64,000 nt of DNA from Odoribacter sp. (GTDB taxonomy: Bacteria; Bacteroidota; Bacteroidia; Bacteroidales; Prolixibacteraceae), in assembly GCA_013824715.1 (NCBI GenBank), contig PNOH01000013.1, forward strand, positions 1 to 64,000. The letters are read 5' to 3'. This document shows, piece by piece, positions 1 to 64,000 of this stretch. The position numbers were made by a program, and so were the translations under genes. The notes under the pieces were generated by a model. That model was not told the origin of the DNA, made no database searches, and was given only the letters and a program-made list of their open reading frames with translations. Numbering within the stretch: the stretch's first letter is position 1; each line of letters opens with the position of its first letter.

Positions 1-81
1 AATTATGAATATAATTATCTTGGTAGTAGCGGTATTGACAAGCGGGATGGTTTTTGTGTTCGTTGTCTAAAGGATTATTGA
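1..81 (+). CDS. C-terminal fragment of a FISUMP-like surface protein (partial)
   Basis: The first frame is open from the window edge to a TGA at 79-81 and encodes 26 residues ending GFCVRCLKDY. A closing G-F-x-V-R-C-x-x-D is the usual end of the Fibrobacter succinogenes major paralogous (FISUMP) domain, which is frequent at the C-termini of secreted or lipoprotein-type surface proteins of Bacteroidota. Only this tail is visible, so nothing can be said about upstream domains or function. The call rests on one short motif. Confidence 0.55.
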   Translation, partial: NYEYNYLGSSGIDKRDGFCVRCLKDY

Positions 82-535
82 GTATTCAAGTTGCTAAAAA
101 GTTTAATTCAATCAAATATTTCTCCAATTCATCAGTTATTTGTGCTTTGTTACAAACTTTAATAAGGTTTCAAATAAATGTTATATTCAGGTCTTAAACC
201 CTGCTCTGCCCCTCGTTTGAGTGATAGCGGAAACGATGGGTTGTTGGTTTTGCATCTAAAACGTGTAATTTGTGAAGTTTACAAGGAGATTTAATACAAC
301 TTTATCTCACCAATATCACTCAATCACCAATCAACTCCGGAGCATTCATTTCCAAAACATAAATCCGCTAACCTGTCCTTTCCTCATTTATTTCCGCTCA
401 GTTTCTTTACGAAAACAAATGAATGATACATGGCAATTGAGTAAAACAAACAAGGCCTGGATAAATTATGCATAGCTACAGCGTAAAAAGCAGATTCCTG
501 TAATGGAGGAAACTCCGATTAACGCCGAACAGCAA
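82..535. other. Gene-poor intergenic stretch
   Basis: No convincing gene lies here. One 67-codon open frame (272-475, plus strand) has no family resemblance, and its basic, low-complexity composition is that of non-coding sequence. A fragment near 213-238 looks like worn repeat sequence. No clear promoter or RNA gene was seen. Confidence 0.5.
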
Positions 536-563
536 AGCCGTCCCAATTTCTATTGAGACGGCT
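536..563 (-). terminator. Probable hairpin terminator downstream of the PQQ-propeller gene
   Basis: AGCCGTC (536-542) pairs with GACGGCT (557-563), and inner CAAT/ATTG pairs extend the stem around a small loop. It lies 17 bp beyond the stop codon of the minus-strand gene ending at 581. The T-tract is weak on both strands, so efficiency is uncertain. Confidence 0.5.
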
Positions 564-580
564 TCTCTTTGGTTCAGTCT

Positions 581-1897
581 CTACCGAATGCAATAAATAG
601 CTTTTTCACCCCGGAAAACATAAGAGCCATTTGCAATGGCTGTTGATGCCCAGAAGATATCGTTCTCCAATGTATTCTTTTCCAGCTCTTTAAAAGCTCC
701 ACCTGCCTGTATGACATGCGTTGTTCCTTTTTCTTCGAGGCAATATATTTTCCCGTTATAAGCCCATGGCGAAGCCCAAAAAGCTTTGGCGCCAGTAATT
801 TTAGCGCCGGGATAAACTGCTGCTCCCGTAGCAGAATCGTAGCAATATAATTTCCCCATATTGCGATCGGCAATATAAATCAGGCCTTCGTAAAACAGTG
901 GAGAAGCCATGGCAATTCCCGATTCAGGTACCGACCAGGCCACCCATTTATTTGAAGCTTCTCCTTCTTTTAGCGAAATATCTCCGGAAGCTCCTGCTTT
1001 TATGCCAAATAAGGTACCACCACCGTCACTACGTTTTTCATTTCCCATAAAAAGCATGTCTGAATCAGTAACCGGAGATGAAATAGTCCGGCCTCCTTTC
1101 AGGTCGAGTTCCCAGTTGAGCTTGCCATTTTCAGGGTTATAGGAACGAGCTTTTTTGCCCTGAGTCACGAGTTCTGTCCGCACGCTGTTTTTCCAAATAA
1201 CAGGCGTTCCCCAGGTTGACTTTTCGTCACGATCTACTCGCCAGATTTCTTTACCTGTTTTTGAATCAAGCGCTGCCAAAAAGGACTTTTCTTCATTGTC
1301 AATTAGCATGTACAATACATTGTTGTACAGAAGCGGAGATGTTGATGTACCCCAGTTCGATTGCATCGGGTAATTTCCCAGATCCTTTTCCCATACCTTG
1401 TTCCCAACCATATCGAAGCAATACAATCCGGTCATTCCAAAGTAGGCATAAACATTTTTGCCATCGGTGACCATGGTTTCCGGGGCATAATTATTGTCGC
1501 GATGGGTTTTGTATTTTGGCAGGCCGTGGTAAGCCACTTTTTTCCAGATTTCCTTTCCCGAATTTAAATCAAGGCAAATAACCTCAAAATTATACACGGC
1601 ATCAGGCGGATTTTCAGGCCTACCGCCTCCTGAAGCTGAAGGTAAAACTGATGGATCCTCCAAAACAGCATTGGTAAAAAACACCTTGCTTCCCCAAACA
1701 ATAGGACAAGACCATCCTCTACCTTTAAGATCATATTTCCAACTCAGGTTTTTGGTATTACTCCATTCGTCGGGGAGCTTTTGCTCTAAAGGAAGTTGAT
1801 TACTATTGGCGCCACGAAAATTTGGCCAGTTGTTGGTCGTAGTTGCAGTAAAAATGGCAACTGCAAAAGTCAGAGCTAAAAGTTTCAGATTTGTCAT
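581..1897 (-). CDS. PQQ-like beta-propeller repeat protein, exported
   Basis: The 438-residue protein starts with a Sec-type signal peptide (hydrophobic residues about 5-20) followed by NWPNFRGANSN, the W-x-x-F/W-R-G-x-N opening common to secreted BamB/PQQ-like propeller proteins. Repeated blade signatures follow, for example D-x-x-x-G-K-x-I-W near residues 110 and 220. Such proteins usually fold as eight-bladed propellers. Some are quinoprotein dehydrogenases, but this one is short, lacks a cytochrome domain and may be non-catalytic. It is probably periplasmic. The gene stands alone, with a REP-like hairpin upstream and a terminator downstream. Substrate unknown. Confidence 0.8.
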   Translation of the reverse strand: MTNLKLLALTFAVAIFTATTTNNWPNFRGANSNQLPLEQKLPDEWSNTKNLSWKYDLKGRGWSCPIVWGSKVFFTNAVLEDPSVLPSASGGGRPENPPDAVYNFEVICLDLNSGKEIWKKVAYHGLPKYKTHRDNNYAPETMVTDGKNVYAYFGMTGLYCFDMVGNKVWEKDLGNYPMQSNWGTSTSPLLYNNVLYMLIDNEEKSFLAALDSKTGKEIWRVDRDEKSTWGTPVIWKNSVRTELVTQGKKARSYNPENGKLNWELDLKGGRTISSPVTDSDMLFMGNEKRSDGGGTLFGIKAGASGDISLKEGEASNKWVAWSVPESGIAMASPLFYEGLIYIADRNMGKLYCYDSATGAAVYPGAKITGAKAFWASPWAYNGKIYCLEEKGTTHVIQAGGAFKELEKNTLENDIFWASTAIANGSYVFRGEKAIYCIR

Positions 1898-1972
1898 TGG
1901 TTAGGTTTTTTGATTTTGACATGAATGTTATAATTTTCGGACTTCCAATTCAAAGAAGGGCGTAATACTATA

Positions 1973-2005
1973 CCTGATAGGATGAATGGAGTTCATCCTA
2001 TCAGG
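1973..2005. repeat. REP-like palindrome (14-bp perfect inverted repeat)
   Basis: CCTGATAGGATGAA (1973-1986) and TTCATCCTATCAGG (1992-2005) are exact inverted copies around a 5-nt loop. The element sits 10 bp beyond the stop of the transglutaminase gene and before the PQQ-propeller gene. It could act as a 3'-end hairpin, and its form fits the repetitive extragenic palindromes seen elsewhere in this window. Confidence 0.7.
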
Positions 2006-2015
2006 CGCTATAAAC

Positions 2016-4715
2016 CTATGGTTTGCTGCATGAAACTTTTGCTTCCACCATTTTAGGATTTGATTCGATGGCAGAAATCACCTTCAGGAGTTGTTCGCCC
2101 ATACCGATTTTGTATCCGGAGGAAAACAGGTAAACATTTCCGGCGGCATCGCAGAACAGCACCAGCGGGAGTTTGTCTTTAAGCCCGGAGCCGTAAATAG
2201 CCGAAATGGCATTCAGGATTTGATCGTCAGGATCAATCCCGCTCTCCATCTTTGCGGGCAGTTGATAGGTTTTCAGCACTCCGGCCTGTCCGGCTTTTTC
2301 GGTTGGCATGGCAAAAATAAATTGCCCACCCCACTTGTTGAAATGATCAATGTATGGGCCCAAATCGTTCAGGATGTGATTCGAAGGTTCTTTATCCGGA
2401 TCGAGCATCACCAGCACCGAAAACTTTCCGGCAACCAGCGACGACAAACCGACCACTTTCCCATCACTTGTTTTTTGCAAGTTCAGCGCATCAAAGTTCA
2501 GTTTTCCCGATGGCTTCAACTCGCCCGACTGTTTACGAAGTTCCACCGGAATGGTGGTCAGTTTGCCCTTTTCAATGGTGAAGAAAGTCATTTTGCTCAG
2601 CACCGATCCATCTTCGAGGCGATTGCCGGTAATCAACGAATATTGTCCCATTTCCAGTTCAAGCGGTTTCACCGTGTTTGTCAGTTTTCCACCTTCAGGG
2701 AATTCGAGGGTGCGGTAAAAGCCGTCTTTCAGGAAACCAATGGTATAATGCAGGTAATATTGCGGAGCTACCGGATTGCCTTTGTCGTTCAGTTTTAGCA
2801 TTCCTTTTTCGGGTTGGGTCAAAATTTCGGCGTCGAATCCTGCCCGAAGCCATTCGCCGTTTTTGTTGTATTCCGGAATTTGGGTTTCGGGATTCAACCG
2901 GGCCGGAATACCAAATGTCCGGCAGGCTGCCACGAAGAAAATATCCCGCGAAAGGGGATCAGCAACCCGAAGATTATACACTCCAGTCGGACTTAGCGGC
3001 GCCCGTGAATGTTTGTTGGCAACCGTATTGATGCGGATGTTTTCGCGAATCCAGTTGGTTAAAACCGAAATGTCGGTGCGGGTCGATTGCACCATTTCAG
3101 AACTAAACTTTGCTGCCAGAAAGCTTCTCCACGGACTTAAATTTTCGAGCGCAATGCGCGGAGAAAGAATGTATTTGGTGAAAAGTTCTTTGGATGGAAC
3201 CAACTTTTTTACGCCGGACTGAGCCGTTTGCACCAGATGATCTGTCAGGATAGACTCAGGCGCATCGCTGTAATCTTTGTCTGCAAGCTGAATGGCCAGT
3301 TCCAGAACCGTGCTTCTAAATGTTGCCGCATTTTTTTCGAGGTAAGCCGAAATTTGGTCCCAGTTGCCGTAGCTCAGCTTGATGAATCGCGCAATAGTAT
3401 CCGCCGGAAGTTTGGTTTTAGCAGCAAAATCAGTAATCCAAACCGAATCTTTGAAGGTTGCCATTGTGGCATTCCGGATTGAATCTTCTTTGGCCAACCG
3501 GATGTCGTTGGTCTTTTTGGCTTCCGGAGTCACCGTGCTTTCCACTTTCACATTATGAGGTGGAACCAGATCGAATACTTCTCCCACATTGACTGGTGTA
3601 CTTTGGTTCAGGACGAGTTGGAGTGTATCTTTTTCGGGAACCGAAAGCTTTTGGTAAGCAAATTTCCCGTCTTTGGCTGCCCAAATCACAAGGTCGCCCA
3701 TGCCGGTATTCAGGCTGGCAAAACCTTCAGCATTGGTAAATCCGGTGGCAATCGGATAATATTCGGCGTAGTTGTACAACTGGAACTCTACTTTGGCGCT
3801 GTCGGCGGGCGTTCCGTCGGCCTTTTTCACCGAAATTGTAATCTTTTTCGTTGCAGCGTAATTCGAGGTGAGGTTCAATTCTGAAAACCGGTCTTCAGGA
3901 GTCAGTACTTGGCCGGTTCCAAAATATTTTCCATAAGCACGTGTGTGCACCAGCATTACCCGCGTAGCCGGTTCGCTAAACCAGCCCATGTTCAGGTCAA
4001 CATCGGGTTCGCAGGCGCCGAGGTAGTTCCATTTACCATCAATCCAAACTTCCACCCAAGCGTGGTTATCGTCGGAGTGGGCCCAGCGCGGCGTGTAAAC
4101 CTGACGGGCAGGGATTCCGGCGGTACGCATGGCCGAAACGGTAAAGGTTGACTCTTCGCCACAACGTCCGAAAGTCTTTTTCACGGCGCTGAGCGGAGAA
4201 CTGGTACGTGAGTCGGTTCCCCGGTAGTTCACTTTTTCGTGGCACCAGTGGTTGATTTCCAGGGCGGCCTGCTTCATGTCCATTCCCTTGATTCGCGTTG
4301 TGATTTCGTCATACATCACTTCGCGGAAATTATCGAGGTTTTCGTTGTTCACACGCAAGGGCAGCACAAAATGCAGAAATTCTTCTTCCGGAATGCTTTT
4401 CCCCCATGCCATTTCCTGACGGACTTTCAGGCTGAACTGAATGTTTTTCAGGAAAAATTCGGGCTCATAATCGGCCAGATCGCTCAATGGCATATAGGCA
4501 TAAACGAACTCCAATGCCTGTTTTTCTTCCGGAGAAAGTGGCTGGTTAAAAATATCCCAGATCGGAAGGAGACTTTTCGAAGTCAGTTCTTTCTGAACCA
4601 ACAACATGTGCTGAATGTCAGCCAGCCGTTCGGGATTTTGAATGAACGACTGCTTTTTTGAACAGGATAAAAGAAGGATGGAAATAAGAGTGAGAGCAAA
4701 AAATCTATTAACCAT
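2016..4715 (-). CDS. Transglutaminase-like domain lipoprotein
   Basis: This 899-residue protein begins with a lipoprotein signal (ILLLSC, Cys18), so it should be lipid-anchored in the envelope. A transglutaminase/protease-like core covers about residues 130-245: Cys185 in GRCGEES, His218 in NHAWVEVW and an acidic residue in ACEPDVD near 238 form the likely triad. A carboxypeptidase-regulatory-like beta domain follows (about 285-370). A second, diverged transglutaminase-like segment lies near 560-650, and the C-terminus (about 750-890) resembles a thioredoxin-like fold without an obvious CxxC. Related lipoproteins are common in Bacteroidota and are often called peptide- or glycan-processing enzymes, but no substrate can be assigned. 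Confidence 0.75.
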   Translation of the reverse strand: MVNRFFALTLISILLLSCSKKQSFIQNPERLADIQHMLLVQKELTSKSLLPIWDIFNQPLSPEEKQALEFVYAYMPLSDLADYEPEFFLKNIQFSLKVRQEMAWGKSIPEEEFLHFVLPLRVNNENLDNFREVMYDEITTRIKGMDMKQAALEINHWCHEKVNYRGTDSRTSSPLSAVKKTFGRCGEESTFTVSAMRTAGIPARQVYTPRWAHSDDNHAWVEVWIDGKWNYLGACEPDVDLNMGWFSEPATRVMLVHTRAYGKYFGTGQVLTPEDRFSELNLTSNYAATKKITISVKKADGTPADSAKVEFQLYNYAEYYPIATGFTNAEGFASLNTGMGDLVIWAAKDGKFAYQKLSVPEKDTLQLVLNQSTPVNVGEVFDLVPPHNVKVESTVTPEAKKTNDIRLAKEDSIRNATMATFKDSVWITDFAAKTKLPADTIARFIKLSYGNWDQISAYLEKNAATFRSTVLELAIQLADKDYSDAPESILTDHLVQTAQSGVKKLVPSKELFTKYILSPRIALENLSPWRSFLAAKFSSEMVQSTRTDISVLTNWIRENIRINTVANKHSRAPLSPTGVYNLRVADPLSRDIFFVAACRTFGIPARLNPETQIPEYNKNGEWLRAGFDAEILTQPEKGMLKLNDKGNPVAPQYYLHYTIGFLKDGFYRTLEFPEGGKLTNTVKPLELEMGQYSLITGNRLEDGSVLSKMTFFTIEKGKLTTIPVELRKQSGELKPSGKLNFDALNLQKTSDGKVVGLSSLVAGKFSVLVMLDPDKEPSNHILNDLGPYIDHFNKWGGQFIFAMPTEKAGQAGVLKTYQLPAKMESGIDPDDQILNAISAIYGSGLKDKLPLVLFCDAAGNVYLFSSGYKIGMGEQLLKVISAIESNPKMVEAKVSCSKP

Positions 4716-4767
4716 GAATTATTACATTTACTTGTTTCAAGATGAATTGAATTAGTGGCAGTAAATA

Positions 4768-7659
4768 CTAAATTGCTTTATCTTTTTGTTTTGATCTGGT
4801 TTTGGTCTTAGTAAACAAATCTGCCTTATATTTTTCGTAGAGTTCAAATAAAAAGACCATTCTGTTCGCCTCACTTATGAATGGTTGTGGCCTGTATGCC
4901 AAATCAACAGCTTTGTCTAACTCGTTGTGCGCTTTTACCAATGTTGGTGGCATTGTCAACGGATTGTATAAATCTGCCAAAGAATGGTTGGGGAACTCCG
5001 CCCTTGTGTCTAAAACTTTTTGTGCCTTTTGTTGTATGGCATTTATTTGTTTTTCGGTTGGATTAAATGGCCAGGGGAAATTGTTGTAAACCAAACTGTT
5101 TGAATATCTAAAATCACTTTTTAATCTACCACATACATATTTAACCCATGTCATATGAAAACCTGAAGTGAGAATTCCAAATAGATACAAACTTGCATTT
5201 GGTATTGTTCTTGCCAAATCACTCGCCACAATATCTTTACTCAAATATCCTATTGGTATATACTTTCTATTTTCAGAAGAAACACCTGGGATAAGCAGAT
5301 AATTTGTATCAGGTTGTCTGATTTCTCCAAATAACATAGGATACTCAGCAAGCTTTCTAGTATTGAGTCTTGTACTTTTCGATCTATATTCCTTTACTGC
5401 TTGCACTCTTTTTAAAGTTTCCTTAAGTTTAGAGTAATCGGTGGGAGGAACGTCCTTTAGCCAGATGCACCATCTTTTTATACTATTAATAAATTCTTGT
5501 GAACCAATAAATGGTCTGATAAATTTATTCGATTCTGGTTCCTTTGATACGAATTCATCTTTTTCTTCATCACTTAAAAGCAAGTTGCCACCATCATTAG
5601 CCATGCTACCGTAATTGATTTCGGGAACTTTACAAATCGGCTTAGTTCTTGACAAAATTGCAAAATCCTTCCCTTCAATCAGATAGGGATTAATATTTCT
5701 TACTTTAATCACATGGGGTTCTCCTTTAGTACCTTCGTATTCATAAATAGTCTTGCTAGTCGTATCGAAACCAGCAAAGCCAATTATTACTACATGAACG
5801 GCTGCGTTTCCTTTTGCTTCGTTGTTCCAACTAAAAGTGCGATGAGCAAAATGAATTTTTATCTTATAATGATTAAAAAGCAAGTTCCATAAAACACCTG
5901 TTTGTTCTCCTTGAACAATCGAATTTGTAGAAACAAACGCAACTTTTGTTTTTGTATTAGTTATTAGTTGTGCAGCCTTTAAATACCAAGCTGCAACATA
6001 ATCTAACACTCCAGCGCTCTTTACTCCAGCAAATACTTTTTCCATATCTGCTTTTTGTGCTCCATTCTGCAAACTCTTACCTATAAAAGGTGGATTGCCT
6101 ATGATATAATCGAAACTTAATTCTCCCGTAAAAGATACTGGCGGATTGCCTTCTAAAACATTAATCTGCCTGCTGAAAACATTTACTGTTTGGTAATGAA
6201 CTGTTGGTTCATTAAGCGAAATCACATTAGTGACATCAGCGGCAATATCTATTGTATCATGATTTGTTAGTGAACGCCAGTCAATTTGCAACGCATTTCC
6301 GTGTACGATATTTGCAGCCTTTTTCAATGGCAAACGAACAAAGTATTGCCCAAACTCATTGCTGATTTGCATGTTCATTTGGTGGTCGATTAACCACATG
6401 GCGACTTCGGCTATCCGGGCAGGAAATTCTTCGTATTCAATACCATACATCATATCAACATCAAGCCAGAGAATATCCCTGACATCTAAAAATCGCTGTC
6501 CGGTTTTATTTTGTGCCCTTAAAATTTCAAGTTCCAATAAGCGTAATTCACGGTAAGTAATTACAAGGAAGTTTCCACAGCCACAAGCAGGGTCAAGAAA
6601 TTTAAGCCGGCTTATTCTTTTATGAAATTCCTGAAGTTTGTTTTTATTGTCTTTAATACTTTCAAATTCCTTCCAAAGGTCGTCAAGGAAAAGTGGCTTG
6701 ATCAATTTCAAAATATTGGTTTCGCTGGTGTAATGTGCCCCCAGATTTCTGCGTTCTTTTGGGTTCATCACACTTTGAAACATGGATCCAAAAATGGCTG
6801 GCGAAATCTTAGTCCAGTCAATGTAGCAACACTCCAATAATGCTTGTCTCATTTTGCTGTCAAAACTCGCCATTGGCAGAATTTCTTCAAAAAGCTTACC
6901 GTTCACATAAGGAAAATCAGCGAGCTGCTCATCAAGATTTTTGAATCGTTTTTCCTTGGAGGTATTTAAAACCTGGAATAATTCCTGAAGTTTGGCGGCC
7001 AGGTCGCTGCCATCTTCACTGGTACGTTGTTCAATGAAGTCCTGAAATTGTTGTTTGTCAAAAATGGTAGTGTCTTCGGCAAACAAACAGAAAAGTATGC
7101 GCACCAGATAAACTTCTAATGGATGTCCGGTATAACCAATTTCTTTCAACCGATCGTGAAGTTTACCCATTAACTCCGCTGCTTTAATATTGGCAGGGTC
7201 CTGCTCTTTGTATATCTTTTTCTGATAACCTAAAATGTATCCAAAATGCTGAACATTATTTACTAATTCATTCAGTTTAAACTCGATGATCTTTCCGTCT
7301 TCCAGATCATAAAGCCTGAAGTTTTCAAAGTCAGAAATAAGAATGTATTTTGGCAATTCGTGCTGTTTAAGGCCATAGGTATAATCTACAGCTTGATGGT
7401 AAGCTTTGTCAAGGTTTTTACCCCGACTTTTCATTTCAATTAAAATGGTTCCTTTCCAAAGAAGATCAATATAACCATCCGTTTCGTCCAGTTTTTTTAC
7501 CCGGTGTTCGAAGGTCGAGACCCTTTTGCTGCTAATCCCAAACACATTGAAAAACTCAACCAAAAATGGTTTGGCATCGGCCTCTTCATTATGAGTGCCT
7601 GCCCATTCTTTCGAGAAATTCTGCGCGCGGTCTTTTATTTCGTTCCAGCTTAATGCCAT
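4768..7659 (-). CDS. Type IIL (MmeI-like) restriction-modification enzyme
   Basis: A single 963-residue polypeptide carries both activities. The N-terminus has a PD-ExK nuclease signature, Asp65-x9-Glu75-Met-Lys77, with the spacing of the MmeI family. A helical spacer follows. The N6-adenine methyltransferase core has GAHYTS (307-312), the S-adenosylmethionine-binding motif I DPACGCGNF (356-364) and the catalytic NPPF (522-525). The region from about 620 to 850 would be the target-recognition domain, followed by a short helical C-terminus. Enzymes of this family methylate one strand of an asymmetric site and cut at a distance, without separate R, M or S subunits. None are encoded nearby. The recognition sequence cannot be read from the protein. 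The frame is intact and all motifs are present, so it is probably active. Confidence 0.88.
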   Translation of the reverse strand: MALSWNEIKDRAQNFSKEWAGTHNEEADAKPFLVEFFNVFGISSKRVSTFEHRVKKLDETDGYIDLLWKGTILIEMKSRGKNLDKAYHQAVDYTYGLKQHELPKYILISDFENFRLYDLEDGKIIEFKLNELVNNVQHFGYILGYQKKIYKEQDPANIKAAELMGKLHDRLKEIGYTGHPLEVYLVRILFCLFAEDTTIFDKQQFQDFIEQRTSEDGSDLAAKLQELFQVLNTSKEKRFKNLDEQLADFPYVNGKLFEEILPMASFDSKMRQALLECCYIDWTKISPAIFGSMFQSVMNPKERRNLGAHYTSETNILKLIKPLFLDDLWKEFESIKDNKNKLQEFHKRISRLKFLDPACGCGNFLVITYRELRLLELEILRAQNKTGQRFLDVRDILWLDVDMMYGIEYEEFPARIAEVAMWLIDHQMNMQISNEFGQYFVRLPLKKAANIVHGNALQIDWRSLTNHDTIDIAADVTNVISLNEPTVHYQTVNVFSRQINVLEGNPPVSFTGELSFDYIIGNPPFIGKSLQNGAQKADMEKVFAGVKSAGVLDYVAAWYLKAAQLITNTKTKVAFVSTNSIVQGEQTGVLWNLLFNHYKIKIHFAHRTFSWNNEAKGNAAVHVVIIGFAGFDTTSKTIYEYEGTKGEPHVIKVRNINPYLIEGKDFAILSRTKPICKVPEINYGSMANDGGNLLLSDEEKDEFVSKEPESNKFIRPFIGSQEFINSIKRWCIWLKDVPPTDYSKLKETLKRVQAVKEYRSKSTRLNTRKLAEYPMLFGEIRQPDTNYLLIPGVSSENRKYIPIGYLSKDIVASDLARTIPNASLYLFGILTSGFHMTWVKYVCGRLKSDFRYSNSLVYNNFPWPFNPTEKQINAIQQKAQKVLDTRAEFPNHSLADLYNPLTMPPTLVKAHNELDKAVDLAYRPQPFISEANRMVFLFELYEKYKADLFTKTKTRSKQKDKAI

Positions 7660-7682
7660 ACTGATTTAGATATTGGTTTGAC

Positions 7683-7703
7683 GATGGGTTTTTTAACCCG
7701 ATC
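7683..7703. terminator. Small hairpin between ROK gene and restriction enzyme gene
   Basis: GATGGGTT and AACCCGATC pair around TTTT with one bulged G. The hairpin lies just past the stop of the ROK-family gene (ends at 7708) and before the start of the restriction enzyme gene. There is no T-run on the minus strand, so it may be a processing or weak termination site. Confidence 0.35.
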
Positions 7704-7707
7704 AAAT

Positions 7708-8601
7708 TTACTTAATTATAGTTTCCCGTGCAAAACAAGCTGCACCAACAGCTCCCGAGAAATCGCCATACTGCGCCTTCACAATTTCGGTCTGATTTCC
7801 GCCGGTACGCCATTCATACCTGCTCATGAAATTTCCGAGTGGTTCAAATAAATCATTCCCGGCTTCAGTAATACCGCCGCCCAGAATAATCATTTCAGGC
7901 GAAAGAATATTGGTGATCGAGGCCAGCGCAATCGCTAATTTTTTGACGGATGTCAGCCAAACTTCAGAAGCAAAGCTGTCGCCCGACCGATAGGCATCCA
8001 ACAATTGATGTGTAGAACTGTATTTTCCTGAAGTTCGTTTTTCAATGGTGCAGTTGCCAATAGCATCTTCGAGGCTCCCGGGAATCCCGATGATATCCGG
8101 CTCTCCGTCACTGTCAATAACCATGTGCCCGATATGCCCGGCCTTGTTGAACGATCCCTGATAAGGTTTCCCATCAATAAGGATTGCACCGCCGACACCG
8201 GTTCCCAAAGTAAGCATCACGACATTTTTTTTATCCCGTGCAGCGCCAAACCGGGCTTCACCCATCATGGCTGAAATGGCGTCATTCAAAACAAAGGTTC
8301 TGGCTTTTAAAAAATCGGACCAGATAAAATTTTCGAGACCCTGAAGGCGGCCAGGCATAAACGCAATTGCAGAATTTGCAGCGTTGGGCAATCCCGGCGC
8401 TGAAATACCTATGACCGGATAGGTGCATTTTATTTTACTCTTTATTTCCTGAACGGCGGTATAAACTGCATTCTTCCAGATGGAATCATCGCCATCGTTG
8501 GTGGGCTGGTACTGCTGGTACAAGGTGTTGCCAAGCTGATCAATGGCTACGGCTTTTATCCGTGAACCGCCCAAATCAATTCCAATTGCTATGTTCGACA
8601 T
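7708..8601 (-). CDS. ROK-family sugar kinase-like protein
   Basis: The 297 residues show the ROK/ASKHA fold: phosphate-1 motif DLGGSRIKA (9-17), a catalytic-type N-D pair in FVLNDA, and phosphate-2 motif LGTGVGGA. The family phosphorylates hexoses or acetylated amino sugars, or acts as a repressor when fused to a DNA-binding domain, which is absent here. The usual CxCGxxGCxE zinc motif is missing: the equivalent stretch reads GIPGSLED. This is therefore a zinc-free variant. It is the last gene of the minus-strand sugar operon, 3 nt from the preceding gene, so it probably phosphorylates a sugar released by that pathway. Substrate unknown. Confidence 0.8.
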   Translation of the reverse strand: MSNIAIGIDLGGSRIKAVAIDQLGNTLYQQYQPTNDGDDSIWKNAVYTAVQEIKSKIKCTYPVIGISAPGLPNAANSAIAFMPGRLQGLENFIWSDFLKARTFVLNDAISAMMGEARFGAARDKKNVVMLTLGTGVGGAILIDGKPYQGSFNKAGHIGHMVIDSDGEPDIIGIPGSLEDAIGNCTIEKRTSGKYSSTHQLLDAYRSGDSFASEVWLTSVKKLAIALASITNILSPEMIILGGGITEAGNDLFEPLGNFMSRYEWRTGGNQTEIVKAQYGDFSGAVGAACFARETIIK

Positions 8602-8604
8602 ATT

Positions 8605-9867
8605 TTAATCCTTTCCGTTAAATTCCCTGATGGCATCCACCATGGCCACTATATTTTCAACTGGTACGTTTGCCTGAATGTTATGAACGGTGTTGAACAC
8701 AAACCCGCCATCCGGTGCAAAAATATCGCAAAAACGCAGCACTTCTTCCCGGACTTTTTCGGGAGTTGAATAAGGCAAAGTTTTTTGCGTATCGATGCCG
8801 CCACCCCAGAAAACCAGATCTTTTCCATAGTTCTTTTTTAGTAGCGCCGGATCCATTCCCTTGGCGCTTACCTGCACCGGATTAATGATATCGAAGCCAG
8901 CCTCAATAAAGTGTGGCATAAACGATTCGACTGCACCGCATGAATGCTTGAAAGTTTTCCAGTTGGTATGGGCGTGAACCCAGTCGTTGATTCTCCGGTA
9001 ATACGGCAGCCACAAATCGTCGAACTGTTCGGGGGCGCAAAAGGTCGAATCCTGAGTTCCAAAATCGGTTCCGCAGATGTAAACGGCATCAATATTATCA
9101 CCAATTACCTGATGCAATCGCGCAAAATTTTCGACCGCTATTTCAGATTGACGGTCAAAGATAGCCCGGATATAATCCGGTCGTATCAGGATGCTCATAT
9201 ACCATTCGGTGATGTCGCGGATGCCTTTTGGCTTCTTTAATTTGATTCCGGGAATATGGGCAATGTCGCCCAAGGCGGTTCCGCCAAGCCCGGCAATAAC
9301 GGCTTTACCTGTATCACGGGCCTTTTGAGTAGTCACCCTCCAGTATTCCAAATCACTATCCGAAACTAATCCATATTCCTCAAGATTGTCTTCAGGATCA
9401 AGCTTTTCTTCGTCAATCGGCTGCTGACGGATGATTGCATCAAAAAAGTAACCGGTTTTGGGCATACGTCCTGAAGGCTGTGCCGAAGTATCACCTTCGG
9501 GATACATCAGCACATCGCCATGTTCATCTTTCGTTGTACAAAAGCCTTCAGGAACCAGCACTTTCTGGCCCCAGTTGGTCGTATATTCCTTCAATGGTTC
9601 GTGGTTGTAAAAACCAAATGAATTCTTTCTTCCCTTCGCACCAACAACGTCAATACCGATGATGTCAATCAATTCCTGATCCACTTCGCCCAGCATCTGG
9701 TAAGGATCGGTCACACGAACCGGTTTATATTCCAGTCCGTAATATTTCCGGAGGTTCTCAATGGCCTGAACATGGATTCCGGTAACCGATGTTGCGCCGA
9801 AATCAACGACCAGGCGATCGGGTTGGCGGTGATTAATGGTCAGGTCAAATCTCTCTTTTGATGTCAT
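8605..9867 (-). CDS. Uroporphyrinogen decarboxylase superfamily protein (MtaA/CmuA-like)
   Basis: The 420-residue TIM-barrel protein belongs to the URO-D/methyltransferase superfamily. The H-S-C-G segment near residue 310 and the late NTVHNIQANVP motif match the zinc-binding methyltransferase branch rather than the haem enzyme. True haem HemE is shorter (about 340-360 residues) and carries a different N-terminus. Members of this branch in sugar loci of Bacteroidota have no settled function. It lies 9 nt after the Gfo/Idh/MocA gene and 3 nt before the ROK gene, so co-transcription is very likely. A role in demethylating a methylated sugar is possible but unproven. Confidence 0.75.
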   Translation of the reverse strand: MTSKERFDLTINHRQPDRLVVDFGATSVTGIHVQAIENLRKYYGLEYKPVRVTDPYQMLGEVDQELIDIIGIDVVGAKGRKNSFGFYNHEPLKEYTTNWGQKVLVPEGFCTTKDEHGDVLMYPEGDTSAQPSGRMPKTGYFFDAIIRQQPIDEEKLDPEDNLEEYGLVSDSDLEYWRVTTQKARDTGKAVIAGLGGTALGDIAHIPGIKLKKPKGIRDITEWYMSILIRPDYIRAIFDRQSEIAVENFARLHQVIGDNIDAVYICGTDFGTQDSTFCAPEQFDDLWLPYYRRINDWVHAHTNWKTFKHSCGAVESFMPHFIEAGFDIINPVQVSAKGMDPALLKKNYGKDLVFWGGGIDTQKTLPYSTPEKVREEVLRFCDIFAPDGGFVFNTVHNIQANVPVENIVAMVDAIREFNGKD

Positions 9868-9876
9868 CCGATTCCA

Positions 9877-11361
9877 CTATTTTGGCATGGCTGGTAAATT
9901 CCAACCCTCGCGGTAAGTATGTTTGATGTATCCACCGGCAGCTTCCAGAGCGTTGAATTTGGCATACTGCGTATTAAAATGAGGATGGCCGTCAATCACC
10001 TTAAATTCATCAGAAATCACAATATTCAGTTCTTCGGAAGGCGAAATGTTGGTAAACCGCATATTTTCAGCATCCCACTTCAGGGTTTTATTCAGGCTTT
10101 GTAAACGGATAGCCAATACGCCGAGTAAAACCATTTCGTTGAACGGGCCGGAATATCCAAAATGAGAAGTTCCCTCCACACGGTTTTCGGGCGATTCTTT
10201 ACATGCCCTGATCCAGTCCTGTTCGTGGGGTCCGTCAACATAGCCGATTGCTCCGGGAATCCTACGCAGATATTGCGCAACAACTGGTTTTCTTCCTGAA
10301 AGAAGACGTGGATTAAACCCGCCGCATCCGGTAATAAGTGTGTCTTTTGATCCAACAAAAATACATCCTCCAAGTCCGTCTCCCATCAGATTTTCACCTT
10401 CAGGCAACAAATTCGGTCTGCGTGGAAGTATTCCGCCATCATACCAATAAACTTTCACTGCAGGCATTTGCAGATTTTTAACTGCTGCACGGGCCGGAAA
10501 ATCAAATTCCACGGTTTCGGCCTGAGGAGCGCTTTCTGTATTGACTTGTGTTGAACTTCCGGAAACCTTTTCAGGATAACCTAATTTAAGCGACTGGTAA
10601 ATCGGATCGAGCACATGACAGGCCATATCGCCAAAAGCGCCCGTACCAAAATCCCACCAACCGCGCCAGTTCCAGGGAGTATAAATATCATTGAACGGGC
10701 GCATGGGCGCTGTACCGATAAACAAATTCCAGTTCAGGGTATCCGGTGCGGTCATTTGAGCCGTTGGCCTTTGTAATCCTTGAGGCCAGATGGGGCGATC
10801 GGTCCAGGCATGAACCTCTTTTACCTCGCCAATTTCGCCGTTCCAAATCCATTCACAAACCTGACGGACACCGTCACCTGAATTTCCCTGATTACCCATT
10901 TGAGTGGCAACCTTATGCCTGGCGGCCAGTTTGGTCAACAACCTGGATTCGTAAACCGAATGGGTCAGCGGTTTTTGGCAATAAACATGTTTGCCCATTG
11001 ATAAGGCATTTGCAGCAATGATGGCATGGGAATGATCGGCTGTTGCAACCATGACGGCATCGAAAGAATTGCCCATTTCATCGAACATTTTCCGCCAGTC
11101 CCAATATCGTTTGGCTTTGGGAAATTCCTTAAAGCAGGTTTCTGCATATTTCCAGTCCACATCACAAAGTCCAACAATGTTTTCGGTATTCATCCCAACC
11201 AGGTTTGGATGTCCTTTGCCACCAATACCAATCCCGGCAATATTCAGTTTATCGCTGGGCGCTTTATGCCCAAGCCCACTGACGGCAAAGTTGGGAATAA
11301 CGGTAATGCCTGCTGTGGCAACAACTGCATTTTTTAAAAAACCGCGACGTGAATTATTCAT
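9877..11361 (-). CDS. Tat-exported Gfo/Idh/MocA-family oxidoreductase
   Basis: I place the start at 11361, which gives a 494-residue protein opening with the twin-arginine signal NNSRRGFLKN and a hydrophobic stretch. A 35-codon upstream extension lacks signal character. A Rossmann NAD(P) motif (GIGIGGKG, about 43-50) follows, then CQKPLTHS, where the family's usual E-K-P is Q-K-P as is common in Tat-exported members. The C-terminal half is the substrate-binding beta-sheet domain. Such periplasmic enzymes with tightly held cofactor oxidise or rearrange sugars. Together with the DUF1080 neighbour this points to the C3-oxidation route for glycosides. A homologue lies in the divergent operon at 13296-14822. 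Confidence 0.85.
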   Translation of the reverse strand: MNNSRRGFLKNAVVATAGITVIPNFAVSGLGHKAPSDKLNIAGIGIGGKGHPNLVGMNTENIVGLCDVDWKYAETCFKEFPKAKRYWDWRKMFDEMGNSFDAVMVATADHSHAIIAANALSMGKHVYCQKPLTHSVYESRLLTKLAARHKVATQMGNQGNSGDGVRQVCEWIWNGEIGEVKEVHAWTDRPIWPQGLQRPTAQMTAPDTLNWNLFIGTAPMRPFNDIYTPWNWRGWWDFGTGAFGDMACHVLDPIYQSLKLGYPEKVSGSSTQVNTESAPQAETVEFDFPARAAVKNLQMPAVKVYWYDGGILPRRPNLLPEGENLMGDGLGGCIFVGSKDTLITGCGGFNPRLLSGRKPVVAQYLRRIPGAIGYVDGPHEQDWIRACKESPENRVEGTSHFGYSGPFNEMVLLGVLAIRLQSLNKTLKWDAENMRFTNISPSEELNIVISDEFKVIDGHPHFNTQYAKFNALEAAGGYIKHTYREGWNLPAMPK

Positions 11362-11427
11362 AAAATAGTTTTTTAGGATTAAAAGATAATAGGCATATTC
11401 TATTCCGATTTTTCGGTTCCGATAGGA

Positions 11428-11491
11428 ATCCGCCAGTTGGCGGATAGAATTTATGAAGAAATGCATGTCTTATGTCCCATACTGGACATAA
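11428..11491. repeat. Two intercistronic hairpins between DUF1080 and oxidoreductase genes
   Basis: ATCCGCCA/TGGCGGAT (11428-11445, 2-nt loop) and TTATGTCC/GGACATAA (11470-11491, 6-nt loop) are perfect stems. A third, TTTCCC/GGGAAA, lies at 11526-11540. All are in the 192-bp gap inside the minus-strand operon. None is followed by a T-run, so they may set RNA stability or differential expression rather than stop transcription. Confidence 0.55.
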
Positions 11492-11553
11492 CCCGATTGA
11501 AAAATCAGCATTTCTACCGACAGATTTTCCCTTCGGGAAATTTTAGAAAATTT

Positions 11554-12315
11554 TTAAAGCTCTTTGATTTTGACATTCCGGTACCACACTTTGGTGCCGT
11601 GGTTTTGCAGCGAAATGTGCCCTTCGTCGTATTTCCCATAATCGGGATAATTGGCCCATTTACCGCTGTCACGCAGTTTTTTCCACTCATCCGAGTATTT
11701 TTCATATTCCACAACAACTTCACCGTTTAGTATCTGGGTGACACGATTCCCGTTTATTACAATAAATGCCTGATTCCATTCGCCAGCCGGTTTGAAAGGC
11801 TTTGCTTTTGGCGGATACATGGCATAATTGGCTCCGCAGATTTGCCAGTCTTCCAGTTTGTCGGGCCAGTTTAGGTGGTCAACAACCTGATATTCCGGGC
11901 CAGTCTCGTATGGAAATTTGTATTTGGGATCTTCTTTGATCTGAAAAATAATTCCGCTATTGGCTCCTTGAGTCAATTTGAATTCGGCGCTAAGAGCATA
12001 ATTTTTATACGTTTTGTCGGTGATGATATCCTGACTTTCAGCCCGGCCTTCAGTGGTCATCGTCAAAGCCTGGTCTTCAATGATCCAGCAATCAGGAATT
12101 CCCTGCATGTTGTAGCCATGCCAGCCGGTAAAATTTTGCCCGTCAAAAAGCAGTTGCCAGTCCTTTTTGGCTTCAATATCTGTCAGGGTATTGACCGGGG
12201 CATTTTTATCCAGTTCAGAATAAAGCGAAAGGGGATCGTTCTGTTTTACTGAACTGCAAGAAAACAAAACGGTAACAGTAAGCAATAACAGGATTTTGGC
12301 AGTTTGGTTTTTCAT
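11554..12315 (-). CDS. DUF1080 (3-keto-disaccharide hydrolase-like) lipoprotein
   Basis: The 253-residue protein has a lipoprotein signal (VLFSC, Cys20) and the DUF1080 lectin-like jelly-roll fold: LLFDGQNFTGWHGY near residue 55, then the ITDKTYKNYALSAEFKL strand pair and a GANSGIIFQ motif. The family includes hydrolases and lyases acting on glycosides already oxidised to 3-keto form. It is the first gene of the minus-strand sugar operon and is divergent from a second DUF1080 gene 208 bp away, so the shared intergenic region probably holds the control site for both. The exact substrate is not visible. Confidence 0.83.
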   Translation of the reverse strand: MKNQTAKILLLLTVTVLFSCSSVKQNDPLSLYSELDKNAPVNTLTDIEAKKDWQLLFDGQNFTGWHGYNMQGIPDCWIIEDQALTMTTEGRAESQDIITDKTYKNYALSAEFKLTQGANSGIIFQIKEDPKYKFPYETGPEYQVVDHLNWPDKLEDWQICGANYAMYPPKAKPFKPAGEWNQAFIVINGNRVTQILNGEVVVEYEKYSDEWKKLRDSGKWANYPDYGKYDEGHISLQNHGTKVWYRNVKIKEL

Positions 12316-12401
12316 GTTAGTTAGTTTTAATGGTTATGGATTTAATTTCTATTAGATGTAAAAATAACAGAAATTTCAATATAATTTGGAGGAATTGTTT
12401 T

Positions 12402-12413
12402 CTCTGATCAGAG
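12402..12413. promoter_or_regulatory. Palindromic candidate operator between divergent sugar operons
   Basis: CTCTGATCAGAG is a perfect 12-bp palindrome lying 27 bp upstream of the plus-strand -7 box and 87 bp upstream of the minus-strand gene. A dimeric regulator site is plausible, but no regulator gene is adjacent and I did not see a second copy. Confidence 0.35.
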
Positions 12414-12439
12414 TATTAGCAGAACTAAATTAAATAGGA

Positions 12440-12447
12440 TATATTTG
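12440..12447 (+). promoter_or_regulatory. Bacteroidota-type -7 promoter box for the plus-strand sugar operon
   Basis: TATATTTG matches the TAnnTTTG consensus of the Bacteroidota primary sigma factor and lies 76 bp before the DUF1080 start codon. No clear TTTG -33 box is visible, which would fit an activated promoter. Confidence 0.45.
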
Positions 12448-12523
12448 AAGTAAACTTTGCTTTTTTAGGAATATTTTCACGCATAAAATCTGTCAATATA
12501 CAATTAACTAATACTTTATAGCT

Positions 12524-13225
12524 ATGAAAAGCATAAACCAACTGATCCTTGGAATATTCCTGATAGTTATGGTGAATATTTCCAATGCCGGAGTAAGGCC
12601 GGATAAAAACAATCTGAAACAAGATGACAAAAGCGAATGGCGGCAGTTGTTCAATGGTAAAGACCTCTCAGGATGGAGGCACGTGGGACCCGGTTCTCAG
12701 TACGTTGAGGATGGCTTGATTAAATCGCACGGCGGAATGGGTTTGCTGTATTGGACCGCTGAAAAGTTCGGGAATTGTATTATTCGTGTCGTATTCAGAA
12801 TGCGTGATACAAACAGCAATGCCGGCGTTTTTATCCGCATTCCGATTGAACCCTACGAAGAATGGATGCCCGTTTTCTACGGTTATGAAGTCCAGATTGA
12901 CAACCAGCCAGAACTCTCGAATGAAGATGATTACCACTACACCGGAATGTTGTATTCCCTTACAAAACCTTTGGCCAAAACCGGAAAACCCGGACCAGAG
13001 TGGAATACCATGGAGATTACACTCGACGGGCTTCGGACCATTGTTTATCTAAACGGAGTAAAGGTTACTGATTTTAAAGAAGGCGATCCGGTTCCGGAAC
13101 GAAAGTTCGACTTCGAGCCTTTCCATGGGACACGTCCCGAATATGGATATATCGGGCTCCAAAATCATGGAGAGAGCGATGTGGTTTTCTTCAGGAAAGT
13201 GGAAGTAAAGCCACTCAAAAAATAA
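12524..13225 (+). CDS. DUF1080 (3-keto-glycoside hydrolase/lyase-like) exported protein
   Basis: A 233-residue protein with a Sec signal peptide (hydrophobic about 7-22, no lipobox) and the DUF1080 fold: QLFNGKDLSGWRHV near residue 45, NSNAGVFIRIP near 100 and a closing YIGLQNHGE strand. It is shorter than, and clearly diverged from, the lipoprotein DUF1080 encoded divergently. It heads the plus-strand operon (DUF1080, oxidoreductase, NagB-like, MFS, ROK) and probably works in the periplasm beside the Tat-exported oxidoreductase, cleaving or dehydrating an oxidised glycoside. Which of these reactions applies is unknown. Confidence 0.82.
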   Translation: MKSINQLILGIFLIVMVNISNAGVRPDKNNLKQDDKSEWRQLFNGKDLSGWRHVGPGSQYVEDGLIKSHGGMGLLYWTAEKFGNCIIRVVFRMRDTNSNAGVFIRIPIEPYEEWMPVFYGYEVQIDNQPELSNEDDYHYTGMLYSLTKPLAKTGKPGPEWNTMEITLDGLRTIVYLNGVKVTDFKEGDPVPERKFDFEPFHGTRPEYGYIGLQNHGESDVVFFRKVEVKPLKK

Positions 13226-13295
13226 TGTTGAGTTTGCTGTCACAAAAAAGTTATTTTCAAAATAGATATATTCAATTCCTTAATTCAGAACCTGT

Positions 13296-14822
13296 ATGGA
13301 AACAAATAACCGAAAAACCGGATCATCTTCTATTTCGCGCCGGAAATTTGTGGGTATGACTGCATCTGGCGCAGTTGCCATCACGATCCTACCGAGTTTT
13401 ACTGTTGGCGGATTGGGACATGTACCTCCGAGCGACAAACTTTATATTGCCGCCATTGGTTGTGGTGGAGAAGGGGCAGCCGACATTCAGGCCTTCATGA
13501 AAACTCCAAAGAAAAATGCCGTGATTTCGCATCTGTGCGATGTGGACGACCGGATGGCCGCCGACCGCCGGAAGGAGTATCCCAAAGCTCCTTTTTATCA
13601 CGACTGGCGCGAATTGTTCGAAAAGGAAAGTAAGAATTTCGATTCCGTCACTGTTGCAATTCCCGATCACAACCATGCTGTTGTCGGATTAGCTGCCATG
13701 CAATTGAATAAACATTTATACCTTCAGAAACCTCTGTCACACGATATTTACGAAGCCCGGATTTTGACCGAAGCCTCCAAAAAATACAAAGTGGTCACCC
13801 AAATGGGCGATCAGGGAGCTTCGACAGAGGGAATGCACACATTGCGTGAGTGGCTCGAGGCTGGTATTCTGGGCGACATTGAAAAGGTCTATTGCTGGAC
13901 CGACCGTCCGGTGTGGCCCCAGGGAATTCCCTGGCCAAAAACGCAGGCTCCGGTTCCGAAAGAACTGAACTGGGATCTGTGGCTCGGAACAGCGCAACAA
14001 ACCAATTATATCGAAAATCTGGTGCCTTTTAACTGGCGTGGCTGGTGGCAGTTTGGAACCGGCGCTTTGGGCGACATGGGTTGCCATATCATGGGACCGC
14101 CGTTCAAATTACTCGAATTGGGTTATCCGACTGAAGTTTCGGGGAGCGCAAGTACTGTTTATGATGGTATTTTTTCGGAAGCCCAGTATCCCGAAAGCGG
14201 ACCGGTTTCCAGCTCAATCAAGTTTAAATACCAACTTAAAAATGGTAAAAACCTTGACCTTTACTGGATGGACGGTGGGATTACACCAGAACGGCCTTTG
14301 GAATTGGATCCTGACGCGAATATGAATGAAATTCTTGGCAACTGGCCAGCCGGAACAAACGATTATGAAGGTAGTACCTTGTTCATCGGAACAAAAGGGA
14401 AAGCGGCCTGTGGTTGGGGTGGTCGGAATCCAATCTTGCTGCCATTGTCGCGGAATGAAGAAATTAATGTTCCCAAAAAATATCCCCGTGTTGAAGGAGA
14501 TATGGACGGTCATTACTGGCAGTGGGTTGACGCCTGCATAGCCGGTTACGGTAAGGCTGAAGTTGATTCGCCGTTTGAAGGTTATGCCGGACCGCTCACC
14601 GAAACGGTGCTGATGGGAAACCTGATGCTTCGTAGTTTCAACATACGCGAGAAAATAAAAAGGATGGATCCGGTTTACGGTGCAATGGAAGGTTTTGTCT
14701 TCCCCGGACGATACATCAATTTCAAATGGGATGGCCCCAATATGCGGATCACGAACTTTGAAGCAGCCAACCAATTTGTAAAACGGGAGTATCGCAAAGG
14801 CTGGGGGGAACTGAAACTATGA
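13296..14822 (+). CDS. Tat-exported Gfo/Idh/MocA-family oxidoreductase
   Basis: The 508-residue protein begins with a twin-arginine signal (SISRRKFVGM) and a hydrophobic segment, then the dinucleotide motif AIGCGGEG (about 53-60) and LQKPLSHD, the Q-K-P variant of the family's E-K-P catalytic region. It shares order and many motifs with the oxidoreductase at 9877-11361 (for example DRPVWPQG against DRPIWPQG, and FNWRGWWQFGTG against WNWRGWWDFGTG), so the two are paralogues with probably different sugar targets. Its stop codon overlaps the start of the NagB-like gene by 4 nt (ATGA), which shows translational coupling. The expected role is periplasmic oxidation of a sugar or amino sugar. Confidence 0.85.
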   Translation: METNNRKTGSSSISRRKFVGMTASGAVAITILPSFTVGGLGHVPPSDKLYIAAIGCGGEGAADIQAFMKTPKKNAVISHLCDVDDRMAADRRKEYPKAPFYHDWRELFEKESKNFDSVTVAIPDHNHAVVGLAAMQLNKHLYLQKPLSHDIYEARILTEASKKYKVVTQMGDQGASTEGMHTLREWLEAGILGDIEKVYCWTDRPVWPQGIPWPKTQAPVPKELNWDLWLGTAQQTNYIENLVPFNWRGWWQFGTGALGDMGCHIMGPPFKLLELGYPTEVSGSASTVYDGIFSEAQYPESGPVSSSIKFKYQLKNGKNLDLYWMDGGITPERPLELDPDANMNEILGNWPAGTNDYEGSTLFIGTKGKAACGWGGRNPILLPLSRNEEINVPKKYPRVEGDMDGHYWQWVDACIAGYGKAEVDSPFEGYAGPLTETVLMGNLMLRSFNIREKIKRMDPVYGAMEGFVFPGRYINFKWDGPNMRITNFEAANQFVKREYRKGWGELKL

Positions 14823-15541
14823 AAATCGAAATAGCCGATTCGTACAATGAGTTAAGCCTGAAAGCCAAAAACCTTGTTGTTCAGGAAATAGAAAAGAACA
14901 AACGGTTATTGCTTTGTACCGCTACGGGTAGTAGCCCGACCGGAATGTACCAACTACTATGTACCCAATTTCAGGAAAATCCTGAACTGTTTGAACAGTT
15001 GCGAATTATCAAACTCGATGAATGGGGCGGAGTTGCCATGGATCAACCAGGCACCTGCGAACATTATTTGCAGCAAAACCTCCTTCAGCCCCTTCAAATC
15101 CCGGAACCGCGCTACACCGGTTTTAACAGTAATCCCGAAAATCCAGGCCTGGAATGTGAACGGATTCAGGATAAATTAAGAACAGAAGGTCCAATTGATC
15201 TGTGTATCCTGGGAATAGGCCTGAACGGGCACCTGGCATTTAATGAACCTGCGGACTATTTACAACCTTTTTGCCATGTAGCCGAACTTTCTGAAATGAC
15301 ACTTCAGCATGCCATGGCTTCGAAAATGAACTTTAAACCAACCTATGGATTTACCCTGGGAATGGCAGATATCCTGCATTCGAAAATGATTTTGATCCTG
15401 ATAGCCGGGAAACAAAAACGGGAAATCGTTCAGAAATTGATGTCGAAACAAGTTAGCAGTTCGGTTCCTGCTTCTTTTCTCTGGCTTCACCCAAATGTGT
15501 ATTGTTTGATTGAAAAAGATGCCTTCGACGAAACTGCCTAA
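14819..15541 (+). CDS. Glucosamine/galactosamine-6-phosphate deaminase-isomerase family protein
   Basis: The 240 residues match the NagB/AgaI fold. The phosphate loop TATGSSPTGMY (35-45) and proton-abstracting Asp67 (KLDEWGG) are present. The ring-opening triad reads Asn136, His138, Glu143 in GLNGHLAFNEP, where E. coli NagB has Asp at the first position. An N-G-H-L variant occurs in galactosamine-6-phosphate and less studied members, so the enzyme may be a deaminase with a different hexosamine phosphate or a plain isomerase. The start overlaps the oxidoreductase stop by 4 nt. The neighbouring ROK protein could supply the sugar phosphate. Confidence 0.8.
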   Translation: MKIEIADSYNELSLKAKNLVVQEIEKNKRLLLCTATGSSPTGMYQLLCTQFQENPELFEQLRIIKLDEWGGVAMDQPGTCEHYLQQNLLQPLQIPEPRYTGFNSNPENPGLECERIQDKLRTEGPIDLCILGIGLNGHLAFNEPADYLQPFCHVAELSEMTLQHAMASKMNFKPTYGFTLGMADILHSKMILILIAGKQKREIVQKLMSKQVSSSVPASFLWLHPNVYCLIEKDAFDETA

Positions 15542-15561
15542 TCCATTAAAAATCATAAACG

Positions 15562-16848
15562 ATGAAACGAAATAAATTTCTGGTAATCCTGATTCTGGTC
15601 GTCTGGTTTGTTATTTCATTTATAACCAACATCCTGGGGCCAGTCATGCCGGTCATCATCGAAAATTTTCAACTTAGCCTTACGCTGGCAGCTTTCCTCC
15701 CGTTCTCGTTTTTTCTGGCATATGGAATCATGTCCATTCCGGCGGGAATTATGATCGAACGGCTTGGGGCAAAAACTTCCATGCTCATTGCCTTCGGATT
15801 TACGTTTGCCGGTTCATTCCTTTTTGCCCTTTTACCCGGGTACTTTATGGCCCTTGCTTCACTGTTTATAATCGGGATCGGAATGGCTATGTTGCAGGTC
15901 ATTATCAATCCGCTGATGCGTGAAGCTGGCGGCGAAGAGCATTTTGCGTTTAATTCGGCGCTTGCCCAACTCATATTTGGCGCTGCTTCGTTTATCAGTC
16001 CTTTTGTATTTTCATACCTCATGAAGGAACTAAGCGGATACAAAGGTGGAGGCAATTGGCTGGTAAACACACTTAGCCACCTCATCCCCCCTGAACTGCC
16101 ATGGAGTTCGCTGTATTGGATTTTTTCGCTTATCATTCTCGTGATGCTCGTCGTGATTAGAATCGTCAGATTTCCAAAAGTTGAATTAAAGGAAGACGAA
16201 AAAGTGGGGGCAGTAGAGACCTATATCGGGCTTTTCAAAAATAGAACGGTGAATTTCTATTTTCTGGGAATTATGGCTTATGTGGGTACTGAGCAGGGAT
16301 TGGCCAACTGGATGAGCAAATTCCTGAATACCTATCACGGTTTTAATCCTGAAGTGGAAGGCGCTTCGGCCATTGGATGGTTTTGGGGTTTGATGTCGGT
16401 TGGATGTTTGCTCGGACTGGTTGTTTTAAAGCTGATTGATTCGAAACTGATTTTAAAAACTGTCAGTTTATTAGCGATGGCAACTATGGCGGTGGCCTTG
16501 TTTGGCCCGGCCCAACTGTCGCTTTGGGCATTCCCGGTTGCCGGATTTTTCATCTCGCTGATGTATTCCATCATTTTTTCGCTTGCCCTCAATTCGGTTG
16601 AGAAGCACCACGGCTCATTTTCAGGCATACTTTGTTCCGGAATATTTGGCGGAGCGCTGGTTCCGCTCATCATCGGATGGCTTGGCGATCAGCTTGGATT
16701 GAGAATGGCCATGCTCTTCGTGTATGTTACGCTCGGCTATATTTTTGCAATTCCTTTCTGGGCAAAACCATTGGTGAACAACAAAACGATCAGGTTTTCA
16801 GAACTCTTCACAAAAAAAACTTTACAAGATGAAATTAATAGGCGTTGA
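15562..16848 (+). CDS. MFS sugar transporter
   Basis: A 428-residue protein with about twelve hydrophobic segments and MFS-type conserved loops, including GIMIERLGAKTS between TM2 and TM3. Layout and length fit the fucose/glucose-galactose permease (FucP-like) branch common in Bacteroidota. It is encoded between the NagB-like and ROK genes, starting 20 bp after one and overlapping the other by 20 nt. It should import the product of the periplasmic oxidoreductase/DUF1080 steps across the inner membrane for phosphorylation inside. Specificity cannot be read from the sequence. Confidence 0.83.
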   Translation: MKRNKFLVILILVVWFVISFITNILGPVMPVIIENFQLSLTLAAFLPFSFFLAYGIMSIPAGIMIERLGAKTSMLIAFGFTFAGSFLFALLPGYFMALASLFIIGIGMAMLQVIINPLMREAGGEEHFAFNSALAQLIFGAASFISPFVFSYLMKELSGYKGGGNWLVNTLSHLIPPELPWSSLYWIFSLIILVMLVVIRIVRFPKVELKEDEKVGAVETYIGLFKNRTVNFYFLGIMAYVGTEQGLANWMSKFLNTYHGFNPEVEGASAIGWFWGLMSVGCLLGLVVLKLIDSKLILKTVSLLAMATMAVALFGPAQLSLWAFPVAGFFISLMYSIIFSLALNSVEKHHGSFSGILCSGIFGGALVPLIIGWLGDQLGLRMAMLFVYVTLGYIFAIPFWAKPLVNNKTIRFSELFTKKTLQDEINRR

Positions 16849-17665
16849 CCTGGGCGGAACAAAAATCACTGCCGCTTTGATTGAAAACGAAAAGATTGTA
16901 AAACAATTCACCTGCCCGACTCCTTACGATCGGGATCAAATTGAGGTTATTGATGCTGTTGCCGGAGCAATTTCCGAAGTTTTTGACCCAGAGGCGCTGG
17001 GAATTGGGATTGGTGTTCCCGGCCTCGTTGACCTGGAAAAAAACCAGGTTCTTGATGTTATCAATATTCCATCGTGGGATATTGTCCCGTTAAAGCAGTT
17101 GCTCGAGGACCGTTTCCCGAGGCCGGTATTCGTGAACAACGACGCCAATTGTTTTGCACTGGGCGAAAAACATTTTGGCAAAGGAAAACTTTACAGGAAT
17201 TTTGTCGGCCTGACGATCGGAACCGGCCTGGGAGCCGGAATCATCATCAACAATCATTTGTATTCAGGACAATTTTGTGGCGCCGGTGAGTTCGGAAATA
17301 TTTATTACCGCGACAGCAACATCGAGAATTATTGCAGTGGCATGTTTTTTAAAAACCAGAACCTGAGCGGAAAAGAACAGGCAGAAAAAGCCCAAAATGG
17401 TAATGCCGATGCGCTAAAACTCTTTGATGAGCTTGGGTGCCATCTTGCACGGGGATTGGGAAATATACTTTTTGCACTGGCTCCGGAAGCCATTATTCTT
17501 GGGGGCTCAGTCAGCCAGTCATTTCCACTTTTTGAAAAAAGTATGCGGAAAACATTCGAAGATTTTCCGTATCAACGATTGTATCAAAACCTGAAGTTTG
17601 AAGTTTCAACAGATACCAATATGGCTGTGCTGGGTGCAGCTTCGCTGGTGATTGATGCCTTGTAG
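16829..17665 (+). CDS. ROK-family sugar kinase-like protein
   Basis: The 278-residue protein opens directly with the phosphate-1 motif GVDLGGTKITA and has the catalytic-type NND in FVNNDANCFALGE and phosphate-2 GLTIGTGLGAG. As in the ROK protein of the divergent operon, the CxCGxxGCxE zinc motif is absent (NYCSGMFF stands in its place). The ATG at 16829 lies inside the MFS gene, giving a 20-nt overlap. A later start would remove the nucleotide-binding strand, so this start is firm. It is likely a cytoplasmic kinase for the imported sugar and the last gene of the operon, 19 bp before the convergent AbiE genes. Confidence 0.82.
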   Translation: MKLIGVDLGGTKITAALIENEKIVKQFTCPTPYDRDQIEVIDAVAGAISEVFDPEALGIGIGVPGLVDLEKNQVLDVINIPSWDIVPLKQLLEDRFPRPVFVNNDANCFALGEKHFGKGKLYRNFVGLTIGTGLGAGIIINNHLYSGQFCGAGEFGNIYYRDSNIENYCSGMFFKNQNLSGKEQAEKAQNGNADALKLFDELGCHLARGLGNILFALAPEAIILGGSVSQSFPLFEKSMRKTFEDFPYQRLYQNLKFEVSTDTNMAVLGAASLVIDAL

Positions 17666-17684
17666 GCAGGTTGATTTATACGGA

Positions 17685-18527
17685 TTAATCAGCAGTTTTT
17701 CCAAATTGAATCATATCTGCCAGATGTGTAAAATACTCCGTTGACCAAATGTCCATCTCTCCCGGATTTTTAATAAATGGCCTGACATCAGCTTTTACCA
17801 TTTCCATGTTAGTTTCTGAGATCTTATCTCTAAGCAACTGTATTAAATTGTTTTGCGTTAACTCGCCCTGCGTGAGTGATCCAAACTGGCTGGTTCTTTG
17901 GAGCAGATGTTCGAAATTTAATACCGTATTGTTTCTGACATACCACTCAAAATCGTACCAGTCACGTCCTTTTACCCTGTTTTTCCAACTTCGGAAAAGC
18001 AACGCATGTATCTTCCCGGCATAGAGGTCAGGCAAGGTAAAGCAACGGACCATGAAGGAGAATGGAAGCAATAAAAATTTATGCTCAGTAGTGAATCCCG
18101 AAGGAGGATTTATATCGACTTCTATCTTGATTTTAATATTCCTTTCTGTTCTGAACTGCACGTTGTAGATAGCTGTATTGTCTTTTAAAAACGCGGATTC
18201 AACATTCGTCTGGTTTGTCTTTTCTTTCTTATTAATCACAACCTCCCTGCCCAGTGCATTAAATTCATTAATTATGGGATCAAAATAATCTTCAAGCTTA
18301 AAATCTGCGCCTGATTGTAGCAGTGAAAAATCCATGTCTTCAGAAAATCGCTGCAATCCGTAAAATATGCGAAGGCAGGTACCTCCATAAAAAGCAGCTT
18401 TATTGAAAAAACCTCCCCGGTATAATCCGGCAAGAGTGATTTGCTGCATCACCTCATGCTTGGCATTGATATGATCGTCATCGGTTCGTATCTCATAACG
18501 GGATAACATCTGGCCAAATACGCTCAT
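17685..18527 (-). CDS. AbiEii-type nucleotidyltransferase toxin
   Basis: The 280-residue protein carries the AbiEii/DUF1814 nucleotidyltransferase signature: Gly48-Gly49-Thr50 in FYGGTCL, then Arg60, Ser62, Asp64 and Asp66 in QRFSEDMDFSLL. The two aspartates are the expected metal ligands. AbiE toxins transfer nucleotides, in studied cases to tRNA, and cause growth arrest or abortive phage infection as type IV toxin-antitoxin systems. The start overlaps the antitoxin gene stop by 4 nt, the usual order of antitoxin then toxin. Frame and motifs are intact. Confidence 0.87.
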   Translation of the reverse strand: MSVFGQMLSRYEIRTDDDHINAKHEVMQQITLAGLYRGGFFNKAAFYGGTCLRIFYGLQRFSEDMDFSLLQSGADFKLEDYFDPIINEFNALGREVVINKKEKTNQTNVESAFLKDNTAIYNVQFRTERNIKIKIEVDINPPSGFTTEHKFLLLPFSFMVRCFTLPDLYAGKIHALLFRSWKNRVKGRDWYDFEWYVRNNTVLNFEHLLQRTSQFGSLTQGELTQNNLIQLLRDKISETNMEMVKADVRPFIKNPGEMDIWSTEYFTHLADMIQFGKTAD

Positions 18528-19150
18528 CGTTCTAATAGTTTATACAATTGTGTGAGTTCTGTTTTTTTCCTTCCGGCATCCATACATTGCCTGATTATTT
18601 GGCTATCGAAAGCTGCATTGGATGAAAAATCGATCCTCAAATCTTCTTCAAGATAAATTTGCATCGCTTTTACTGATTGCAACCGAAGGCCGGAAGTTGC
18701 CATAATCATATCACAGATTGCCTTTTCAGGCGAAGCAATCAGGTATGCGTACCGGTCATTGATAATCTCCTGGCGTATTCCTATCTGAAAGTAGTCCTTA
18801 GGCGCTGAGATATAATCAAAATTACCAAGAGGTGTGGAAAAATTTCTGGAACGTTTAAGAGTCATTGAACGGGTGATGAGAACCCTTTCCGGAATAAGCT
18901 TATAAAAAGAAAGTGCGTTCTCAAATGAGATATAGGAAGGACCATAAAGGTGGTTCGCAATCAACTCTTTGGAAATTGTCATGCGATGTATATTGGGTGA
19001 AACAACAAATAACCCTTTTTTAAGGCGAATCAATTCCCCTTTTTTCTCCATTTTGGAAACCTTATCTCCGGGATACCTGTATTCACCTAATACGGCTACC
19101 AGCGTAATAAAATCGATAGGTACAATTCCAAACTGCTCCAGGACATTCAT
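18524..19150 (-). CDS. AbiEi-type antitoxin / autorepressor
   Basis: The chosen ATG at 19150 gives 208 residues and is preceded by AAGGA at good spacing. A longer 15-codon extension is unlikely. The N-terminal region (about 1-60) is a winged-helix DNA-binding domain containing YRYPGDKVSKMEKKG and IRLKKGLF, typical of AbiEi. The rest is the AbiEi C-terminal domain (YISFENALSFYKLIPE, and SPEKAICDM near 150). AbiEi proteins neutralise AbiEii without forming a stable complex and repress their own operon through paired inverted repeats. The 25-bp inverted repeat 30 bp upstream of this start is the obvious operator. Confidence 0.85.
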   Translation of the reverse strand: MNVLEQFGIVPIDFITLVAVLGEYRYPGDKVSKMEKKGELIRLKKGLFVVSPNIHRMTISKELIANHLYGPSYISFENALSFYKLIPERVLITRSMTLKRSRNFSTPLGNFDYISAPKDYFQIGIRQEIINDRYAYLIASPEKAICDMIMATSGLRLQSVKAMQIYLEEDLRIDFSSNAAFDSQIIRQCMDAGRKKTELTQLYKLLER

Positions 19151-19180
19151 AGTTAATCCTTTAATAATTACCTTCAAATG

Positions 19181-19237
19181 TAGTAATATCTGCACAGATA
19201 ATCGAATAAATATCGATTATCTGTGCAGATATTACTA
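19181..19237. promoter_or_regulatory. Perfect 25-bp inverted repeat, candidate AbiEi operator
   Basis: Positions 19181-19205 and 19213-19237 are exact inverted copies (25 of 25) separated by ATAAATA. Each arm also contains a near-palindromic core, ATCTGCACAGAT. The element lies 30 bp upstream of the AbiEi start codon. Studied AbiEi proteins bind two inverted repeats of about 23 bp in their own promoter, which fits this layout. A very stable cruciform or RNA hairpin is an alternative role. Confidence 0.7.
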
Positions 19238-19342
19238 TTTTATAAGTTTATCCTCAACTAACTTATGTTTGATTTGACTTGTTTCTTTTATTTCTATATG
19301 AGATATGAAATGGCAACAAAAAATCCGGTAAATTGATCTGCC

Positions 19343-19368
19343 AAAAAAGGGATACCCTCCGGCATCCC
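19343..19368 (-). terminator. Intrinsic terminator of the SPOR-lipoprotein gene
   Basis: Read on the minus strand, GGGAT and ATCCC form a GC-rich stem followed directly by TTTTTT (19348-19343). It starts 25 bp after the SPOR gene stop codon. Confidence 0.65.
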
Positions 19369-19392
19369 TCCTGTCATCAGATTATTCATTTC

Positions 19393-19890
19393 TTATTTTT
19401 TGATCAGCAACCAACTGTCAGCATATTTGGGAAATTCTGTCCTGATTTTCTGAACCCGGCTACGTGCGGCAGCTTCATCAGTGAAAGTATCGACACAAAC
19501 CCTGTAATAACCGGTTTCGCTGTGCAGAATAATTGGTTTAAAACCTTTCTGGATCAATTCCTGCTTAAATTTTCCGGCATTTTCGTTGCTGCTGAAACTT
19601 CCTAAAATAACGAAGAAACTTTTGCTTCCGTAAGCAGCCTGATCTTCAGACGACATGGTGAATTTTTCGCTTCGTGTGGAAACGCCAGCTTCCTTCTCTG
19701 CACGTTCATACATGGTATCTGAAACAGGATTCTCACGAATCGTATTTTTAGGTGCTGGGACTGAAAAGACTTTGGTTTCGGCGGTCGTTTCTGTTTTTGG
19801 AGATGCTGCTGCACTTTTTTTAGATTTGAACACTTTACATCCGCCCGAAAGCAGTGCTAATGTAAAAGCTACTAAAATGATTCTTTTCAT
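19393..19890 (-). CDS. SPOR-domain lipoprotein
   Basis: The 165-residue protein has a lipoprotein signal (LLSGGC, Cys18), a Ser/Lys/Thr/Pro-rich linker to about residue 85 and a C-terminal SPOR domain (FFVILGSFSSNENAGKF, then YYRVCVDTFTDEAAARS). SPOR domains bind denuded glycan strands of septal peptidoglycan, so an envelope or division-site role is likely. It is a single-gene unit with its own promoter box (19916-19923) and terminator (19343-19368). Confidence 0.82.
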   Translation of the reverse strand: MKRIILVAFTLALLSGGCKVFKSKKSAAASPKTETTAETKVFSVPAPKNTIRENPVSDTMYERAEKEAGVSTRSEKFTMSSEDQAAYGSKSFFVILGSFSSNENAGKFKQELIQKGFKPIILHSETGYYRVCVDTFTDEAAARSRVQKIRTEFPKYADSWLLIKK

Positions 19891-19915
19891 GGTCGTAACG
19901 AATTAAATTTGATTA

Positions 19916-19923
19916 CAAAATTA
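19916..19923 (-). promoter_or_regulatory. -7 promoter box of the SPOR-lipoprotein gene
   Basis: On the minus strand the box reads TAATTTTG, an exact TAnnTTTG match, 26 bp upstream of the start codon. A TTGTG about 17 nt further upstream could be a weak -33 element. Confidence 0.5.
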
Positions 19924-20058
19924 CGAAAGTTCGAATACACAATGATCAAAACTATGTATATCAGTCAATTATTTATTAACAATGTCTTGTTGATGAGTAA
20001 AAACCATTACGGATTTATTTTTTTTTCGGTGAATTTTGATTAGGCTGACCTCACCCGT

Positions 20059-20304
20059 TTAAAAATTCAACATTTTCTTTAGGAAACGCTGCCCTTTGAC
20101 CGAACGGTAAAAACTGGATTGCCTGATTGCCCTCATCCTGTTGTCGTAGGATTCTGAAAACAGTAAAACCCAAGGGCCTTTGCCTCTTGTGGGCTGAATC
20201 TGGTCGGCATTGTGCATTTCTATCACTTTTTCAAGATCGTTGAAATAGCCGTAGTAGAAACTGCCCGAATCCTGAGAATAAATGACGTAAGAAAAAAACT
20301 TCAT
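20059..20304 (-). CDS. Small GIY-YIG-like domain protein, probably catalytically degenerate
   Basis: Starting at the ATG at 20304 gives 81 residues that align with the single-domain GIY-YIG (YhbQ/UPF0213-like) family: YVIYS and YYGYF stand for the GIY and YIG strands, DLEKVIEMHN for the next helix and GPWVLLFSESY for the third strand. The catalytic arginine expected in DLxxRLxxHN is replaced by valine, and the glutamate expected in the final helix (REKxLK) is absent in RQSSFYRS. Nuclease activity is therefore doubtful and the protein may only bind nucleic acid. It is a single gene with its own TATTTTTG box. Confidence 0.72.
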   Translation of the reverse strand: MKFFSYVIYSQDSGSFYYGYFNDLEKVIEMHNADQIQPTRGKGPWVLLFSESYDNRMRAIRQSSFYRSVKGQRFLKKMLNF

Positions 20305-20328
20305 AATACGTTTGTTTACTTTAAACGG

Positions 20329-20336
20329 CAAAAATA
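20329..20336 (-). promoter_or_regulatory. -7 promoter box of the GIY-YIG-like gene
   Basis: The minus strand reads TATTTTTG, an exact TAnnTTTG match, 25 bp upstream of the start at 20304. It supports that start over an ATG nine codons earlier, which would leave no room for a leader. Confidence 0.5.
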
Positions 20337-20417
20337 GGAAAAAGGTGATGAATACTCTTTCTATAATGTTTCGTATGGGTTCAAATTTATTCTAAAGCAA
20401 AAGAAATTATAAATGAG

Positions 20418-20545
20418 AACCTTATTTTCATTCTTATAACCTTAGTAGCAGTCATACCACCAGAAGTTCAACCTTATTATTTCATCAGTAAATCAAGGCA
20501 ATAAGGTTAATTCTTTTTCCTCTTTCTGCCTTTGGAAATAAGGTT
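20418..20545. repeat. Cluster of AACCTTATT / AATAAGGTT inverted 9-mers
   Basis: AACCTTATT occurs at 20418-20426 and 20470-20478, AATAAGGTT at 20500-20508 and 20537-20545, with a partial AACCTTA at 20438-20444. They can pair as nested hairpins. They lie in the 365-bp gap between the acyl-CoA dehydrogenase stop and the GIY-YIG-like gene, which otherwise holds only the promoter box. Confidence 0.5.
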
Positions 20546-20669
20546 TTAAGTTTTCTTCATCATCAAATGACATTACCTACACCAAACATAACATAAACAA
20601 AATGCGACACTTCCGTAAAAATAAATCAGTTATTCCCGAAAGTTTGATTTTTCTTTCGAAGTCAATTCC

Positions 20670-22217
20670 TTAAACACGAACGTAACTCAACCACGAACTA
20701 TTATCTGAATAATCTTCAATTACTGAAGTCTGGTTCTGATGTTTGAAACTGCTCATTAATGTAGTGATTTCCTGATAAAGCATCGTTAAGCTGTTATTGA
20801 TCAAATCGGTCCTGAAACCTTTTTCTCCCAGATTGACGACCATTTCGAAAGAAACAATCCGACCAAGCACCTGACCCAGTTCAACCATTTTCCGCTGCGG
20901 AAGATTGGTATTCAAATCAAAATCAAGCATGTCTTTCAGAAAAGAAGCCGATTTCGAAGTTAAATCAAAGTTTTTCAGGAATTGAAACAAATTGCTTTCC
21001 CTGGTTTTTTTCATCATTTTGACCAGACTTTCCGAAATCTGCGCATACAATATATCATTCGAGCCTTCAAAAATCTGGAAAGGGCGGCTATCCGTAATGC
21101 TTCTTCCGGCAATGTGATTTAACTTGTAAGCTTGTGCACCAACAAGCTGGGTGGCCGATTGGGCCGCTTCCTGCATCAGGTCGGTAACCACACTCTTTAC
21201 TGAATTGGCTTCGAATCCGATCATCGAAAGATCGTTTTCAATGCCGGCCTTTTCGCTGCTGTTGGCACACATAGCCGAACAAATGGTGTAAGACGCCTGA
21301 AGTTTGGCAAGCCGTTGCTGAACCTGATCGTAGGTAAACAGGGGTTTCCCGCCGATCAAGCGCTGGTTGGTGTGCGAAATAGACTCGTCAAGGAGGCGGT
21401 GTACAAAACCCATGGCCATTCCCGGAAATTGCATCCTGCTGCGGTGCAGTAAGTCGAGCATCATTTTTACGCCTGTTGTTTCAGGTATTAACCGCTGAAG
21501 TTTTGGAATCTGAACATCAAGGCGGTTTCGCCCGTATGGAATCTGGAACAAACCCAGGTTCTCATAAAATTCTTCCACGACTATTTGTTGACCCGGACTG
21601 TTTACATCACAGATAAAAAAGTCAATATCACGTTTTAAATCGCCCGAATGACTCCGCTCGCGTGCTGTCAATAACCAATATTCGGCCCAGCCGGTAAGGC
21701 CTGCCCAATGTTTTGTTCCTTCCAGATGATACTGGTCGTTATATTCGCTAAACGAGGTTTGCATGTTAAGGGCATCGCTTCCATACCCAGGCTCGGTAAT
21801 CATTAATCCGCCCATGTTCTGCTGGTTCAGAAACCGGCTAAATACAGGCCCTTTTGCTTCCTCCTGAGCATATTTGGCAACCGGCTGAAGGAATAGCGCC
21901 GAGTTAATTCCAAACGTAAGCGACAGAGCCAGTGACTCATACGAAGCTGCGGCCAGCAAAGAAATACTTTCATCCATTTTGCAGCCCCTGCCACCATATT
22001 CTGTCGGAATTCCAATTGCCAAAGGGTTTAAACTCATTATTTCACGCATAACGAATGGGGGCATTCCGCGTTTGATGGCCATTTGATCAATATCTGCACG
22101 CACATGAAATACATTTTTCATCTGGGCTTTTAGTTTTTTCAGAAATAACCCGAAGGGAATATTTTGAATATCCAGTCCGGTTACTGGTTCTTCAACATTA
22201 GTTTGAAACTGATTCAT
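20670..22217 (-). CDS. Acyl-CoA dehydrogenase family protein
   Basis: The 515-residue protein has the three-part acyl-CoA dehydrogenase fold. The N-terminal helical region has GIPTEYGGRG near 75-85. The middle beta domain has MITEPGYGSDA, the FAD/substrate loop normally written TEPxAGSD, and GTKHWAGL. The C-terminal helices have the QIFEGSNDI motif close to the usual catalytic glutamate. It is longer than classical enzymes (about 380) because of an extended C-terminus. No electron-transfer flavoprotein or acyl-CoA ligase gene is adjacent, so the substrate chain length is unknown. It is expressed alone on the minus strand. Confidence 0.83.
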   Translation of the reverse strand: MNQFQTNVEEPVTGLDIQNIPFGLFLKKLKAQMKNVFHVRADIDQMAIKRGMPPFVMREIMSLNPLAIGIPTEYGGRGCKMDESISLLAAASYESLALSLTFGINSALFLQPVAKYAQEEAKGPVFSRFLNQQNMGGLMITEPGYGSDALNMQTSFSEYNDQYHLEGTKHWAGLTGWAEYWLLTARERSHSGDLKRDIDFFICDVNSPGQQIVVEEFYENLGLFQIPYGRNRLDVQIPKLQRLIPETTGVKMMLDLLHRSRMQFPGMAMGFVHRLLDESISHTNQRLIGGKPLFTYDQVQQRLAKLQASYTICSAMCANSSEKAGIENDLSMIGFEANSVKSVVTDLMQEAAQSATQLVGAQAYKLNHIAGRSITDSRPFQIFEGSNDILYAQISESLVKMMKKTRESNLFQFLKNFDLTSKSASFLKDMLDFDLNTNLPQRKMVELGQVLGRIVSFEMVVNLGEKGFRTDLINNSLTMLYQEITTLMSSFKHQNQTSVIEDYSDNSSWLSYVRV

Positions 22218-22381
22218 TAATATTAAGGTATTTAAAAATTATATTTTCACTACTGAAGTTTTCGGAATTCTGTTTGGAAAACCTCCGATACGTATAACAC
22301 CAGACTGTTGTGAATGTTTTAAAAGAAAATGTTGTAATTTTAAAAAGTGAACCTATACTTATACACAAAAATACTGGTAAA

Positions 22382-23725
22382 ATGAAGAAAAAATCGAATA
22401 AAAAACTCTTACCATACGGTATTGCGTTAGTAGCTGTAATCATCATTGTATTAGTTTCAGGTAAAAAACTAGGTTGGTTTGGAAAAGATTATCAGATCAA
22501 TGTTTCGACTAAAGTTGTTGAAAGCAAAACCATAACCGAACAGATTACTGCCAACGGTAAGGTACAGCCCGAAACGGAAGTAAAAATCAGTCCTGACGTT
22601 TCAGGTGAGATTATTGAATTGCAAATAGAAGAAGGTGACGAAGTTAAAAAAGGAGAGCTCCTGATGGTGATTAAGCCAGATATGTATGTACAGGCATACA
22701 ACAGGGCCCAGGCCAGTTTAAGTTCATCCCAGGCACGACTTGCACAGGCAGATGCTCGCCTGATTGAAAGCGACATGTCTTTTAAACGTGCCAGTTCATT
22801 GTTTAAGCAAGATGCCATTCCAGTTTCTGATTACGAATCGGCCCAGGCTTCATTTAAGGTTGCCCAATCGGAAGTAAAAGCTGCCCAGTTTGCCGTTAAA
22901 TCATCAGAAGCGTCGGTTGCAGAAGCACAGGAACAGTTGGTGAAAACCAAAATTTATGCTCCTATGGATGGAACCATATCACGCCTGAATGTTGAAAAAG
23001 GCGAACGCGTGGTGGGAACCAACATGTATGCAGGAACCGAAACCATGGTTATAGCCAATCTGCACCTGATGGAAGTAAAAGTTGATGTAAACGAAAATGA
23101 TATTGTCAGGGTCAATTTGAACGATACTGCCCTGGTTGAGGTTGATGCCTATCTGGGCCGCAAATTCAAAGGAATTGTTACCGAAATTGCCAACTCGGCA
23201 AATGTGGTTGGAGGTTCAACCGACCAGGTTACCAATTTCAATGTCAAAATTCTTTTGCTTGAAGATTCATATAAGGATCTGGTTGATACCATTGGAGGGA
23301 AAAAATATCCTTTCCGCCCCGGAATGTCGGCAACTGTTGACATTCAGACAGAAACCAGAAAAGATGTGATTTCTGTTCCGATTCAGGCTGTAACCACCCG
23401 TTCGTTAAAAAACAACCTAAAAGACGAATCAAAAAAGGAAGCCACAGATAAGCCCGAAGAAGTAACCGAAGCAGTGACCCAACAAGGTGCGAAATCGGCA
23501 GAAGATGAAAAAGTGGAAGTCGTTTTTGTTTACAAAGACGGAAAAGTATTCAAACAAGCCGTAAAAACTGGTATTCAGGATAGCGAAAATATCGAAATTA
23601 CTGAAGGTTTAAAAACTGGCGACGAAATTGTTGTTGCTCCTTTTAATGCCATCAACAAACAGCTCAACGACAGTACGCTGGTAAAAAAGGTGGACGAAAA
23701 AGAACTCTTTAAAGTGAAGAAATAA
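22382..23725 (+). CDS. Efflux pump periplasmic adaptor subunit (HlyD/MacA-like)
   Basis: The ATG at 22382 is preferred because it puts the membrane anchor (about residues 9-28) near the N-terminus. A 24-codon extension upstream has no signal character. The 447-residue product shows the barrel-sandwich hybrid (GEIIELQIEEGDEVKKGELL), a long alanine- and glutamine-rich coiled-coil hairpin (about 100-180), the second lipoyl half (IYAPMDGTISRLNVEKGERV) and beta-barrel/membrane-proximal domains. Such adaptors link an inner-membrane ABC or RND pump to a TolC-like channel. No pump or channel gene is encoded beside it, so its partner lies elsewhere. Confidence 0.82.
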   Translation: MKKKSNKKLLPYGIALVAVIIIVLVSGKKLGWFGKDYQINVSTKVVESKTITEQITANGKVQPETEVKISPDVSGEIIELQIEEGDEVKKGELLMVIKPDMYVQAYNRAQASLSSSQARLAQADARLIESDMSFKRASSLFKQDAIPVSDYESAQASFKVAQSEVKAAQFAVKSSEASVAEAQEQLVKTKIYAPMDGTISRLNVEKGERVVGTNMYAGTETMVIANLHLMEVKVDVNENDIVRVNLNDTALVEVDAYLGRKFKGIVTEIANSANVVGGSTDQVTNFNVKILLLEDSYKDLVDTIGGKKYPFRPGMSATVDIQTETRKDVISVPIQAVTTRSLKNNLKDESKKEATDKPEEVTEAVTQQGAKSAEDEKVEVVFVYKDGKVFKQAVKTGIQDSENIEITEGLKTGDEIVVAPFNAINKQLNDSTLVKKVDEKELFKVKK

Positions 23726-23765
23726 ATAGTAATTTTCCTCAAACCTGATCATCAGAAATCCCGGC

Positions 23766-26024
23766 TTAATTTTTCAATAAATTGGTAAAGTCGTTCTGAA
23801 TCTTCATCATATTGATCGAGTAAATCATGATGTTGCGGGCTTCACTCAGGATATTCAGCAAAAGCATACTGTTTTTGGTACCCACATCGTTTTTCTTGAT
23901 TGATTTGATCAGGTTTTTGCGCGATTCCCTTACCAATCCAATAATCCGTATTTGTTCTGAATTTAATTCTTCCAGATATTCATTGTCGTTCAAATCGAGC
24001 GAATCAATCATTTTCTGTACAAAACCCGAAAACTCTTTGGCAATCTGAGTCAGTTCATCTGCCTGTGAAGGCAAAATGGGTTTATGATTGTTGTTAACAT
24101 GATTATAAACGGGTTCGGCGAGGGATTTGATGCAATGAGCCAATTCTTTCAGGTAGTCGAGTGTTAGCACATAATAATGACTGGCTTCGACCGTATCAGA
24201 TGGCAGTGAATTGATGGTCTGATAAATTTTATTCTTCTTGTTCCTCAGTTTCAGGTCAAGTTCCGAGGTATATTGAACAAGTTTTTTTAAATCCTTCCTG
24301 TTTTCGCTGATCAGTCCTTGAATGGTTTCGCTAAAAATTGAGCTGACAGTATTCAGAGTTTTGGTAATTCCCTTGTTGTTGGCTTCAAACATCGAGATTA
24401 CATTTGGGATCATTTCAACTTCTTCAACTTTAGACAAATCCTCACTTATACGGTTTTTATGGGTAATATGGGACCGGTAGAAAGCAAAAATGGCCAAACC
24501 AAGAATCACAATTACCCCAACGGACTGAGTCCATCCCAGAAACCAGGAAAGGAAAAATGAGACCGAAAAGGCAGCCAGGCCAGTGATAAACCAACCGCCA
24601 ATAACGGTAAAAACTCCTGTAATGCGGTAAACCGCGCTGTCGCGGCCCCAGGCCCCGTCAACCAGTGAGGTACTCATTGCTACCATAAATGTAACATAAG
24701 TGGTTGAAAGTGGCAATTTGTATGAAGTTCCTAATGCAATCAGTATAGAAGCAACCATCATGTTTACCGAAGCTCTTACCATATCAAACATAGGTGGATC
24801 GGTATCCCTGGCTGTTCTTTCATCCATTTCTGATGTATCAAACCGCTTGTTAATCTTTTGAATAACTGATTGAGGGATTATATGACTAAAGAAGGTCCCG
24901 GTATTCACGAACCGGCGAACCAAAACCCTTGAAAAAGCCGATGATCCAAATCGTTCAGAGCCTTCGTCCTGCCGGCTAAGTTTTAACTCCGTGCTGGCAA
25001 CCGTCTGCGCTTTCTTCGAAAGCCAGAGTGTAATAACCATCACAATTCCTGCTCCTATTAAAAAATAAAGCGGCGTTTTTATTTCACCCAGTAAAACTCC
25101 CATTAACAAGTCGTTCCCGTTATTGGCTACATACGCTTTATACGATTCAAACCCAGCCAGCGGGACTCCGATAAAGTTAACCAGGTCGTTTCCGGCAAAG
25201 GCCATGGCCAAAGCAAAAGTTCCCGCCAATACAACGATTTTGAGCGGATTGGTTTTGAAGATCCAGCTCATTAACTGTAGAAGTACAGTCCATAAGACAA
25301 AACTTAAGACGACAATCGTTAAAGAATTATCCTGAATTAATTGATAGTTTTCCCTTGTCATAAACGAGGCATCTTTTAATCCTTTAATCAGGATAAAATA
25401 GGTAATGGCTGAAATGGCTAAACCGCCCCAAATAGCCCCATAATATTTAATTGTTTTCTCGGTATTAAAACTGAAAAGCAATCGGCTGATCCATTGAATG
25501 ACTATTCCAAATACAAAGGAAAATACAACAGATAGAAGGATGCTCGATATAATGGTGAGGGCTTTGGATGAGTTGATGAAATCACTTATCTCTGCTATCT
25601 TTTCAACTCCGTCAATCATGATTGTAGTGCCATCGCCTACCTTGAAAAATGCCATTCCAATGGCAGCGCCAAGTAAGCCAAAAACCAGGGAAACCGTAGT
25701 TGACGTGGGTAATCCGAAGGTATTGAAGAAATCGAGCAGCAACACATCGGTAAACATGACCGCCATGAAAATGATGATGATTTCGGTGAACAGGAAATAC
25801 TGCGGATGGAAAAGTCCTTTACGGGCGACCTCCATCATCCCGTTCGACAGAAGTGCTCCGGCAATGATACCGGCGCTGGCTATAATCAAGATGATCCGGC
25901 GCTTTGCAACTTTTGATCCGATTGCTGAATTTAAAAAGTTGATCGCATCGTTTGCAACACCAACCATCAGGTCGGAAATTGCAAGCAAAAAAAGCACAAC
26001 TAAAAAGAAAATGTAAATAGTCAT
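23766..26024 (-). CDS. Inorganic phosphate transporter (Pit/PHO4 family) with PhoU-like C-terminus
   Basis: The 752-residue protein has the two PHO4 signature halves, GVANDAINFLNSAIGSK near the N-terminus and GNDLVNFIGVPLAG in the middle, within about ten to twelve membrane segments. The C-terminal 200 residues are soluble and helical (about 550-745) and resemble PhoU, which is expected to regulate the channel part. It probably drives phosphate uptake coupled to a cation. It is a single gene with a TATTTTTG promoter box upstream, convergent with the efflux adaptor gene. Confidence 0.85.
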   Translation of the reverse strand: MTIYIFFLVVLFLLAISDLMVGVANDAINFLNSAIGSKVAKRRIILIIASAGIIAGALLSNGMMEVARKGLFHPQYFLFTEIIIIFMAVMFTDVLLLDFFNTFGLPTSTTVSLVFGLLGAAIGMAFFKVGDGTTIMIDGVEKIAEISDFINSSKALTIISSILLSVVFSFVFGIVIQWISRLLFSFNTEKTIKYYGAIWGGLAISAITYFILIKGLKDASFMTRENYQLIQDNSLTIVVLSFVLWTVLLQLMSWIFKTNPLKIVVLAGTFALAMAFAGNDLVNFIGVPLAGFESYKAYVANNGNDLLMGVLLGEIKTPLYFLIGAGIVMVITLWLSKKAQTVASTELKLSRQDEGSERFGSSAFSRVLVRRFVNTGTFFSHIIPQSVIQKINKRFDTSEMDERTARDTDPPMFDMVRASVNMMVASILIALGTSYKLPLSTTYVTFMVAMSTSLVDGAWGRDSAVYRITGVFTVIGGWFITGLAAFSVSFFLSWFLGWTQSVGVIVILGLAIFAFYRSHITHKNRISEDLSKVEEVEMIPNVISMFEANNKGITKTLNTVSSIFSETIQGLISENRKDLKKLVQYTSELDLKLRNKKNKIYQTINSLPSDTVEASHYYVLTLDYLKELAHCIKSLAEPVYNHVNNNHKPILPSQADELTQIAKEFSGFVQKMIDSLDLNDNEYLEELNSEQIRIIGLVRESRKNLIKSIKKNDVGTKNSMLLLNILSEARNIMIYSINMMKIQNDFTNLLKN

Positions 26025-26052
26025 ATATAAATATTCTGCTTATTCAGGAAGG

Positions 26053-26060
26053 CAAAAATA
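26053..26060 (-). promoter_or_regulatory. -7 promoter box of the phosphate transporter gene
   Basis: TATTTTTG on the minus strand, followed by C as in the other good boxes here, 29 bp upstream of the start codon. No clear -33 TTTG. Confidence 0.45.
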
Positions 26061-26164
26061 TAGAATTTAATTCTTATAGGTTTGATTATTGTTTAATAAT
26101 TCAGTCAAAATCCAATTTTCTTAAAAAATCGTTTTTTAATAAGTATTTGATAATTACGAAATAT

Positions 26165-28540
26165 TTACTTCAGGTTATCTTCAAAAAGCTTGAAAATCCG
26201 TTTATATTCATCGGTCCAGCTTGTTGGTTCAGTGAAACTATGGCGCTCAACCGGAAAGACAGCCAATTCCCAGTTTTCCTTTCCCAGTTCGATCAGTCGC
26301 TGCGACAAACGTACAATATCCTGAAAATGCACATTGTCGTCAATCATGCCATGACACATCAGCAGAGCGCCTTTCAATCCGGAAGCATAATAGATGGGCG
26401 AACTCCGCACAAAAGCCAGGCTGTCTTCTGCCGGTGTATTCAAGATGTTTGAAGTGTAGCCGTGGTTATAATGTGCCCAATCGGTTACCGATCGCAGCGC
26501 TGCCCCGGCTTTAAAAACTTCCGGAGTTTTAAACATGGCCATAAGCGTAATAAAACCGCCGTAAGAACCACCATAAATACCAATTCTGTTGGGCGATACG
26601 TCATATTTCTCAGCCAGAAAACGGGCTCCGTCCGTCTGGTCGCTCAAATCTTTACCACCCATATTCCGGTAAATTCCGGTGCGCCAGTCGCGGCCATAAC
26701 CAGAGCTTCCCCGGTAATCAATATCCAGCACCGTGTAACCGTTGTCAACCAGCAAATTATGAAACTGATATTCCTTCGAGTACTGGCTCCACCATTTGTG
26801 GGCATTTTGCAGGTAACCGGCTCCATGTACGAAAACTACTGCTGGTCCTCTTTTCTCCGGATTCTCTGGCCGATATATGCGGGCATAAACCATTTGCCCA
26901 TCTTCAGACTGAAAACTTACGAATTCGGGTTTTCGCCAAGGATAAGAACTAAATTCTTTGGTAAGCGATTCAGTAATTTTTTGAGCTTCAGCGCCGGGTT
27001 TATTGGACTGAAGATACAATTCCCAAGGCTGGTTGGCCGATGAAAACCGGATGACCAACTGCTTTTCGTCGGGCGAAAGCTGTACTTCGCTGTTTCCTTC
27101 CATGCTGGTCAGTTGAACCGGTTCTCCACCCCAAACGGGCATCCGGTAAAAATGACGAACTCCCGGATGAACGATGTTGGCTGTAAAATAGAATGATTTT
27201 TTATCCTTCGAAATAAACGGATCATAGACTTCAAACTTTCCGGAGGTAAGTTGTTTTTTTTCTCCTGAAATTACATTCAGGTTATAAAGATGGGAATAAC
27301 CGGTTTCTTCCGACTGAAACCAGATGGATTGGTTGTCGGGCATCCAGCCCACTTTGCCGGGCGACATCGGATAATTGTCAATCCCGGGGCCACCAACCCA
27401 GGCATCATCATGTTGCCGGTCGAGCAAACGGGGTTCGCCTGTTGCCAGATCGAGCTGCATGATCCATCGGTTTTTACTGTCGTGCGAACGGGCAACCACA
27501 ACGACTAAATCTTCCGCCGGGTTCCAGAACGGGCCAAGCAGGTTTACCTTTCGTTCGGCAGGTTTTTCGGTTTTTGATTTCGGATACTCGCTTTTGAACG
27601 CCGGAATGTCTGTAATCCCTGAAATCGAAGCGGTTTTAACAGGATACGATTTATTGGTCTCGAGATTCAAAATATTTAATACTGCTGTAGCCTGTGGCCC
27701 TCCAACTTTCGGGCGGATTGTTTCAGGTTCTGAATAACCCGATTTGGTCACAAAATTCATGATCTCGGTTTCTTTTTCGCCTGAAGCATTTTCGATTAGA
27801 GAATAAACCACAAACTTACTCGAAGGGCTCGGTGAAATGCTTCTCAAACGTGCCGATCCGATATAAATGGGTTCGGGCTGTGGTTCCTTTTCGAGCTTGC
27901 CCCGTCGTTCCTGAACTTTCTGAATTACATCTTTAGCTTTCAGCACATCAAAAAGCTGTATTTGTTGTTTTTCGAGCCAGTCTGCTTGTTCGCTTCCTTT
28001 TTTGTCCTTCTTTTTTTCGCCCGCAACAAAATTGGTGAGTTGTTTAATCATTCCGGATTCGGGTTTCAGGAGATAAAGATTTTGATTAAAAACAAAACTG
28101 ATGTTTTGCTGATCAGCAGTGAAACGAACCTGTGAGGCGCGCCCGAGCCAGTCCGTCAATTGTTTTTCAGTTCCTTTTTTCAAGTCAAGAAAAAAGATAT
28201 TTCCGTTCCGGATAAACACTTTGGCCGAATAATCGAGCTTGTATTCGCCATCCGGTGACTGAAGTTTCCGCTTTTCTTCCACTGAAACTTTCAAGGTGTT
28301 TTTTGTAGAAAGAGAATAGGAATGAATGGATGACAGAGTATCTTTTTCAGGATTCCAGTTAAAATATATGGTTTTGCTATCTTCGCTCCACTGCACATTT
28401 TCGGGAAGCGTACCCATCCATTTATCTGGATTCTGCATGATTTTTTCGATGGTTAAATCACTTTTGTTGTTCTTCTGAATTTGGGTAAACCCGCTGTTGG
28501 ATAACCAAATCAGGAGGAAAATGAGGAGAAGTTTGTTCAT
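26165..28540 (-). CDS. S9-family (prolyl oligopeptidase / DPP IV-like) serine peptidase
   Basis: The 791-residue protein has a signal peptide (about 1-19), an N-terminal beta-propeller with repeated SPDGEYKL-type strands (about 40-510) and a C-terminal alpha/beta-hydrolase domain. The nucleophile serine lies in GIYGGSYGGF, the aspartate in HGMIDDNVHF and the histidine in VERHSF, in the order and spacing of S9 peptidases. It is likely periplasmic and trims peptides, perhaps X-Pro dipeptides as in DPP IV, but specificity is not proven. It is a single gene. The 333-bp region upstream carries two copies of a small palindrome. Confidence 0.86.
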   Translation of the reverse strand: MNKLLLIFLLIWLSNSGFTQIQKNNKSDLTIEKIMQNPDKWMGTLPENVQWSEDSKTIYFNWNPEKDTLSSIHSYSLSTKNTLKVSVEEKRKLQSPDGEYKLDYSAKVFIRNGNIFFLDLKKGTEKQLTDWLGRASQVRFTADQQNISFVFNQNLYLLKPESGMIKQLTNFVAGEKKKDKKGSEQADWLEKQQIQLFDVLKAKDVIQKVQERRGKLEKEPQPEPIYIGSARLRSISPSPSSKFVVYSLIENASGEKETEIMNFVTKSGYSEPETIRPKVGGPQATAVLNILNLETNKSYPVKTASISGITDIPAFKSEYPKSKTEKPAERKVNLLGPFWNPAEDLVVVVARSHDSKNRWIMQLDLATGEPRLLDRQHDDAWVGGPGIDNYPMSPGKVGWMPDNQSIWFQSEETGYSHLYNLNVISGEKKQLTSGKFEVYDPFISKDKKSFYFTANIVHPGVRHFYRMPVWGGEPVQLTSMEGNSEVQLSPDEKQLVIRFSSANQPWELYLQSNKPGAEAQKITESLTKEFSSYPWRKPEFVSFQSEDGQMVYARIYRPENPEKRGPAVVFVHGAGYLQNAHKWWSQYSKEYQFHNLLVDNGYTVLDIDYRGSSGYGRDWRTGIYRNMGGKDLSDQTDGARFLAEKYDVSPNRIGIYGGSYGGFITLMAMFKTPEVFKAGAALRSVTDWAHYNHGYTSNILNTPAEDSLAFVRSSPIYYASGLKGALLMCHGMIDDNVHFQDIVRLSQRLIELGKENWELAVFPVERHSFTEPTSWTDEYKRIFKLFEDNLK

Positions 28541-28590
28541 TGATTTGCAAGCTTAAGAGTTTATTAGAAATAAGTTATACATGACTAAAT

Positions 28591-28658
28591 GTGCCTTTAG
28601 GCACAAAATGTTTATAGAAAACTAACCAGAATTTGTTTGCCAGCGTGCCTTTAGGTAC
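28591..28658. repeat. Pair of small palindromes in the 28.5-28.9 kb intergenic region
   Basis: GTGCCTTTAGGCAC (28591-28604) is a palindrome. A 13-of-14 copy, GTGCCTTTAGGTAC, lies at 28645-28658, and each is followed by an AAA/CAA-TTTATA context. They resemble worn copies of a dispersed repeat. The rest of the gap 28541-28873 contains no gene-like frame, only a short GCCC/GGGC hairpin followed by T's near 28730. Confidence 0.5.
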
Positions 28659-28873
28659 TCAACTTTATAAACCATGCACTCTTCAGAATATCGAATTGAA
28701 AATTAAAATGATCGGGATCGGCGCCCATCCGGGCATTTTTATCTGGAAGTATGGCTTTGCCTACACCATGTTCATTTCATCGCCTTTATATAGTTTTATC
28801 CTGGATGTTTGATTGGATGTCATGAAATTTCAGGTTTTGGTTCAGCCCTAAAAATAGATAAAATAGGACAGAA

Positions 28874-29314
28874 TCATAACCCTCCAAAAATACTTTTGAT
28901 TGTCCGGTGAAATTTGTGAAAAGAGTGGACTGGCGATGCATACATCAGGATGCACTTTTTGGAAACAACCGGAAGATTTAGATGGTCAATTGTTTCCTGT
29001 ACTTCTTTTGACCAGGCCCCTTGTTGCAGCCAAATATTTTTCAACCCAATTTCGGCAGCATCTTCCAGCACGGCTGACACTTTTTTAGGAGGAATAGAAA
29101 TCCATAAACTATCCACTTTTGCGGCCACACTTTTCAAATCCGGGTAGCAGGTCATTCCGTCAATTTCCTGAGCTTCAGGATGGATTGGATATATTTCATA
29201 ACCTTTTGTTTTTAACTCTTTACAAACATAGTTCCCAAATTTTTTGCCTGAACGGGAAATACCAACGACGGCAATCTTTTTTGAATTGATAAAATCATCA
29301 ATCATCGGATTCAT
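28874..29314 (-). CDS. CoA-binding (YccU/succinyl-CoA synthetase-like) domain protein
   Basis: The 146-residue protein is a lone Rossmann-type CoA-binding domain: KIAVVGISRSGKKFGNYV near the N-terminus, EIYPIHPEA and a central SLWISIPP strand, then IWLQQGAWSKE. This is the YccU family, found as a free-standing domain in many bacteria with no settled function. The expected ligand is CoA or a related nucleotide. It lies 63 bp beyond the last gene of the corrinoid ABC transporter on the same strand, but I see no functional tie. Confidence 0.78.
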   Translation of the reverse strand: MNPMIDDFINSKKIAVVGISRSGKKFGNYVCKELKTKGYEIYPIHPEAQEIDGMTCYPDLKSVAAKVDSLWISIPPKKVSAVLEDAAEIGLKNIWLQQGAWSKEVQETIDHLNLPVVSKKCILMYASPVHSFHKFHRTIKSIFGGL

Positions 29315-29377
29315 AAGGCGAAGGTTTTAAATTTTCCGTGAAAATAACGCTTTTGATAATAAGCATCTACCGATTTT

Positions 29378-30211
29378 TTACTTTTCTTGCTTATCCGCCA
29401 GCTTCTCCTGAATTTCCTTCAACACTTTGCTGGTAGCCAGGAAAACAGCCGGTTTGCCCGACAACGGATTGGCCTGAGTTACTACCACCGTTTGGTAAAC
29501 ATCTTCAATGTGTTTAAAAGTAAGAACCTCTTCCGGAGTGCCCTGGGTGTATATTTTACCCTGGTTGACCAGTATCAGCCGGTCACAGTATTCCGATGCC
29601 AGGTTCAGGTCGTGAATCACCATCAGCACCGACAGTCCCATTTCCTGGTTCAGTTGCTGAAGCACATTCAGGATATGTACCTGGTGGGTAATATCGAGGT
29701 GCGAAGTTGGTTCGTCGAGTAAAAGCAATTCGGGTTGCTGGGTCAGGGCACGGGCAATAGCTGCCAATTGCTGTTCACCGCCACTCAGTTCCGACATCAG
29801 TTGGTCCCTGAATCTCAGGGTATCAGTCATTTCCATGTATTTGCGGGCAATACTGAAATCTTCTTCGCTTTCAAAAAAGCTGAACCGGCTGTGGTAGGGA
29901 ATTCGTCCCATCAATACGTAATCTTCCACGCTCATGTCACCTGCATCGATAAACTGGCTGACAATGGCAATGTTTTGAGCTCTCAATCTCGGTGAAAGCG
30001 ACTTTAGATTTTTGTCGCCCAACAAAATTTTGCCTGATTTGATGCTCAGTGTTCCGGTAATAGCGCGGAAAAGAGTGGTTTTCCCCGATCCGTTCGGCCC
30101 GATAATTCCGGCAAACGATCCTTTCGGAATATCTATGTTGATCGCGGATAGCTGAAATTTCGGATATCCGCAGCATAGGTTTTGAATATTTAAAATGTCG
30201 GGGTTCATCAT
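29378..30211 (-). CDS. btuD: Corrinoid/iron-chelate ABC transporter ATP-binding protein (BtuD-like)
   Basis: The 277 residues include Walker A GPNGSGKTT (about 38-46), the ABC signature LSGGEQQ, Walker B LLLLDEP and a switch histidine in MVIHDLN. The family also covers haem and siderophore importers, but the permease next door and the cobamide genes on either side make corrinoid uptake the best reading. The start overlaps the permease stop by 4 nt. With the permease and the substrate-binding protein at 42718-43539 it would form a BtuCDF importer, although the binding protein is encoded about 11 kb away in the same locus. Confidence 0.82.
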   Translation of the reverse strand: MMNPDILNIQNLCCGYPKFQLSAINIDIPKGSFAGIIGPNGSGKTTLFRAITGTLSIKSGKILLGDKNLKSLSPRLRAQNIAIVSQFIDAGDMSVEDYVLMGRIPYHSRFSFFESEEDFSIARKYMEMTDTLRFRDQLMSELSGGEQQLAAIARALTQQPELLLLDEPTSHLDITHQVHILNVLQQLNQEMGLSVLMVIHDLNLASEYCDRLILVNQGKIYTQGTPEEVLTFKHIEDVYQTVVVTQANPLSGKPAVFLATSKVLKEIQEKLADKQEK

Positions 30212-31260
30212 CCGTTATTTTTCAGGGAGTGAACCGATGAGCGGCTCATCATCAGTAAAAAAACAATTCCGCCAACAATACCCGTAATGACACCAATCGG
30301 TAGTTCGTTGGGCGATATAATGGTGCGGGCAATAACGTCAGATAAAATCAGGAAAATGGAGCCCGACAGAAAAGAACCGACCAGCAAAATCCGGTAATCT
30401 GAACCAACCAGAAGCCGCATCAGGTGCGGAATGATCAGTCCGACAAAACCAATTACTCCAGCTACCGCCACACAAACACCGGCAAGCAGCGATGCCAGCA
30501 AAAACAAGAGTTTGATGGTGGTATCGGTATTGATTCCGAGGTGTTTCGCCTTTTCTTCGCCAAGTCGCAGGGCATTGAGGGGCTGCACAAAAAGGTAGGA
30601 AACCACCAATGACGCAAAAGCCAAAATCAAAGTAATGTATATGAGCGACATATCAGGTTCGTCAAGCGAACCCATAATCCAGAAAATTATGCCATGCAGG
30701 TTTTCTGCGCTGGTGATCGCCATCAGCAGCATCATCGACGAGGAAGCAATGAAACTGATCATCACGCCGGTCAGCAACATGCTTTGAATATTGATTCGCC
30801 CACTTCGGGAGCTAATGGTATAAACCAGAAAAATAATCAGGAAAGCTCCTGAAAATCCGCAAACCGGCAATACAAATGAGCCAACCAACTGATGCAAACC
30901 GAAAACGATGGCAAAAGCAACTCCCAGGGAAGCACCTCCTGAAATTCCAAGCGTGTACGGCTCTACTAACGGATTGCGGTAAACACCCTGCAGCAAAACT
31001 CCCGAAAGGCTGAGCGCTCCGCCAACCGCAATACCAAGCATCACCCGCGGAACTCGAATCTGGCTCAGAATGGTATATTCCATGCTTTCGTTTCCCTTCC
31101 GGAGAACTCTGAAAATATCCAGGAATCCCAGATTCATTTCACCAACCGAAAGCGACAAAAGCACAGAAGCTACAAGCAAGACAACGAGTCCGGCCAGAAT
31201 AATTAACCATTTCAGATATTTGCTTTGCATTTCTACCACAACTTCATTTTTCCAGTTCAC
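30208..31260 (-). CDS. btuC: Corrinoid/iron-chelate ABC transporter permease (BtuC-like)
   Basis: A 350-residue FecCD/BtuC permease with about ten membrane segments. Family motifs RVPRVMLGIAVGGALSLSG, NPLVEPYTLGISGGASLG and GVIGFVGLIIPHLMR are all present, the last being the coupling helix that meets the ATPase. A second possible ATG ten codons later (31230) would also keep the first membrane segment. It overlaps btuD by 4 nt. Location between cobO and btuD supports vitamin B12 or cobinamide import across the inner membrane. Confidence 0.83.
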   Translation of the reverse strand: MNWKNEVVVEMQSKYLKWLIILAGLVVLLVASVLLSLSVGEMNLGFLDIFRVLRKGNESMEYTILSQIRVPRVMLGIAVGGALSLSGVLLQGVYRNPLVEPYTLGISGGASLGVAFAIVFGLHQLVGSFVLPVCGFSGAFLIIFLVYTISSRSGRINIQSMLLTGVMISFIASSSMMLLMAITSAENLHGIIFWIMGSLDEPDMSLIYITLILAFASLVVSYLFVQPLNALRLGEEKAKHLGINTDTTIKLLFLLASLLAGVCVAVAGVIGFVGLIIPHLMRLLVGSDYRILLVGSFLSGSIFLILSDVIARTIISPNELPIGVITGIVGGIVFLLMMSRSSVHSLKNNG

Positions 31261-31299
31261 TTTCAGATTGGATACAGCTTGCCAAGCAATGTCTTCTTA

Positions 31300-31827
31300 C
31301 TAATATTCAATTCCTTGCCGGCTATAAATTTTACGATCGAATGGATGTTTAACTTTCACTATGTTACTAACATAGTCAGCCCGTTCAATCAGTCCATCAG
31401 TAGCGCCACGGCCAGTCATCACCAATTCAAGATGTTTCGGTTTTTGGTCGATAAAGCTAATCAATTCATTTTCTTCCAGAACACCATCGCGTACCGAAAT
31501 CAGGATTTCATCGAGAATAATCAAATCAGGTTTTTCCTTCCCGATGTATTCCGAAAGATCAGCCAAACCGTTTTTCACCTCTGTCCGGCTACTTTCCCGG
31601 GTTACCGATCCGTTAAACGACCAATGTCCGTGGGTATATCCAAGAATAGTAGCTCCAAGCTTTTTTAAACTCTGGATTTCGTTGTTCCCGTAAAGTTCCG
31701 GCTGTTTGTTAAAATGCACGTAGCAAACTTTCATTCCGTGCCCCAAAGCGCGTATTGCAAGTCCGACCGAAGCTGTGGTTTTTCCTTTCCCTTCGCCGGT
31801 ATAAATATGTATTAATCCCGTTTTCAT
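31300..31827 (-). CDS. cobO: Corrinoid adenosyltransferase (CobO/BtuR type)
   Basis: With the ATG at 31827 the protein has 175 residues. An earlier in-frame ATG adds 11 residues with no conservation. It has the P-loop YTGEGKGKTTAS (about 8-19), KVCYVHFNK, and the acidic DLIILDEI strand of the CobO/CobA (BtuR) family, which transfers the adenosyl group of ATP to cob(I)alamin or cobinamide. In this locus it would adenosylate imported corrinoids before CobU/CobS assembly. It lies between cobQ (82-bp gap) and btuC (39-bp gap). Confidence 0.87.
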   Translation of the reverse strand: MKTGLIHIYTGEGKGKTTASVGLAIRALGHGMKVCYVHFNKQPELYGNNEIQSLKKLGATILGYTHGHWSFNGSVTRESSRTEVKNGLADLSEYIGKEKPDLIILDEILISVRDGVLEENELISFIDQKPKHLELVMTGRGATDGLIERADYVSNIVKVKHPFDRKIYSRQGIEY

Positions 31828-31843
31828 ACTATTTCGTTTTTTG

Positions 31844-31905
31844 AACCACACATAGGCCACATTGCTTTTTAGATAAATTTTTCTTCTATGTGTGCCTATG
31901 TGGTT
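31844..31905. repeat. Imperfect inverted repeat upstream of cobO
   Basis: AACCACACATAGGCCAC (31844-31860) and GTGTGCCTATGTGGTT (31890-31905) can pair with one or two bulges. It resembles dispersed AACCACA..TAGGCAC repeats of Bacteroidota. It fills the cobQ-cobO gap and may form an intercistronic hairpin. Confidence 0.4.
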
Positions 31906-31909
31906 TTAT

Positions 31910-33388
31910 CTATTCAATACCTTTCATCACCCGGTAAATGTATTCCAGATCGCAACTTTCACGAATGTGATCCGCCAGTTTGTTGTATTGCTCATTCTTG
32001 TACTCCGGATAATTAAACTCTTGCATGGTAGTTTCTTTTCCGCAGCTTTTCAGGATGGATTGAACAACCACCCAATTATCGAAAATACCGTGCAGGTAGG
32101 TTCCCCAGGTTTTTTCGTTCAGAAAACAGCCGTCGGAAGTACTGTCGGAGAGCTGGGCCAGTGCCACTCCTTCCTGAACAACAGTTTGCCCCATGTGGAT
32201 TTCGTATCCTTTACAGATGCCTGGTTCATCCCTAAAAGTAAACTCACTCTGCACTGTCCGTTTTTCTGAAGTTAAAGTTGTTACAACCGGTAAAAGACCA
32301 AGTCCGGGCATTGAATTTACCGTGCCTTCAACATTTTCGGGATCATGAATCTCGCGACCCATCATCTGGTAACCGCCGCAAATGCCGAAAACAGCGCTTC
32401 CTTTTTCATGGCTATTCAGGATGGCTTTGGCCAGGCCTGTTTTCCGAAGGTGTTCAAGGTCGGCCATAGTGTTTTTCGAGCCGGGTATGACCACCACATC
32501 CGCTTTTTCAATTTCTTCGGGATTGGCGGTGTAAAACAGGTTAATTTCAGGAATCCGCTCCAAGACATTGAAGTCGGTGAAATTCGACATGCGCCGCAGC
32601 AAAACAACGGCTACGTTTACCAACCCGTCTTTCGTTTTTCCTGATTTATGGTCGATCACCACTGAATCTTCATCGTCGATGTGAATATCACGAAAGTACG
32701 GAACCACACCTACCACCGGAACTCCGGTCAATTGTTCCAACATTTTCCGTCCTTCAGTAAACAGATCAATATCGCCCCTGAATTTGTTGATCAGGATTCC
32801 TTTTATCAAGGTCCTTTCTTCCGGAGGAAGAAGCTCAAGCGTACCGTATACGCTGCCAAATACACCACCCCGATCGATGTCGGCCACTAGGATAACTGCT
32901 GCGTTAACCGCAAGCCCCACCCGCATGTTGGTAATGTCTTTTTCGCGCAGGTTGATCTCCGAAATGCTTCCTGCGCCTTCAATCACCATCGGGTTGTATT
33001 GAGATTCGAGCTTGTGGTAAGCTTTCATGGCTTCTGCAAAAAGCGCATCTCGGTCGGTTCCCAGAAAATATGCTTTGGCTGACTGATTGCCAATAGGTTT
33101 TCCGTTCAGTACCACCTGGGCGTTTTGGTGACTGGTAGGTTTCAGTAAAATGGGATTCATCTCGCTGCAAGGTTCAATACCGCAAGCTTCGGCCTGAACA
33201 GCTTGTGCACGCCCCAGTTCAAGCCCGTCGATTCCGGCAAACGAATTGAGCGACATGTTTTGAGCTTTAAACGGCGCAGGTGAATACCCGTCCTGCTTAA
33301 AAATACGGCAGAAACCGGCGTTGATGATGCTTTTCCCGACATCGGAGCCGGTTCCGACAAACATGATTGGGCGAAGTGATTGTTTCAT
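31910..33388 (-). CDS. cobQ: Cobyric acid synthase
   Basis: The 492-residue protein combines an N-terminal synthetase domain with P-loop GTGSDVGKS (about 12-20) and a C-terminal class-I-like glutamine amidotransferase domain with Cys in FGICGGYQMMG and His in YLHGIFDN. CobQ amidates four side chains of adenosylcobyrinic acid a,c-diamide to give cobyric acid. No earlier ring-synthesis genes occur in the window, so the substrate must come from elsewhere in the genome or from partly amidated imported corrinoids. Length and motifs are complete. Confidence 0.9.
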   Translation of the reverse strand: MKQSLRPIMFVGTGSDVGKSIINAGFCRIFKQDGYSPAPFKAQNMSLNSFAGIDGLELGRAQAVQAEACGIEPCSEMNPILLKPTSHQNAQVVLNGKPIGNQSAKAYFLGTDRDALFAEAMKAYHKLESQYNPMVIEGAGSISEINLREKDITNMRVGLAVNAAVILVADIDRGGVFGSVYGTLELLPPEERTLIKGILINKFRGDIDLFTEGRKMLEQLTGVPVVGVVPYFRDIHIDDEDSVVIDHKSGKTKDGLVNVAVVLLRRMSNFTDFNVLERIPEINLFYTANPEEIEKADVVVIPGSKNTMADLEHLRKTGLAKAILNSHEKGSAVFGICGGYQMMGREIHDPENVEGTVNSMPGLGLLPVVTTLTSEKRTVQSEFTFRDEPGICKGYEIHMGQTVVQEGVALAQLSDSTSDGCFLNEKTWGTYLHGIFDNWVVVQSILKSCGKETTMQEFNYPEYKNEQYNKLADHIRESCDLEYIYRVMKGIE

Positions 33389-33415
33389 TTTATTCTTTTG
33401 AAAGCGAATTCAATT

Positions 33416-33463
33416 CCGTCCGAAAAAAGATATTTGCCTTGAAAAACGTTATTGCACGGACGG
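33416..33463. repeat. CCGTCCG...CGGACGG intergenic repeat, copy A
   Basis: CCGTCCG (33416-33422) and CGGACGG (33457-33463) form a 7-bp stem around 34 nt. The flanks TTCCGTCCGAAAAAA and ACGGACGGTT recur at 37086-37137. The rest of the cobQ-cobT gap (to 33606) holds only short C/G-rich palindromic fragments and no gene. Confidence 0.5.
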
Positions 33464-33606
33464 TTTTCTTTGGTTTTTCCTATCCGGGGCGTCACTCCTT
33501 CGTCATTTTGCCCTGAGCTACAAATATTTCGCCCATACTGGGCTAAACTCCCGTATGCATGCAATCACAGTTATTCTTTTATGGGCTTTTTTCTTCATAT
33601 GTATTT

Positions 33607-34674
33607 TCAACTTTTGGCACTTTCAAATCGGATATGACTGGTGTTAATCACCTGCGCCTCCTCGAACGAAGTCATTTCGGTAAGTACGGCAATGGCACCC
33701 TTCAGCACCGAATAGGCAAGGGCAGCTCCGGTTCCTTCACCAAGGCGCAATCCCAGTTTCAGGATGGCCGATGCGTTCATGTGCCGAAGCATTTTGCGGT
33801 GTCCCTGTTCGTCGGATTCGTGTGAAAAGATGCAGTAATCCAGCACCCGCTTATCCATTTCCTGTACGACCAGCAAGGCCGAAGTGGTGGTGAATCCATC
33901 GACCAGAATAACCATGCGGCAACAGGCCGCTTCGATCATTCCTCCGGCAATAGTGGCAATTTCGTAACCGCCAAACCGGGCCAGATTTTCAAACGGCGAC
34001 TCCGATATTCCGTGTTTGTCGATGGCTTCCTGAATGACTTTTGCCTTGTGCTGAACGCCTTCGCTGTTTAACCCGGCGCCCGGACCAACACATTCTTCCA
34101 CCGGTAACCCACAAATAATCGACATCAGCGCCGAAGCCGGGGTTGTGTTTCCGATTCCCATTTCGCCAAAACCAATCACATTGCAGCCTTGTTCAGCAAA
34201 ATTCCGAACGATTTGTCGCCCTTTTTTGAAGGCTTTCCAACAGTTTTCGATGCCCATGGCCGGCTGATACCTGAAATTTTCGGAGCCAAAAGCCACCTTG
34301 GCATCAATCAACTTCGGATGCGGCTTAAACGGATAATTCACCCCGGCATCAACCACCCACAAATCAATTCCGTAAATGCGCGACAGCAGACCAATTCCAC
34401 CGCCTCCGGCCAGAAAATTGCGAACTTGTTGCCAGGTAATTTCAACCGGACAAGCGCTCACACCTTCTGCTGTGATGCCATGATCGGCAGCAACGATCAA
34501 CATCACCGGATTTTTCAGTTCAGGAGAAAGGGTGTTTTGCATGAGTCCGACCCGAAGGGCAAGCTGCTCCAGTTGCCCCAGCGAGCCCACCGGCTTGGCT
34601 TTGTTGTCGAGTTTATGCTGAAGTTGGGGGATCAAGCCGGTATTCAGTTCAGGAATGTTGAAGTTGGTGTTCAT
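33607..34674 (-). CDS. cobT: CobT-family phosphoribosyltransferase, paralogue 1
   Basis: A 355-residue nicotinate mononucleotide:base phosphoribosyltransferase. It keeps VAADHGIT (61-68), the GEMGIGNTTPAS loop and the catalytic Glu313 in RLGEGTGAA, equivalent to Glu317 of the Salmonella enzyme. The base-binding helix reads FLAGGGGIGLL (87-97), where most CobT proteins, including paralogue 2 here, have GGAAIN. This may widen or shift lower-ligand choice. It activates the lower-ligand base as its alpha-riboside phosphate. The start overlaps the stop of cobC by 4 nt. Confidence 0.87.
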   Translation of the reverse strand: MNTNFNIPELNTGLIPQLQHKLDNKAKPVGSLGQLEQLALRVGLMQNTLSPELKNPVMLIVAADHGITAEGVSACPVEITWQQVRNFLAGGGGIGLLSRIYGIDLWVVDAGVNYPFKPHPKLIDAKVAFGSENFRYQPAMGIENCWKAFKKGRQIVRNFAEQGCNVIGFGEMGIGNTTPASALMSIICGLPVEECVGPGAGLNSEGVQHKAKVIQEAIDKHGISESPFENLARFGGYEIATIAGGMIEAACCRMVILVDGFTTTSALLVVQEMDKRVLDYCIFSHESDEQGHRKMLRHMNASAILKLGLRLGEGTGAALAYSVLKGAIAVLTEMTSFEEAQVINTSHIRFESAKS

Positions 34675-35210
34675 GGTTCAAGGTTAAAGGGAATGATTTG
34701 TCCGTATTCCAACGGCGTATAAAATGCTTCTTCCGGTGTTTTGTGCTGAATCAGGCACATCAGGGTGCGAATCATACCGGCATGTGAAACGATGGCCACG
34801 TTCCGGAAATTGATCTGTTTCAGGTAGTCGAGAAACGATTTTCCGCGCTGAATCAGGTCGGTAAACGATTCGCCATTGGGGCAGCGGAAGTTGACGTAAT
34901 CGGCAAACCAGTTTTTGCCTTCCGGAGATTCAAAAATGGTATTCCAGGCCACCATTTCCCAGTCGCCAAAATCGAGTTCGGCCAGCCGTTGATCAATCCG
35001 GATGTCATTTTCAGGAAGAATTTCGGCTGCAAGTTTTGTGCAACGATTCAATGGACTGGAGAAAGCCGCATCAAATGTTTCTTCTTTCAGCTTTTGTCGG
35101 ATGGTTTCGTGTTCTCTCCGGAATGTTTGGGCCAGCGGAACATCGGTTATTCCGTAGCAAATGCCTTTGGGCACATCAACCGAAGTATGTCGGATTAGGG
35201 TTAGCTGCAT
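34671..35210 (-). CDS. cobC: Alpha-ribazole phosphatase-like histidine phosphatase
   Basis: Starting at the ATG at 35210 gives 179 residues. A longer frame adds 25 residues with no family match that would lie inside cobS. The catalytic motif is LIRHTSVD (RHT in place of the usual RHG), with the second histidine in VSHAGMIRTL and the acid residue in LAELDFGDWEM. CobC removes the phosphate from alpha-ribazole phosphate or from adenosylcobalamin phosphate. It overlaps cobS by 10 nt and cobT by 4 nt, which supports this assignment over a general phosphoglycerate-mutase-type enzyme. Confidence 0.83.
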   Translation of the reverse strand: MQLTLIRHTSVDVPKGICYGITDVPLAQTFRREHETIRQKLKEETFDAAFSSPLNRCTKLAAEILPENDIRIDQRLAELDFGDWEMVAWNTIFESPEGKNWFADYVNFRCPNGESFTDLIQRGKSFLDYLKQINFRNVAIVSHAGMIRTLMCLIQHKTPEEAFYTPLEYGQIIPFNLEP

Positions 35211-35971
35211 ACCTGAAAGGTTTGATAAATGACGAAGCCGAGGTAGAATTCCACTTCGGCAATTTGTTGCAAAGCACCCAGGCAATCGCCGGTGTATCCG
35301 CCAATTTTGTTGGTGATGTATCTCCTGAAAACCATTGTGGTAAGCAAAAGAACCGGCAAAACATACAGCGAATAAGCTAATGGAACGAAAGCAAGAAATG
35401 CCAGTCCGAAGAACAGAGCCAACGCAAAGTCGAAACCTTTTCCTTTTTTGCCAATTGGGTTGGTTTTACTGGTGGCATCCTCGCGCGAATACTCCGAAGT
35501 GTAAATAACCAGAATCGGCATCAACCGGCTAAGCGAGTGACCCGCCAAAAGAATCAGAGGGATTTTTTCGACTTCGATAGAGTGTAAACTCATAAACTTG
35601 GTGGCGAGCATTCCAATTAGTCCGATACTTCCGTATGTCCCGATGTGGCTATCTTTCATGATGGTGAGGATGCGCTCACGCGTGTAACCGCCGCCAAAAC
35701 CATCGCAGAAATCGGCAAAGCCATCTTCGTGGAAAGCCCCGGTTACGAAAATGGTCGCCACCATGCTCAGTAAAATAGCCAATTCAGGAGCAAAAACAAA
35801 CTGCAAGCCAAAGAAAACTGATGCACCAATTCCACCCACAATCCAGCCAATGAATGGGAAATAGCGGGTTGAGCGATTCAGAATTTCATCGGAATACGGC
35901 AGGTTTTTCGGCATCGGGATGCGCGTATAAAACATGATGGCATTCAGGAAAATGTGCAGTTGTTTTCGCAT
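35201..35971 (-). CDS. cobS: Cobalamin 5'-phosphate synthase
   Basis: The 256-residue membrane protein has five to seven hydrophobic segments and the CobS motifs FYTRIPMP near the N-terminus, GAFHEDGFADFCDGFGGG with the metal-binding acidic cluster, and GYTGDCLGALQQ near the end. It joins GDP-activated cobinamide to the alpha-ribazole (phosphate) lower ligand at the inner membrane. It overlaps cobC by 10 nt and follows the second cobT gene across a 53-bp gap that is nearly filled by a 33-bp palindrome. Confidence 0.9.
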   Translation of the reverse strand: MRKQLHIFLNAIMFYTRIPMPKNLPYSDEILNRSTRYFPFIGWIVGGIGASVFFGLQFVFAPELAILLSMVATIFVTGAFHEDGFADFCDGFGGGYTRERILTIMKDSHIGTYGSIGLIGMLATKFMSLHSIEVEKIPLILLAGHSLSRLMPILVIYTSEYSREDATSKTNPIGKKGKGFDFALALFFGLAFLAFVPLAYSLYVLPVLLLTTMVFRRYITNKIGGYTGDCLGALQQIAEVEFYLGFVIYQTFQVCS

Positions 35972-35986
35972 GGTCGTTGTTTATAA

Positions 35987-36019
35987 AGCACTGACAGGGT
36001 TTGAAACCCTGTCAGTGCT
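35987..36019. repeat. REP-like palindrome (16-bp perfect inverted repeat)
   Basis: AGCACTGACAGGGTTT (35987-36002) and AAACCCTGTCAGTGCT (36004-36019) are exact inverted copies around one G. It fills the gap between cobT2 and cobS. The sequence differs from the other palindromes in the window, so it belongs to another family of dispersed elements. Confidence 0.75.
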
Positions 36020-36024
36020 GGTTA

Positions 36025-37026
36025 TTATTTGTTTGAAACTCCTGCATCATCAAAACTCGCCATTTCGTTCAGGAAATTGACGGCTGCCTGCACCAAAGGC
36101 AGTGTTAATGCAGCGCCAGTTCCTTCGCCCAAACGTAAATTCAGTTGAAGCATTGGTCGTGCATCCAAATGTTGGAGCATCAGTTTGTGGCCACGCTCGT
36201 CAGACGAATGACAAAACACGCAATTATCACGTACAGCGGGATTGATCTGAATGGCTGTCAATGCTGCAGCTGTAGCAATGAACCCGTCGATCAGCAAAAT
36301 CATGTGCAGGTCGCAGGCTTCGAGCATAGCTCCAACCATCATGGCGATTTCCAGTCCGCCGAAAGTCGCCAGTGTTTCTTCCGGCGTTTGCGGGTCGTAT
36401 TTTTCTGAAACTTCTTTCAAAATTTGTATTTTATGGGTGAGTTGCTCTCCATGCATTCCCGTTCCGGAACCGGTGCATTCTTCAATCGGAATGTTCAAGA
36501 AACGGTGCATCAACAGTGACGAGGGGGACGTATTGCCGATTCCCATTTCGCCAAAACCAATGATGTTGCAACCGCCTTCAGCTTCTTTCCCGACCAGTTT
36601 CCGGCCTTTTTGAAGGGCAGCAGCGCATTCTTTGGAAGTCATGGCCGGTTCGTAGCGCATGTTGCGGGTTCCGCGGGCAATTTTGGCGTTGACGACCGGA
36701 ATACCCTCCGGAAAATCGAAGTCAACACCGGCATCCACCACTTTCAGGTTGATTCCATTTTGGCGGCAAAACACATTGATGGCGGCTCCGCCGGAGACGA
36801 AATTCATCACCATTTGCCAGGTTACCTCTTTCGGAAACGAGCTAATGCCTTCATCCGTCAATCCGTGATCGGCGGCAAAAACCAAAAGTGCCGGATTTTT
36901 AATTTCCGGAGTAAGCGTGTTTTGGATCAGCCCGATTTGCAGGGCCAAATCTTCGAGCAAACCAAGCGCTCCCAGCGGTTTGGTCTTGAAATTAATTTTG
37001 TGTTTTAGTTGTTCGTTAAGGGTCAT
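36025..37026 (-). CDS. cobT: CobT-family phosphoribosyltransferase, paralogue 2
   Basis: The 333-residue protein is a second complete CobT in the same locus. It has FAADHGLT, the canonical base-site helix FVSGGAAINVF (76-86), GEMGIGNTSPSS and the catalytic Glu301 in RLGEGTGAA. It therefore looks like the conventional 5,6-dimethylbenzimidazole-type enzyme, while the other copy has an altered base site. Two CobT homologues in one locus are known from ArsA/ArsB of Sporomusa and Veillonella, where a heterodimer activates phenolic bases. Here each could also act alone on different bases. Confidence 0.87.
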   Translation of the reverse strand: MTLNEQLKHKINFKTKPLGALGLLEDLALQIGLIQNTLTPEIKNPALLVFAADHGLTDEGISSFPKEVTWQMVMNFVSGGAAINVFCRQNGINLKVVDAGVDFDFPEGIPVVNAKIARGTRNMRYEPAMTSKECAAALQKGRKLVGKEAEGGCNIIGFGEMGIGNTSPSSLLMHRFLNIPIEECTGSGTGMHGEQLTHKIQILKEVSEKYDPQTPEETLATFGGLEIAMMVGAMLEACDLHMILLIDGFIATAAALTAIQINPAVRDNCVFCHSSDERGHKLMLQHLDARPMLQLNLRLGEGTGAALTLPLVQAAVNFLNEMASFDDAGVSNK

Positions 37027-37087
37027 AATTAGAATATTTTGTTGTCGTTTTATTTTGTTGTCATTCTCTGATGAGCGTAATCGCCGT

Positions 37088-37135
37088 TCCGTCCGAAAAA
37101 AGGTTCTCGATTTTCCTGTCGTTGTTACACGGACG
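37088..37135. repeat. CCGTCCG...CGGACGG intergenic repeat, copy B, in a 454-bp gap
   Basis: CCGTCCG (37088-37094) pairs with CGGACGG (37129-37135). Loop length and flanks match copy A at 33416-33463. A half copy (CGCGGACGGTTTGTG) lies near 37346. The surrounding gap 37027-37480 also has a CCCCGGGT/ACCCGGGG inverted repeat near 37157-37190 and other worn repeat pieces. No gene-like frame was found. Confidence 0.5.
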
Positions 37136-37480
37136 GTTGCCCGAATCTCGCATGTTTTCCCCGGGTTCCGTTTTACTACACCCGGGGATATTGATATTAA
37201 ACCCTTTCAGTGTATTTCGTATCCTTTTTCTATGTGCTCTATGTGCCTATTGTGGTTCAAACCCATGAAAACTGAGACTGATCACTGTTATCCATATTGC
37301 TGTTTCGACCGCAAAATGATTTGTTCTTTGATGAACATCTTCTCGCGGACGGTTTGTGCTTAATAGTTTTAATCTCTACAATACTTTCACCGCTATGCGG
37401 TTGACCTGCTAAAGGATTTATCTGCGTTAATCTGTGGTAGAAATTTATTTTGCGGTGCGGTTGGTCACATAGGGCCAACC

Positions 37481-37990
37481 CTACTTTATCTTCACCGGAA
37501 TTCCGGAGATCATCAGGAAAACTTCGCTGGCTTGTTGGGCGATGTACTGGTTCATCCAGCCTTGTAGGTCGGCAAATTTGCGGGCCGATTCTTCCACCGG
37601 ATGAATGCCCATGCCCAGTTCGTTGCTTACCACAATCAGGTTCATTTCCTTTTGGACAAAGCGGTTCCATTCGGCTTTGGCCTCTTCGAGCGAACGCTCC
37701 ATGTCGAACTGATTATCGAAAAAAATGTTGGTCAACCAAAGCGTGATACAGTCGAGCAAAACGGTTTTTCCTTCCACATCGCAGACTGAAATTTCTTTCT
37801 CCTGTTCAATGTTGATCCAGTGCGGACCACGGTCTTTCTGGTGACGTTCGATCCGAAGATGAAAATCATCATCCCAAATTCGTGCTGTCGCCAGATATAC
37901 CGGATTCGCACTTGCCGTTTCAGCCATTTTCTGGGCAAAACTACTTTTCCCCGAACGGGCACCACCGGTGATAAATGTAATTTGAGCCAT
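37481..37990 (-). CDS. cobU: Adenosylcobinamide kinase / adenosylcobinamide-phosphate guanylyltransferase
   Basis: The 169-residue protein opens with the P-loop ITGGARSGKSSFAQ (about 6-19), has the guanylylated-histidine region RIERHQKDRG near 50, LLDCITLWLTN and VSNELGMGIHP, all hallmarks of CobU/CobP. It phosphorylates adenosylcobinamide and then attaches GMP, providing the activated ring for CobS. It is the first gene after the btuB-like receptor on the minus strand and the entry point for salvaged cobinamide. Confidence 0.9.
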   Translation of the reverse strand: MAQITFITGGARSGKSSFAQKMAETASANPVYLATARIWDDDFHLRIERHQKDRGPHWINIEQEKEISVCDVEGKTVLLDCITLWLTNIFFDNQFDMERSLEEAKAEWNRFVQKEMNLIVVSNELGMGIHPVEESARKFADLQGWMNQYIAQQASEVFLMISGIPVKIK

Positions 37991-38003
37991 TTTATTTAGT
38001 TTT

Positions 38004-38115
38004 TAACCACAAAGAGCACTAAGCTTTTTCACAAAGGACACAATGTTAATTGGACAATTAAATTTTTGATTTTTCTTCGTGTTCTTATTTCTTGACTTTG
38101 TGTTCCTTGTGGTTA
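38004..38115. repeat. Inverted repeat pair in the btuB-cobU gap
   Basis: TAACCACAAAGAGCAC (38004-38019) and GTGTTCCTTGTGGTTA (38100-38115) pair at 14 of 16 positions, with TTTAGTTTT extensions outside. AACCACAAAGAACAC-type repeats are dispersed in many Bacteroidota. It occupies most of the gap between the receptor gene and cobU. Confidence 0.45.
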
Positions 38116-38122
38116 TTTAGTT

Positions 38123-40228
38123 TTAGAACGTGTAAGCCAGCTTGGCCACAAAACTTCTGCCGGGCATGTTGTATCCGTCTTTTTCCGAATAGTTTTCATC
38201 CAGAAGGTTTGATACGGTTATCCCGAAATTTACCTTTTCGGTGAATGCATAACCGATCGAATAGTCGAACAGCAGGTATTCCGGATGCTGCAGGATTTTG
38301 TCGGTACCTTTGTATCCGCCTTCTGTATAATAGTTTGCAGCAACAATTCCCGGACGCTGTGCTCCAAACGAGTCTTTTTCGAGGCGCGAACCGATGAACC
38401 GGCTATTCAGGCGCATGCTGATTTTGTCGTGACGGTAATTCAGCCCAAAGTTTCCGTTGGCATTTCGAACGTATTGCATGTCGCGGGTCAGCATTTCGGT
38501 GCCAACCAACTGTGTAAACTCGTTTTTCAGGATCCAGGTAAAGTTTGCGTAAGCCTCCAATTCAAATTTTTGTGGAAACAATTGCCCCAGATTGTACGAC
38601 GACATCAGCTCAATTCCTTCCATTTTCGAGTCGTTGGCATTGGTGTACGTGTATTCGCCTGAAGCCATTTTTTCTTCCACAATTTTGTGGTCGTGCAAGG
38701 TATTGAAGTATGAAACGTCAAATCGCAGGCTGTTTTTTGCTGACGAATAGCCCAATCCAAAATCGGTAGTACGCGATTTTTCAGGATTGAGATCGGGATT
38801 GCCAACATATGATTTTCCTGAAACGGTATATTTTCCTGCTACTTTAAAGGCATCAGGAACTGAAAATGCCGTTCCAAACGAGGTGTGAGCCTTGAAATTT
38901 TTCAGGAATTGGTATTGCGCGCCAACCGAAGGGTTCAACGTATTATAATTGGCATTGGCTTCCGGAGCTTTCAGCCCGTCATTGGCGTCGATGTGATAGG
39001 TGAACCGGTCGAAGCGCATGCCGGCATTCATATCCAGCTTGTTGACCGAATAAGCCAGCTGCGTGAAAGCGGCTACGTTGGTGAATTTGTTGTTGGGTTT
39101 GTACGGATCTGCTGGTGTTCCAATGGCAGAAAAGCGATTTGATACGTAATCGTAAACTTTCAGATCGGTTCCCAAGAGCACGTTAAGTTTGCCAAGCTTG
39201 TAATTGTCCTGAAGCTGATAGCCTGACTCTTTAACTGTACTTTTAAAGCTGATGAACCCTTTGTCTGTGTTATCAGAATAGTTTGGATTCTGGTTGTTGG
39301 TGTAATACGGACTAAACCGGAAATGATTCTTTTCACTGTTTTGTTCCAGCGTGACGTAAAGGTTCAGACGGTTCACATCCTTTTTGCTCTGTCCGTAGGT
39401 TCCCCAGTAATTTCCGGCAGTCTCCACATCGTAGGCAATGGTGTAAGTACCTTCAGCATCGATTTTCCACTGTTTGCTGATGTCGTAATCCACGAACGCG
39501 TTGGCCGAGTTCAGTTCGTATTGCGAATTGTCCATGGCATCGCCGTACGAAGCTTTATCGAGTATCAGTTTATCGATTGCCGATAGTTTCAACAGGTTTT
39601 TCTGGCCAATGCGGTAGTCTTTGGTTTGTTCCTGACGGCTGTATCCCAGTCCGTACCTCAATTTTTTGCCGTAATTTCCGGTGAAGTTTCCCGACAGTTT
39701 CCGGTAGCCAAAACTTCCCGATTCGACTGAAATGTGTCCTTCGGGAGTTGCACCTCCGCGTTTGGTGATGATGTTCACTACGCCACCCATGGCATCCGAT
39801 CCGTAGAGTACCGAATACGAACCTTTACCGATTTCGATTTGCTCGACGTTGTCGAGGTTAATGGTGGCCAGGTTGGTGGTTCCGGAGGGTTTGCCGTCGA
39901 TGAGCAACAAGGTGTAGCTGCGGGCATGAGCACTTGGCGAAAAACCGCGCATCCCAATGGTAGCCGATAATCCGGGATACTGAATGATGTCGAGGTTGGT
40001 GGTGCGTTTGAGCACTTCGGCCAGGTTTTCGGACGGTAATGATTGAATGACTTCTGAGGTAATGATTTCGACCTTCTGCGGAAGGTCTTTCAGTTTGCGT
40101 TCCATGCGCGAAGCATGAACGGTAACTTCCTGAATCGGATACACTTTGGTTGAGTCGAGCATGTCGGCTGCAGCACCTAAAGTACAGAGCAGTCCCATGC
40201 AAACAAAGGTCATTTGTTTAAAATTCAT
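38123..40228 (-). CDS. btuB: TonB-dependent corrinoid receptor (BtuB-like)
   Basis: With the ATG at 40228 the 701-residue protein starts with a signal peptide (MNFKQMTFVCMG...). A 31-codon upstream extension has no signal properties. The plug domain (EVLKRTTNLDIIQYPG, then IGKGSYSVLYGSDAMGGVVNIIT) is followed by a 22-strand-type barrel ending in YTF, the C-terminal aromatic needed for outer-membrane assembly. The nearest family relative by layout is BtuB. Direct support for corrinoid import is the cobalamin riboswitch 161 bp upstream and the salvage genes downstream. The riboswitch should shut the gene off when cobalamin is abundant. Confidence 0.88.
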   Translation of the reverse strand: MNFKQMTFVCMGLLCTLGAAADMLDSTKVYPIQEVTVHASRMERKLKDLPQKVEIITSEVIQSLPSENLAEVLKRTTNLDIIQYPGLSATIGMRGFSPSAHARSYTLLLIDGKPSGTTNLATINLDNVEQIEIGKGSYSVLYGSDAMGGVVNIITKRGGATPEGHISVESGSFGYRKLSGNFTGNYGKKLRYGLGYSRQEQTKDYRIGQKNLLKLSAIDKLILDKASYGDAMDNSQYELNSANAFVDYDISKQWKIDAEGTYTIAYDVETAGNYWGTYGQSKKDVNRLNLYVTLEQNSEKNHFRFSPYYTNNQNPNYSDNTDKGFISFKSTVKESGYQLQDNYKLGKLNVLLGTDLKVYDYVSNRFSAIGTPADPYKPNNKFTNVAAFTQLAYSVNKLDMNAGMRFDRFTYHIDANDGLKAPEANANYNTLNPSVGAQYQFLKNFKAHTSFGTAFSVPDAFKVAGKYTVSGKSYVGNPDLNPEKSRTTDFGLGYSSAKNSLRFDVSYFNTLHDHKIVEEKMASGEYTYTNANDSKMEGIELMSSYNLGQLFPQKFELEAYANFTWILKNEFTQLVGTEMLTRDMQYVRNANGNFGLNYRHDKISMRLNSRFIGSRLEKDSFGAQRPGIVAANYYTEGGYKGTDKILQHPEYLLFDYSIGYAFTEKVNFGITVSNLLDENYSEKDGYNMPGRSFVAKLAYTF

Positions 40229-40388
40229 AACAGTTTTTTTATGGTTAAACATTTTAAAATGTTGACCATAAACTTTCAGCATGTTCCCCGATACATCCCG
40301 GGCTGACAAAAAAAGGAACAAATGGATAAATTAGATGAAAACGATCACCCCATTGCTTTTATCCCGAAAGCTATGATTAACGATACGG

Positions 40389-40565
40389 AATTGGCAGGTC
40401 TTCTGGCTCGCCTTCTTTTTGATGCCTTCCCATCCCGAGTACTCGGGACAGTGGCAGGAGTTTCAAAAAGTTTGTATTAAGGCTTACAGCTGCGGGTACA
40501 GCTCCGGTTTTTCACCGGATTCCCTATTAGTCCATGTTGGCGTTAACCAACGTCGGAACCATTTC
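40389..40565 (-). ncRNA. Cobalamin riboswitch controlling the btuB-like gene
   Basis: On the minus strand the conserved core is clear: AGGGAATCCGGTG, GAGCTGTACCCGCAGCTGTAA, the B12 box GCCACTG (plus-strand 40449-40455), GGGAAGGC and the closing GCCAGAAGACCTGCC (low end near 40392). Order and spacing match the Cobalamin riboswitch class (RF00174). A TACCTTTG -7 box lies just upstream at 40572-40579. It should control btuB and, by read-through, cobU and the genes beyond. Confidence 0.93.
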
Positions 40566-40571
40566 CGGAGG

Positions 40572-40579
40572 CAAAGGTA
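40572..40579 (-). promoter_or_regulatory. -7 promoter box upstream of the btuB riboswitch
   Basis: The minus strand reads TACCTTTG followed by C, an exact TAnnTTTG match, placed a few bases before the first conserved riboswitch pairs. The same octamer is used upstream of rpsP. Confidence 0.6.
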
Positions 40580-40619
40580 AGGATTAAATTGAATTGGGAC
40601 GAACCCCAAAGTCAAATGT

Positions 40620-41549
40620 TTATAAAAATTGGTATGCACAAATCAACACAATCATTACCAGACAAGTGAAAAAGTTAAGGATGCAGGTTTTGTACAAATC
40701 GGTGTTGGTAATTAATCGGGGTATTTTTCCAATGTAAGGTTTCTCGACCAAAGCACCATGGTAAACATTCGGTCCACCAAAGCGGCAATTCAGGATTCCG
40801 GCTAAAGCAGCTTCAGGATAACCGGCATTCGGGCTGCTATGTTGGTGGCCGTAACGGAAAAAGAAAGCGAGTCCGCGCGGACTAAAGCTGAGGATAACCA
40901 TTAACAGGGTGGCGATTCGTGCAGGGACAAAATTAAGCACGTCGTCGAACCGGGCGGCAAACCAGCCAAATTGCCGGAACCGATCGCTTTTGTAGCCAAT
41001 CATCGAGTCGAGCGTGTTGGCCATTTTGTAAGCCAGCATGGCTGGAACTCCGCCCAGCGCATAGAAAAACAATGGTGCGATCACCCCGTCACTGAGGTTT
41101 TCGGCCAGGGTTTCGAGTACTGCCGTACGGATTTGCTGCTCGTCAAGGTTCTTAGTTTCACGCCCCACAATATAGCTCAATCGTTCGCGTCCGGCTAGGA
41201 TGCCGTTTTTTTCCAACGTTGAAATTACTTTATGCGCTTCCCAAATTAAACTTCGATTAGCCAGACCATAAAAAACGCCCAGACTTGCCAGCCCAATATA
41301 GAGTGGCTCGATGGTTTCTGCCAGATGAATCATTAGCCAAACGATACCATAAGTTGATGCGATTAGCCCGGCAGCCATTGCCGCACCTTTCCATTTTCGG
41401 TGTTTCCCCGAGTTCAGTTTTTTGGTAAAAAAGTAGATTGAATTGCCAAAAAGCCTTATTGGATGCGGCAACCAAAGCGGATCGCCCAACAAGGTGTCGA
41501 GTAAAAATCCAATTAGAAGGGGAATTATAATAAAAAGTTCTGATGTCAT
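40620..41549 (-). CDS. cbiB: Adenosylcobinamide-phosphate synthase
   Basis: The 309-residue membrane protein has four to five hydrophobic segments and the CbiB/CobD(Pseudomonas) motifs LLDTLLGDPLWLPHPIRLFG near the N-terminus and YALGGVPAMLAYKMANTLDSM in the centre. It joins (R)-1-amino-2-propanol phosphate to adenosylcobyric acid, or a related linker, to give adenosylcobinamide phosphate. The linker comes from CobD, whose gene is immediately upstream in the operon. It precedes the second riboswitch, 55 bp away. Confidence 0.9.
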   Translation of the reverse strand: MTSELFIIIPLLIGFLLDTLLGDPLWLPHPIRLFGNSIYFFTKKLNSGKHRKWKGAAMAAGLIASTYGIVWLMIHLAETIEPLYIGLASLGVFYGLANRSLIWEAHKVISTLEKNGILAGRERLSYIVGRETKNLDEQQIRTAVLETLAENLSDGVIAPLFFYALGGVPAMLAYKMANTLDSMIGYKSDRFRQFGWFAARFDDVLNFVPARIATLLMVILSFSPRGLAFFFRYGHQHSSPNAGYPEAALAGILNCRFGGPNVYHGALVEKPYIGKIPRLITNTDLYKTCILNFFTCLVMIVLICAYQFL

Positions 41550-41583
41550 ATTTATTTTTTATTTTCACAAACATCCTTTTATA

Positions 41584-41650
41584 GTCATCCTGAACCTGTT
41601 TCAGGATCCCATGATAAAATAGTCGGACCCTGAAATAAATTCAGGGTGAC
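41584..41650. repeat. REP-like double hairpin between cobD and cbiB
   Basis: Two hairpins, ATCCTGAA/TTCAGGAT (41587-41594 with 41600-41607) and ACCCTGAA/TTCAGGGT (41627-41634 with 41640-41647), are bounded by GTCA (41584) and TGAC (41650), so the whole block is also an inverted repeat. GTCACCCTGAA...TTCAGGGT elements are frequent dispersed repeats in Bacteroidota. It lies inside an operon. Confidence 0.65.
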
Positions 41651-41657
41651 TGGACTA

Positions 41658-42713
41658 TCAATGCTGATTGTTTGAAGAACATTGGATATTGTTTCTATGT
41701 TGCCAATCTTTCAATCCCTCAACCAGCAACCGATTATCGTTTTCATCCCTTGTACAAACCCGAAAATATTGTTCATTTAATCCCCTGAAATTGGAGGCAT
41801 CGCGAATCAAAATCTGGTATTCTTCGAGCAAAAACCGTTTCAGTTCAGCGGCCGTTCCCGATTGTATTTCGATCAGGAAAAACGGTGCTTTTGACGGAAC
41901 AACCCGAAAACCATCCAGTTGGTTAATCGAGTATTGAAGCTCATCGGAAAGTTTACGAATGCCAGACGTATCAAGCGGATATTCCTTCAAATAACCGTGT
42001 AAAAATTTGCCCGCTTCCTGTGCTAAGGCGTTTACCGACCAGGGTTGCTGAAATTTTCGAAGTCTTTCCGCCATTTTTTCGGAAGTCACCACATAACCTA
42101 ACCGCAAGCCTGGAATGGTGCAATATTTAGTCATCGACCGAACCACAATCAGGTTTGAATAACTTCGGGTTAAGGGAATCGCCGATTGAAATTCAGAAAT
42201 AAATGCTGCGTAAGCTTCATCAACTACAAAAATGGTATTTTGATAAGCTCTCAGAGCATCTTCAATCATCGAAATGCTGAAGATGTATCCGTTGGGATTG
42301 TTCGGATTGCCAATCCAGCAAAGGTTGGCTCCCGATTTCAGCGTTTGGTCCAACTCTTCGCTTCTGAAAAATGCTGGAGTATGCTGGTGCATCTGGCAGG
42401 CATCCTCGTACTCGGCAAAAGCCGGAATTAAAATGGCCGAAACCGATTCGCGAAAAGCCAATGCTATGGTGTAAAACGCTTCAACCGATCCATTAAACGC
42501 CAGCACATGATTGGTTTCAACCGAATGTGATTCGGCAATCTGAAGGCGCAATTCAGCTGCATCCGGTTCAGGATAATTCCCGATGAGATGAAGGTTTTGC
42601 TGCAAATGGCAGATCAGTTCGGGTGGAGTTCCGCCGAACCAGACATTCGAACTGAAGTCGGCTTTAACCGGCTTGGGGTAGCGATACCGGTCGTCGCCAT
42701 GTCCTGAAATCAT
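41658..42713 (-). CDS. cobD: Threonine-phosphate decarboxylase (CobD-like, PLP-dependent)
   Basis: The 351-residue fold-type I aminotransferase-like protein starts with HGDDRYRYPKPVKADFSSNVW, the histidinol-phosphate-aminotransferase/CobD opening. The PLP lysine lies in VRSMTKYCTIPGLRLGYV, near-identical in pattern to known CobD proteins. Decarboxylation of threonine phosphate yields (R)-1-amino-2-propanol phosphate, the corrinoid linker used by CbiB. HisC is the alternative for this fold, but gene context strongly favours CobD. It starts 4 nt after the BtuF-like gene ends. Confidence 0.87.
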   Translation of the reverse strand: MISGHGDDRYRYPKPVKADFSSNVWFGGTPPELICHLQQNLHLIGNYPEPDAAELRLQIAESHSVETNHVLAFNGSVEAFYTIALAFRESVSAILIPAFAEYEDACQMHQHTPAFFRSEELDQTLKSGANLCWIGNPNNPNGYIFSISMIEDALRAYQNTIFVVDEAYAAFISEFQSAIPLTRSYSNLIVVRSMTKYCTIPGLRLGYVVTSEKMAERLRKFQQPWSVNALAQEAGKFLHGYLKEYPLDTSGIRKLSDELQYSINQLDGFRVVPSKAPFFLIEIQSGTAAELKRFLLEEYQILIRDASNFRGLNEQYFRVCTRDENDNRLLVEGLKDWQHRNNIQCSSNNQH

Positions 42714-42717
42714 AATT

Positions 42718-43539
42718 TCAATTCGCTTGTTGGTAGATTAATCGGATCATTTCTTCCAGTGCATCCACGAATAAAATAGGCGTGGGGCTACAGGTTTTAT
42801 TCGAATCCAGAATAAAAATTCGTTTGTTTTTGGCGGCCAGCAGCGATGGATAATTCAGCCAGGTTTTGCGTTCTTCTTCGGCCACCATGCCCATGGTTAC
42901 GATAAAAATAACTTCCGGATTTTGTCTTAGGACATATTCGCGGGTGATGTTGCCGGTGATTAATTCGGTAGCGATATTTACTCCTCCGGAGAACCGGATA
43001 AAATCATCCATGAAAGTGTTTGGGATGGCACAGAACAGCGGTTTAGCTCCAATCTGAATAAATATCTTCGGATTTTGACCAGAAGGGATGCTTGTCTTTA
43101 ACTTTACCAAACGTTCTTTTTGTTGGGAAACGATGGTTCTGGCCTTTGCTTCCTGACCAACCAATTCGCCAAGCCGGATAAAATCGGTGCAAATCTCGTT
43201 GAACGATTTGGGGTATGGCATGTATTCGACCCGGAGGTTCAGCTTTTTTAGGTAGTCAATGGTTTCCGGTTTAATGAGCGATGATGCAATAATCAGGTCG
43301 GGCTTCAGCGTTAGTGTCTTTTCAATGCTGACATTAACCGCAGAAGCAACAATCGGAATTTTGTCGGAAGCCTCAACCGGGCAATAACTGGTGCAACCCA
43401 CTAACCGATTCTTTTCGCCCATCAGGTATAAACTTTTGGTTACCCACGGAACCAGAGACACAATGCGTTTGGCTTCCTGAGCCTGACTAATCAACTGACT
43501 AACAAGAAAAACTATCAAGAAAATATGTGACTTTTTCAT
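42718..43539 (-). CDS. btuF: Periplasmic corrinoid-binding protein of an ABC importer (BtuF-like)
   Basis: The 273-residue protein has a signal peptide (about 1-20) and the helical-backbone binding-protein fold of class III: RIVSLVPWVTKSLYLMG, the SYCPVEASDKIPIVA loop and VEASLLKPDLIIASS-type strands (here LTLKPDLIIASS). It would deliver corrinoid from the BtuB-like receptor to BtuC/BtuD at 29378-31260. It is in the operon controlled by the upstream riboswitch, with a COG2102 ATPase before it and cobD 4 nt after it. Haem or siderophore binding is less likely in this setting. Confidence 0.82.
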   Translation of the reverse strand: MKKSHIFLIVFLVSQLISQAQEAKRIVSLVPWVTKSLYLMGEKNRLVGCTSYCPVEASDKIPIVASAVNVSIEKTLTLKPDLIIASSLIKPETIDYLKKLNLRVEYMPYPKSFNEICTDFIRLGELVGQEAKARTIVSQQKERLVKLKTSIPSGQNPKIFIQIGAKPLFCAIPNTFMDDFIRFSGGVNIATELITGNITREYVLRQNPEVIFIVTMGMVAEEERKTWLNYPSLLAAKNKRIFILDSNKTCSPTPILFVDALEEMIRLIYQQAN

Positions 43540-43563
43540 AAACTTGAAATTTGAAAATTGAAA

Positions 43564-44211
43564 TTATATGATCTCCAGAAACCAATGATTGTCCCTGAAA
43601 CTGACTGCCCCTTTTTGAAACGAAACCGGATGGATAAAATTAGGACCATCATATACGAAGGTATGAAATTCGCCCAACTCAGCACAAACATCAACACCTT
43701 CAATTTTAGAGAGTTCATCAACGAATTCTGAATCGTAAACCCGGCCCAGAAAATCTTCAGTCAACTGTTTCGCATTCACTGAAACGGTCAGGGTTTTAAA
43801 ACCTTCCCCGATAATTTCGGCAGCAAGTTCGCTCACTGGAATATCCCACAAGGGGAAAATCGCTTCAACACCACATTCTGAACAAACCCGTTCAATCCAA
43901 TGGCGGTGTTCCCAAAGGTAAATGTCGCCAAACACCCCGCCTGTAATACCTTCTTCTTTTAGTTTCAGGATGGCAGTTTTAAAATTTAGCTCGTAGTTGG
44001 CCCTGTCGGTTTTGGGCTGAAGCAATTCGATACCAAGCGCTTCGGCCTGACGAACCACCAAATCCTGATGAATACCATGCGAACGCGAAAAATCTGTGTC
44101 GGCATCGCACATGTTCAGGAGAACTTTAACCTGGTGTGTTCCTGATTTCTGGATACGGTAAAGCGCGAGCATACAGTCTTTACCGCCACTCCATGACGAA
44201 AATACTTTCAT
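43564..44211 (-). CDS. COG2102/DUF71 ATP-pyrophosphatase, predicted corrinoid-salvage branch
   Basis: The 215 residues have the PP-loop SWSGGKDCMLAL (7-18) and the closing motif GEFHTFVYDGP of the DUF71 family, whose eukaryotic and archaeal members make diphthamide (Dph6). Bacteria have no diphthamide, and published comparative genomics predicted a separate branch in B12 salvage. This gene fits that branch: it directly follows a cobalamin riboswitch and precedes btuF, cobD and cbiB. The reaction is unknown. ATP-dependent amidation or amide-bond formation on a corrinoid side chain is a reasonable guess from the fold. Confidence 0.82.
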   Translation of the reverse strand: MKVFSSWSGGKDCMLALYRIQKSGTHQVKVLLNMCDADTDFSRSHGIHQDLVVRQAEALGIELLQPKTDRANYELNFKTAILKLKEEGITGGVFGDIYLWEHRHWIERVCSECGVEAIFPLWDIPVSELAAEIIGEGFKTLTVSVNAKQLTEDFLGRVYDSEFVDELSKIEGVDVCAELGEFHTFVYDGPNFIHPVSFQKGAVSFRDNHWFLEII

Positions 44212-44303
44212 TACATTAAGTTTTATTCAGGAAGAAATGAAATGGAAACAGCAGTTGCCCTTCACCGATCTTTTTTCCCGAAGATTCGAATCAGAATTGA
44301 AGG

Positions 44304-44490
44304 AATTGGCAGGTCTTCTGGCTTGCCTCACTTTTTGTGGCCTTCCCGCCCCTCCCGAGTACTCGGAATCAGGGCAGTGGCAGGGATTACAAAAAATTTA
44401 AAAAAGGCTTACAGATGCGGGTACAGCTCCGGTATCCCACCGGATTCCCTATTATTCCACGTCAGCAGAAAGCTGACTTTGGAACCATTT
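44304..44490 (-). ncRNA. Cobalamin riboswitch controlling the COG2102-btuF-cobD-cbiB operon
   Basis: The minus-strand core reads AGGGAATCCGGTGGGATACC, GAGCTGTACCCGCATCTGTAA, the B12 box GCCACTG (plus-strand 44375-44381), GGGAAGGCC and GCCAGAAGACCTGCC. It closely parallels the riboswitch at 40389-40565, with a longer A/T-rich arm between the second and third elements. A TACTTTTA box at 44498-44505 is a fair promoter candidate just upstream. About 92 nt separate the element from the first start codon, room for an expression platform. Confidence 0.93.
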
Positions 44491-44516
44491 CCTGAGGTAA
44501 AAGTAGGAAATATTTT

Positions 44517-44575
44517 GGGTGCTGCGATTTTTAATCGCAGTTATTGGTTTTCTGCGATTAAAAATCGTAGCACCC
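44517..44575. repeat. REPIN-like inverted pair of short palindromes downstream of amrS
   Basis: Positions 44517-44540 and 44552-44575 are inverted copies at 23 of 24 positions, and each arm holds its own palindrome (CTGCGATTTTTAATCGCAG type). A pair of inverted REP palindromes around a short spacer is the form of a REPIN. It lies 28 bp beyond the amrS stop and 12 bp before the riboswitch promoter, so it may also stop read-through. Confidence 0.7.
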
Positions 44576-44602
44576 GGGAAAAAATAAATGAGGTAAAAGT
44601 TA

Positions 44603-45715
44603 TTATCCCCAAACCCCGGGAATTTTTTCACCACATTTTTTGCAAGCTCCTTTTTCAAGGTTTTTTTGAAGAATGGAAAAACCTTTCCGCTCTATAACCA
44701 CTTCATGGCATTTCGGGCAAAAGGTATTTTCAGAATCCAGTCCGGGCACATTGCCAATATAGACGTATTTTATTCCGGCGGAAAGCGCAATATCGCGGGC
44801 CTGGGTAAGCACGCCTATTGGAGTGGCTGATAATTGAGTGAGTTTGTAGTCAGGATGAAAACGGCTAAAGTGAAGTGGGGTATTGGCAAGCCCGTTTTCG
44901 GCCAGCCAGTTGCACATACGTTTGATCATGCCGAGATCGTCGGTCCAGCCTGGAACAACCAGGTTGATTATTTCGAGCCAGACTCCGAGTCCGGTCATCG
45001 TTTTCAATGTGTTTAAAACAGGATCGAGAGCGCCGGCGCTAAGTTTGAGGTAAATATCGTTACTGAACGATTTCAGGTCAACCCGGGCTGCATCAATGTA
45101 TTTGAGGAGGTTGCGCAACGGTTCATCATTGATGTACCCCGCTGTTACAAGCACATTTTTAATGCCTTCCTGTCGGGCCAGTTTTGCCGAGTCAAAGGTA
45201 TATTCATAAAATGAAATGGGTTCGGAATAGGTGTAAGCTATCGACGGACACTTGCTGGCAATGGTGTCGGCAATCAGCTTATCGGGCATTAAATCGTAGT
45301 TGCGTGTTTCTTTGGGGCTAACCTGCGATATGGTCCAGTTTTGGCAGTTCAAACAGGCCAGGTTGCATCCCGCCGTACCAATGGAAAAGGCTTTTGTACC
45401 AGGCAAAAAATGATTAAAGGGCTTCTTTTCAATCGGGTCGATATTGACAGCGCAAGGATTCCCGTAGGCAATGGAATAAATTTTCCCATCCCGGTTTATG
45501 CGGTTGTGGCAAAGTCCCGATTCGCCCTCTTTAATTATACACTCGTTGGGGCAGATCAGGCATTTGGCACCTCGGGGCGTGGGCGACCAGTATAAACCTT
45601 CCTTGCTCCATTTCCAGAGTTTTTCGCTGGCACTGTCTGCAAGGCCCATCAGCGGTGAACAGGCGATAGCGCCGGTGGCTGCTAATCCCTGTTTCAGGAA
45701 TTCACGCTTATTCAT
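44603..45715 (-). CDS. amrS: AmmeMemoRadiSam system radical SAM enzyme
   Basis: With the ATG at 45715 the protein has 370 residues. A CxxC-type pair sits in AKCLICPNEC near the N-terminus, the radical SAM cluster motif is GTAGCNLACLNCQNW (C-x3-C-x2-C), and a C-terminal zinc ribbon has CPKC and CKKC. This combination is that of AmrS, the radical SAM partner of Memo and AMMECR1. The N-terminus KREFLKQGLAATGAIA looks like a Tat signal with K-R instead of R-R, unusual for an Fe-S enzyme of the cytoplasm. The reaction is not known for the family. It is the last gene of the module starting at 50441. Confidence 0.87.
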   Translation of the reverse strand: MNKREFLKQGLAATGAIACSPLMGLADSASEKLWKWSKEGLYWSPTPRGAKCLICPNECIIKEGESGLCHNRINRDGKIYSIAYGNPCAVNIDPIEKKPFNHFLPGTKAFSIGTAGCNLACLNCQNWTISQVSPKETRNYDLMPDKLIADTIASKCPSIAYTYSEPISFYEYTFDSAKLARQEGIKNVLVTAGYINDEPLRNLLKYIDAARVDLKSFSNDIYLKLSAGALDPVLNTLKTMTGLGVWLEIINLVVPGWTDDLGMIKRMCNWLAENGLANTPLHFSRFHPDYKLTQLSATPIGVLTQARDIALSAGIKYVYIGNVPGLDSENTFCPKCHEVVIERKGFSILQKNLEKGACKKCGEKIPGVWG

Positions 45716-45808
45716 TTCAGGAAAAGCTATCATGGTTTAAATTTATAGACAACCCATTTTAAGGCGTTAACGAAAAAATACAAGTCATGTTTCAATCTTT
45801 TCATAAAC

Positions 45809-48289
45809 TTATTCTTTCCTTAAAAATAGCCAGATTCCAAATAAAATATTTACCAAAGCAATGGCTTGTACCGATGAAATAATGCCTAGTTTCGGTACCA
45901 GGTAAATGGCAACTACAAACGCGCCAAGCGCTGATCCAAATAAGTCGTAACTGTATGTTTTTCCTGAAATGTCGGCATAACTGCCAGTCCGGCAAAGGCT
46001 TGCCTGAGTGAATTGAAATCCGGTTAATCCGCCAATCAGCACAACGGATAATAAATACAATGAATAGACGACCGCCTGAGGCAATTCAGCCATTCCCGAA
46101 GAAAATAGAACAAAACTGGTTGCGGCTGCAAAAACGCCAATCATAATTTGGGTAACAGGCAGATAATTCTTTTCCGGTGACTTAATGAATGATTTTCCAA
46201 AGAAAGATCCGGTCGAAAGACCAAGCATAAAACCTGTAAAGACAAAACTGGTAAGCAGATAAATGTTTCCAAAGAAAACCTGCAATCCGAAAAGAAGGAG
46301 AATTTCCAGTCCCGTAGCCGAAAATCCAGTCAGGAACATGGCTTTGGAAGGAGCGCTTCCACTAAAAAAAATGAACAGAGTCAGCGCCCCGGCAACAACT
46401 GCCATCAGCCAGTATTTCCCTTTGAACTGACTCAGCCAGTAGGCCAGTTGCTGATGATACGAGACCGGGTTCAGGTTTTCGTTGATTTCAGCAACCGGAT
46501 TTAATGCCGCAAGGATGTTTTCCGCCCGAAGTTTCAGCAACGAATCATCGAGATAATAGGAATTGACATAGCGGTTTTCAATTCCTTTATCCTGAACTGC
46601 CCGGGCAATATTGGAAGTCAGAGGAGCGTCGGATGCCAGGAAATAATTTTTCTCGCCCGGAAGGATAATCACATTCTGAAATATTTTTTTCAAAGTTGCA
46701 TACAGGGTTGAATTCAGGTCAACAGCCTCGGTATTCATATAGTTAGGCGGAGCCTGTATTCCAAACGACAATACAGCGCCATGTGAAAGTTTCTGCTTCA
46801 GGAGTTTATAAAATTCCAGCGTGTAAAACCTGTTCGACTGCAGTGTGGAAGGGCCCGGCAGGTTCAGGATAGCAACATCATACGAACTGGTGGTTTTGCG
46901 AATAAACCGCAGCGGATCGGATGCAAAAACGTTCAGGTTTTCATCTGTCAATTTCCGGAGTGTATCTTTCATAAGGTCGAGCAGCCATCGGTTGTCTTCC
47001 ACATAATCAATCGAAACCGTGCCGTATTTCCTGATCTCAGCCAGTTGGCCGGAAAGACCTCCGGAAACAAGTAATACCTTCTCCGGATGAGGGCGCTGAA
47101 GCATGGCAAAATGAACAGCCTCTTCATTCAGCATAAAATTCTCGGAATCGAACAACAGCACATTGTTGTTGTAAACACTCCATAAGTTTTCGCGCCGGGT
47201 AATCACTATATTTCCGTGAGGCGAATCTTTCGAAACCTCAATTTCCTGATTGGGATACACCAGACTTCTGATATTCTTTTCAGGATGAAAAAACAGCAGG
47301 ATGAATGCCGGGATTACGACTACCATAGGCAACCAAATCCATTTTTTCACGGCTTGTTTCAGATTGATCAGGAAAAGAACCGAACCATTTAAGATAGCCA
47401 GAACCAAAAGGCTTTCGATGGACGAAAAAACAAAAATAAAAAGCAATCCGCTGAGCAAACCCCCTGCCATGCTGCCAACCGACTCAAACCCATAAACCGG
47501 GCCGGTTTCGTTTTGGTTCCTGATTTCAGAATAACAGTTGGCTATGAAAGTAAATAGGAATCCGCTCACCAGGCAAAACGGGATCAACAGCAACAGCGAA
47601 GCAAAAAAGATTTGAAACACACTGATCATTGCCCCGATGGGGAAGACCATATTTTTGAGGAAATTGATGAGGAATGAGGTAACGAAAGGCATAATTGAAA
47701 GGATAAGAAGGCTGGAAACGATAACGGGATATGCTTTTTTTATTCGCAGCGGAAACTTCCCAAGGTATGCGCCGAGCCCTGTCAGAACCATCCAGTTGGC
47801 AAGCATCAGCCCGATGACCAGTTCGTTGCCGTTAAAAACTGACAGGAACTCGCGCAGCAAAATAATTTGAGTGATAATGGAAGTGCTTCCCAAAAGAAAT
47901 GCTGATATCTTTAAGAATCTTGTATCCAAATTTTTTGTCCTTGCAACTGTTAGCCGCGCTTCTTTTCTTTTTTGGCTTTTTAAAAGGTGAAGATAGTAAC
48001 CCAGGTGCCACCAGAAATGAAAAAAACCTATGACAGCCATACCGATACCAAACCCAACATGGTAGCCAACCAATTGATCGTAAAAAGGAATCACCAGTTT
48101 GTAATTAGTTTTTACGACCATCAGCAGTCCTATTAATGCGGTTATGAGGAAGGAGGTCAGCAACAAAACATTCCAGAATTTCCGGTGGTTTGCCTTGCTT
48201 ACCAATCCCATTCGCAAAAAAGCGAATGACAGCGAGTAAAACAGAATGACCAGAATACTGATCGGAAAAAGAGGATATGCGGTGTTCAT
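45809..48289 (-). CDS. Polytopic membrane protein with a spermidine-synthase-like domain
   Basis: The 826-residue protein has about six to eight N-terminal membrane helices (to about 340), a soluble Rossmann domain (about 345-600) and about six more helices at the C-terminus. The soluble part follows the spermidine synthase pattern: VLLVSGGLSGQLAEI for the cofactor loop, VSIDYVEDN for the strand-2 acid, then YDVAILNLPGPSTLQSNRFYTLEFY. In true synthases the last motif has a catalytic aspartate (DxxDP). Here it is asparagine, so polyamine synthesis is doubtful. It lies in line with amrS and the Memo-AMMECR1 gene, implying a joint role. Function unknown. Confidence 0.72.
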   Translation of the reverse strand: MNTAYPLFPISILVILFYSLSFAFLRMGLVSKANHRKFWNVLLLTSFLITALIGLLMVVKTNYKLVIPFYDQLVGYHVGFGIGMAVIGFFHFWWHLGYYLHLLKSQKRKEARLTVARTKNLDTRFLKISAFLLGSTSIITQIILLREFLSVFNGNELVIGLMLANWMVLTGLGAYLGKFPLRIKKAYPVIVSSLLILSIMPFVTSFLINFLKNMVFPIGAMISVFQIFFASLLLLIPFCLVSGFLFTFIANCYSEIRNQNETGPVYGFESVGSMAGGLLSGLLFIFVFSSIESLLVLAILNGSVLFLINLKQAVKKWIWLPMVVVIPAFILLFFHPEKNIRSLVYPNQEIEVSKDSPHGNIVITRRENLWSVYNNNVLLFDSENFMLNEEAVHFAMLQRPHPEKVLLVSGGLSGQLAEIRKYGTVSIDYVEDNRWLLDLMKDTLRKLTDENLNVFASDPLRFIRKTTSSYDVAILNLPGPSTLQSNRFYTLEFYKLLKQKLSHGAVLSFGIQAPPNYMNTEAVDLNSTLYATLKKIFQNVIILPGEKNYFLASDAPLTSNIARAVQDKGIENRYVNSYYLDDSLLKLRAENILAALNPVAEINENLNPVSYHQQLAYWLSQFKGKYWLMAVVAGALTLFIFFSGSAPSKAMFLTGFSATGLEILLLFGLQVFFGNIYLLTSFVFTGFMLGLSTGSFFGKSFIKSPEKNYLPVTQIMIGVFAAATSFVLFSSGMAELPQAVVYSLYLLSVVLIGGLTGFQFTQASLCRTGSYADISGKTYSYDLFGSALGAFVVAIYLVPKLGIISSVQAIALVNILFGIWLFLRKE

Positions 48290-48299
48290 CCGGGAAGGG

Positions 48300-48374
48300 T
48301 TTCTGTTGTTTCTGTTGTTTCTGTTGTTTCTTTTGTTTCTATTGTTTGAAAAGTTTCTATTGTTTCTATTGTTT
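48300..48374. repeat. Tandem 9-bp repeat TTTCTRTTG, left tract
   Basis: Eight 9-bp units run from 48300: TTTCTGTTG three times, TTTCTTTTG, TTTCTATTG, a variant TTTGAAAAG, then TTTCTATTG twice. The tract overlaps the stop codon of the four-helix-bundle gene and lies 10 bp before the start codon of the spermidine-synthase-like gene. The 9-bp period would keep any reading frame, but no gene uses it. Confidence 0.85.
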
Positions 48375-48773
48375 GGGGTCGGGGGATTTGAATTTGTTGC
48401 CTTTGATTTCAGAGTTCTTAAGGTAAGTCATCAGGTTTGAGATTTTGCGACCTAAATCAATGGTTTTTTGTGACTGCAGTTCAAATTGTTCGGTTGTAAT
48501 ATAGTTTCGGTCGAGCGCACGGTAAAGCTGTGACCGGCATTCACCACAGGAAGCTTTGGCGATGGAAAGAAATTGGGAAAACTCCTTGTTCCCATCCCGT
48601 TCAAAACCTTCGGCAATGTTGTCCATCACCGATCCACTAGAATTATTAATCTGATTTTTCAAGCCAAAATCTTTCGAAAAGGCCTCCCGCAGGGTCAATA
48701 CAAAAATATCCTGACAAAGCTCCATCGCCAGTTTCCATACTTCCAAATCCTCAAATTTTTTGATTGTGCTCAT
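48366..48773 (-). CDS. Four-helix-bundle protein (S23/bAvd-like family)
   Basis: The 135-residue protein matches the four helix bundle family of the 23S rRNA intervening-sequence protein S23: [14 protein letters not shown] at the N-terminus, [26 protein letters not shown] in the middle and [20 protein letters not shown] before the last helix. Relatives include the accessory Avd protein of diversity-generating retroelements, but no reverse transcriptase or variable repeat is present. Biological role unknown, though nucleic-acid binding is common in the family. The gene is embedded within 9-bp repeats on both sides and breaks an otherwise coherent AmmeMemoRadiSam gene set, suggesting later insertion. 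Confidence 0.85.
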
Positions 48774-48787
48774 GTTTTAAAATTTTG

Positions 48788-48814
48788 TTTCTATTGTTTC
48801 TATTGTTTCTATTG
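48788..48814. repeat. Tandem 9-bp repeat TTTCTATTG, right tract
   Basis: Three exact TTTCTATTG units start 14 bp upstream of the four-helix-bundle start codon, in the same orientation as the left tract at 48300-48374. The gene is thus bracketed by direct copies. Confidence 0.8.
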
Positions 48815-48905
48815 TTATTGCTACGGTCAGTGCTGTTGTTTTTGTTTTCTGGGTTGGCTTGTGTTGACACCTCAATCCGTCCAGACCTCCTTTCTACAAG
48901 GTGAA

Positions 48906-48941
48906 CAGCAGAAACAACAGAAACTTTTTAAACAACAGAAA
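48906..48941. repeat. Inverted tract of the same 9-bp repeat
   Basis: CAGCAGAAA, CAACAGAAA, CTTTTTAAA, CAACAGAAA are the reverse complement of the TTTCTGTTG series, including an A/T variant unit in the same relative place as TTTGAAAAG in the left tract. The tract ends exactly at the stop codon of the Memo-AMMECR1 gene, mirroring the left tract, which overlaps the four-helix-bundle stop codon. Confidence 0.75.
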
Positions 48942-50441
48942 CTATTCTTCCTCTTCTTGGAACACCAGCGCTTCGAAGGTGAACAGTTCGGCTGTTTTCC
49001 AGCCGTTCCAGCCGATTCCGGCCTTATCTTCGGCACAATGCCCCAGAAATTCTTCCTTGCTCCAGCCTGTTGATGTGGCAACCTGAGGCAAAAATGTACC
49101 CATTGATTTTCCTTGCTTCATGTATATACCTTGTTTCCCCAATTCGAATTCGTCAATTGATTTGATCCGTTTCAAAGGTGTCAGCACCGAAATTTCAATG
49201 TGCAACTGGTTAATCTCATTCTCCAGAACTTTGTCGAAGCGATAATCCCTGGTAGCAGAAGCCACGGCCACTGACTGTACCACCTTCCAGAGTGGCTGGT
49301 TTGGCTCAAAACGGCCGATACAACCCCGCAAAATGTGATTTTTGCTAAGTGTGACAAATGCACCACACGGGGTTTTTACACTAACACGCAGGTTGGAAGT
49401 ATCAACTTTAGGAGTAGTTCCTTTTTTGATATATTCTGTAATGGTTTCCCGGGCAAGTATTAGCAGGTACTTTTTATCCTCGCTGCTGATCGAAAATTGA
49501 TTGGGCTCATAGTGTGCTTTTCCCTCGTAAAATGAAATGGCATAATATCCAACTACACGGTCCTTTCCACCATACGACGAGTCGCCGGAGTTTTTATACT
49601 GAATCAAATCAACTGAAATGCCTCTTATTTGTTCGGTCATGTTGAGCAAGGTCAGCACCGAACTCCATCCGCACAAACTGGTTACCAAACCCGGAATGTT
49701 TTTCTTTTCGTTGCTATCCAGTGCGGCAATCAGCTTCGGGGCCTTATTGCTTTGAATGGCCTCAGCAGTTGTCTGGTCAGCTTTTCGTGCGTCTTCATAT
49801 TCAGGGTAATGCGAAAAATCACTGCTGATCACAAAAAGGTTTTTTTTATTCAGGTATGGTCTAAAAACCTCGGCCAGTTTTTGGGCCGTTTCAACTGTTG
49901 CTGACCCAATGATGACTGGCACAATCTTAAAATCCGTTTTCAGGTGAACCTGCAAAAATGGCAATTGTACCTCGATGCTGTGCTCATTTTTGTGAGGTTC
50001 GGGATAGTCCTTCAGGATTTTATTTTCTGCAACCAGCTTTTTTGCAAAATCCACATCAACAGGAACAATGCCAAGCGGTGTTTCGTAATTTCCGGAACAA
50101 TAAACCGAAGCGCCGTTGAATGAGGTGGTGTGGCTCGAACCAATGACAAAAATCCGCTCAAATTTGAGGTTGGGATCAATTTGGTTAAAAGCCGAAGCCG
50201 CTACTTCACCGCTAAAAACATAACCGGCATGAGGAACTACAATGGCCAGCGGAGAATTTCCTGACTTTCTTTTCATGGCCTTTGAAAAAAACACCTGCAA
50301 CTGGGCTTTTAATTCGGCCGGTTTATCGGTATAAAATCGGCCGGCGGCATAAGGTTTTCGGTTTTGAAGTGTTTCCATAGCTAAACTTTTTGCACAAATT
50401 AAACTTACCAAAACCACGGTAATGAAGTGTTTCGCTTGCAT
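48942..50441 (-). CDS. Exported Memo-AMMECR1 fusion (AmmeMemoRadiSam proteins B and A)
   Basis: The 499-residue protein has a clear Sec signal peptide (1-22) followed by a Memo domain (about 25-305) and an AMMECR1 domain (about 315-499). Memo metal ligands are in place: His71 in VVPHAGYV, His104 in GSSHTTSF and Cys257 in SLCGWSS, matching the human iron-binding set. The AMMECR1 part has the LRGCIGRF motif. Memo and AMMECR1 are elsewhere separate or fused and are usually treated as cytoplasmic. Here export is indicated. It is the first gene of the module. A TAACTTTA box at 50461-50468 may be its promoter. Confidence 0.88.
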   Translation of the reverse strand: MQAKHFITVVLVSLICAKSLAMETLQNRKPYAAGRFYTDKPAELKAQLQVFFSKAMKRKSGNSPLAIVVPHAGYVFSGEVAASAFNQIDPNLKFERIFVIGSSHTTSFNGASVYCSGNYETPLGIVPVDVDFAKKLVAENKILKDYPEPHKNEHSIEVQLPFLQVHLKTDFKIVPVIIGSATVETAQKLAEVFRPYLNKKNLFVISSDFSHYPEYEDARKADQTTAEAIQSNKAPKLIAALDSNEKKNIPGLVTSLCGWSSVLTLLNMTEQIRGISVDLIQYKNSGDSSYGGKDRVVGYYAISFYEGKAHYEPNQFSISSEDKKYLLILARETITEYIKKGTTPKVDTSNLRVSVKTPCGAFVTLSKNHILRGCIGRFEPNQPLWKVVQSVAVASATRDYRFDKVLENEINQLHIEISVLTPLKRIKSIDEFELGKQGIYMKQGKSMGTFLPQVATSTGWSKEEFLGHCAEDKAGIGWNGWKTAELFTFEALVFQEEEE

Positions 50442-50569
50442 GGCTAAAGGTTTAAAGGAATAAAGTTACTACATATTTGAAGGAATCGAACTGTCGGGCG
50501 TTTGTTTATGAGCCGCTACAAAACTATGGCCGCATTGTATTACTTTTACGAAGTTCAAAAAGATACACT

Positions 50570-52768
50570 GTGAGCCAAAAAATTTTGCTGATCACTCCGC
50601 CGTTTACGCAACTGAACACACCCTATCCGGCAACGGCTTACCTGAAAGGATTTTTAAATACCCAAACTATTTCTTCCTATCAGTGCGATCTGGGTATCGT
50701 AACTATTCTGGCTTTGTTTTCTTCAGAAGGATTGAAATCGCTTTTCTCGGAACTCGCAACACGAAACCCGCAACTAACAGATAACACCCGGCGCATCTAC
50801 AATCTTCGCGCAAGCTACATCCAGACCATTGATCAGGTCATTGCCTTTTTGCAGGAGAAGAATGTTGTATTGGCTCATGTGATTTGCGAAGGAAATTATT
50901 TGCCCCAAGCTTCAAGGTTTGCCCAAACGGAAGATATGGAATGGGCATTCGGAACGATGGGAACCCGCGACAAAGCCAAGCACCTGGCCACGCTTTACCT
51001 CGAAGATTTATCGGATCTGATAGTGGAAGCCGTTGATCCGCATTTTGGGTTTAGCCGCTATGCCGAACGACTGGGCCGGTCAGCGGCAACCTTCGATGAA
51101 TTGAATGCTGCATTAAATTCACCGGAAAGTTTTATCGATCGGCTTATGTTGAAACTGCTTCAGGAGAAAATTGAACTCTGCAAACCTACCCTGGTGGCCT
51201 TTTCAGTTCCATTCCCCGGAAATTTGTACAGCGCATTTAAATGCGGACAATACATAAAAAAGAATTTTCCTGAACTGAAAATTGTGATGGGCGGTGGTTT
51301 TCCAAATACTGAATTGCGTTCATTGACTGATCCGCGGGTTTTTGATTATTTCGATTTTATTACCCTCGACGATGGCGAAACTCCTTTGCTGAACCTGATT
51401 GAATACCTCGACGGAAACCGCACCAAAGCAGAACTGAAAAGAACTTTTGCGTTGGAAAACGGCGAAGTTGTTTACCTGAATGGCTCAACACAAGCCGACT
51501 TTTCACAGTTCGAAGCCGGAACTCCGGATTATTCCGATTTTCGACTGGACAGCTACCTTTCGGTAATTGAAATTGTGAACCCGATGCACCGCCTCTGGAG
51601 CGATGGCCGCTGGAACAAACTCACGCTGGCCCATGGTTGTTACTGGGGAAGATGTACGTTTTGCGATACTTCGCTCGATTACATCCGCCGATATGAACCC
51701 AACACCGTGCAGGTTTTGTGCAACCGAATCGAAGAAATGATCAGCCAGACCGGGCAAATCGGCTTTCATTTTGTGGATGAAGCTGCACCGCCAGCTCTCA
51801 TGCGCGCTTTGGCATTGGAAATCATTCGCCGGAAACTTACCGTGGTTTGGTGGACAAACATCCGCTTCGAAAAAAGCTTTACTTACGACCTGTGTTTACT
51901 CCTCAAAGAATCCGGCTGTATCGCGGTTTCCGGAGGTCTGGAAGTGGCCTCCGACCGACTGTTGGGCATGATCAATAAAGGTGTGAGCGTGGCTAAAGTT
52001 GCTAAAGTGACCGACAATTTCACCAGGGCCGGAATCATGGTTCACGCTTACCTGATGTATGGATTCCCGACTCAAACGGCCCAGGAAACCATCGATTCGC
52101 TGGAAGTGGTGCGGCAGTTGTTCGAAGCAGGAGTGATTCAGTCCGGTTTCTGGCATCAGTTTGCCATGACTGCCCACAGTCCGGTTGGTCTGAATCCGTC
52201 TCAGTTTAAGGTGATAATTGAAAATGAAAAATCCGGAACATTTGCCAACAATGATTTGATTCACAGCGATGCAACCGGAGCAAATCATGAACTTTTCAGT
52301 GAAGGGTTAAAAAAATCGCTGTTCAATTACATGCATGGCATTTGTTTTGATTTTCCGCTTCAGGATTGGTTCGATTTTAAAGTACCCAAAACGACTGCTG
52401 CTCCGAACTACATTCAGGAAGCCATTGATCAGCAGGAATATGAACCGGCCAGTCCGAATGCTAAAATCGTTTGGCTGGGTGGAATTCCATTGATCCGAAT
52501 CTATACCAGAAAAAAGAAAAACAAATCATTTGAAATGGCTGAACTCACCTTCCCAAACAAAAAAAAGGATTTGGTGATTCAGTTGAAACAGCAGGAAGGG
52601 AAATGGTTATTTGCACAAATTCCTGAACTTTCAGTAGATAATTCAATCCAAATTACCTTTGGTGAACTCGAAAAAAGCTTCGAACAACACACCGGCAACG
52701 ACTTTGTACTTTTCTGGAATAGCCCGGCGATGAAGGAATTGCGGGAAAATGGGTTGCTGATGTTGTAA
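50570..52768 (+). CDS. B12-binding-type radical SAM protein
   Basis: I prefer the GTG at 50570 (732 residues): conservation begins at SQKILLITPPF, and a TACTTTTA promoter-like box at 50541-50548 falls inside a longer frame starting at 50477. The N-terminal half resembles a cobalamin-binding Rossmann domain (KPTLVAFSVPF, KIVMGGGFPNTE, LDDGETPLLNL) but lacks the DxHxxG histidine. The radical SAM motif near residue 357 is CYWGRCTFC, a C-x4-C-x2-C spacing instead of C-x3-C-x2-C. A TIM-barrel core follows, with a C-terminal domain of about 150 residues. Substrate unknown. Its divergent position beside the AmmeMemoRadiSam genes may be coincidental. Confidence 0.78.
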   Translation: MSQKILLITPPFTQLNTPYPATAYLKGFLNTQTISSYQCDLGIVTILALFSSEGLKSLFSELATRNPQLTDNTRRIYNLRASYIQTIDQVIAFLQEKNVVLAHVICEGNYLPQASRFAQTEDMEWAFGTMGTRDKAKHLATLYLEDLSDLIVEAVDPHFGFSRYAERLGRSAATFDELNAALNSPESFIDRLMLKLLQEKIELCKPTLVAFSVPFPGNLYSAFKCGQYIKKNFPELKIVMGGGFPNTELRSLTDPRVFDYFDFITLDDGETPLLNLIEYLDGNRTKAELKRTFALENGEVVYLNGSTQADFSQFEAGTPDYSDFRLDSYLSVIEIVNPMHRLWSDGRWNKLTLAHGCYWGRCTFCDTSLDYIRRYEPNTVQVLCNRIEEMISQTGQIGFHFVDEAAPPALMRALALEIIRRKLTVVWWTNIRFEKSFTYDLCLLLKESGCIAVSGGLEVASDRLLGMINKGVSVAKVAKVTDNFTRAGIMVHAYLMYGFPTQTAQETIDSLEVVRQLFEAGVIQSGFWHQFAMTAHSPVGLNPSQFKVIIENEKSGTFANNDLIHSDATGANHELFSEGLKKSLFNYMHGICFDFPLQDWFDFKVPKTTAAPNYIQEAIDQQEYEPASPNAKIVWLGGIPLIRIYTRKKKNKSFEMAELTFPNKKKDLVIQLKQQEGKWLFAQIPELSVDNSIQITFGELEKSFEQHTGNDFVLFWNSPAMKELRENGLLML

Positions 52769-52793
52769 ATGAAATTCAAAACAAAAAATTAAA

Positions 52794-53135
52794 ATGAAAG
52801 ATGTATTAACATTCAAAGGTTTTATCGGATCGGTACATTTTAGTACTGATGACCGGGTTTTCTTCGGCAAAATTGAAGGTATAAATGATTTGGTCACCTT
52901 CGAAGGCACAACCGTTGACGAACTTGAGAATGCATTTAAATCAATGATTGAGGAACACATCAATGATTGTAAAGAAGAAGGGAAATCAGTAGAAAAATCT
53001 TACAAGGGCAGTTTTAATGTCCGGATTAGCCCGGATTTACACCGTCAAGCAACACAAATTGCCAGTGTTGAGGGAATAACTCTGAACCAGCTTGTTCAAA
53101 GGGCTATTCAGCGCGAACTCGAAACGGGAAATTAA
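52794..53135 (+). CDS. HicB-family antitoxin-like protein, orphan
   Basis: The 113-residue protein has a partial RNase H-like HicB domain (VHFSTDDRVFFGKIEGINDLVTFEGTT, then ELENAFKSMIEEHI) and a C-terminal ribbon-helix-helix DNA-binding domain (FNVRISPDLHRQATQIA...LNQLVQRAIQREL). HicB normally neutralises the HicA mRNA interferase, encoded within a few bases. No HicA-like frame (a small protein with a conserved histidine) lies on either side, so this is an orphan, perhaps acting as a regulator. Its stop codon overlaps the stop of the convergent lipid-kinase gene by 4 bp. Confidence 0.8.
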   Translation: MKDVLTFKGFIGSVHFSTDDRVFFGKIEGINDLVTFEGTTVDELENAFKSMIEEHINDCKEEGKSVEKSYKGSFNVRISPDLHRQATQIASVEGITLNQLVQRAIQRELETGN

Positions 53136-54082
53136 GATATCAGATCTAAATCATCAAAGGCAAAGGATATACTGCAAGGTAAAAAGCCAACCGGATCGCC
53201 ATCAGCTTCCACTTCCACCTGTTGGGGCGATGATAATTGGACCTGTTGGGAATAGTCGAGAGAAAGGTAGTTACTGTTTATAAAGGGCTTTCCGCTATAA
53301 ACCTTTCGAAGGAGTGGAACAATGCAAAAGAGATTTAAATTTTGGACGATTAATCTGTAAAATTTCTTTCCCTGGTCAGTGAAATGCACCGGGACCTGAA
53401 TCCCTGAAGCAATATATGGAGTAATCCCAATGGATAAATTGGTTAGTTTGCTCAGGCTAATTTCACGACCATTTTCCTCACAGATCACTGGAACAGATTT
53501 GAATCGAACCAACAGTCCAACCAATGATAAAAGTGTACCCCAAAAGTCGCCCAATTTGCGTCGGATGCCACCATTGGCCTTACGAGCCAGCATGGCGCCC
53601 AACCCAATATTGGCGCAACAAACAAAATAATGAACTGTTGATTGATGCATAACTTCCATTGATTCAGTCAAATCAGGCGGTTCAAACGAGATCATCCCGA
53701 CCGGAATAGTAATATATTTTCCTTTTAGAATGGAATCAACTGCCTCGTCAATATTTACAGGAATGTCATAGCTTCGGTTAAAATCCGGACTGGTACCGGT
53801 ATAAATCACTCCAAATTTAGCTTCCGAAATCCGATGTCCATCATTCGTATAAAAACCGTTTACAACGGCATTTATAGTTCCGTCACCTCCGACCGCCACA
53901 ATGGTTTTGTATCCTTTCAGGTTGGCATCACGCGACAAAAGGGTTGCATGATCCAGATCCAATGTGTTATGGTATTCAAAATCAACACCGCTTTGGGTGA
54001 TCAACTTGATAATCTTGTCGAATGTTTGCCGACTTCGGCCCGAATGTGAGCCGGGATTCATGATCAGGAAAATATCTTTCAT
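53132..54082 (-). CDS. Diacylglycerol kinase-family lipid kinase
   Basis: The 316-residue protein has the catalytic GGDGT (65-69, in AVGGDGTINAVVNG) and the N-terminal FLIMNPGSHSGRS phosphate-binding region of the DAGK/YegS/ceramide-kinase superfamily. Members phosphorylate hydroxyl groups of diacylglycerol, sphingoid bases or ceramide. It is the last gene of an eight-gene operon that also contains an alpha-oxoamine synthase and an acyl carrier protein, so a sphingoid- or ceramide-type lipid made by its neighbours is the preferred guess for the substrate. No signal peptide. Likely peripheral at the inner membrane. Confidence 0.82.
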   Translation of the reverse strand: MKDIFLIMNPGSHSGRSRQTFDKIIKLITQSGVDFEYHNTLDLDHATLLSRDANLKGYKTIVAVGGDGTINAVVNGFYTNDGHRISEAKFGVIYTGTSPDFNRSYDIPVNIDEAVDSILKGKYITIPVGMISFEPPDLTESMEVMHQSTVHYFVCCANIGLGAMLARKANGGIRRKLGDFWGTLLSLVGLLVRFKSVPVICEENGREISLSKLTNLSIGITPYIASGIQVPVHFTDQGKKFYRLIVQNLNLFCIVPLLRKVYSGKPFINSNYLSLDYSQQVQLSSPQQVEVEADGDPVGFLPCSISFAFDDLDLIS

Positions 54083-54123
54083 GCAAAGGATTGTTTATTA
54101 TTTTGACTGAATATCATCCAAAC

Positions 54124-55299
54124 TCAGGGATGTTTCATTTGCAGTATGGTTTCTTCGGCCCGTTGAATGATTTCTTCGCGCATATTGGCCGCTGCAATCA
54201 ACCTGATCCGTTCTTCATTCTGAGGAACCGAAGGATACACGAAGGCGGTGGTCATGATATGTTTATCCCAAAAGGATTTTGACAGTTGGATGGTTTCAAG
54301 CGAATTGCCTGATTTAACCGAAGTAATGGGCGCTTTTCCGTTGGTCAGATCAAAGCCTGCGGAAATGAGCGCTGCTTCAATACGTCGTTTCACATTCCAC
54401 ATGCGTTTGCTGAGTTCCGGAAATTCAACCCTGATGATGTCAAGTACCGTTTCGACACCTGCCAAAGCTGAAGGCAGTATGACAGTTGAATATACCAGGC
54501 TTGGGCTGTAGTATTGCATCCACTTCATCAGCGATGCCTTGCCGCAAATTACACCACCAATGTTGGCCAAAGCTTTACCGAGCGAAGCAGTATAAATTCC
54601 CTGATAATCAGAAATTCCCGAATGCTCCAGAATTCCCCTGCCGCTGGCCCCCAGGACACCAATCCCATGCGAATCGTCCACAACCGGAATGGCATCGTAT
54701 TTCAAACAGAGGTCGTTGATTTCTTTGAACGAAGCTATTGTGCCTTCCGTAGAGAAAACCGATTCGGTGACCACAAAGCTTGTCCGGTATTTACCGCTTT
54801 TCTGCAAAAGCATTTCCAGATAATCCATGTTATTATGCCTGAAAGGAGAAATCTTACAACCTGAATTTTTTATTCCTTCCAACAACGAAGAATGGGCACA
54901 GCGGTCAACAAACACGATATCTTCAGGATTGGCAATGGCATTGAATAGCCCTAAATTGGCCTGATAGCAAGATGGATAAATCAAGGTTTGTTCAGTTCCG
55001 GTGAAATCTGAAATCTTTTGCTCTACGCGGTGGTGCAAATCGGAATAGCCGCTGCAAACGGGTGTTGCGCACAATGAAGAACCATATTTTTCAATCGCTT
55101 TTATACATGCGAGTTTCAACTGCGGATGGTTGGCGATTCCTAAATAATTATTCGAGGCCAAATCAATAAAATGTTCTCCTTCGATGATTATCTCATCGCT
55201 TAATTCCGATTGAACCAAATGGTAAAAAGGATTATGCATGGCTTTTTCAACAATACCCAAATCCAGTTCAAACCGGTTGTAAAAATCAATTTTTTTCAT
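54124..55299 (-). CDS. Alpha-oxoamine synthase (serine palmitoyltransferase / KBL / BioF family)
   Basis: The 391-residue fold-type I PLP enzyme has His136 stacking over PLP (CAHSSLLEG), Asp208 and His211 in VVDDSHGIGVLG and the Schiff-base Lys242 in SLGKALANIGG. The family condenses an amino acid with an acyl thioester. BioF, KBL and serine palmitoyltransferase are hard to tell apart by sequence alone, but the acyl carrier protein 6 bp upstream, the lipid kinase downstream and the lack of biotin genes favour long-chain aminoketone (sphingoid-base-like) synthesis. Which amino acid is used (serine, cysteate, glycine or other) is open. Confidence 0.83.
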   Translation of the reverse strand: MKKIDFYNRFELDLGIVEKAMHNPFYHLVQSELSDEIIIEGEHFIDLASNNYLGIANHPQLKLACIKAIEKYGSSLCATPVCSGYSDLHHRVEQKISDFTGTEQTLIYPSCYQANLGLFNAIANPEDIVFVDRCAHSSLLEGIKNSGCKISPFRHNNMDYLEMLLQKSGKYRTSFVVTESVFSTEGTIASFKEINDLCLKYDAIPVVDDSHGIGVLGASGRGILEHSGISDYQGIYTASLGKALANIGGVICGKASLMKWMQYYSPSLVYSTVILPSALAGVETVLDIIRVEFPELSKRMWNVKRRIEAALISAGFDLTNGKAPITSVKSGNSLETIQLSKSFWDKHIMTTAFVYPSVPQNEERIRLIAAANMREEIIQRAEETILQMKHP

Positions 55300-55305
55300 G
55301 ATTTA

Positions 55306-55542
55306 CTATTTATGTATCTCGGCTTCCAAAATCTCAATAATATCTTGTACCGTTTTAATTTTCCCGACTTCACCCATATCAACCTCGTACGAAAATTCCG
55401 ATTCAATGGCATTGATAACCATCAGCATATCCAGCGAATCAAGAAACAGATCGTCGGTTAAACTCATATCCGTAGTGATGGGATATTTGATTTCTTTAAC
55501 CGATCGGACAATCTCAATAACTTTTTCTTCTGTTGTTTTCAT
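55306..55542 (-). CDS. Acyl carrier protein of the aminolipid operon
   Basis: The 78-residue acidic protein has the phosphopantetheine site DSLDM (Asp35-Ser36-Leu37-Asp38-Met39) in a four-helix ACP pattern. It is separate from the usual fatty-acid-synthesis context (no fabD, fabF or fabG beside it) and sits between the OYE-family and alpha-oxoamine synthase genes, 21 and 6 bp away. It probably carries the acyl chain given to the synthase, as the dedicated ACP does in bacterial sphingolipid loci. Confidence 0.85.
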   Translation of the reverse strand: MKTTEEKVIEIVRSVKEIKYPITTDMSLTDDLFLDSLDMLMVINAIESEFSYEVDMGEVGKIKTVQDIIEILEAEIHK

Positions 55543-55563
55543 GGGTTATTTGATATTATTGGT

Positions 55564-56796
55564 TTATATTTCTATCGGGGAAGGGATGTGTGTCCTCGGC
55601 TGATGGTGATAACATCTGGTAGGATGCAACGAATCGCACATCACGGCACATTGGTTACAACTTACACATTTGCTCTCGTAAAACGGATCTTTTTTCAGTT
55701 TCAGTACCAGGTTGGGCTCTGTAATAAACGGGCGGCACAGGCTTACAAAATCGATCCCGCAATCGTGGATCGCATGATTGATCTCACTTCCGCTTCTGAA
55801 ACCGCCCACTACAATAATCGGGATACGTGTAACTTTACGAGCAAGAAGCGCATAAGGCAGGTTATACATGGGTTGAAGCACAAAAAACCGTTTTTTCATC
55901 GAAGGAAAAATCATGTTTCGGGCAATCCATTTATAGAAAGGACTCTTCCCTTTATAAATATTGTTTTCAGCTAGGATACATTCACCGGGAAAATCACCCC
56001 TGAAAATATTAAACGGAGCATCCATCGTGCCGTAGCTGATTTCGATGGCGCTGACCTGCATCTTGTCGAGAAAATCAATCAGATGAAGAAACTGATCCTG
56101 CGAAAAAGGTTTTTTGTAATCGTCGGAAGCGCTGATCTTGACCAGTATCGGGAAATCATGACCACATTTATCCCTGATATTTTCAATTATTTTTTGCAGG
56201 AAGAGTGTTCCCACATTAGTTACAAGATCGGGTTTAAACTCGTCTGTCCGGTTGTTTATTGAAGAAAGCAGAAACTGATGTATCAGATAGCCATGTGCAG
56301 CATGTAACTGAACACCGTCAAAACCTGCTTTTTGGGCAAGTAATGCTGCCTTGCCAAACGAACTAATTAATCCAGATATCTCTGGAATTGTCAGTACATG
56401 GGGTATTTCTTTAAAGTATTCCGATTTTTTCGATGAAACCCCAACCACCGGGCATCCGGTAACCGAACTCAAGGTTTGACGGCCGGTATGGGCAATTTGC
56501 AGAAAAGCCTTGCACTCGTACCCATGCAACATTTCTGTCAATCCCGAAAAAGAGTTCATCATTTCCGGAGAATCGCATCCGGCCTGCCCGGGATGCATCG
56601 CTTTGCCATTCCGGGTGACATAGGCAAAGCCGGTAATAACAGCGGCAACATCGTGGGCAGCTAAATGCTTGTAAATATGGAAGTACGACTCAGTCGGAAA
56701 ACCATGTTCGTCGGCAGCTCCTTCAAACGTGGCCGACCGGATAATCCTGTTTTTCAGCCTGACTGAGCCAATATATGCCTCTTCAAATATTTCCAT
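55564..56796 (-). CDS. Old-Yellow-Enzyme-family NADH:flavin oxidoreductase with a C-terminal cysteine cluster
   Basis: The 410-residue protein is a TIM-barrel OYE: LKNRIIRSATFEG at the N-terminus, AHTGRQT, GFDGVQLHAAHGYLIHQFL with the substrate-binding His pair, and VVGGFRSG near the C-terminus. Cys377, 380, 383 and 387 (CVSCNQCAVMC), with Cys395, resemble the 4Fe-4S site of 2,4-dienoyl-CoA reductases. The FAD/NAD domains that normally follow are absent, so electrons must come from a partner. It would reduce an activated double bond or a ketone-conjugated alkene on the operon's product. Gaps to neighbours are 21 and 9 bp. Confidence 0.82.
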   Translation of the reverse strand: MEIFEEAYIGSVRLKNRIIRSATFEGAADEHGFPTESYFHIYKHLAAHDVAAVITGFAYVTRNGKAMHPGQAGCDSPEMMNSFSGLTEMLHGYECKAFLQIAHTGRQTLSSVTGCPVVGVSSKKSEYFKEIPHVLTIPEISGLISSFGKAALLAQKAGFDGVQLHAAHGYLIHQFLLSSINNRTDEFKPDLVTNVGTLFLQKIIENIRDKCGHDFPILVKISASDDYKKPFSQDQFLHLIDFLDKMQVSAIEISYGTMDAPFNIFRGDFPGECILAENNIYKGKSPFYKWIARNMIFPSMKKRFFVLQPMYNLPYALLARKVTRIPIIVVGGFRSGSEINHAIHDCGIDFVSLCRPFITEPNLVLKLKKDPFYESKCVSCNQCAVMCDSLHPTRCYHHQPRTHIPSPIEI

Positions 56797-56805
56797 GGTG
56801 GTATT

Positions 56806-57825
56806 CTAAGCCTTGATGTTCGTGTGTAAGTTGAACAGGAAGCCTACAAAAACATAGGTTATTAAGAAGAGGATTAATCCCAACTCGGGATTGAAAAGCG
56901 ACACAATACTTGCCTGACCGCAGGTACATGCCCTGAAATTGGTGACCAGTGAATAGTAAGTCATTTCCCCCTGCGGATTTTGGTAATACAAAACGCCGGT
57001 CCATACCTGCAGGAACAAAGTCATCAATCCAAGAATGATGAAGATGTTATTCAATTCAATCTGAAATCCTTTAAAAACGTAATACCCGATCAGGAATAGA
57101 ATAGAGGGCAAAAATGACGCTGCAATAGAAATATATTTGTTTGTAATCAATCCATATTCAACCACAATTGTATTTTTGCCAGCAGCTTTGTCTCCGGTAT
57201 AATCCTTGAAATAGGTGTAATAGGTCATCAGGGCATTCATAATGGCAATTAAAGCCAGAGCGCTGAAACGGCTTCGCGTAAAATAAATTTCCATTGGACC
57301 ACAGGCATAAAACCCATACAGCGCACACATCGAAATCATTACACCAAACACAATATTTCCCCATATTCCATGCCCTTTGGCATATTCATAAATCACGTTT
57401 AAAACGGCTCCGGCCACCAGGGGAAGAATGGCCACAGGCTCAAGATAAAACCAGGTAACCAGAAAAATGACCAGCATTAATAACAAGGACAGGGCCAAAG
57501 CATGATAACGGTTAAGCTCACCTGTAACCATTGGCCGCTGCGGGGCATTAATTTTATCCTCCTTATAACCCAGAAAATCGTTCACTATCTGGTTAATTCC
57601 CCAGGCCAGAAAAAGTATAAGAATAATGACAATCTGTTTGGTAAGCGAGGCCGGGACTTCAATTGTTCTTACAAGTCCTGATGTTCCCCTTTCTCCAATC
57701 GTATTGGCAATAAACTGATAATGGGCTACGCCAACCCACCCGGCAATTCCAGTCACAAAAGAATAGTAGATGCGCATGGATTTTCCATAAGCTTTCAAAA
57801 ATCGGATTGTTGCGGTTCTGTTCAT
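56806..57825 (-). CDS. UbiA-family prenyltransferase
   Basis: The 339-residue membrane protein has eight to nine hydrophobic segments and both UbiA aspartate motifs: Asn82-Asp83 to Asp90 in NDFLGYKED (in place of NDxxDxxxD) and Asp208/Asp212 in KDYTGDKAAGK. Arg97-type and Lys216 residues fit diphosphate binding. Such enzymes attach a prenyl or polyprenyl chain from its diphosphate to an aromatic ring or a sugar/glycerol acceptor. No quinone-ring genes are nearby. In this operon the acceptor could be the aminolipid or its head group. Gaps of 9 and 12 bp show co-transcription. Confidence 0.85.
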   Translation of the reverse strand: MNRTATIRFLKAYGKSMRIYYSFVTGIAGWVGVAHYQFIANTIGERGTSGLVRTIEVPASLTKQIVIILILFLAWGINQIVNDFLGYKEDKINAPQRPMVTGELNRYHALALSLLLMLVIFLVTWFYLEPVAILPLVAGAVLNVIYEYAKGHGIWGNIVFGVMISMCALYGFYACGPMEIYFTRSRFSALALIAIMNALMTYYTYFKDYTGDKAAGKNTIVVEYGLITNKYISIAASFLPSILFLIGYYVFKGFQIELNNIFIILGLMTLFLQVWTGVLYYQNPQGEMTYYSLVTNFRACTCGQASIVSLFNPELGLILFLITYVFVGFLFNLHTNIKA

Positions 57826-57837
57826 TGTGACAGGTTT

Positions 57838-59139
57838 TTATAGTTGTGATAATTTTTCATAGAATCGGGTGGGCTCACCCCTGTCCCAGCCAGCATAAAT
57901 TTGCTCCGAAAGCTCCGGCTTTAAAGGCAGGTTCACAGATCCATTCTCAAGATACTTTTCGTAAATTTCGCTGGCAAACTGATCGCAGAGCAGGCATTGC
58001 CCCGGTGTATGGAATTCTGTGCGCATGTTGTAGTAGATCGTGTCGAAATCATCGGTGGCGACATTTCCAAATGAAAAATTCAGGAACTCACAGGGTTGCA
58101 AATCGCCTTTGGCATTGATATAAAAACGGTCAGTCCCGCCGGCTGTACATCCAAACATTTCAGGCTCTTCCTCCATCAGCATGCAATAAACAAACGGAAA
58201 CCCGATATGAGTTTTCGCCTGATTGTATCTGGTCACTTTTTCCTTTACAATCGCTGCATCTTCAGCATTAAATTTTTCGATTTGGCCGTGAAGCCAGCCT
58301 CCGGCAGTTTTGGGCTTGATCAACTGAACCAGACAACCACCAAACTGTTTCTGCAAATCAAGTATCCGCTCGAAAGTGCCATCTTTGAAGCTTTCAGGCA
58401 ACAAACAGGTGTTAAACATGACCGGAATATTCCCGGCATGACACATGGCAATCCCTTTAACCATGGACGACCAGGCTTCGTCGTTGCCCATAAACGCATT
58501 CATTTTTTCTGGTGAATCGGTGTGCAGCGAGAACATTACTCCCATCAGGTTCTTATTTTTCCGAAGCATTTTCAATCGTTCAGGAGTCATGCCAAAACCG
58601 GTTGAATTAATCAGGATTTCCGATCGGTCGTCAATGGCATTGCATACTTGAAGCAGCCTGTCGAATACCAGAAATGGTTCGCCGCCTTCGAGGTTGAAAA
58701 ATGCCACGCCCTTGTCCTGTAATTTGCGTACAACCTTCACCAACACTTCAATGTCAACATCTTTTCCTTTGTCGTATTTCTGATAGCAATGTTCACAATT
58801 GAACCGGCATGCCGAAGTGACTGAAATCAGTACCGAAACCGCTGGCATTTTCTCATCAAACACAGTCACTTTATCGCACGCGGTATAAAAGGCTTTTGTC
58901 GGAAAGAATGGCACGTACAGGTTTACTTTAGTCAGTCGGCCAATTTTCACATATTTGTTTTCTTTCATTTTTGAAAAGAAGTACAGCAGTCTTTTCAGTA
59001 TCCGGGCATAATGCCGAACCTTGATTTTCCCGGCCAGGAGCCGGGCTGTATAATGAAGAAAGACTGATCGCTGGATTCGTAAATCTTCCAACCACTTGTG
59101 AGTCCCTATTAAAAATTTTATCCGTTCCATGTCATTCAA
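57838..59139 (-). CDS. Radical SAM protein with SPASM-like C-terminus
   Basis: The 433 residues have a helical N-terminal extension of about 100 residues, then Cys111, Cys115 and Cys118 in ACRFNCEHC (C-x3-C-x2-C), the FNLEGGEPFL motif and a C-terminal cysteine-rich part (FGCTAGG, LQPCEF, GQCLLCDQF) like SPASM or twitch domains holding extra clusters. Such enzymes modify peptides or small molecules. No precursor peptide gene is evident, so a small molecule or lipid head group is likelier. The ATG at 59139 overlaps the SDR gene stop by 4 nt. An ATG at 59130 is a possible alternative start. Confidence 0.82.
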   Translation of the reverse strand: MNDMERIKFLIGTHKWLEDLRIQRSVFLHYTARLLAGKIKVRHYARILKRLLYFFSKMKENKYVKIGRLTKVNLYVPFFPTKAFYTACDKVTVFDEKMPAVSVLISVTSACRFNCEHCYQKYDKGKDVDIEVLVKVVRKLQDKGVAFFNLEGGEPFLVFDRLLQVCNAIDDRSEILINSTGFGMTPERLKMLRKNKNLMGVMFSLHTDSPEKMNAFMGNDEAWSSMVKGIAMCHAGNIPVMFNTCLLPESFKDGTFERILDLQKQFGGCLVQLIKPKTAGGWLHGQIEKFNAEDAAIVKEKVTRYNQAKTHIGFPFVYCMLMEEEPEMFGCTAGGTDRFYINAKGDLQPCEFLNFSFGNVATDDFDTIYYNMRTEFHTPGQCLLCDQFASEIYEKYLENGSVNLPLKPELSEQIYAGWDRGEPTRFYEKLSQL

Positions 59140-60182
59140 ATTAACTGGTTTTCCTTATACCATTGCACTGTTTTTTTGATACCATCCTCCAAAGAGTATT
59201 GGCAACTAAAAGAGAGCTCGTCTTCAGCTTTTTGGGCGCTGTAACAAATCGAATCGTAAAACATGTTTACCCTTGCACGGGTCAGAAATGGAGCGCTTTT
59301 CATTTTCAGAAGTGATGCAGCCAGTTCGGCTAAAAAACCAATGGGCCATGCAATTGCTTTGGGAATAATCAGTGGCTTTTTTACTCCCATTTCCCGACAG
59401 ATCAGCCTGAAGATTTCATCTTGTTTACAAACAGTTTTATTCCCGATGATGTAGCTGTTGAACCCATTGGGTGCATGTTGAATTGCCAGATGAAATGCCC
59501 GCGCCAGGTCGCGCACATAAATGACATGGAACTGGTTTTTTGTACTTCCGGGACCGAAAGGCATACGCGACTTTACAAACTTCATGTATTCGTAAAACCC
59601 TGAAGAAAACTCCCTTTCTCCGTACACCCAAACTGGCTGAATAACTGTTACATTTAAATTGTGTTTGATGGCAAATTCCCCGGTCTCCTTCACTGCTATC
59701 GTCTTACTGATGCGGTAATGGTTCATTCCCGATGGCCAGACCTGATCCAGAAAATAGGGATAGCGTGGATTATGGGGCGATTGTTCATCTTTGGGAATCT
59801 CGCAATCTTCTTCACCATAACAGGAAACTGAACCTGTGGTGATGATCCGTTTGATGTTATTGGTTAGGCAGGCCATCAAAACGTTTCGGGTTCCGGTGAC
59901 ATTCGTATCATAGAAATCCTGCCACTGGCCCCAATCCGTGACTTTCCCGGCGTCGTGAATGACAACTGAAGCGCCTTTTGTGGCCAGAATTAATGAATCA
60001 AGGTCTGTTATGTCGGCATATTCCAACTTAACCGGAAGCGTTTGAAGAAAGTGCGGAGTACTCTTTTGCCGGATACCACATACAACCTGATAACCCTGCA
60101 TTGAAAAATATTCAGCAAGGTGGCTACCAATGAAACCGTTGGCCCCGGTCAGAAAGATAATATCATCAGTTGTAAGATTCAT
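59136..60182 (-). CDS. NAD(P)-dependent epimerase/dehydratase (3-beta-HSD-like extended SDR)
   Basis: With the ATG at 60182 the protein has 348 residues and begins right before the Rossmann motif TGANGFIG (12-19). The active-site Tyr156 and Lys160 lie in HYRISK, with serine near 118-120 (TTGSVSCYG). The C-terminal domain is that of the extended-SDR 3-beta-hydroxysteroid dehydrogenase/isomerase-like branch. In Caulobacter an SDR of this kind (CerR) reduces a keto-ceramide in a locus with serine palmitoyltransferase and an ACP, so a similar ketone reduction is plausible. It overlaps the ThiL-like gene by 17 nt and the radical SAM gene by 4 nt. Confidence 0.83.
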   Translation of the reverse strand: MNLTTDDIIFLTGANGFIGSHLAEYFSMQGYQVVCGIRQKSTPHFLQTLPVKLEYADITDLDSLILATKGASVVIHDAGKVTDWGQWQDFYDTNVTGTRNVLMACLTNNIKRIITTGSVSCYGEEDCEIPKDEQSPHNPRYPYFLDQVWPSGMNHYRISKTIAVKETGEFAIKHNLNVTVIQPVWVYGEREFSSGFYEYMKFVKSRMPFGPGSTKNQFHVIYVRDLARAFHLAIQHAPNGFNSYIIGNKTVCKQDEIFRLICREMGVKKPLIIPKAIAWPIGFLAELAASLLKMKSAPFLTRARVNMFYDSICYSAQKAEDELSFSCQYSLEDGIKKTVQWYKENQLI

Positions 60183-61188
60183 TCCGTAGAAAATCAAGCA
60201 GTTTGTTTAAATAGTCCTGCCTCGAATTGTAATCACGTGCAGAAACATTGTATCGTTCCAGGTTCCAAACCTTGCCATCATCAGTGAGAATCCGGGTTTC
60301 AGCTTTTGTGAATTCACCGATCAGGGCGAACTTCAGGTCTTTGGCATGAGCAACTTTCAAAAATGCTTTATTATTTTCCGGAGGAACAGCAAACACCAAT
60401 TCGTATTCACCACATTCCCCCATAAAAAGCGCTTCCTTAGGTACCTTCAATAGTCGGCACAGCAACTTTGTCTCCGGAAGATAAGGAAGATTTTCAACTT
60501 TATACCCGAGTCCGTTAAGTTCGGCAAGCGTGTTTAATGCATTCAACACCCCATCGCTGGAGTCTATGCAACAGGAAGCCCATTGCCCGATCAGTTGCGA
60601 TTCCTTTATCCGGACCGGGAAATAGTTGTCCACGAACTGGCTTTCCAACTGCACGAACTGTTCGCGATCAAAAAGCGAAAACGCAGCCTCTATATTTCCT
60701 GCACCGATTGCACCGGTCATATAAATGTGGTCTCTTTCTGTTGCGCCTTTTCTGGAGATCGGGTTAGGCGAAAATCCCAGGCAGGTACCAGTGTAACTCC
60801 AATGGCTGGCCATACCCATATCGCCTCCAATTGAGCCAATTTCACAAATTTTTAAAACAGCAGCAATGCCCTGAGCCAATTTTGTAACATACTCCCGGTC
60901 CCACGACGAGGAGGCTCTGACGGCATGGGCATAAGCATACGGAATACCGCCAACCGCCAGAATATCGCTAATAGTTGCAGCAGCAAGATTGTATCCTAAC
61001 CGGAATGGGTTATCGGTACGAAATAGATCCTCGTCAGAAAATTCGTCGGTAGTGAAAAGTAATTTGCCGGTTCCGCAGGTCAAAACTTCAGCGTCTGACT
61101 CAAAGAACTTGTTTTGCATATATGGGCTGACTGGAAGCTCAGTCAGAAAAATATCAATCAGTTCCTTTTCTCCCAGACAGTTTTTCAT
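60166..61188 (-). CDS. ThiL / AIR-synthase-superfamily protein
   Basis: The 340 residues show the PurM/ThiL two-domain pattern: a TTDEFSDEDLF metal/ATP region near the N-terminus, AAATISDILAVGGIPYAYAHAV with the central aspartate, a glycine-rich SIGGDMGMA and, in the C-terminal half, CIDSSDGVLNAL. Members are ATP-dependent kinases or phosphate-transfer enzymes (thiamine-phosphate kinase, AIR synthase, SelD, HypE). It is the first gene of the eight-gene lipid operon and no other thiamine gene is near, so phosphorylation or activation of an intermediate of that pathway is more likely than thiamine metabolism. The leader upstream has a TAATTTTT box at 61237-61244. Confidence 0.78.
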   Translation of the reverse strand: MKNCLGEKELIDIFLTELPVSPYMQNKFFESDAEVLTCGTGKLLFTTDEFSDEDLFRTDNPFRLGYNLAAATISDILAVGGIPYAYAHAVRASSSWDREYVTKLAQGIAAVLKICEIGSIGGDMGMASHWSYTGTCLGFSPNPISRKGATERDHIYMTGAIGAGNIEAAFSLFDREQFVQLESQFVDNYFPVRIKESQLIGQWASCCIDSSDGVLNALNTLAELNGLGYKVENLPYLPETKLLCRLLKVPKEALFMGECGEYELVFAVPPENNKAFLKVAHAKDLKFALIGEFTKAETRILTDDGKVWNLERYNVSARDYNSRQDYLNKLLDFLRNESYN

Positions 61189-61340
61189 AGATAAAGATTA
61201 GTTGTGCATTCCGGAATCACACTAAGTCAACGACAGAAAAATTATGCTTTTCATTATTGACGATTTTATATACGTGAAATAGGATTTGGAGTTGCCTGAA
61301 TAAGAATCACCCTGTTATTGCGAATCATGCTCATTTCATG

Positions 61341-61348
61341 TATTTTTG
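61341..61348 (+). promoter_or_regulatory. -7 promoter box of trpS
   Basis: TATTTTTG followed by C matches TAnnTTTG and lies 23 bp upstream of the trpS ATG. Because it overlaps a possible 18-codon N-terminal extension, it supports the later start at 61372. Confidence 0.55.
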
Positions 61349-61371
61349 CTTCCCATTTTAAAAAGGAAATC

Positions 61372-62373
61372 ATGACCAAACAGATAGTTGTCAGTGGCAT
61401 CAGGCCAACCGGAAATTTGCACCTCGGAAATTATTTCGGCGCGGTGCGCAGCTTTTTAAAAATGCAGGAAGATTATAACTGCTATTTTTTTATTGCCGAC
61501 ATTCATTCGCTCACCACACATCCAACTCCAGGAGACCTTCAGGTTGGAGTAAAACAGGTGCTGGCCGAATATCTGGCTTGCGGCATTGATCCGGAGAAAG
61601 CGACCATTTTTATCCAAAGCGATGTTCCTGAAGTGTCGGAATTGTATGCTTTCCTGAACATGAACGCTTATCTGGGAGAGTTGGAACGCACCACTTCGTT
61701 CAAGGAAAAAGCACGCAAACAACCCGAAAATGTGAATGCCGGTTTGCTGACTTACCCGGTTTTAATGGCTGCCGACATCATCATTCATAAAGCGCAATTT
61801 GTTCCGGTAGGAAAAGATCAGGAGCAAAACCTGGAAATGGCCCGCAAGTTTGCCGGACGTTTCAACCGCATGTACAACTGCGAACTGTTCCCGCTTCCGC
61901 AACCTTTTACCTTCGATGGCGGCGATATGATCAAAGTTCCGGGACTTGATGGCAGCGGAAAGATGGGCAAATCGGAAGGAAATGGAATTTTCCTGGTTGA
62001 AGACCCGAAAGATATCCGCAAAAAGGTGATGCGGGCCGTTACCGATGCCGGTCCGATTGAACCCAACAGCAAAAAGACTGACGCAGTGGAAAACTTATTT
62101 ACCCTTTTAAAAATTGTTTCGACCCCTGATGTGGTAACGCACTTCGATGCGGCTTATAACGATTGCAGCATCCGCTACGGCGACCTGAAAAAACAACTGG
62201 CCGAAGACATTATTTCATTCACAGCGCCCATTCGCGAGCGCATTCTGGAAATCCTGAAAGACGAAGCCTATCTGGGCAAGGTTGCCCGAATGGGAGCCGA
62301 ACGAGCCCGCGAATCGGCACAAAAAACATTGGAAGAAGTAAAAGATGTGATTGGGTTCAGGAGATTGTTCTAA
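61372..62373 (+). CDS. trpS: Tryptophanyl-tRNA synthetase
   Basis: The 333-residue class I synthetase starts MTKQIVVSGIRPTG and has the HIGH-type HLGN motif (17-20) and the KMSKS-type GKMGKSEGN loop. Bacterial TrpRS proteins are about 330 residues, which fits this start. An upstream ATG would add 18 residues and lies before the promoter box. It charges tRNA-Trp in the cytoplasm. Its stop codon overlaps the stop of the convergent rimM gene by 4 bp, leaving no space for a terminator between them. Confidence 0.95.
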   Translation: MTKQIVVSGIRPTGNLHLGNYFGAVRSFLKMQEDYNCYFFIADIHSLTTHPTPGDLQVGVKQVLAEYLACGIDPEKATIFIQSDVPEVSELYAFLNMNAYLGELERTTSFKEKARKQPENVNAGLLTYPVLMAADIIIHKAQFVPVGKDQEQNLEMARKFAGRFNRMYNCELFPLPQPFTFDGGDMIKVPGLDGSGKMGKSEGNGIFLVEDPKDIRKKVMRAVTDAGPIEPNSKKTDAVENLFTLLKIVSTPDVVTHFDAAYNDCSIRYGDLKKQLAEDIISFTAPIRERILEILKDEAYLGKVARMGAERARESAQKTLEEVKDVIGFRRLF

Positions 62374-62906
62374 ACCTCCAGATCAAATAATCCATCCGGA
62401 ATCCGGAGTACAATTTCGCGCCTGTCTTGGTCAATGGTAACGATCAAATCCTCATTTAAAGGAACAAGCGCTTCATTACCCTGGTATTCAACCGAAAGCA
62501 AAACGTTTCCGGAGTAATCGTGAACATGGTTTATTTCGCCAATCAGCCCAAGTATTACGTCGAACAACAGAAATCCTATGAGTTCGTGAGAACCCTTTTC
62601 ATCTTCCAGTTCAATAACATCCTCTTCGTTGACATAAACCGGCAACCCGGATAGTTCCTTTGCCTTTTTATCCGTATCAACCCAATCGAGCTGAGCAATG
62701 ACCGATTCGCCAGATTTAAACCGCAATCCTTCGTTGGTAATGAAATAAGGAACCAACAGATTATCTATTTCCAGAAAAAGAGTGGGGTATTCTTCAAGGG
62801 TTTCGTAAAATTCTTCCTGAAACCGGATAACCAATTCTCCGTGAATTCCATGGGGTTTCTGGATATAGCCAACTTTTACACAATTATTTTTTGGTATTGT
62901 TTCCAT
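62370..62906 (-). CDS. rimM: Ribosome maturation factor RimM
   Basis: The 178-residue protein has the RimM N-terminal barrel (CVKVGYIQKPHGIHGELVI) and the PRC-barrel-like C-terminal half (DVILGLIGEINHVHDYSGNVLLSV). RimM assists maturation of the 30S head domain near S19 and 16S rRNA. It follows rpsP on the same strand across 92 bp, as in many bacteria, but an intrinsic terminator lies between the two genes. A TATTTTTA box just upstream of the start may give it its own promoter. Confidence 0.93.
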   Translation of the reverse strand: METIPKNNCVKVGYIQKPHGIHGELVIRFQEEFYETLEEYPTLFLEIDNLLVPYFITNEGLRFKSGESVIAQLDWVDTDKKAKELSGLPVYVNEEDVIELEDEKGSHELIGFLLFDVILGLIGEINHVHDYSGNVLLSVEYQGNEALVPLNEDLIVTIDQDRREIVLRIPDGLFDLEV

Positions 62907-62920
62907 ATTGGTAAAAATAG

Positions 62921-62946
62921 AAAAAAGCGACAGATTTCTCTATCGC
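62921..62946 (-). terminator. Intrinsic terminator between rpsP and rimM
   Basis: Minus-strand GCGATAGA and TCTGTCGC form an 8-bp stem (one U-G pair) capped by a GAAA tetraloop and followed directly by TTTTTT. It lies 15 bp before the rimM start codon and 52 bp after the rpsP stop, so rpsP transcripts should largely end here. The reverse strand also ends in TTTT and could work for plus-strand transcripts. Confidence 0.75.
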
Positions 62947-62998
62947 TTTTATATTTGTCTGCCTTAAACCGAAATTTAAAACAGGATTCGGCCAAATC

Positions 62999-63640
62999 TT
63001 ATCCTTCAGTTTTCTCGGGAGCAGCTTCTTCGGGAGCTACTTCAGGAACTTCTTCTGGAAATATTTCAGGAGCTACTTCAGGAATAACTTCAGGAATAAC
63101 TTCGGGAGCTACTTCAGGAACTTCTTCTTCATCCACTTCTTTAACTTTAGGGGCAGACGCGGCTCTTGCAGCAGCAGCAGAGTCAGCATTGCGTTTGGCA
63201 ATGGCATTGGCCCTTACTGCATTCTTTTTAGCTTCCATGTCGAACTGAGCCTTCTTTGAAGATTCCGTACTGGTAACTAATCCATCTTTTTTAACCTGAA
63301 CTTTATTCGCTTTTTCGGCCACCCAGGCTTCGAATTTAGTTTCAGCTTCTTCAGCAGTGAAAGCGCCTTTGGCAACTCCGCCTAAAAGATGTTTTTTGTA
63401 CATTACTCCTTTGTAAGATAAAATAGCTCTTACGGTGTCGGTTGGTTGGGCGCCATTAACAAGCCAGGTTAAAGCTTTGTCAAAATCGAGATCGATTGTA
63501 GCAGGATTTGTGTTTGGATTATATGATCCAATCCTTTCAATGTTACTACCATCCCGTGGTGCCCTGCTATCAGCTATCACAATGTGATAGTAAGCAAACC
63601 GTTTGCGACCATGTCGCTGCAATCTGATTTTTGCTGGCAT
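62999..63640 (-). CDS. rpsP: 30S ribosomal protein S16 with long acidic C-terminal extension
   Basis: Residues 1-85 are a standard S16 ([20 protein letters not shown], the [19 protein letters not shown] block). S16 is about 80-90 residues in most bacteria, but here the protein is 213 residues. The extension has a lysine/alanine-rich helical part (about 95-165) and then an acidic, proline-rich repeat tail with units such as PEVAPEV and PEVIPEV (about 170-213). A longer S16 is usual in Bacteroidota, though the repeat tail is striking. S16 is needed for 30S assembly. The promoter is well defined at 63687-63716. Confidence 0.93.
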
Positions 63641-63686
63641 TTTGCTTAAGTTTTAATGATAAACAGTTATTAAAAAATTTGTGGCG

Positions 63687-63716
63687 CAAAGGTAAAACAT
63701 TAATCCTGAATTCAAA
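63687..63716 (-). promoter_or_regulatory. Promoter of rpsP (-33 TTTG and -7 TACCTTTG)
   Basis: On the minus strand TTTG (63716-63713) is followed after 18 nt by TACCTTTG (63694-63687), close to the Bacteroidota TTTG / TAnnTTTG consensus with near-ideal spacing. It is the best two-box promoter in the window. Confidence 0.7.
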
Positions 63717-63808
63717 ATTGATTATGAAATAAAAAAGGCGCTCATCTGCTGACTCCTAGATATCAGTAATTTTAAGTTATTTTTACCTGACCGTTGAGTC
63801 TGAAAAAA

Positions 63809-64000
63809 ATGAAGAGAAAACTTACGATACTGACTTTATTCTTCCTGATATCCGTTTCCCTGAGGGCAGACTTCAGAACAAATGTCCATTTCATTTCACG
63901 GCGTGAAGGCTTATCAAATGGTGCAGTAAATACCGTTGCGGAAGATGCGGAAGGCTATATTTGGTTTGGGACATGGAACGGGCTTAACCGTTACGACGGC
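63809..64000 (+). CDS. N-terminus of a two-component sensor with ligand-binding propeller (partial)
   Basis: The open frame runs from an ATG at 63809 to the window end, giving 64 residues. A signal peptide (about 1-19) is followed by FISRREGLSNGAVNTVAED and GYIWFGTWNGLNRYDG, the exact pattern of a two-component regulator propeller (Reg_prop) repeat. Such proteins in Bacteroidota are usually hybrid two-component systems of over 1,000 residues or sensor kinases that sense oligosaccharides or other signals in the periplasm and control nearby genes. The kinase and output parts lie beyond the window. Confidence 0.82.
   Translation, partial: MKRKLTILTLFFLISVSLRADFRTNVHFISRREGLSNGAVNTVAEDAEGYIWFGTWNGLNRYDG

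Follow-up and report, generated by a model that had tools for sequence, protein, structure and literature searches.

Which metabolite is made by an operon that combines an alpha-oxoamine synthase (AOS), an acyl carrier protein (ACP) and two kinases with a UbiA-family enzyme is the question raised by the minus strand of the window, the whole 64,000-nucleotide stretch of Odoribacter sp. DNA that was analysed. A sequence-only reading had described eight minus-strand genes at 53132-61188, overlapping or separated by gaps of 41 bp or less, as an undescribed operon for an aminolipid with a sphingolipid-like core and four extra enzymes. Positions and strand are confirmed by the ORF list of the window, and the families by Pfam, as follows (from the last gene of the operon to the first).

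53132..54082, minus strand: lipid kinase of the DAGK/YegS family, 316 aa, with the signature motifs GTSPDF and DGD (DAGK_cat)
54124..55299, minus strand: alpha-oxoamine synthase, 391 aa, in a clade of its own (Aminotran_1_2)
55306..55542, minus strand: acyl carrier protein of 78 aa with a DSL motif that contains Ser36 (PP-binding)
55564..56796, minus strand: OYE-type flavoprotein, 410 aa, C-terminal Fe-S-type cysteine cluster (Oxidored_FMN)
56806..57825, minus strand: UbiA-family membrane prenyltransferase, 339 aa, altered Asp motifs (UbiA)
57838..59139, minus strand: radical SAM protein, 433 aa, SPASM-type C-terminal cysteines (Radical_SAM and SPASM)
59136..60197, minus strand: extended SDR oxidoreductase of 353 aa, with a second possible start, an ATG, near 60182 (Epimerase/3Beta_HSD)
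60166..61188, minus strand: ThiL-like kinase of the PurM/ThiL superfamily, 340 aa, first operon gene (AIRS and AIRS_C)

According to these coordinates, the intergenic gaps from the DAGK side to the radical SAM gene are 41, 6, 21, 9 and 12 bp, the radical SAM and SDR genes overlap by 4 bp, and the SDR and ThiL-like genes by 32 bp; the SDR start is a TTG, with the in-frame ATG 15 bp further in. All eight genes look to be under purifying selection, because they are intact by comparison with Prolixibacteraceae UBA9940 (locus L021), at dN/dS values of 0.04-0.23, the lowest of which (0.04) belongs to UbiA.

Recurrence of the gene set

The genes of the window are part of a recurrent set of up to nine genes in distantly related bacteria. 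All counts refer to 80 loci, the best by UbiA match out of 106 relatives; 39 of them have full context (9 kb or more on each side of UbiA), and the presence of each family was scored by tblastn at author-chosen thresholds that differ by family. Seven families (UbiA, OYE, radical SAM, SDR, ThiL-like, DAGK-like and AOS) lie on one strand in 31 of the 39 full-context loci, and all nine, with the ACP and a ketosynthase (KS) added, are found in 25, Desulfosporosinus contributing 8 of the 39, so that the loci are not all independent. The families thus occur together far outside the window, an outcome that the sequence-only reading had named as support, and the description of the operon as conserved and undescribed stands, in that no description of the gene set or its product was found in open-licence PMC papers. 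The division into a sphingolipid core and four extras is, by contrast, reversed: the supposed extras UbiA, OYE, radical SAM and ThiL-like are present in 39, 35, 36 and 35 of the 39 loci, against 31 for the ACP and 28 for the KS, and it is the ACP and KS that are the more dispensable members.

Orthologs of UbiA come from 18 phyla as labelled by submitters. The operon is not one frozen arrangement, because three gene orders occur among the conserved clusters; in a Neomarinimicrobiota MAG the set is even split, with UbiA-OYE (L064) apart from a row of ACP-AOS-DAGK-ThiL-KS-SDR-radical SAM on another contig. That the genes are unrelated and neighbours by chance could be argued from the operon being carried by only 4 of 198 same-order genomes, its own genome counted; this explanation is refuted to the point of being negligible by the recurrence of the same set in many labelled phyla, also in split form, and by the selection seen on all eight genes. 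Half of the eight matches in the same-order search are radical SAM proteins at 25-27% identity, one of which (L016) stands away from any other operon gene, and the remaining three of which were seen within loci of only about 3-4 kb. Among 72,556 plasmid records, there was no UbiA match.

Individual loci depart from the common pattern. For instance, L031 is without OYE in place, the ACP abuts UbiA in L013 on the same contig, and in the presence survey L041 is without KS and L069 without OYE. The single candidate gene fusion, in L054, is a deletion remnant.

The alpha-oxoamine synthase and the sphingolipid question

The sequence-only reading had proposed a sphingoid- or capnine-like base, and a variant of the sphingolipid or sulfonolipid (capnine) pathway is suggested by the resemblance of the AOS, ACP, SDR and DAGK-family kinase to the Caulobacter ceramide locus (spt, an ACP, a reductase and CC_1160, the last of the DAGK type), in which these four functions are likewise encoded together. 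The operon protein carries the features of the alpha-oxoamine synthase superfamily, namely a fold-type I domain, the PLP lysine, the stacking histidine, and the Asp and His of the DD-S/A-H motif; at least 93% of 70 AOS rows retain Lys242, His136, Asp208 and His211, the rows of this and the following 93% counts being family-matching ORFs anywhere in a locus, including a few outside the operon (e.g., a second ThiL in L091). It scores below the cut-off of all 11 NCBIfam models listed, among them the Bacteroidota serine palmitoyltransferase (SPT) model NF047600 (257 bits, cut-off 640), bioF (302, cut-off 426), PRK06939 for KBL (291, cut-off 460) and ALAS (204, cut-off 339). In a tree of 49 rows, which took 38 of the 64 cluster AOS that exceed 340 aa, picked for spread, together with three SPT rows and two named rows each for KBL, BioF and ALAS, and which left out SulA and PigH-type AOS, the operon AOS falls in its own clade at 100/100, outside the KBL, BioF, ALAS and SPT clades; the separate clade that the sequence-only reading had named as support was thereby recovered. 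The type II AOS come closest to SPT, at a place where the branching is open (90/76).

SulA, the cysteate acyl-ACP transferase of the first sulfonolipid step, is also a Bacteroidota AOS, and PMC9304779 describes its use of acyl-ACP and a Lys281 placed 30 residues beyond Lys251, which binds PLP; the operon AOS instead has Thr272, 30 residues after Lys242, and three Bacteroidota SPT rows have Ala at this place in the alignment. An SPT over cut-off is encoded elsewhere in the same genome (687.7 bits, G000:C2:143181-144350), beside an adh_short SDR, and a KBL over cut-off is likewise found elsewhere. Since genes scoring over cut-off for SPT, KBL and ThiL lie at other places in the host genome, the sphingolipid or capnine core is unsupported. 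In contrast to the Caulobacter locus, which includes ceramide synthase and acyl-ACP synthetase genes, the nine families of the operon hold neither of these, nor any N-acyltransferase, and UbiA, OYE, radical SAM and ThiL-like form the core. On the AOS score, the clade, Thr272 and the separate host SPT, the proposed base was rejected, and the variant sphingolipid or sulfonolipid operon, largely refuted already, is very improbable. The product may be an aminolipid.

Redox enzymes, acyl carrier protein and ketosynthase

The best NCBIfam matches of the SDR, HpnA (137 bits) and OleD-type models (103-105 bits), remain below cut-off, and at least 93% of 59 rows retain its Tyr161 and Lys165. In the radical SAM protein, C111, C115, C118 and C331, C350, C385 are invariant in 33 sequences; its AlphaFold2 model (pLDDT 92.6) is nearest in fold to SkfB (6efn), followed by SuiB and BlsE, with query TM values of 0.39-0.52 among the best 50 matches, which are too general for naming a reaction. 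The OYE residues H165, H168, Y170 and C377, C380, C383, C395 are kept in at least 93% of 73 rows, and D35-S36 of the ACP in at least 93% of 53, a count that leans because some rows were selected by the motif.

The ninth gene of most relatives is the KS, which lies between ThiL and SDR and is missing from both the operon of the window and L021. A profile of three cluster ketosynthases has one match in the host genome, on another contig (E 8.2e-62). PigJ and PigH form hydroxypyrroles by KS and AOS chemistry, and a prodiginine-like route may be imagined in which KS and ACP would supply a beta-ketoacyl-ACP, the AOS would add serine or glycine, and the amine would close on the distal ketone, to give a hydroxypyrrole (with a hydroxymethyl arm if the amino acid is serine) that is later diphosphorylated or prenylated. 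The joining of KS and ACP to the seven core families in the nine-family loci is consistent with this route, as is the Cys-His-His kept in the cluster KS. However, Ignavibacteria and type II clusters have neither protein, the window has no KS, no AOS-ACP fusion was seen among the surveyed loci, and the KS reaches a mere 77 bits with the PigJ model (cut-off 900) and at best 287 bits, with FabF (cut-off 494), which leaves the hydroxypyrrole improbable.

The two kinases

The ThiL-like protein scores 136 bits against TIGR01379, below the cut-off of 184, and 34 bits each against the HypE and SelD models, and seven of its nine nearest PDB sequences, including the best five, are thiamine monophosphate kinases. 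It shares with ThiL the sequence family and most metal and phosphate residues: of 59 ThiL-type ORFs found in the loci, at least 93% retain D32, D48, D75, D123, R146, D209 and S211; where the ThiL of 1vqv and 3c9r has GGEDYQL, however, the operon protein has GECGEYEL. A role as the housekeeping ThiL was rejected, given this score and another host gene at 332 bits.

In the DAGK-like kinase, GGDGTIN and G-SPD are kept in at least 93% of 61 rows, and GTSPD and DGD are also present in the type I consensus. The two kinase genes adjoin each other in 44 of the 57 loci that hold both, type II clusters included, with a median gap of -1 nt, many of these counts being from close relatives; in the Bacteroidota gene order, which is that of the window, they stand at opposite ends of the operon. 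ThiL phosphorylates a monophosphate and relatives of DAGK phosphorylate an alcohol, and in plants, phytol kinase and then phytyl-phosphate kinase feed a UbiA enzyme. The same logic, from an alcohol through its mono- and diphosphate to UbiA, is proposed for the operon, although the kinase families differ.

The UbiA-family enzyme

By its Pfam domain and predicted fold, the operon protein is a member of the UbiA superfamily; its model (pLDDT 91.2) is matched by Foldseek to 6m31, the archaeal digeranylgeranylglyceryl phosphate synthase MjDGGGPS (E 4.9e-07), which is the nearest solved relative by both sequence and fold, and the fold is also like those of the A. fulgidus and A. pernix UbiA proteins. 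The membrane PRTase 8j8j, an enzyme that uses phosphoribosyl diphosphate, is matched more distantly (E 0.006); UbiA enzymes consume diphosphates. The canonical motifs NDxxDxxxD and DxxDxxxD are absent, and the motifs present, NDxLGxxED and YTYFKDYxGD, each lack one canonical Asp: NDIFDIEID and DFEDMEGD of MjDGGGPS align to NDYLGRKED and YFKDYKGD, and the replacing Gly86 and Tyr205 are invariant in 33 aligned orthologs and kept in at least 93% of 73. One missing Asp per motif could mean poorer diphosphate chemistry.

Close to the sequence-only reading is a prenylated phospho-aminolipid, in which UbiA would move an ordinary polyprenyl chain from polyprenyl diphosphate onto the AOS-derived base, the DAGK phosphate would remain as the head group, and the ThiL-like protein would act in the manner of PurM, activating an amide or acid so that a ring can close. 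MjDGGGPS, the solved UbiA protein nearest to that of the operon, is an archaeal lipid synthase that prenylates a phosphorylated glycerol, and a host UbiA paralog with the motif NDYGD, judged by eye to be MenA-like, makes it likely that a polyprenyl donor is at hand. Caulobacter CC_1160 makes ceramide-1-phosphate (PMC11324152). The replaced Asp residues and the far greater closeness of the ThiL-like protein to ThiL than to HypE or SelD argue against the prenylated product, which is possible but rather unlikely.

Proposed pathway

The preferred explanation, tentative and at somewhat less than an even chance, is that the genes form a single biosynthetic operon, in which a two-kinase relay feeds UbiA, and make a membrane-associated metabolite that derives from the AOS reaction, every reaction and substrate, the double phosphorylation and the product itself being putative. 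An acyl chain would be carried on the operon ACP and extended by the KS where present and by another host system here; the AOS would condense this chain with an amino acid to an alpha-aminoketone, whose oxidation state the SDR, the radical SAM enzyme and OYE may adjust. The DAGK-like kinase would then phosphorylate an alcohol and the ThiL-like kinase the resulting monophosphate, and UbiA would join the diphosphate-activated piece to a second hydrophobic partner in the membrane. It counts against this relay that a UbiA donor must ionise, and the alcohol would have to be of allylic or benzylic-like character. The missing Asp of each UbiA motif and the distance between the DAGK-like and ThiL-like genes in the Bacteroidota order count against it too, as does the wider chemistry of PurM-type enzymes (HypE, PurM), which besides phosphate-to-diphosphate transfer includes dehydrations and ring closures that depend on ATP.

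Such a pathway may, though this is doubtful, represent a new class of membrane metabolite, possibly a lipid with a redox or structural role that occurs mostly in anaerobes, made in members of many phyla by a partly mobile pathway of seven to nine genes with a DAGK-like and then ThiL-like relay, a non-isoprenoid, AOS-derived diphosphate, and a UbiA with a rebuilt metal site. If right, many phyla would share a biosynthetic pathway without a known product. The AOS superfamily would gain a further branch and the UbiA family a subgroup whose metal motifs are altered, and bacteria would possibly be shown to have a relay from alcohol to diphosphate. The pathway is testable now because cultured strains, for example Desulfosporosinus hippei DSM 8344, D. 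lacus DSM 15449 and Petroclostridium sp. X23, hold the whole set as one short operon.

Genes beside the set

Neighbour families were taken from an all-against-all clustering of the genes flanking the loci. Alpha/beta hydrolases adjoin a few clusters and form no family spanning at least four loci. A transporter family (MMPL by Pfam, one member scanned) follows UbiA-OYE in four Riflebacteria/Ozemobacter loci, and its confinement to this one lineage weakens its weight for the membrane-associated metabolite. A MarR-type family (one member scanned) is present at five loci among the neighbours listed, adjoining UbiA in some and lying up to about 2 kb off in others, and a helix-turn-helix regulator family (HTH_3 by Pfam, one member scanned) lies immediately upstream of UbiA in 19 loci from Bacillota.

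Operon Structure and Genomic Surroundings

Eight open reading frames (ORFs), defined by window ORF coordinates and by domain and family models, occupy a single stretch of the minus strand, with intergenic gaps of at most 41 bp and overlaps in two gene pairs:

53132–61188, minus strand: in order of transcription, ThiL-like protein, extended SDR, radical SAM/SPASM protein (rSAM), UbiA-family protein, OYE-type flavoprotein, ACP, alpha-oxoamine synthase (AOS) and DAGK-family kinase

With Prolixibacteraceae UBA9940 (UbiA 98% identical to the window's) as the reference for the selection test, all eight genes are intact, and dN/dS ranges from 0.04 (UbiA) to 0.23 (DAGK); the gene set described in the sequence-only reading is confirmed. 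A plus-strand HicB-family gene (52794–53135) lies at its 3' edge. Elsewhere in the window, a 763 aa radical SAM protein (50477–52768, plus strand) is nearest to models of PhpK-type P-methyltransferases and RiPP C-methyltransferases, all far under cut-off; the minus strand encodes a 499 aa protein (48942–50441), resembling by eye a MEMO plus AMMECR1 fusion, and an 826 aa protein (45809–48289) with a spermidine-synthase-like domain between stretches hydrophobic by eye.

Distribution and Gene Order

A search of 198 genomes of the same order with the radical SAM gene gives 8 matches (E ≤ 1e-20). Four of them, the window's own and three at 51–59% identity, belong to this gene set; the remaining four (25–27% identity) appear to be different radical SAMs, and L016, the one viewed with wide flanks, has no other operon gene there. 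Among 395 sampled genomes of the phylum, the only matches at E ≤ 1e-40 apart from the window's genome are three weak ones, and UbiA is present in 4 of 23 genomes of the genus, once as a fragment close to a contig end. Given this sparseness, the operon is an accessory trait in Bacteroidota.

Beyond these samples, a UbiA-alignment scan of one genome per species reduced 206 pattern matches to 106 relatives and 80 retained loci, 39 of which, with at least 9 kb on each side of UbiA, were searched by tblastn. UbiA is found in all 39, SDR, rSAM, AOS and DAGK in 36 each, ThiL and OYE in 35 each, ACP in 31 and ketosynthase (KS) in 28. The expected co-occurrence in other genomes is borne out: the core seven families (all but ACP and KS) stand together in 31 of these 39 loci and all nine in 25, the 39 being non-independent, since eight are Desulfosporosinus by record titles. 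Short of the core are L031, L054, L056, L064, L069, L082, L091 and L098. In L054 (Peptoclostridium litorale DSM 5388, 10025–11308), UbiA is followed by a short ORF matching the start of OYE and the end of rSAM, probably the remnant of an internal operon deletion. In the UbiA tree, whose 72 rows span 18 phyla as labelled by submitters (4 rows carry no label), members of a phylum group together far more than under shuffled labels (21 label changes, against a least possible 17 and 39.8 on shuffling); the pattern is compatible with some transfer, though bins may be mislabelled.

The order ThiL-(KS)-SDR-rSAM-UbiA-OYE-(ACP)-AOS-DAGK is shared by Bacteroidota and Ignavibacteria, KS and ACP not being found by tblastn in the Ignavibacteria loci. 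Many other loci, among them those of Desulfosporosinus and of the complete Petroclostridium sp. X23 chromosome, exchange its two blocks to give UbiA-OYE-ACP-AOS-DAGK-ThiL-KS-SDR-rSAM. A divergent type II, without KS or ACP, runs UbiA-rSAM-DAGK-ThiL-OYE-AOS-SDR in Auribacterota (L087), Lentisphaerae (L093) and Armatimonadetes (L099); OYE was not found by tblastn in L091 and L096, and the L092 sequence stops short of SDR. In the Neomarinimicrobiota MAG of L064 the set is split, with UbiA-OYE amid unrelated genes and ACP-AOS-DAGK-ThiL-KS-SDR-rSAM in one row on another contig; that blocks lying apart are inherited together is good evidence for a shared pathway, with the caveat that the MAG is a bin. 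The same genome has two more AOS genes close together (L152), 38–43% identical to type II AOS.

Relation to Known Pathways

The sphingolipid-type core suggested by the sequence-only reading is not borne out. The AOS reaches the cut-off of none of the 11 NCBIfam models listed (bits/cut-off: BioF 302/426; KBL, PRK06939, 291/460; SPT 257/640; ALAS 204/339), and the AOS of one Desulfosporosinus cluster gives a similar picture. In a 49-row tree, 32 type I cluster AOS lie beyond a branch of length 1.58 (support 100/100), a clade of their own apart from KBL, BioF, ALAS and SPT, an outcome that the sequence-only reading had named as support; the tree took 38 of 64 cluster AOS and two or three reference rows per family, left out SulA and PigH-type AOS, and its bootstrap is unsettled. 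The six type II AOS make up a second clade (100/99), whose closest neighbors, in an open fork (90/76), are SPT and a long-branched host AOS. The use of two AOS branches by the two cluster types weakens any claim of a single AOS substrate for both. Where the capnine synthase SulA has Lys281, Spt has alanine (PMC9304779); the cluster AOS has Thr272 there, as in BioF and ALAS rows. Moreover, the host carries its SPT elsewhere (687.7 bits, over cut-off, adjoining an SDR), and a sphingolipid operon is accordingly rejected. Host KBL is also over cut-off (640 bits). A fourth host AOS (contig C29; L019, 8453–9700), on a very long branch, scores below the cut-off of each NCBIfam model listed (311 bits with the SPT model).

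Each named pathway tested, prodiginine synthesis excepted, failed a defining feature, and open-licence PMC full texts, searched by combinations of family name, host and lipid, yielded no description, most subscription papers and all preprints being outside reach. The gene system would be new, though what it makes may prove to be a known molecule.

Conserved Residues and Proposed Pathway

AOS keeps Lys242, His136, Asp208 and His211 in at least 93% of 70 sequences; OYE keeps H165, H168, Y170 and cysteines 377, 380, 383 and 395 in at least 93% of 73, which we take to be a YqjM-like active site and a FadH-like Fe-S motif. The rSAM motif CxxxCxxC and three more cysteines are invariant in 33, KS of relatives keeps Cys-His-His, and DAGK has GGDGTIN with an unusual GTSPDF. 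The modeled UbiA (pLDDT 91.2) has MjDGGGPS as its best predicted fold match (E 4.9e-07), followed by the A. fulgidus and A. pernix UbiA and then membrane PRTase 8j8j (E 0.006). Aligned to MjDGGGPS, it has Gly86 in place of the middle Asp in NDxxDxxxD and Tyr205 in place of the first Asp in DxxDxxxD; both residues are invariant in 33 orthologs and present in at least 93% of a set of 73. The host's MenA-like UbiA paralog, identified by eye, has NDYGD.

The ThiL-like protein keeps D32, D48, D75, D123, R146, D209 and S211 in at least 93% of 59 ThiL-type ORFs; most are matched by an identical residue in 1vqv, 3c9r or 5cc8, all ThiL chains, whereas D123 faces Asn in 1vqv and 3c9r. The host has a separate ThiL over cut-off (332 bits) and a third, distant family member (contig C1, 28154–29050; 72 bits). 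DAGK and ThiL-like genes stand side by side in 44 of the 57 loci that have both (median gap −1 nt), but not in the order seen in the window. Relatives of DAGK act on a lipid alcohol, and ThiL adds a phosphate to a monophosphate, so the pair would yield a diphosphate, the substrate class used by UbiA enzymes; plant phytol salvage follows the same logic with other kinase families. Such a two-kinase relay feeding UbiA is ranked first, if tentatively; the next reading, a conventional polyprenyl donor and a product that retains the phosphate, is somewhat less likely. KS and ACP, where present, would supply an acyl chain to AOS; the steps of SDR, OYE and rSAM are put in no particular order.

Regulator genes (HTH upstream in Bacillota; MarR-type in five other loci) suggest an inducible product. 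Many named hosts are anaerobes, which fits Fe-S enzymes; in the window's host, a Cox10-like UbiA beside a COX2-like ORF (by eye) argues against a strictly anaerobic role. In Riflebacteria/Ozemobacter, a 750–770 aa transporter family follows UbiA-OYE (L094, 5920–8211, with relatives in L097, L098 and L100), the remaining set being absent from view or otherwise arranged; the L094 member, the one scanned, is MMPL by Pfam, and this neighbor fits a lipid product.
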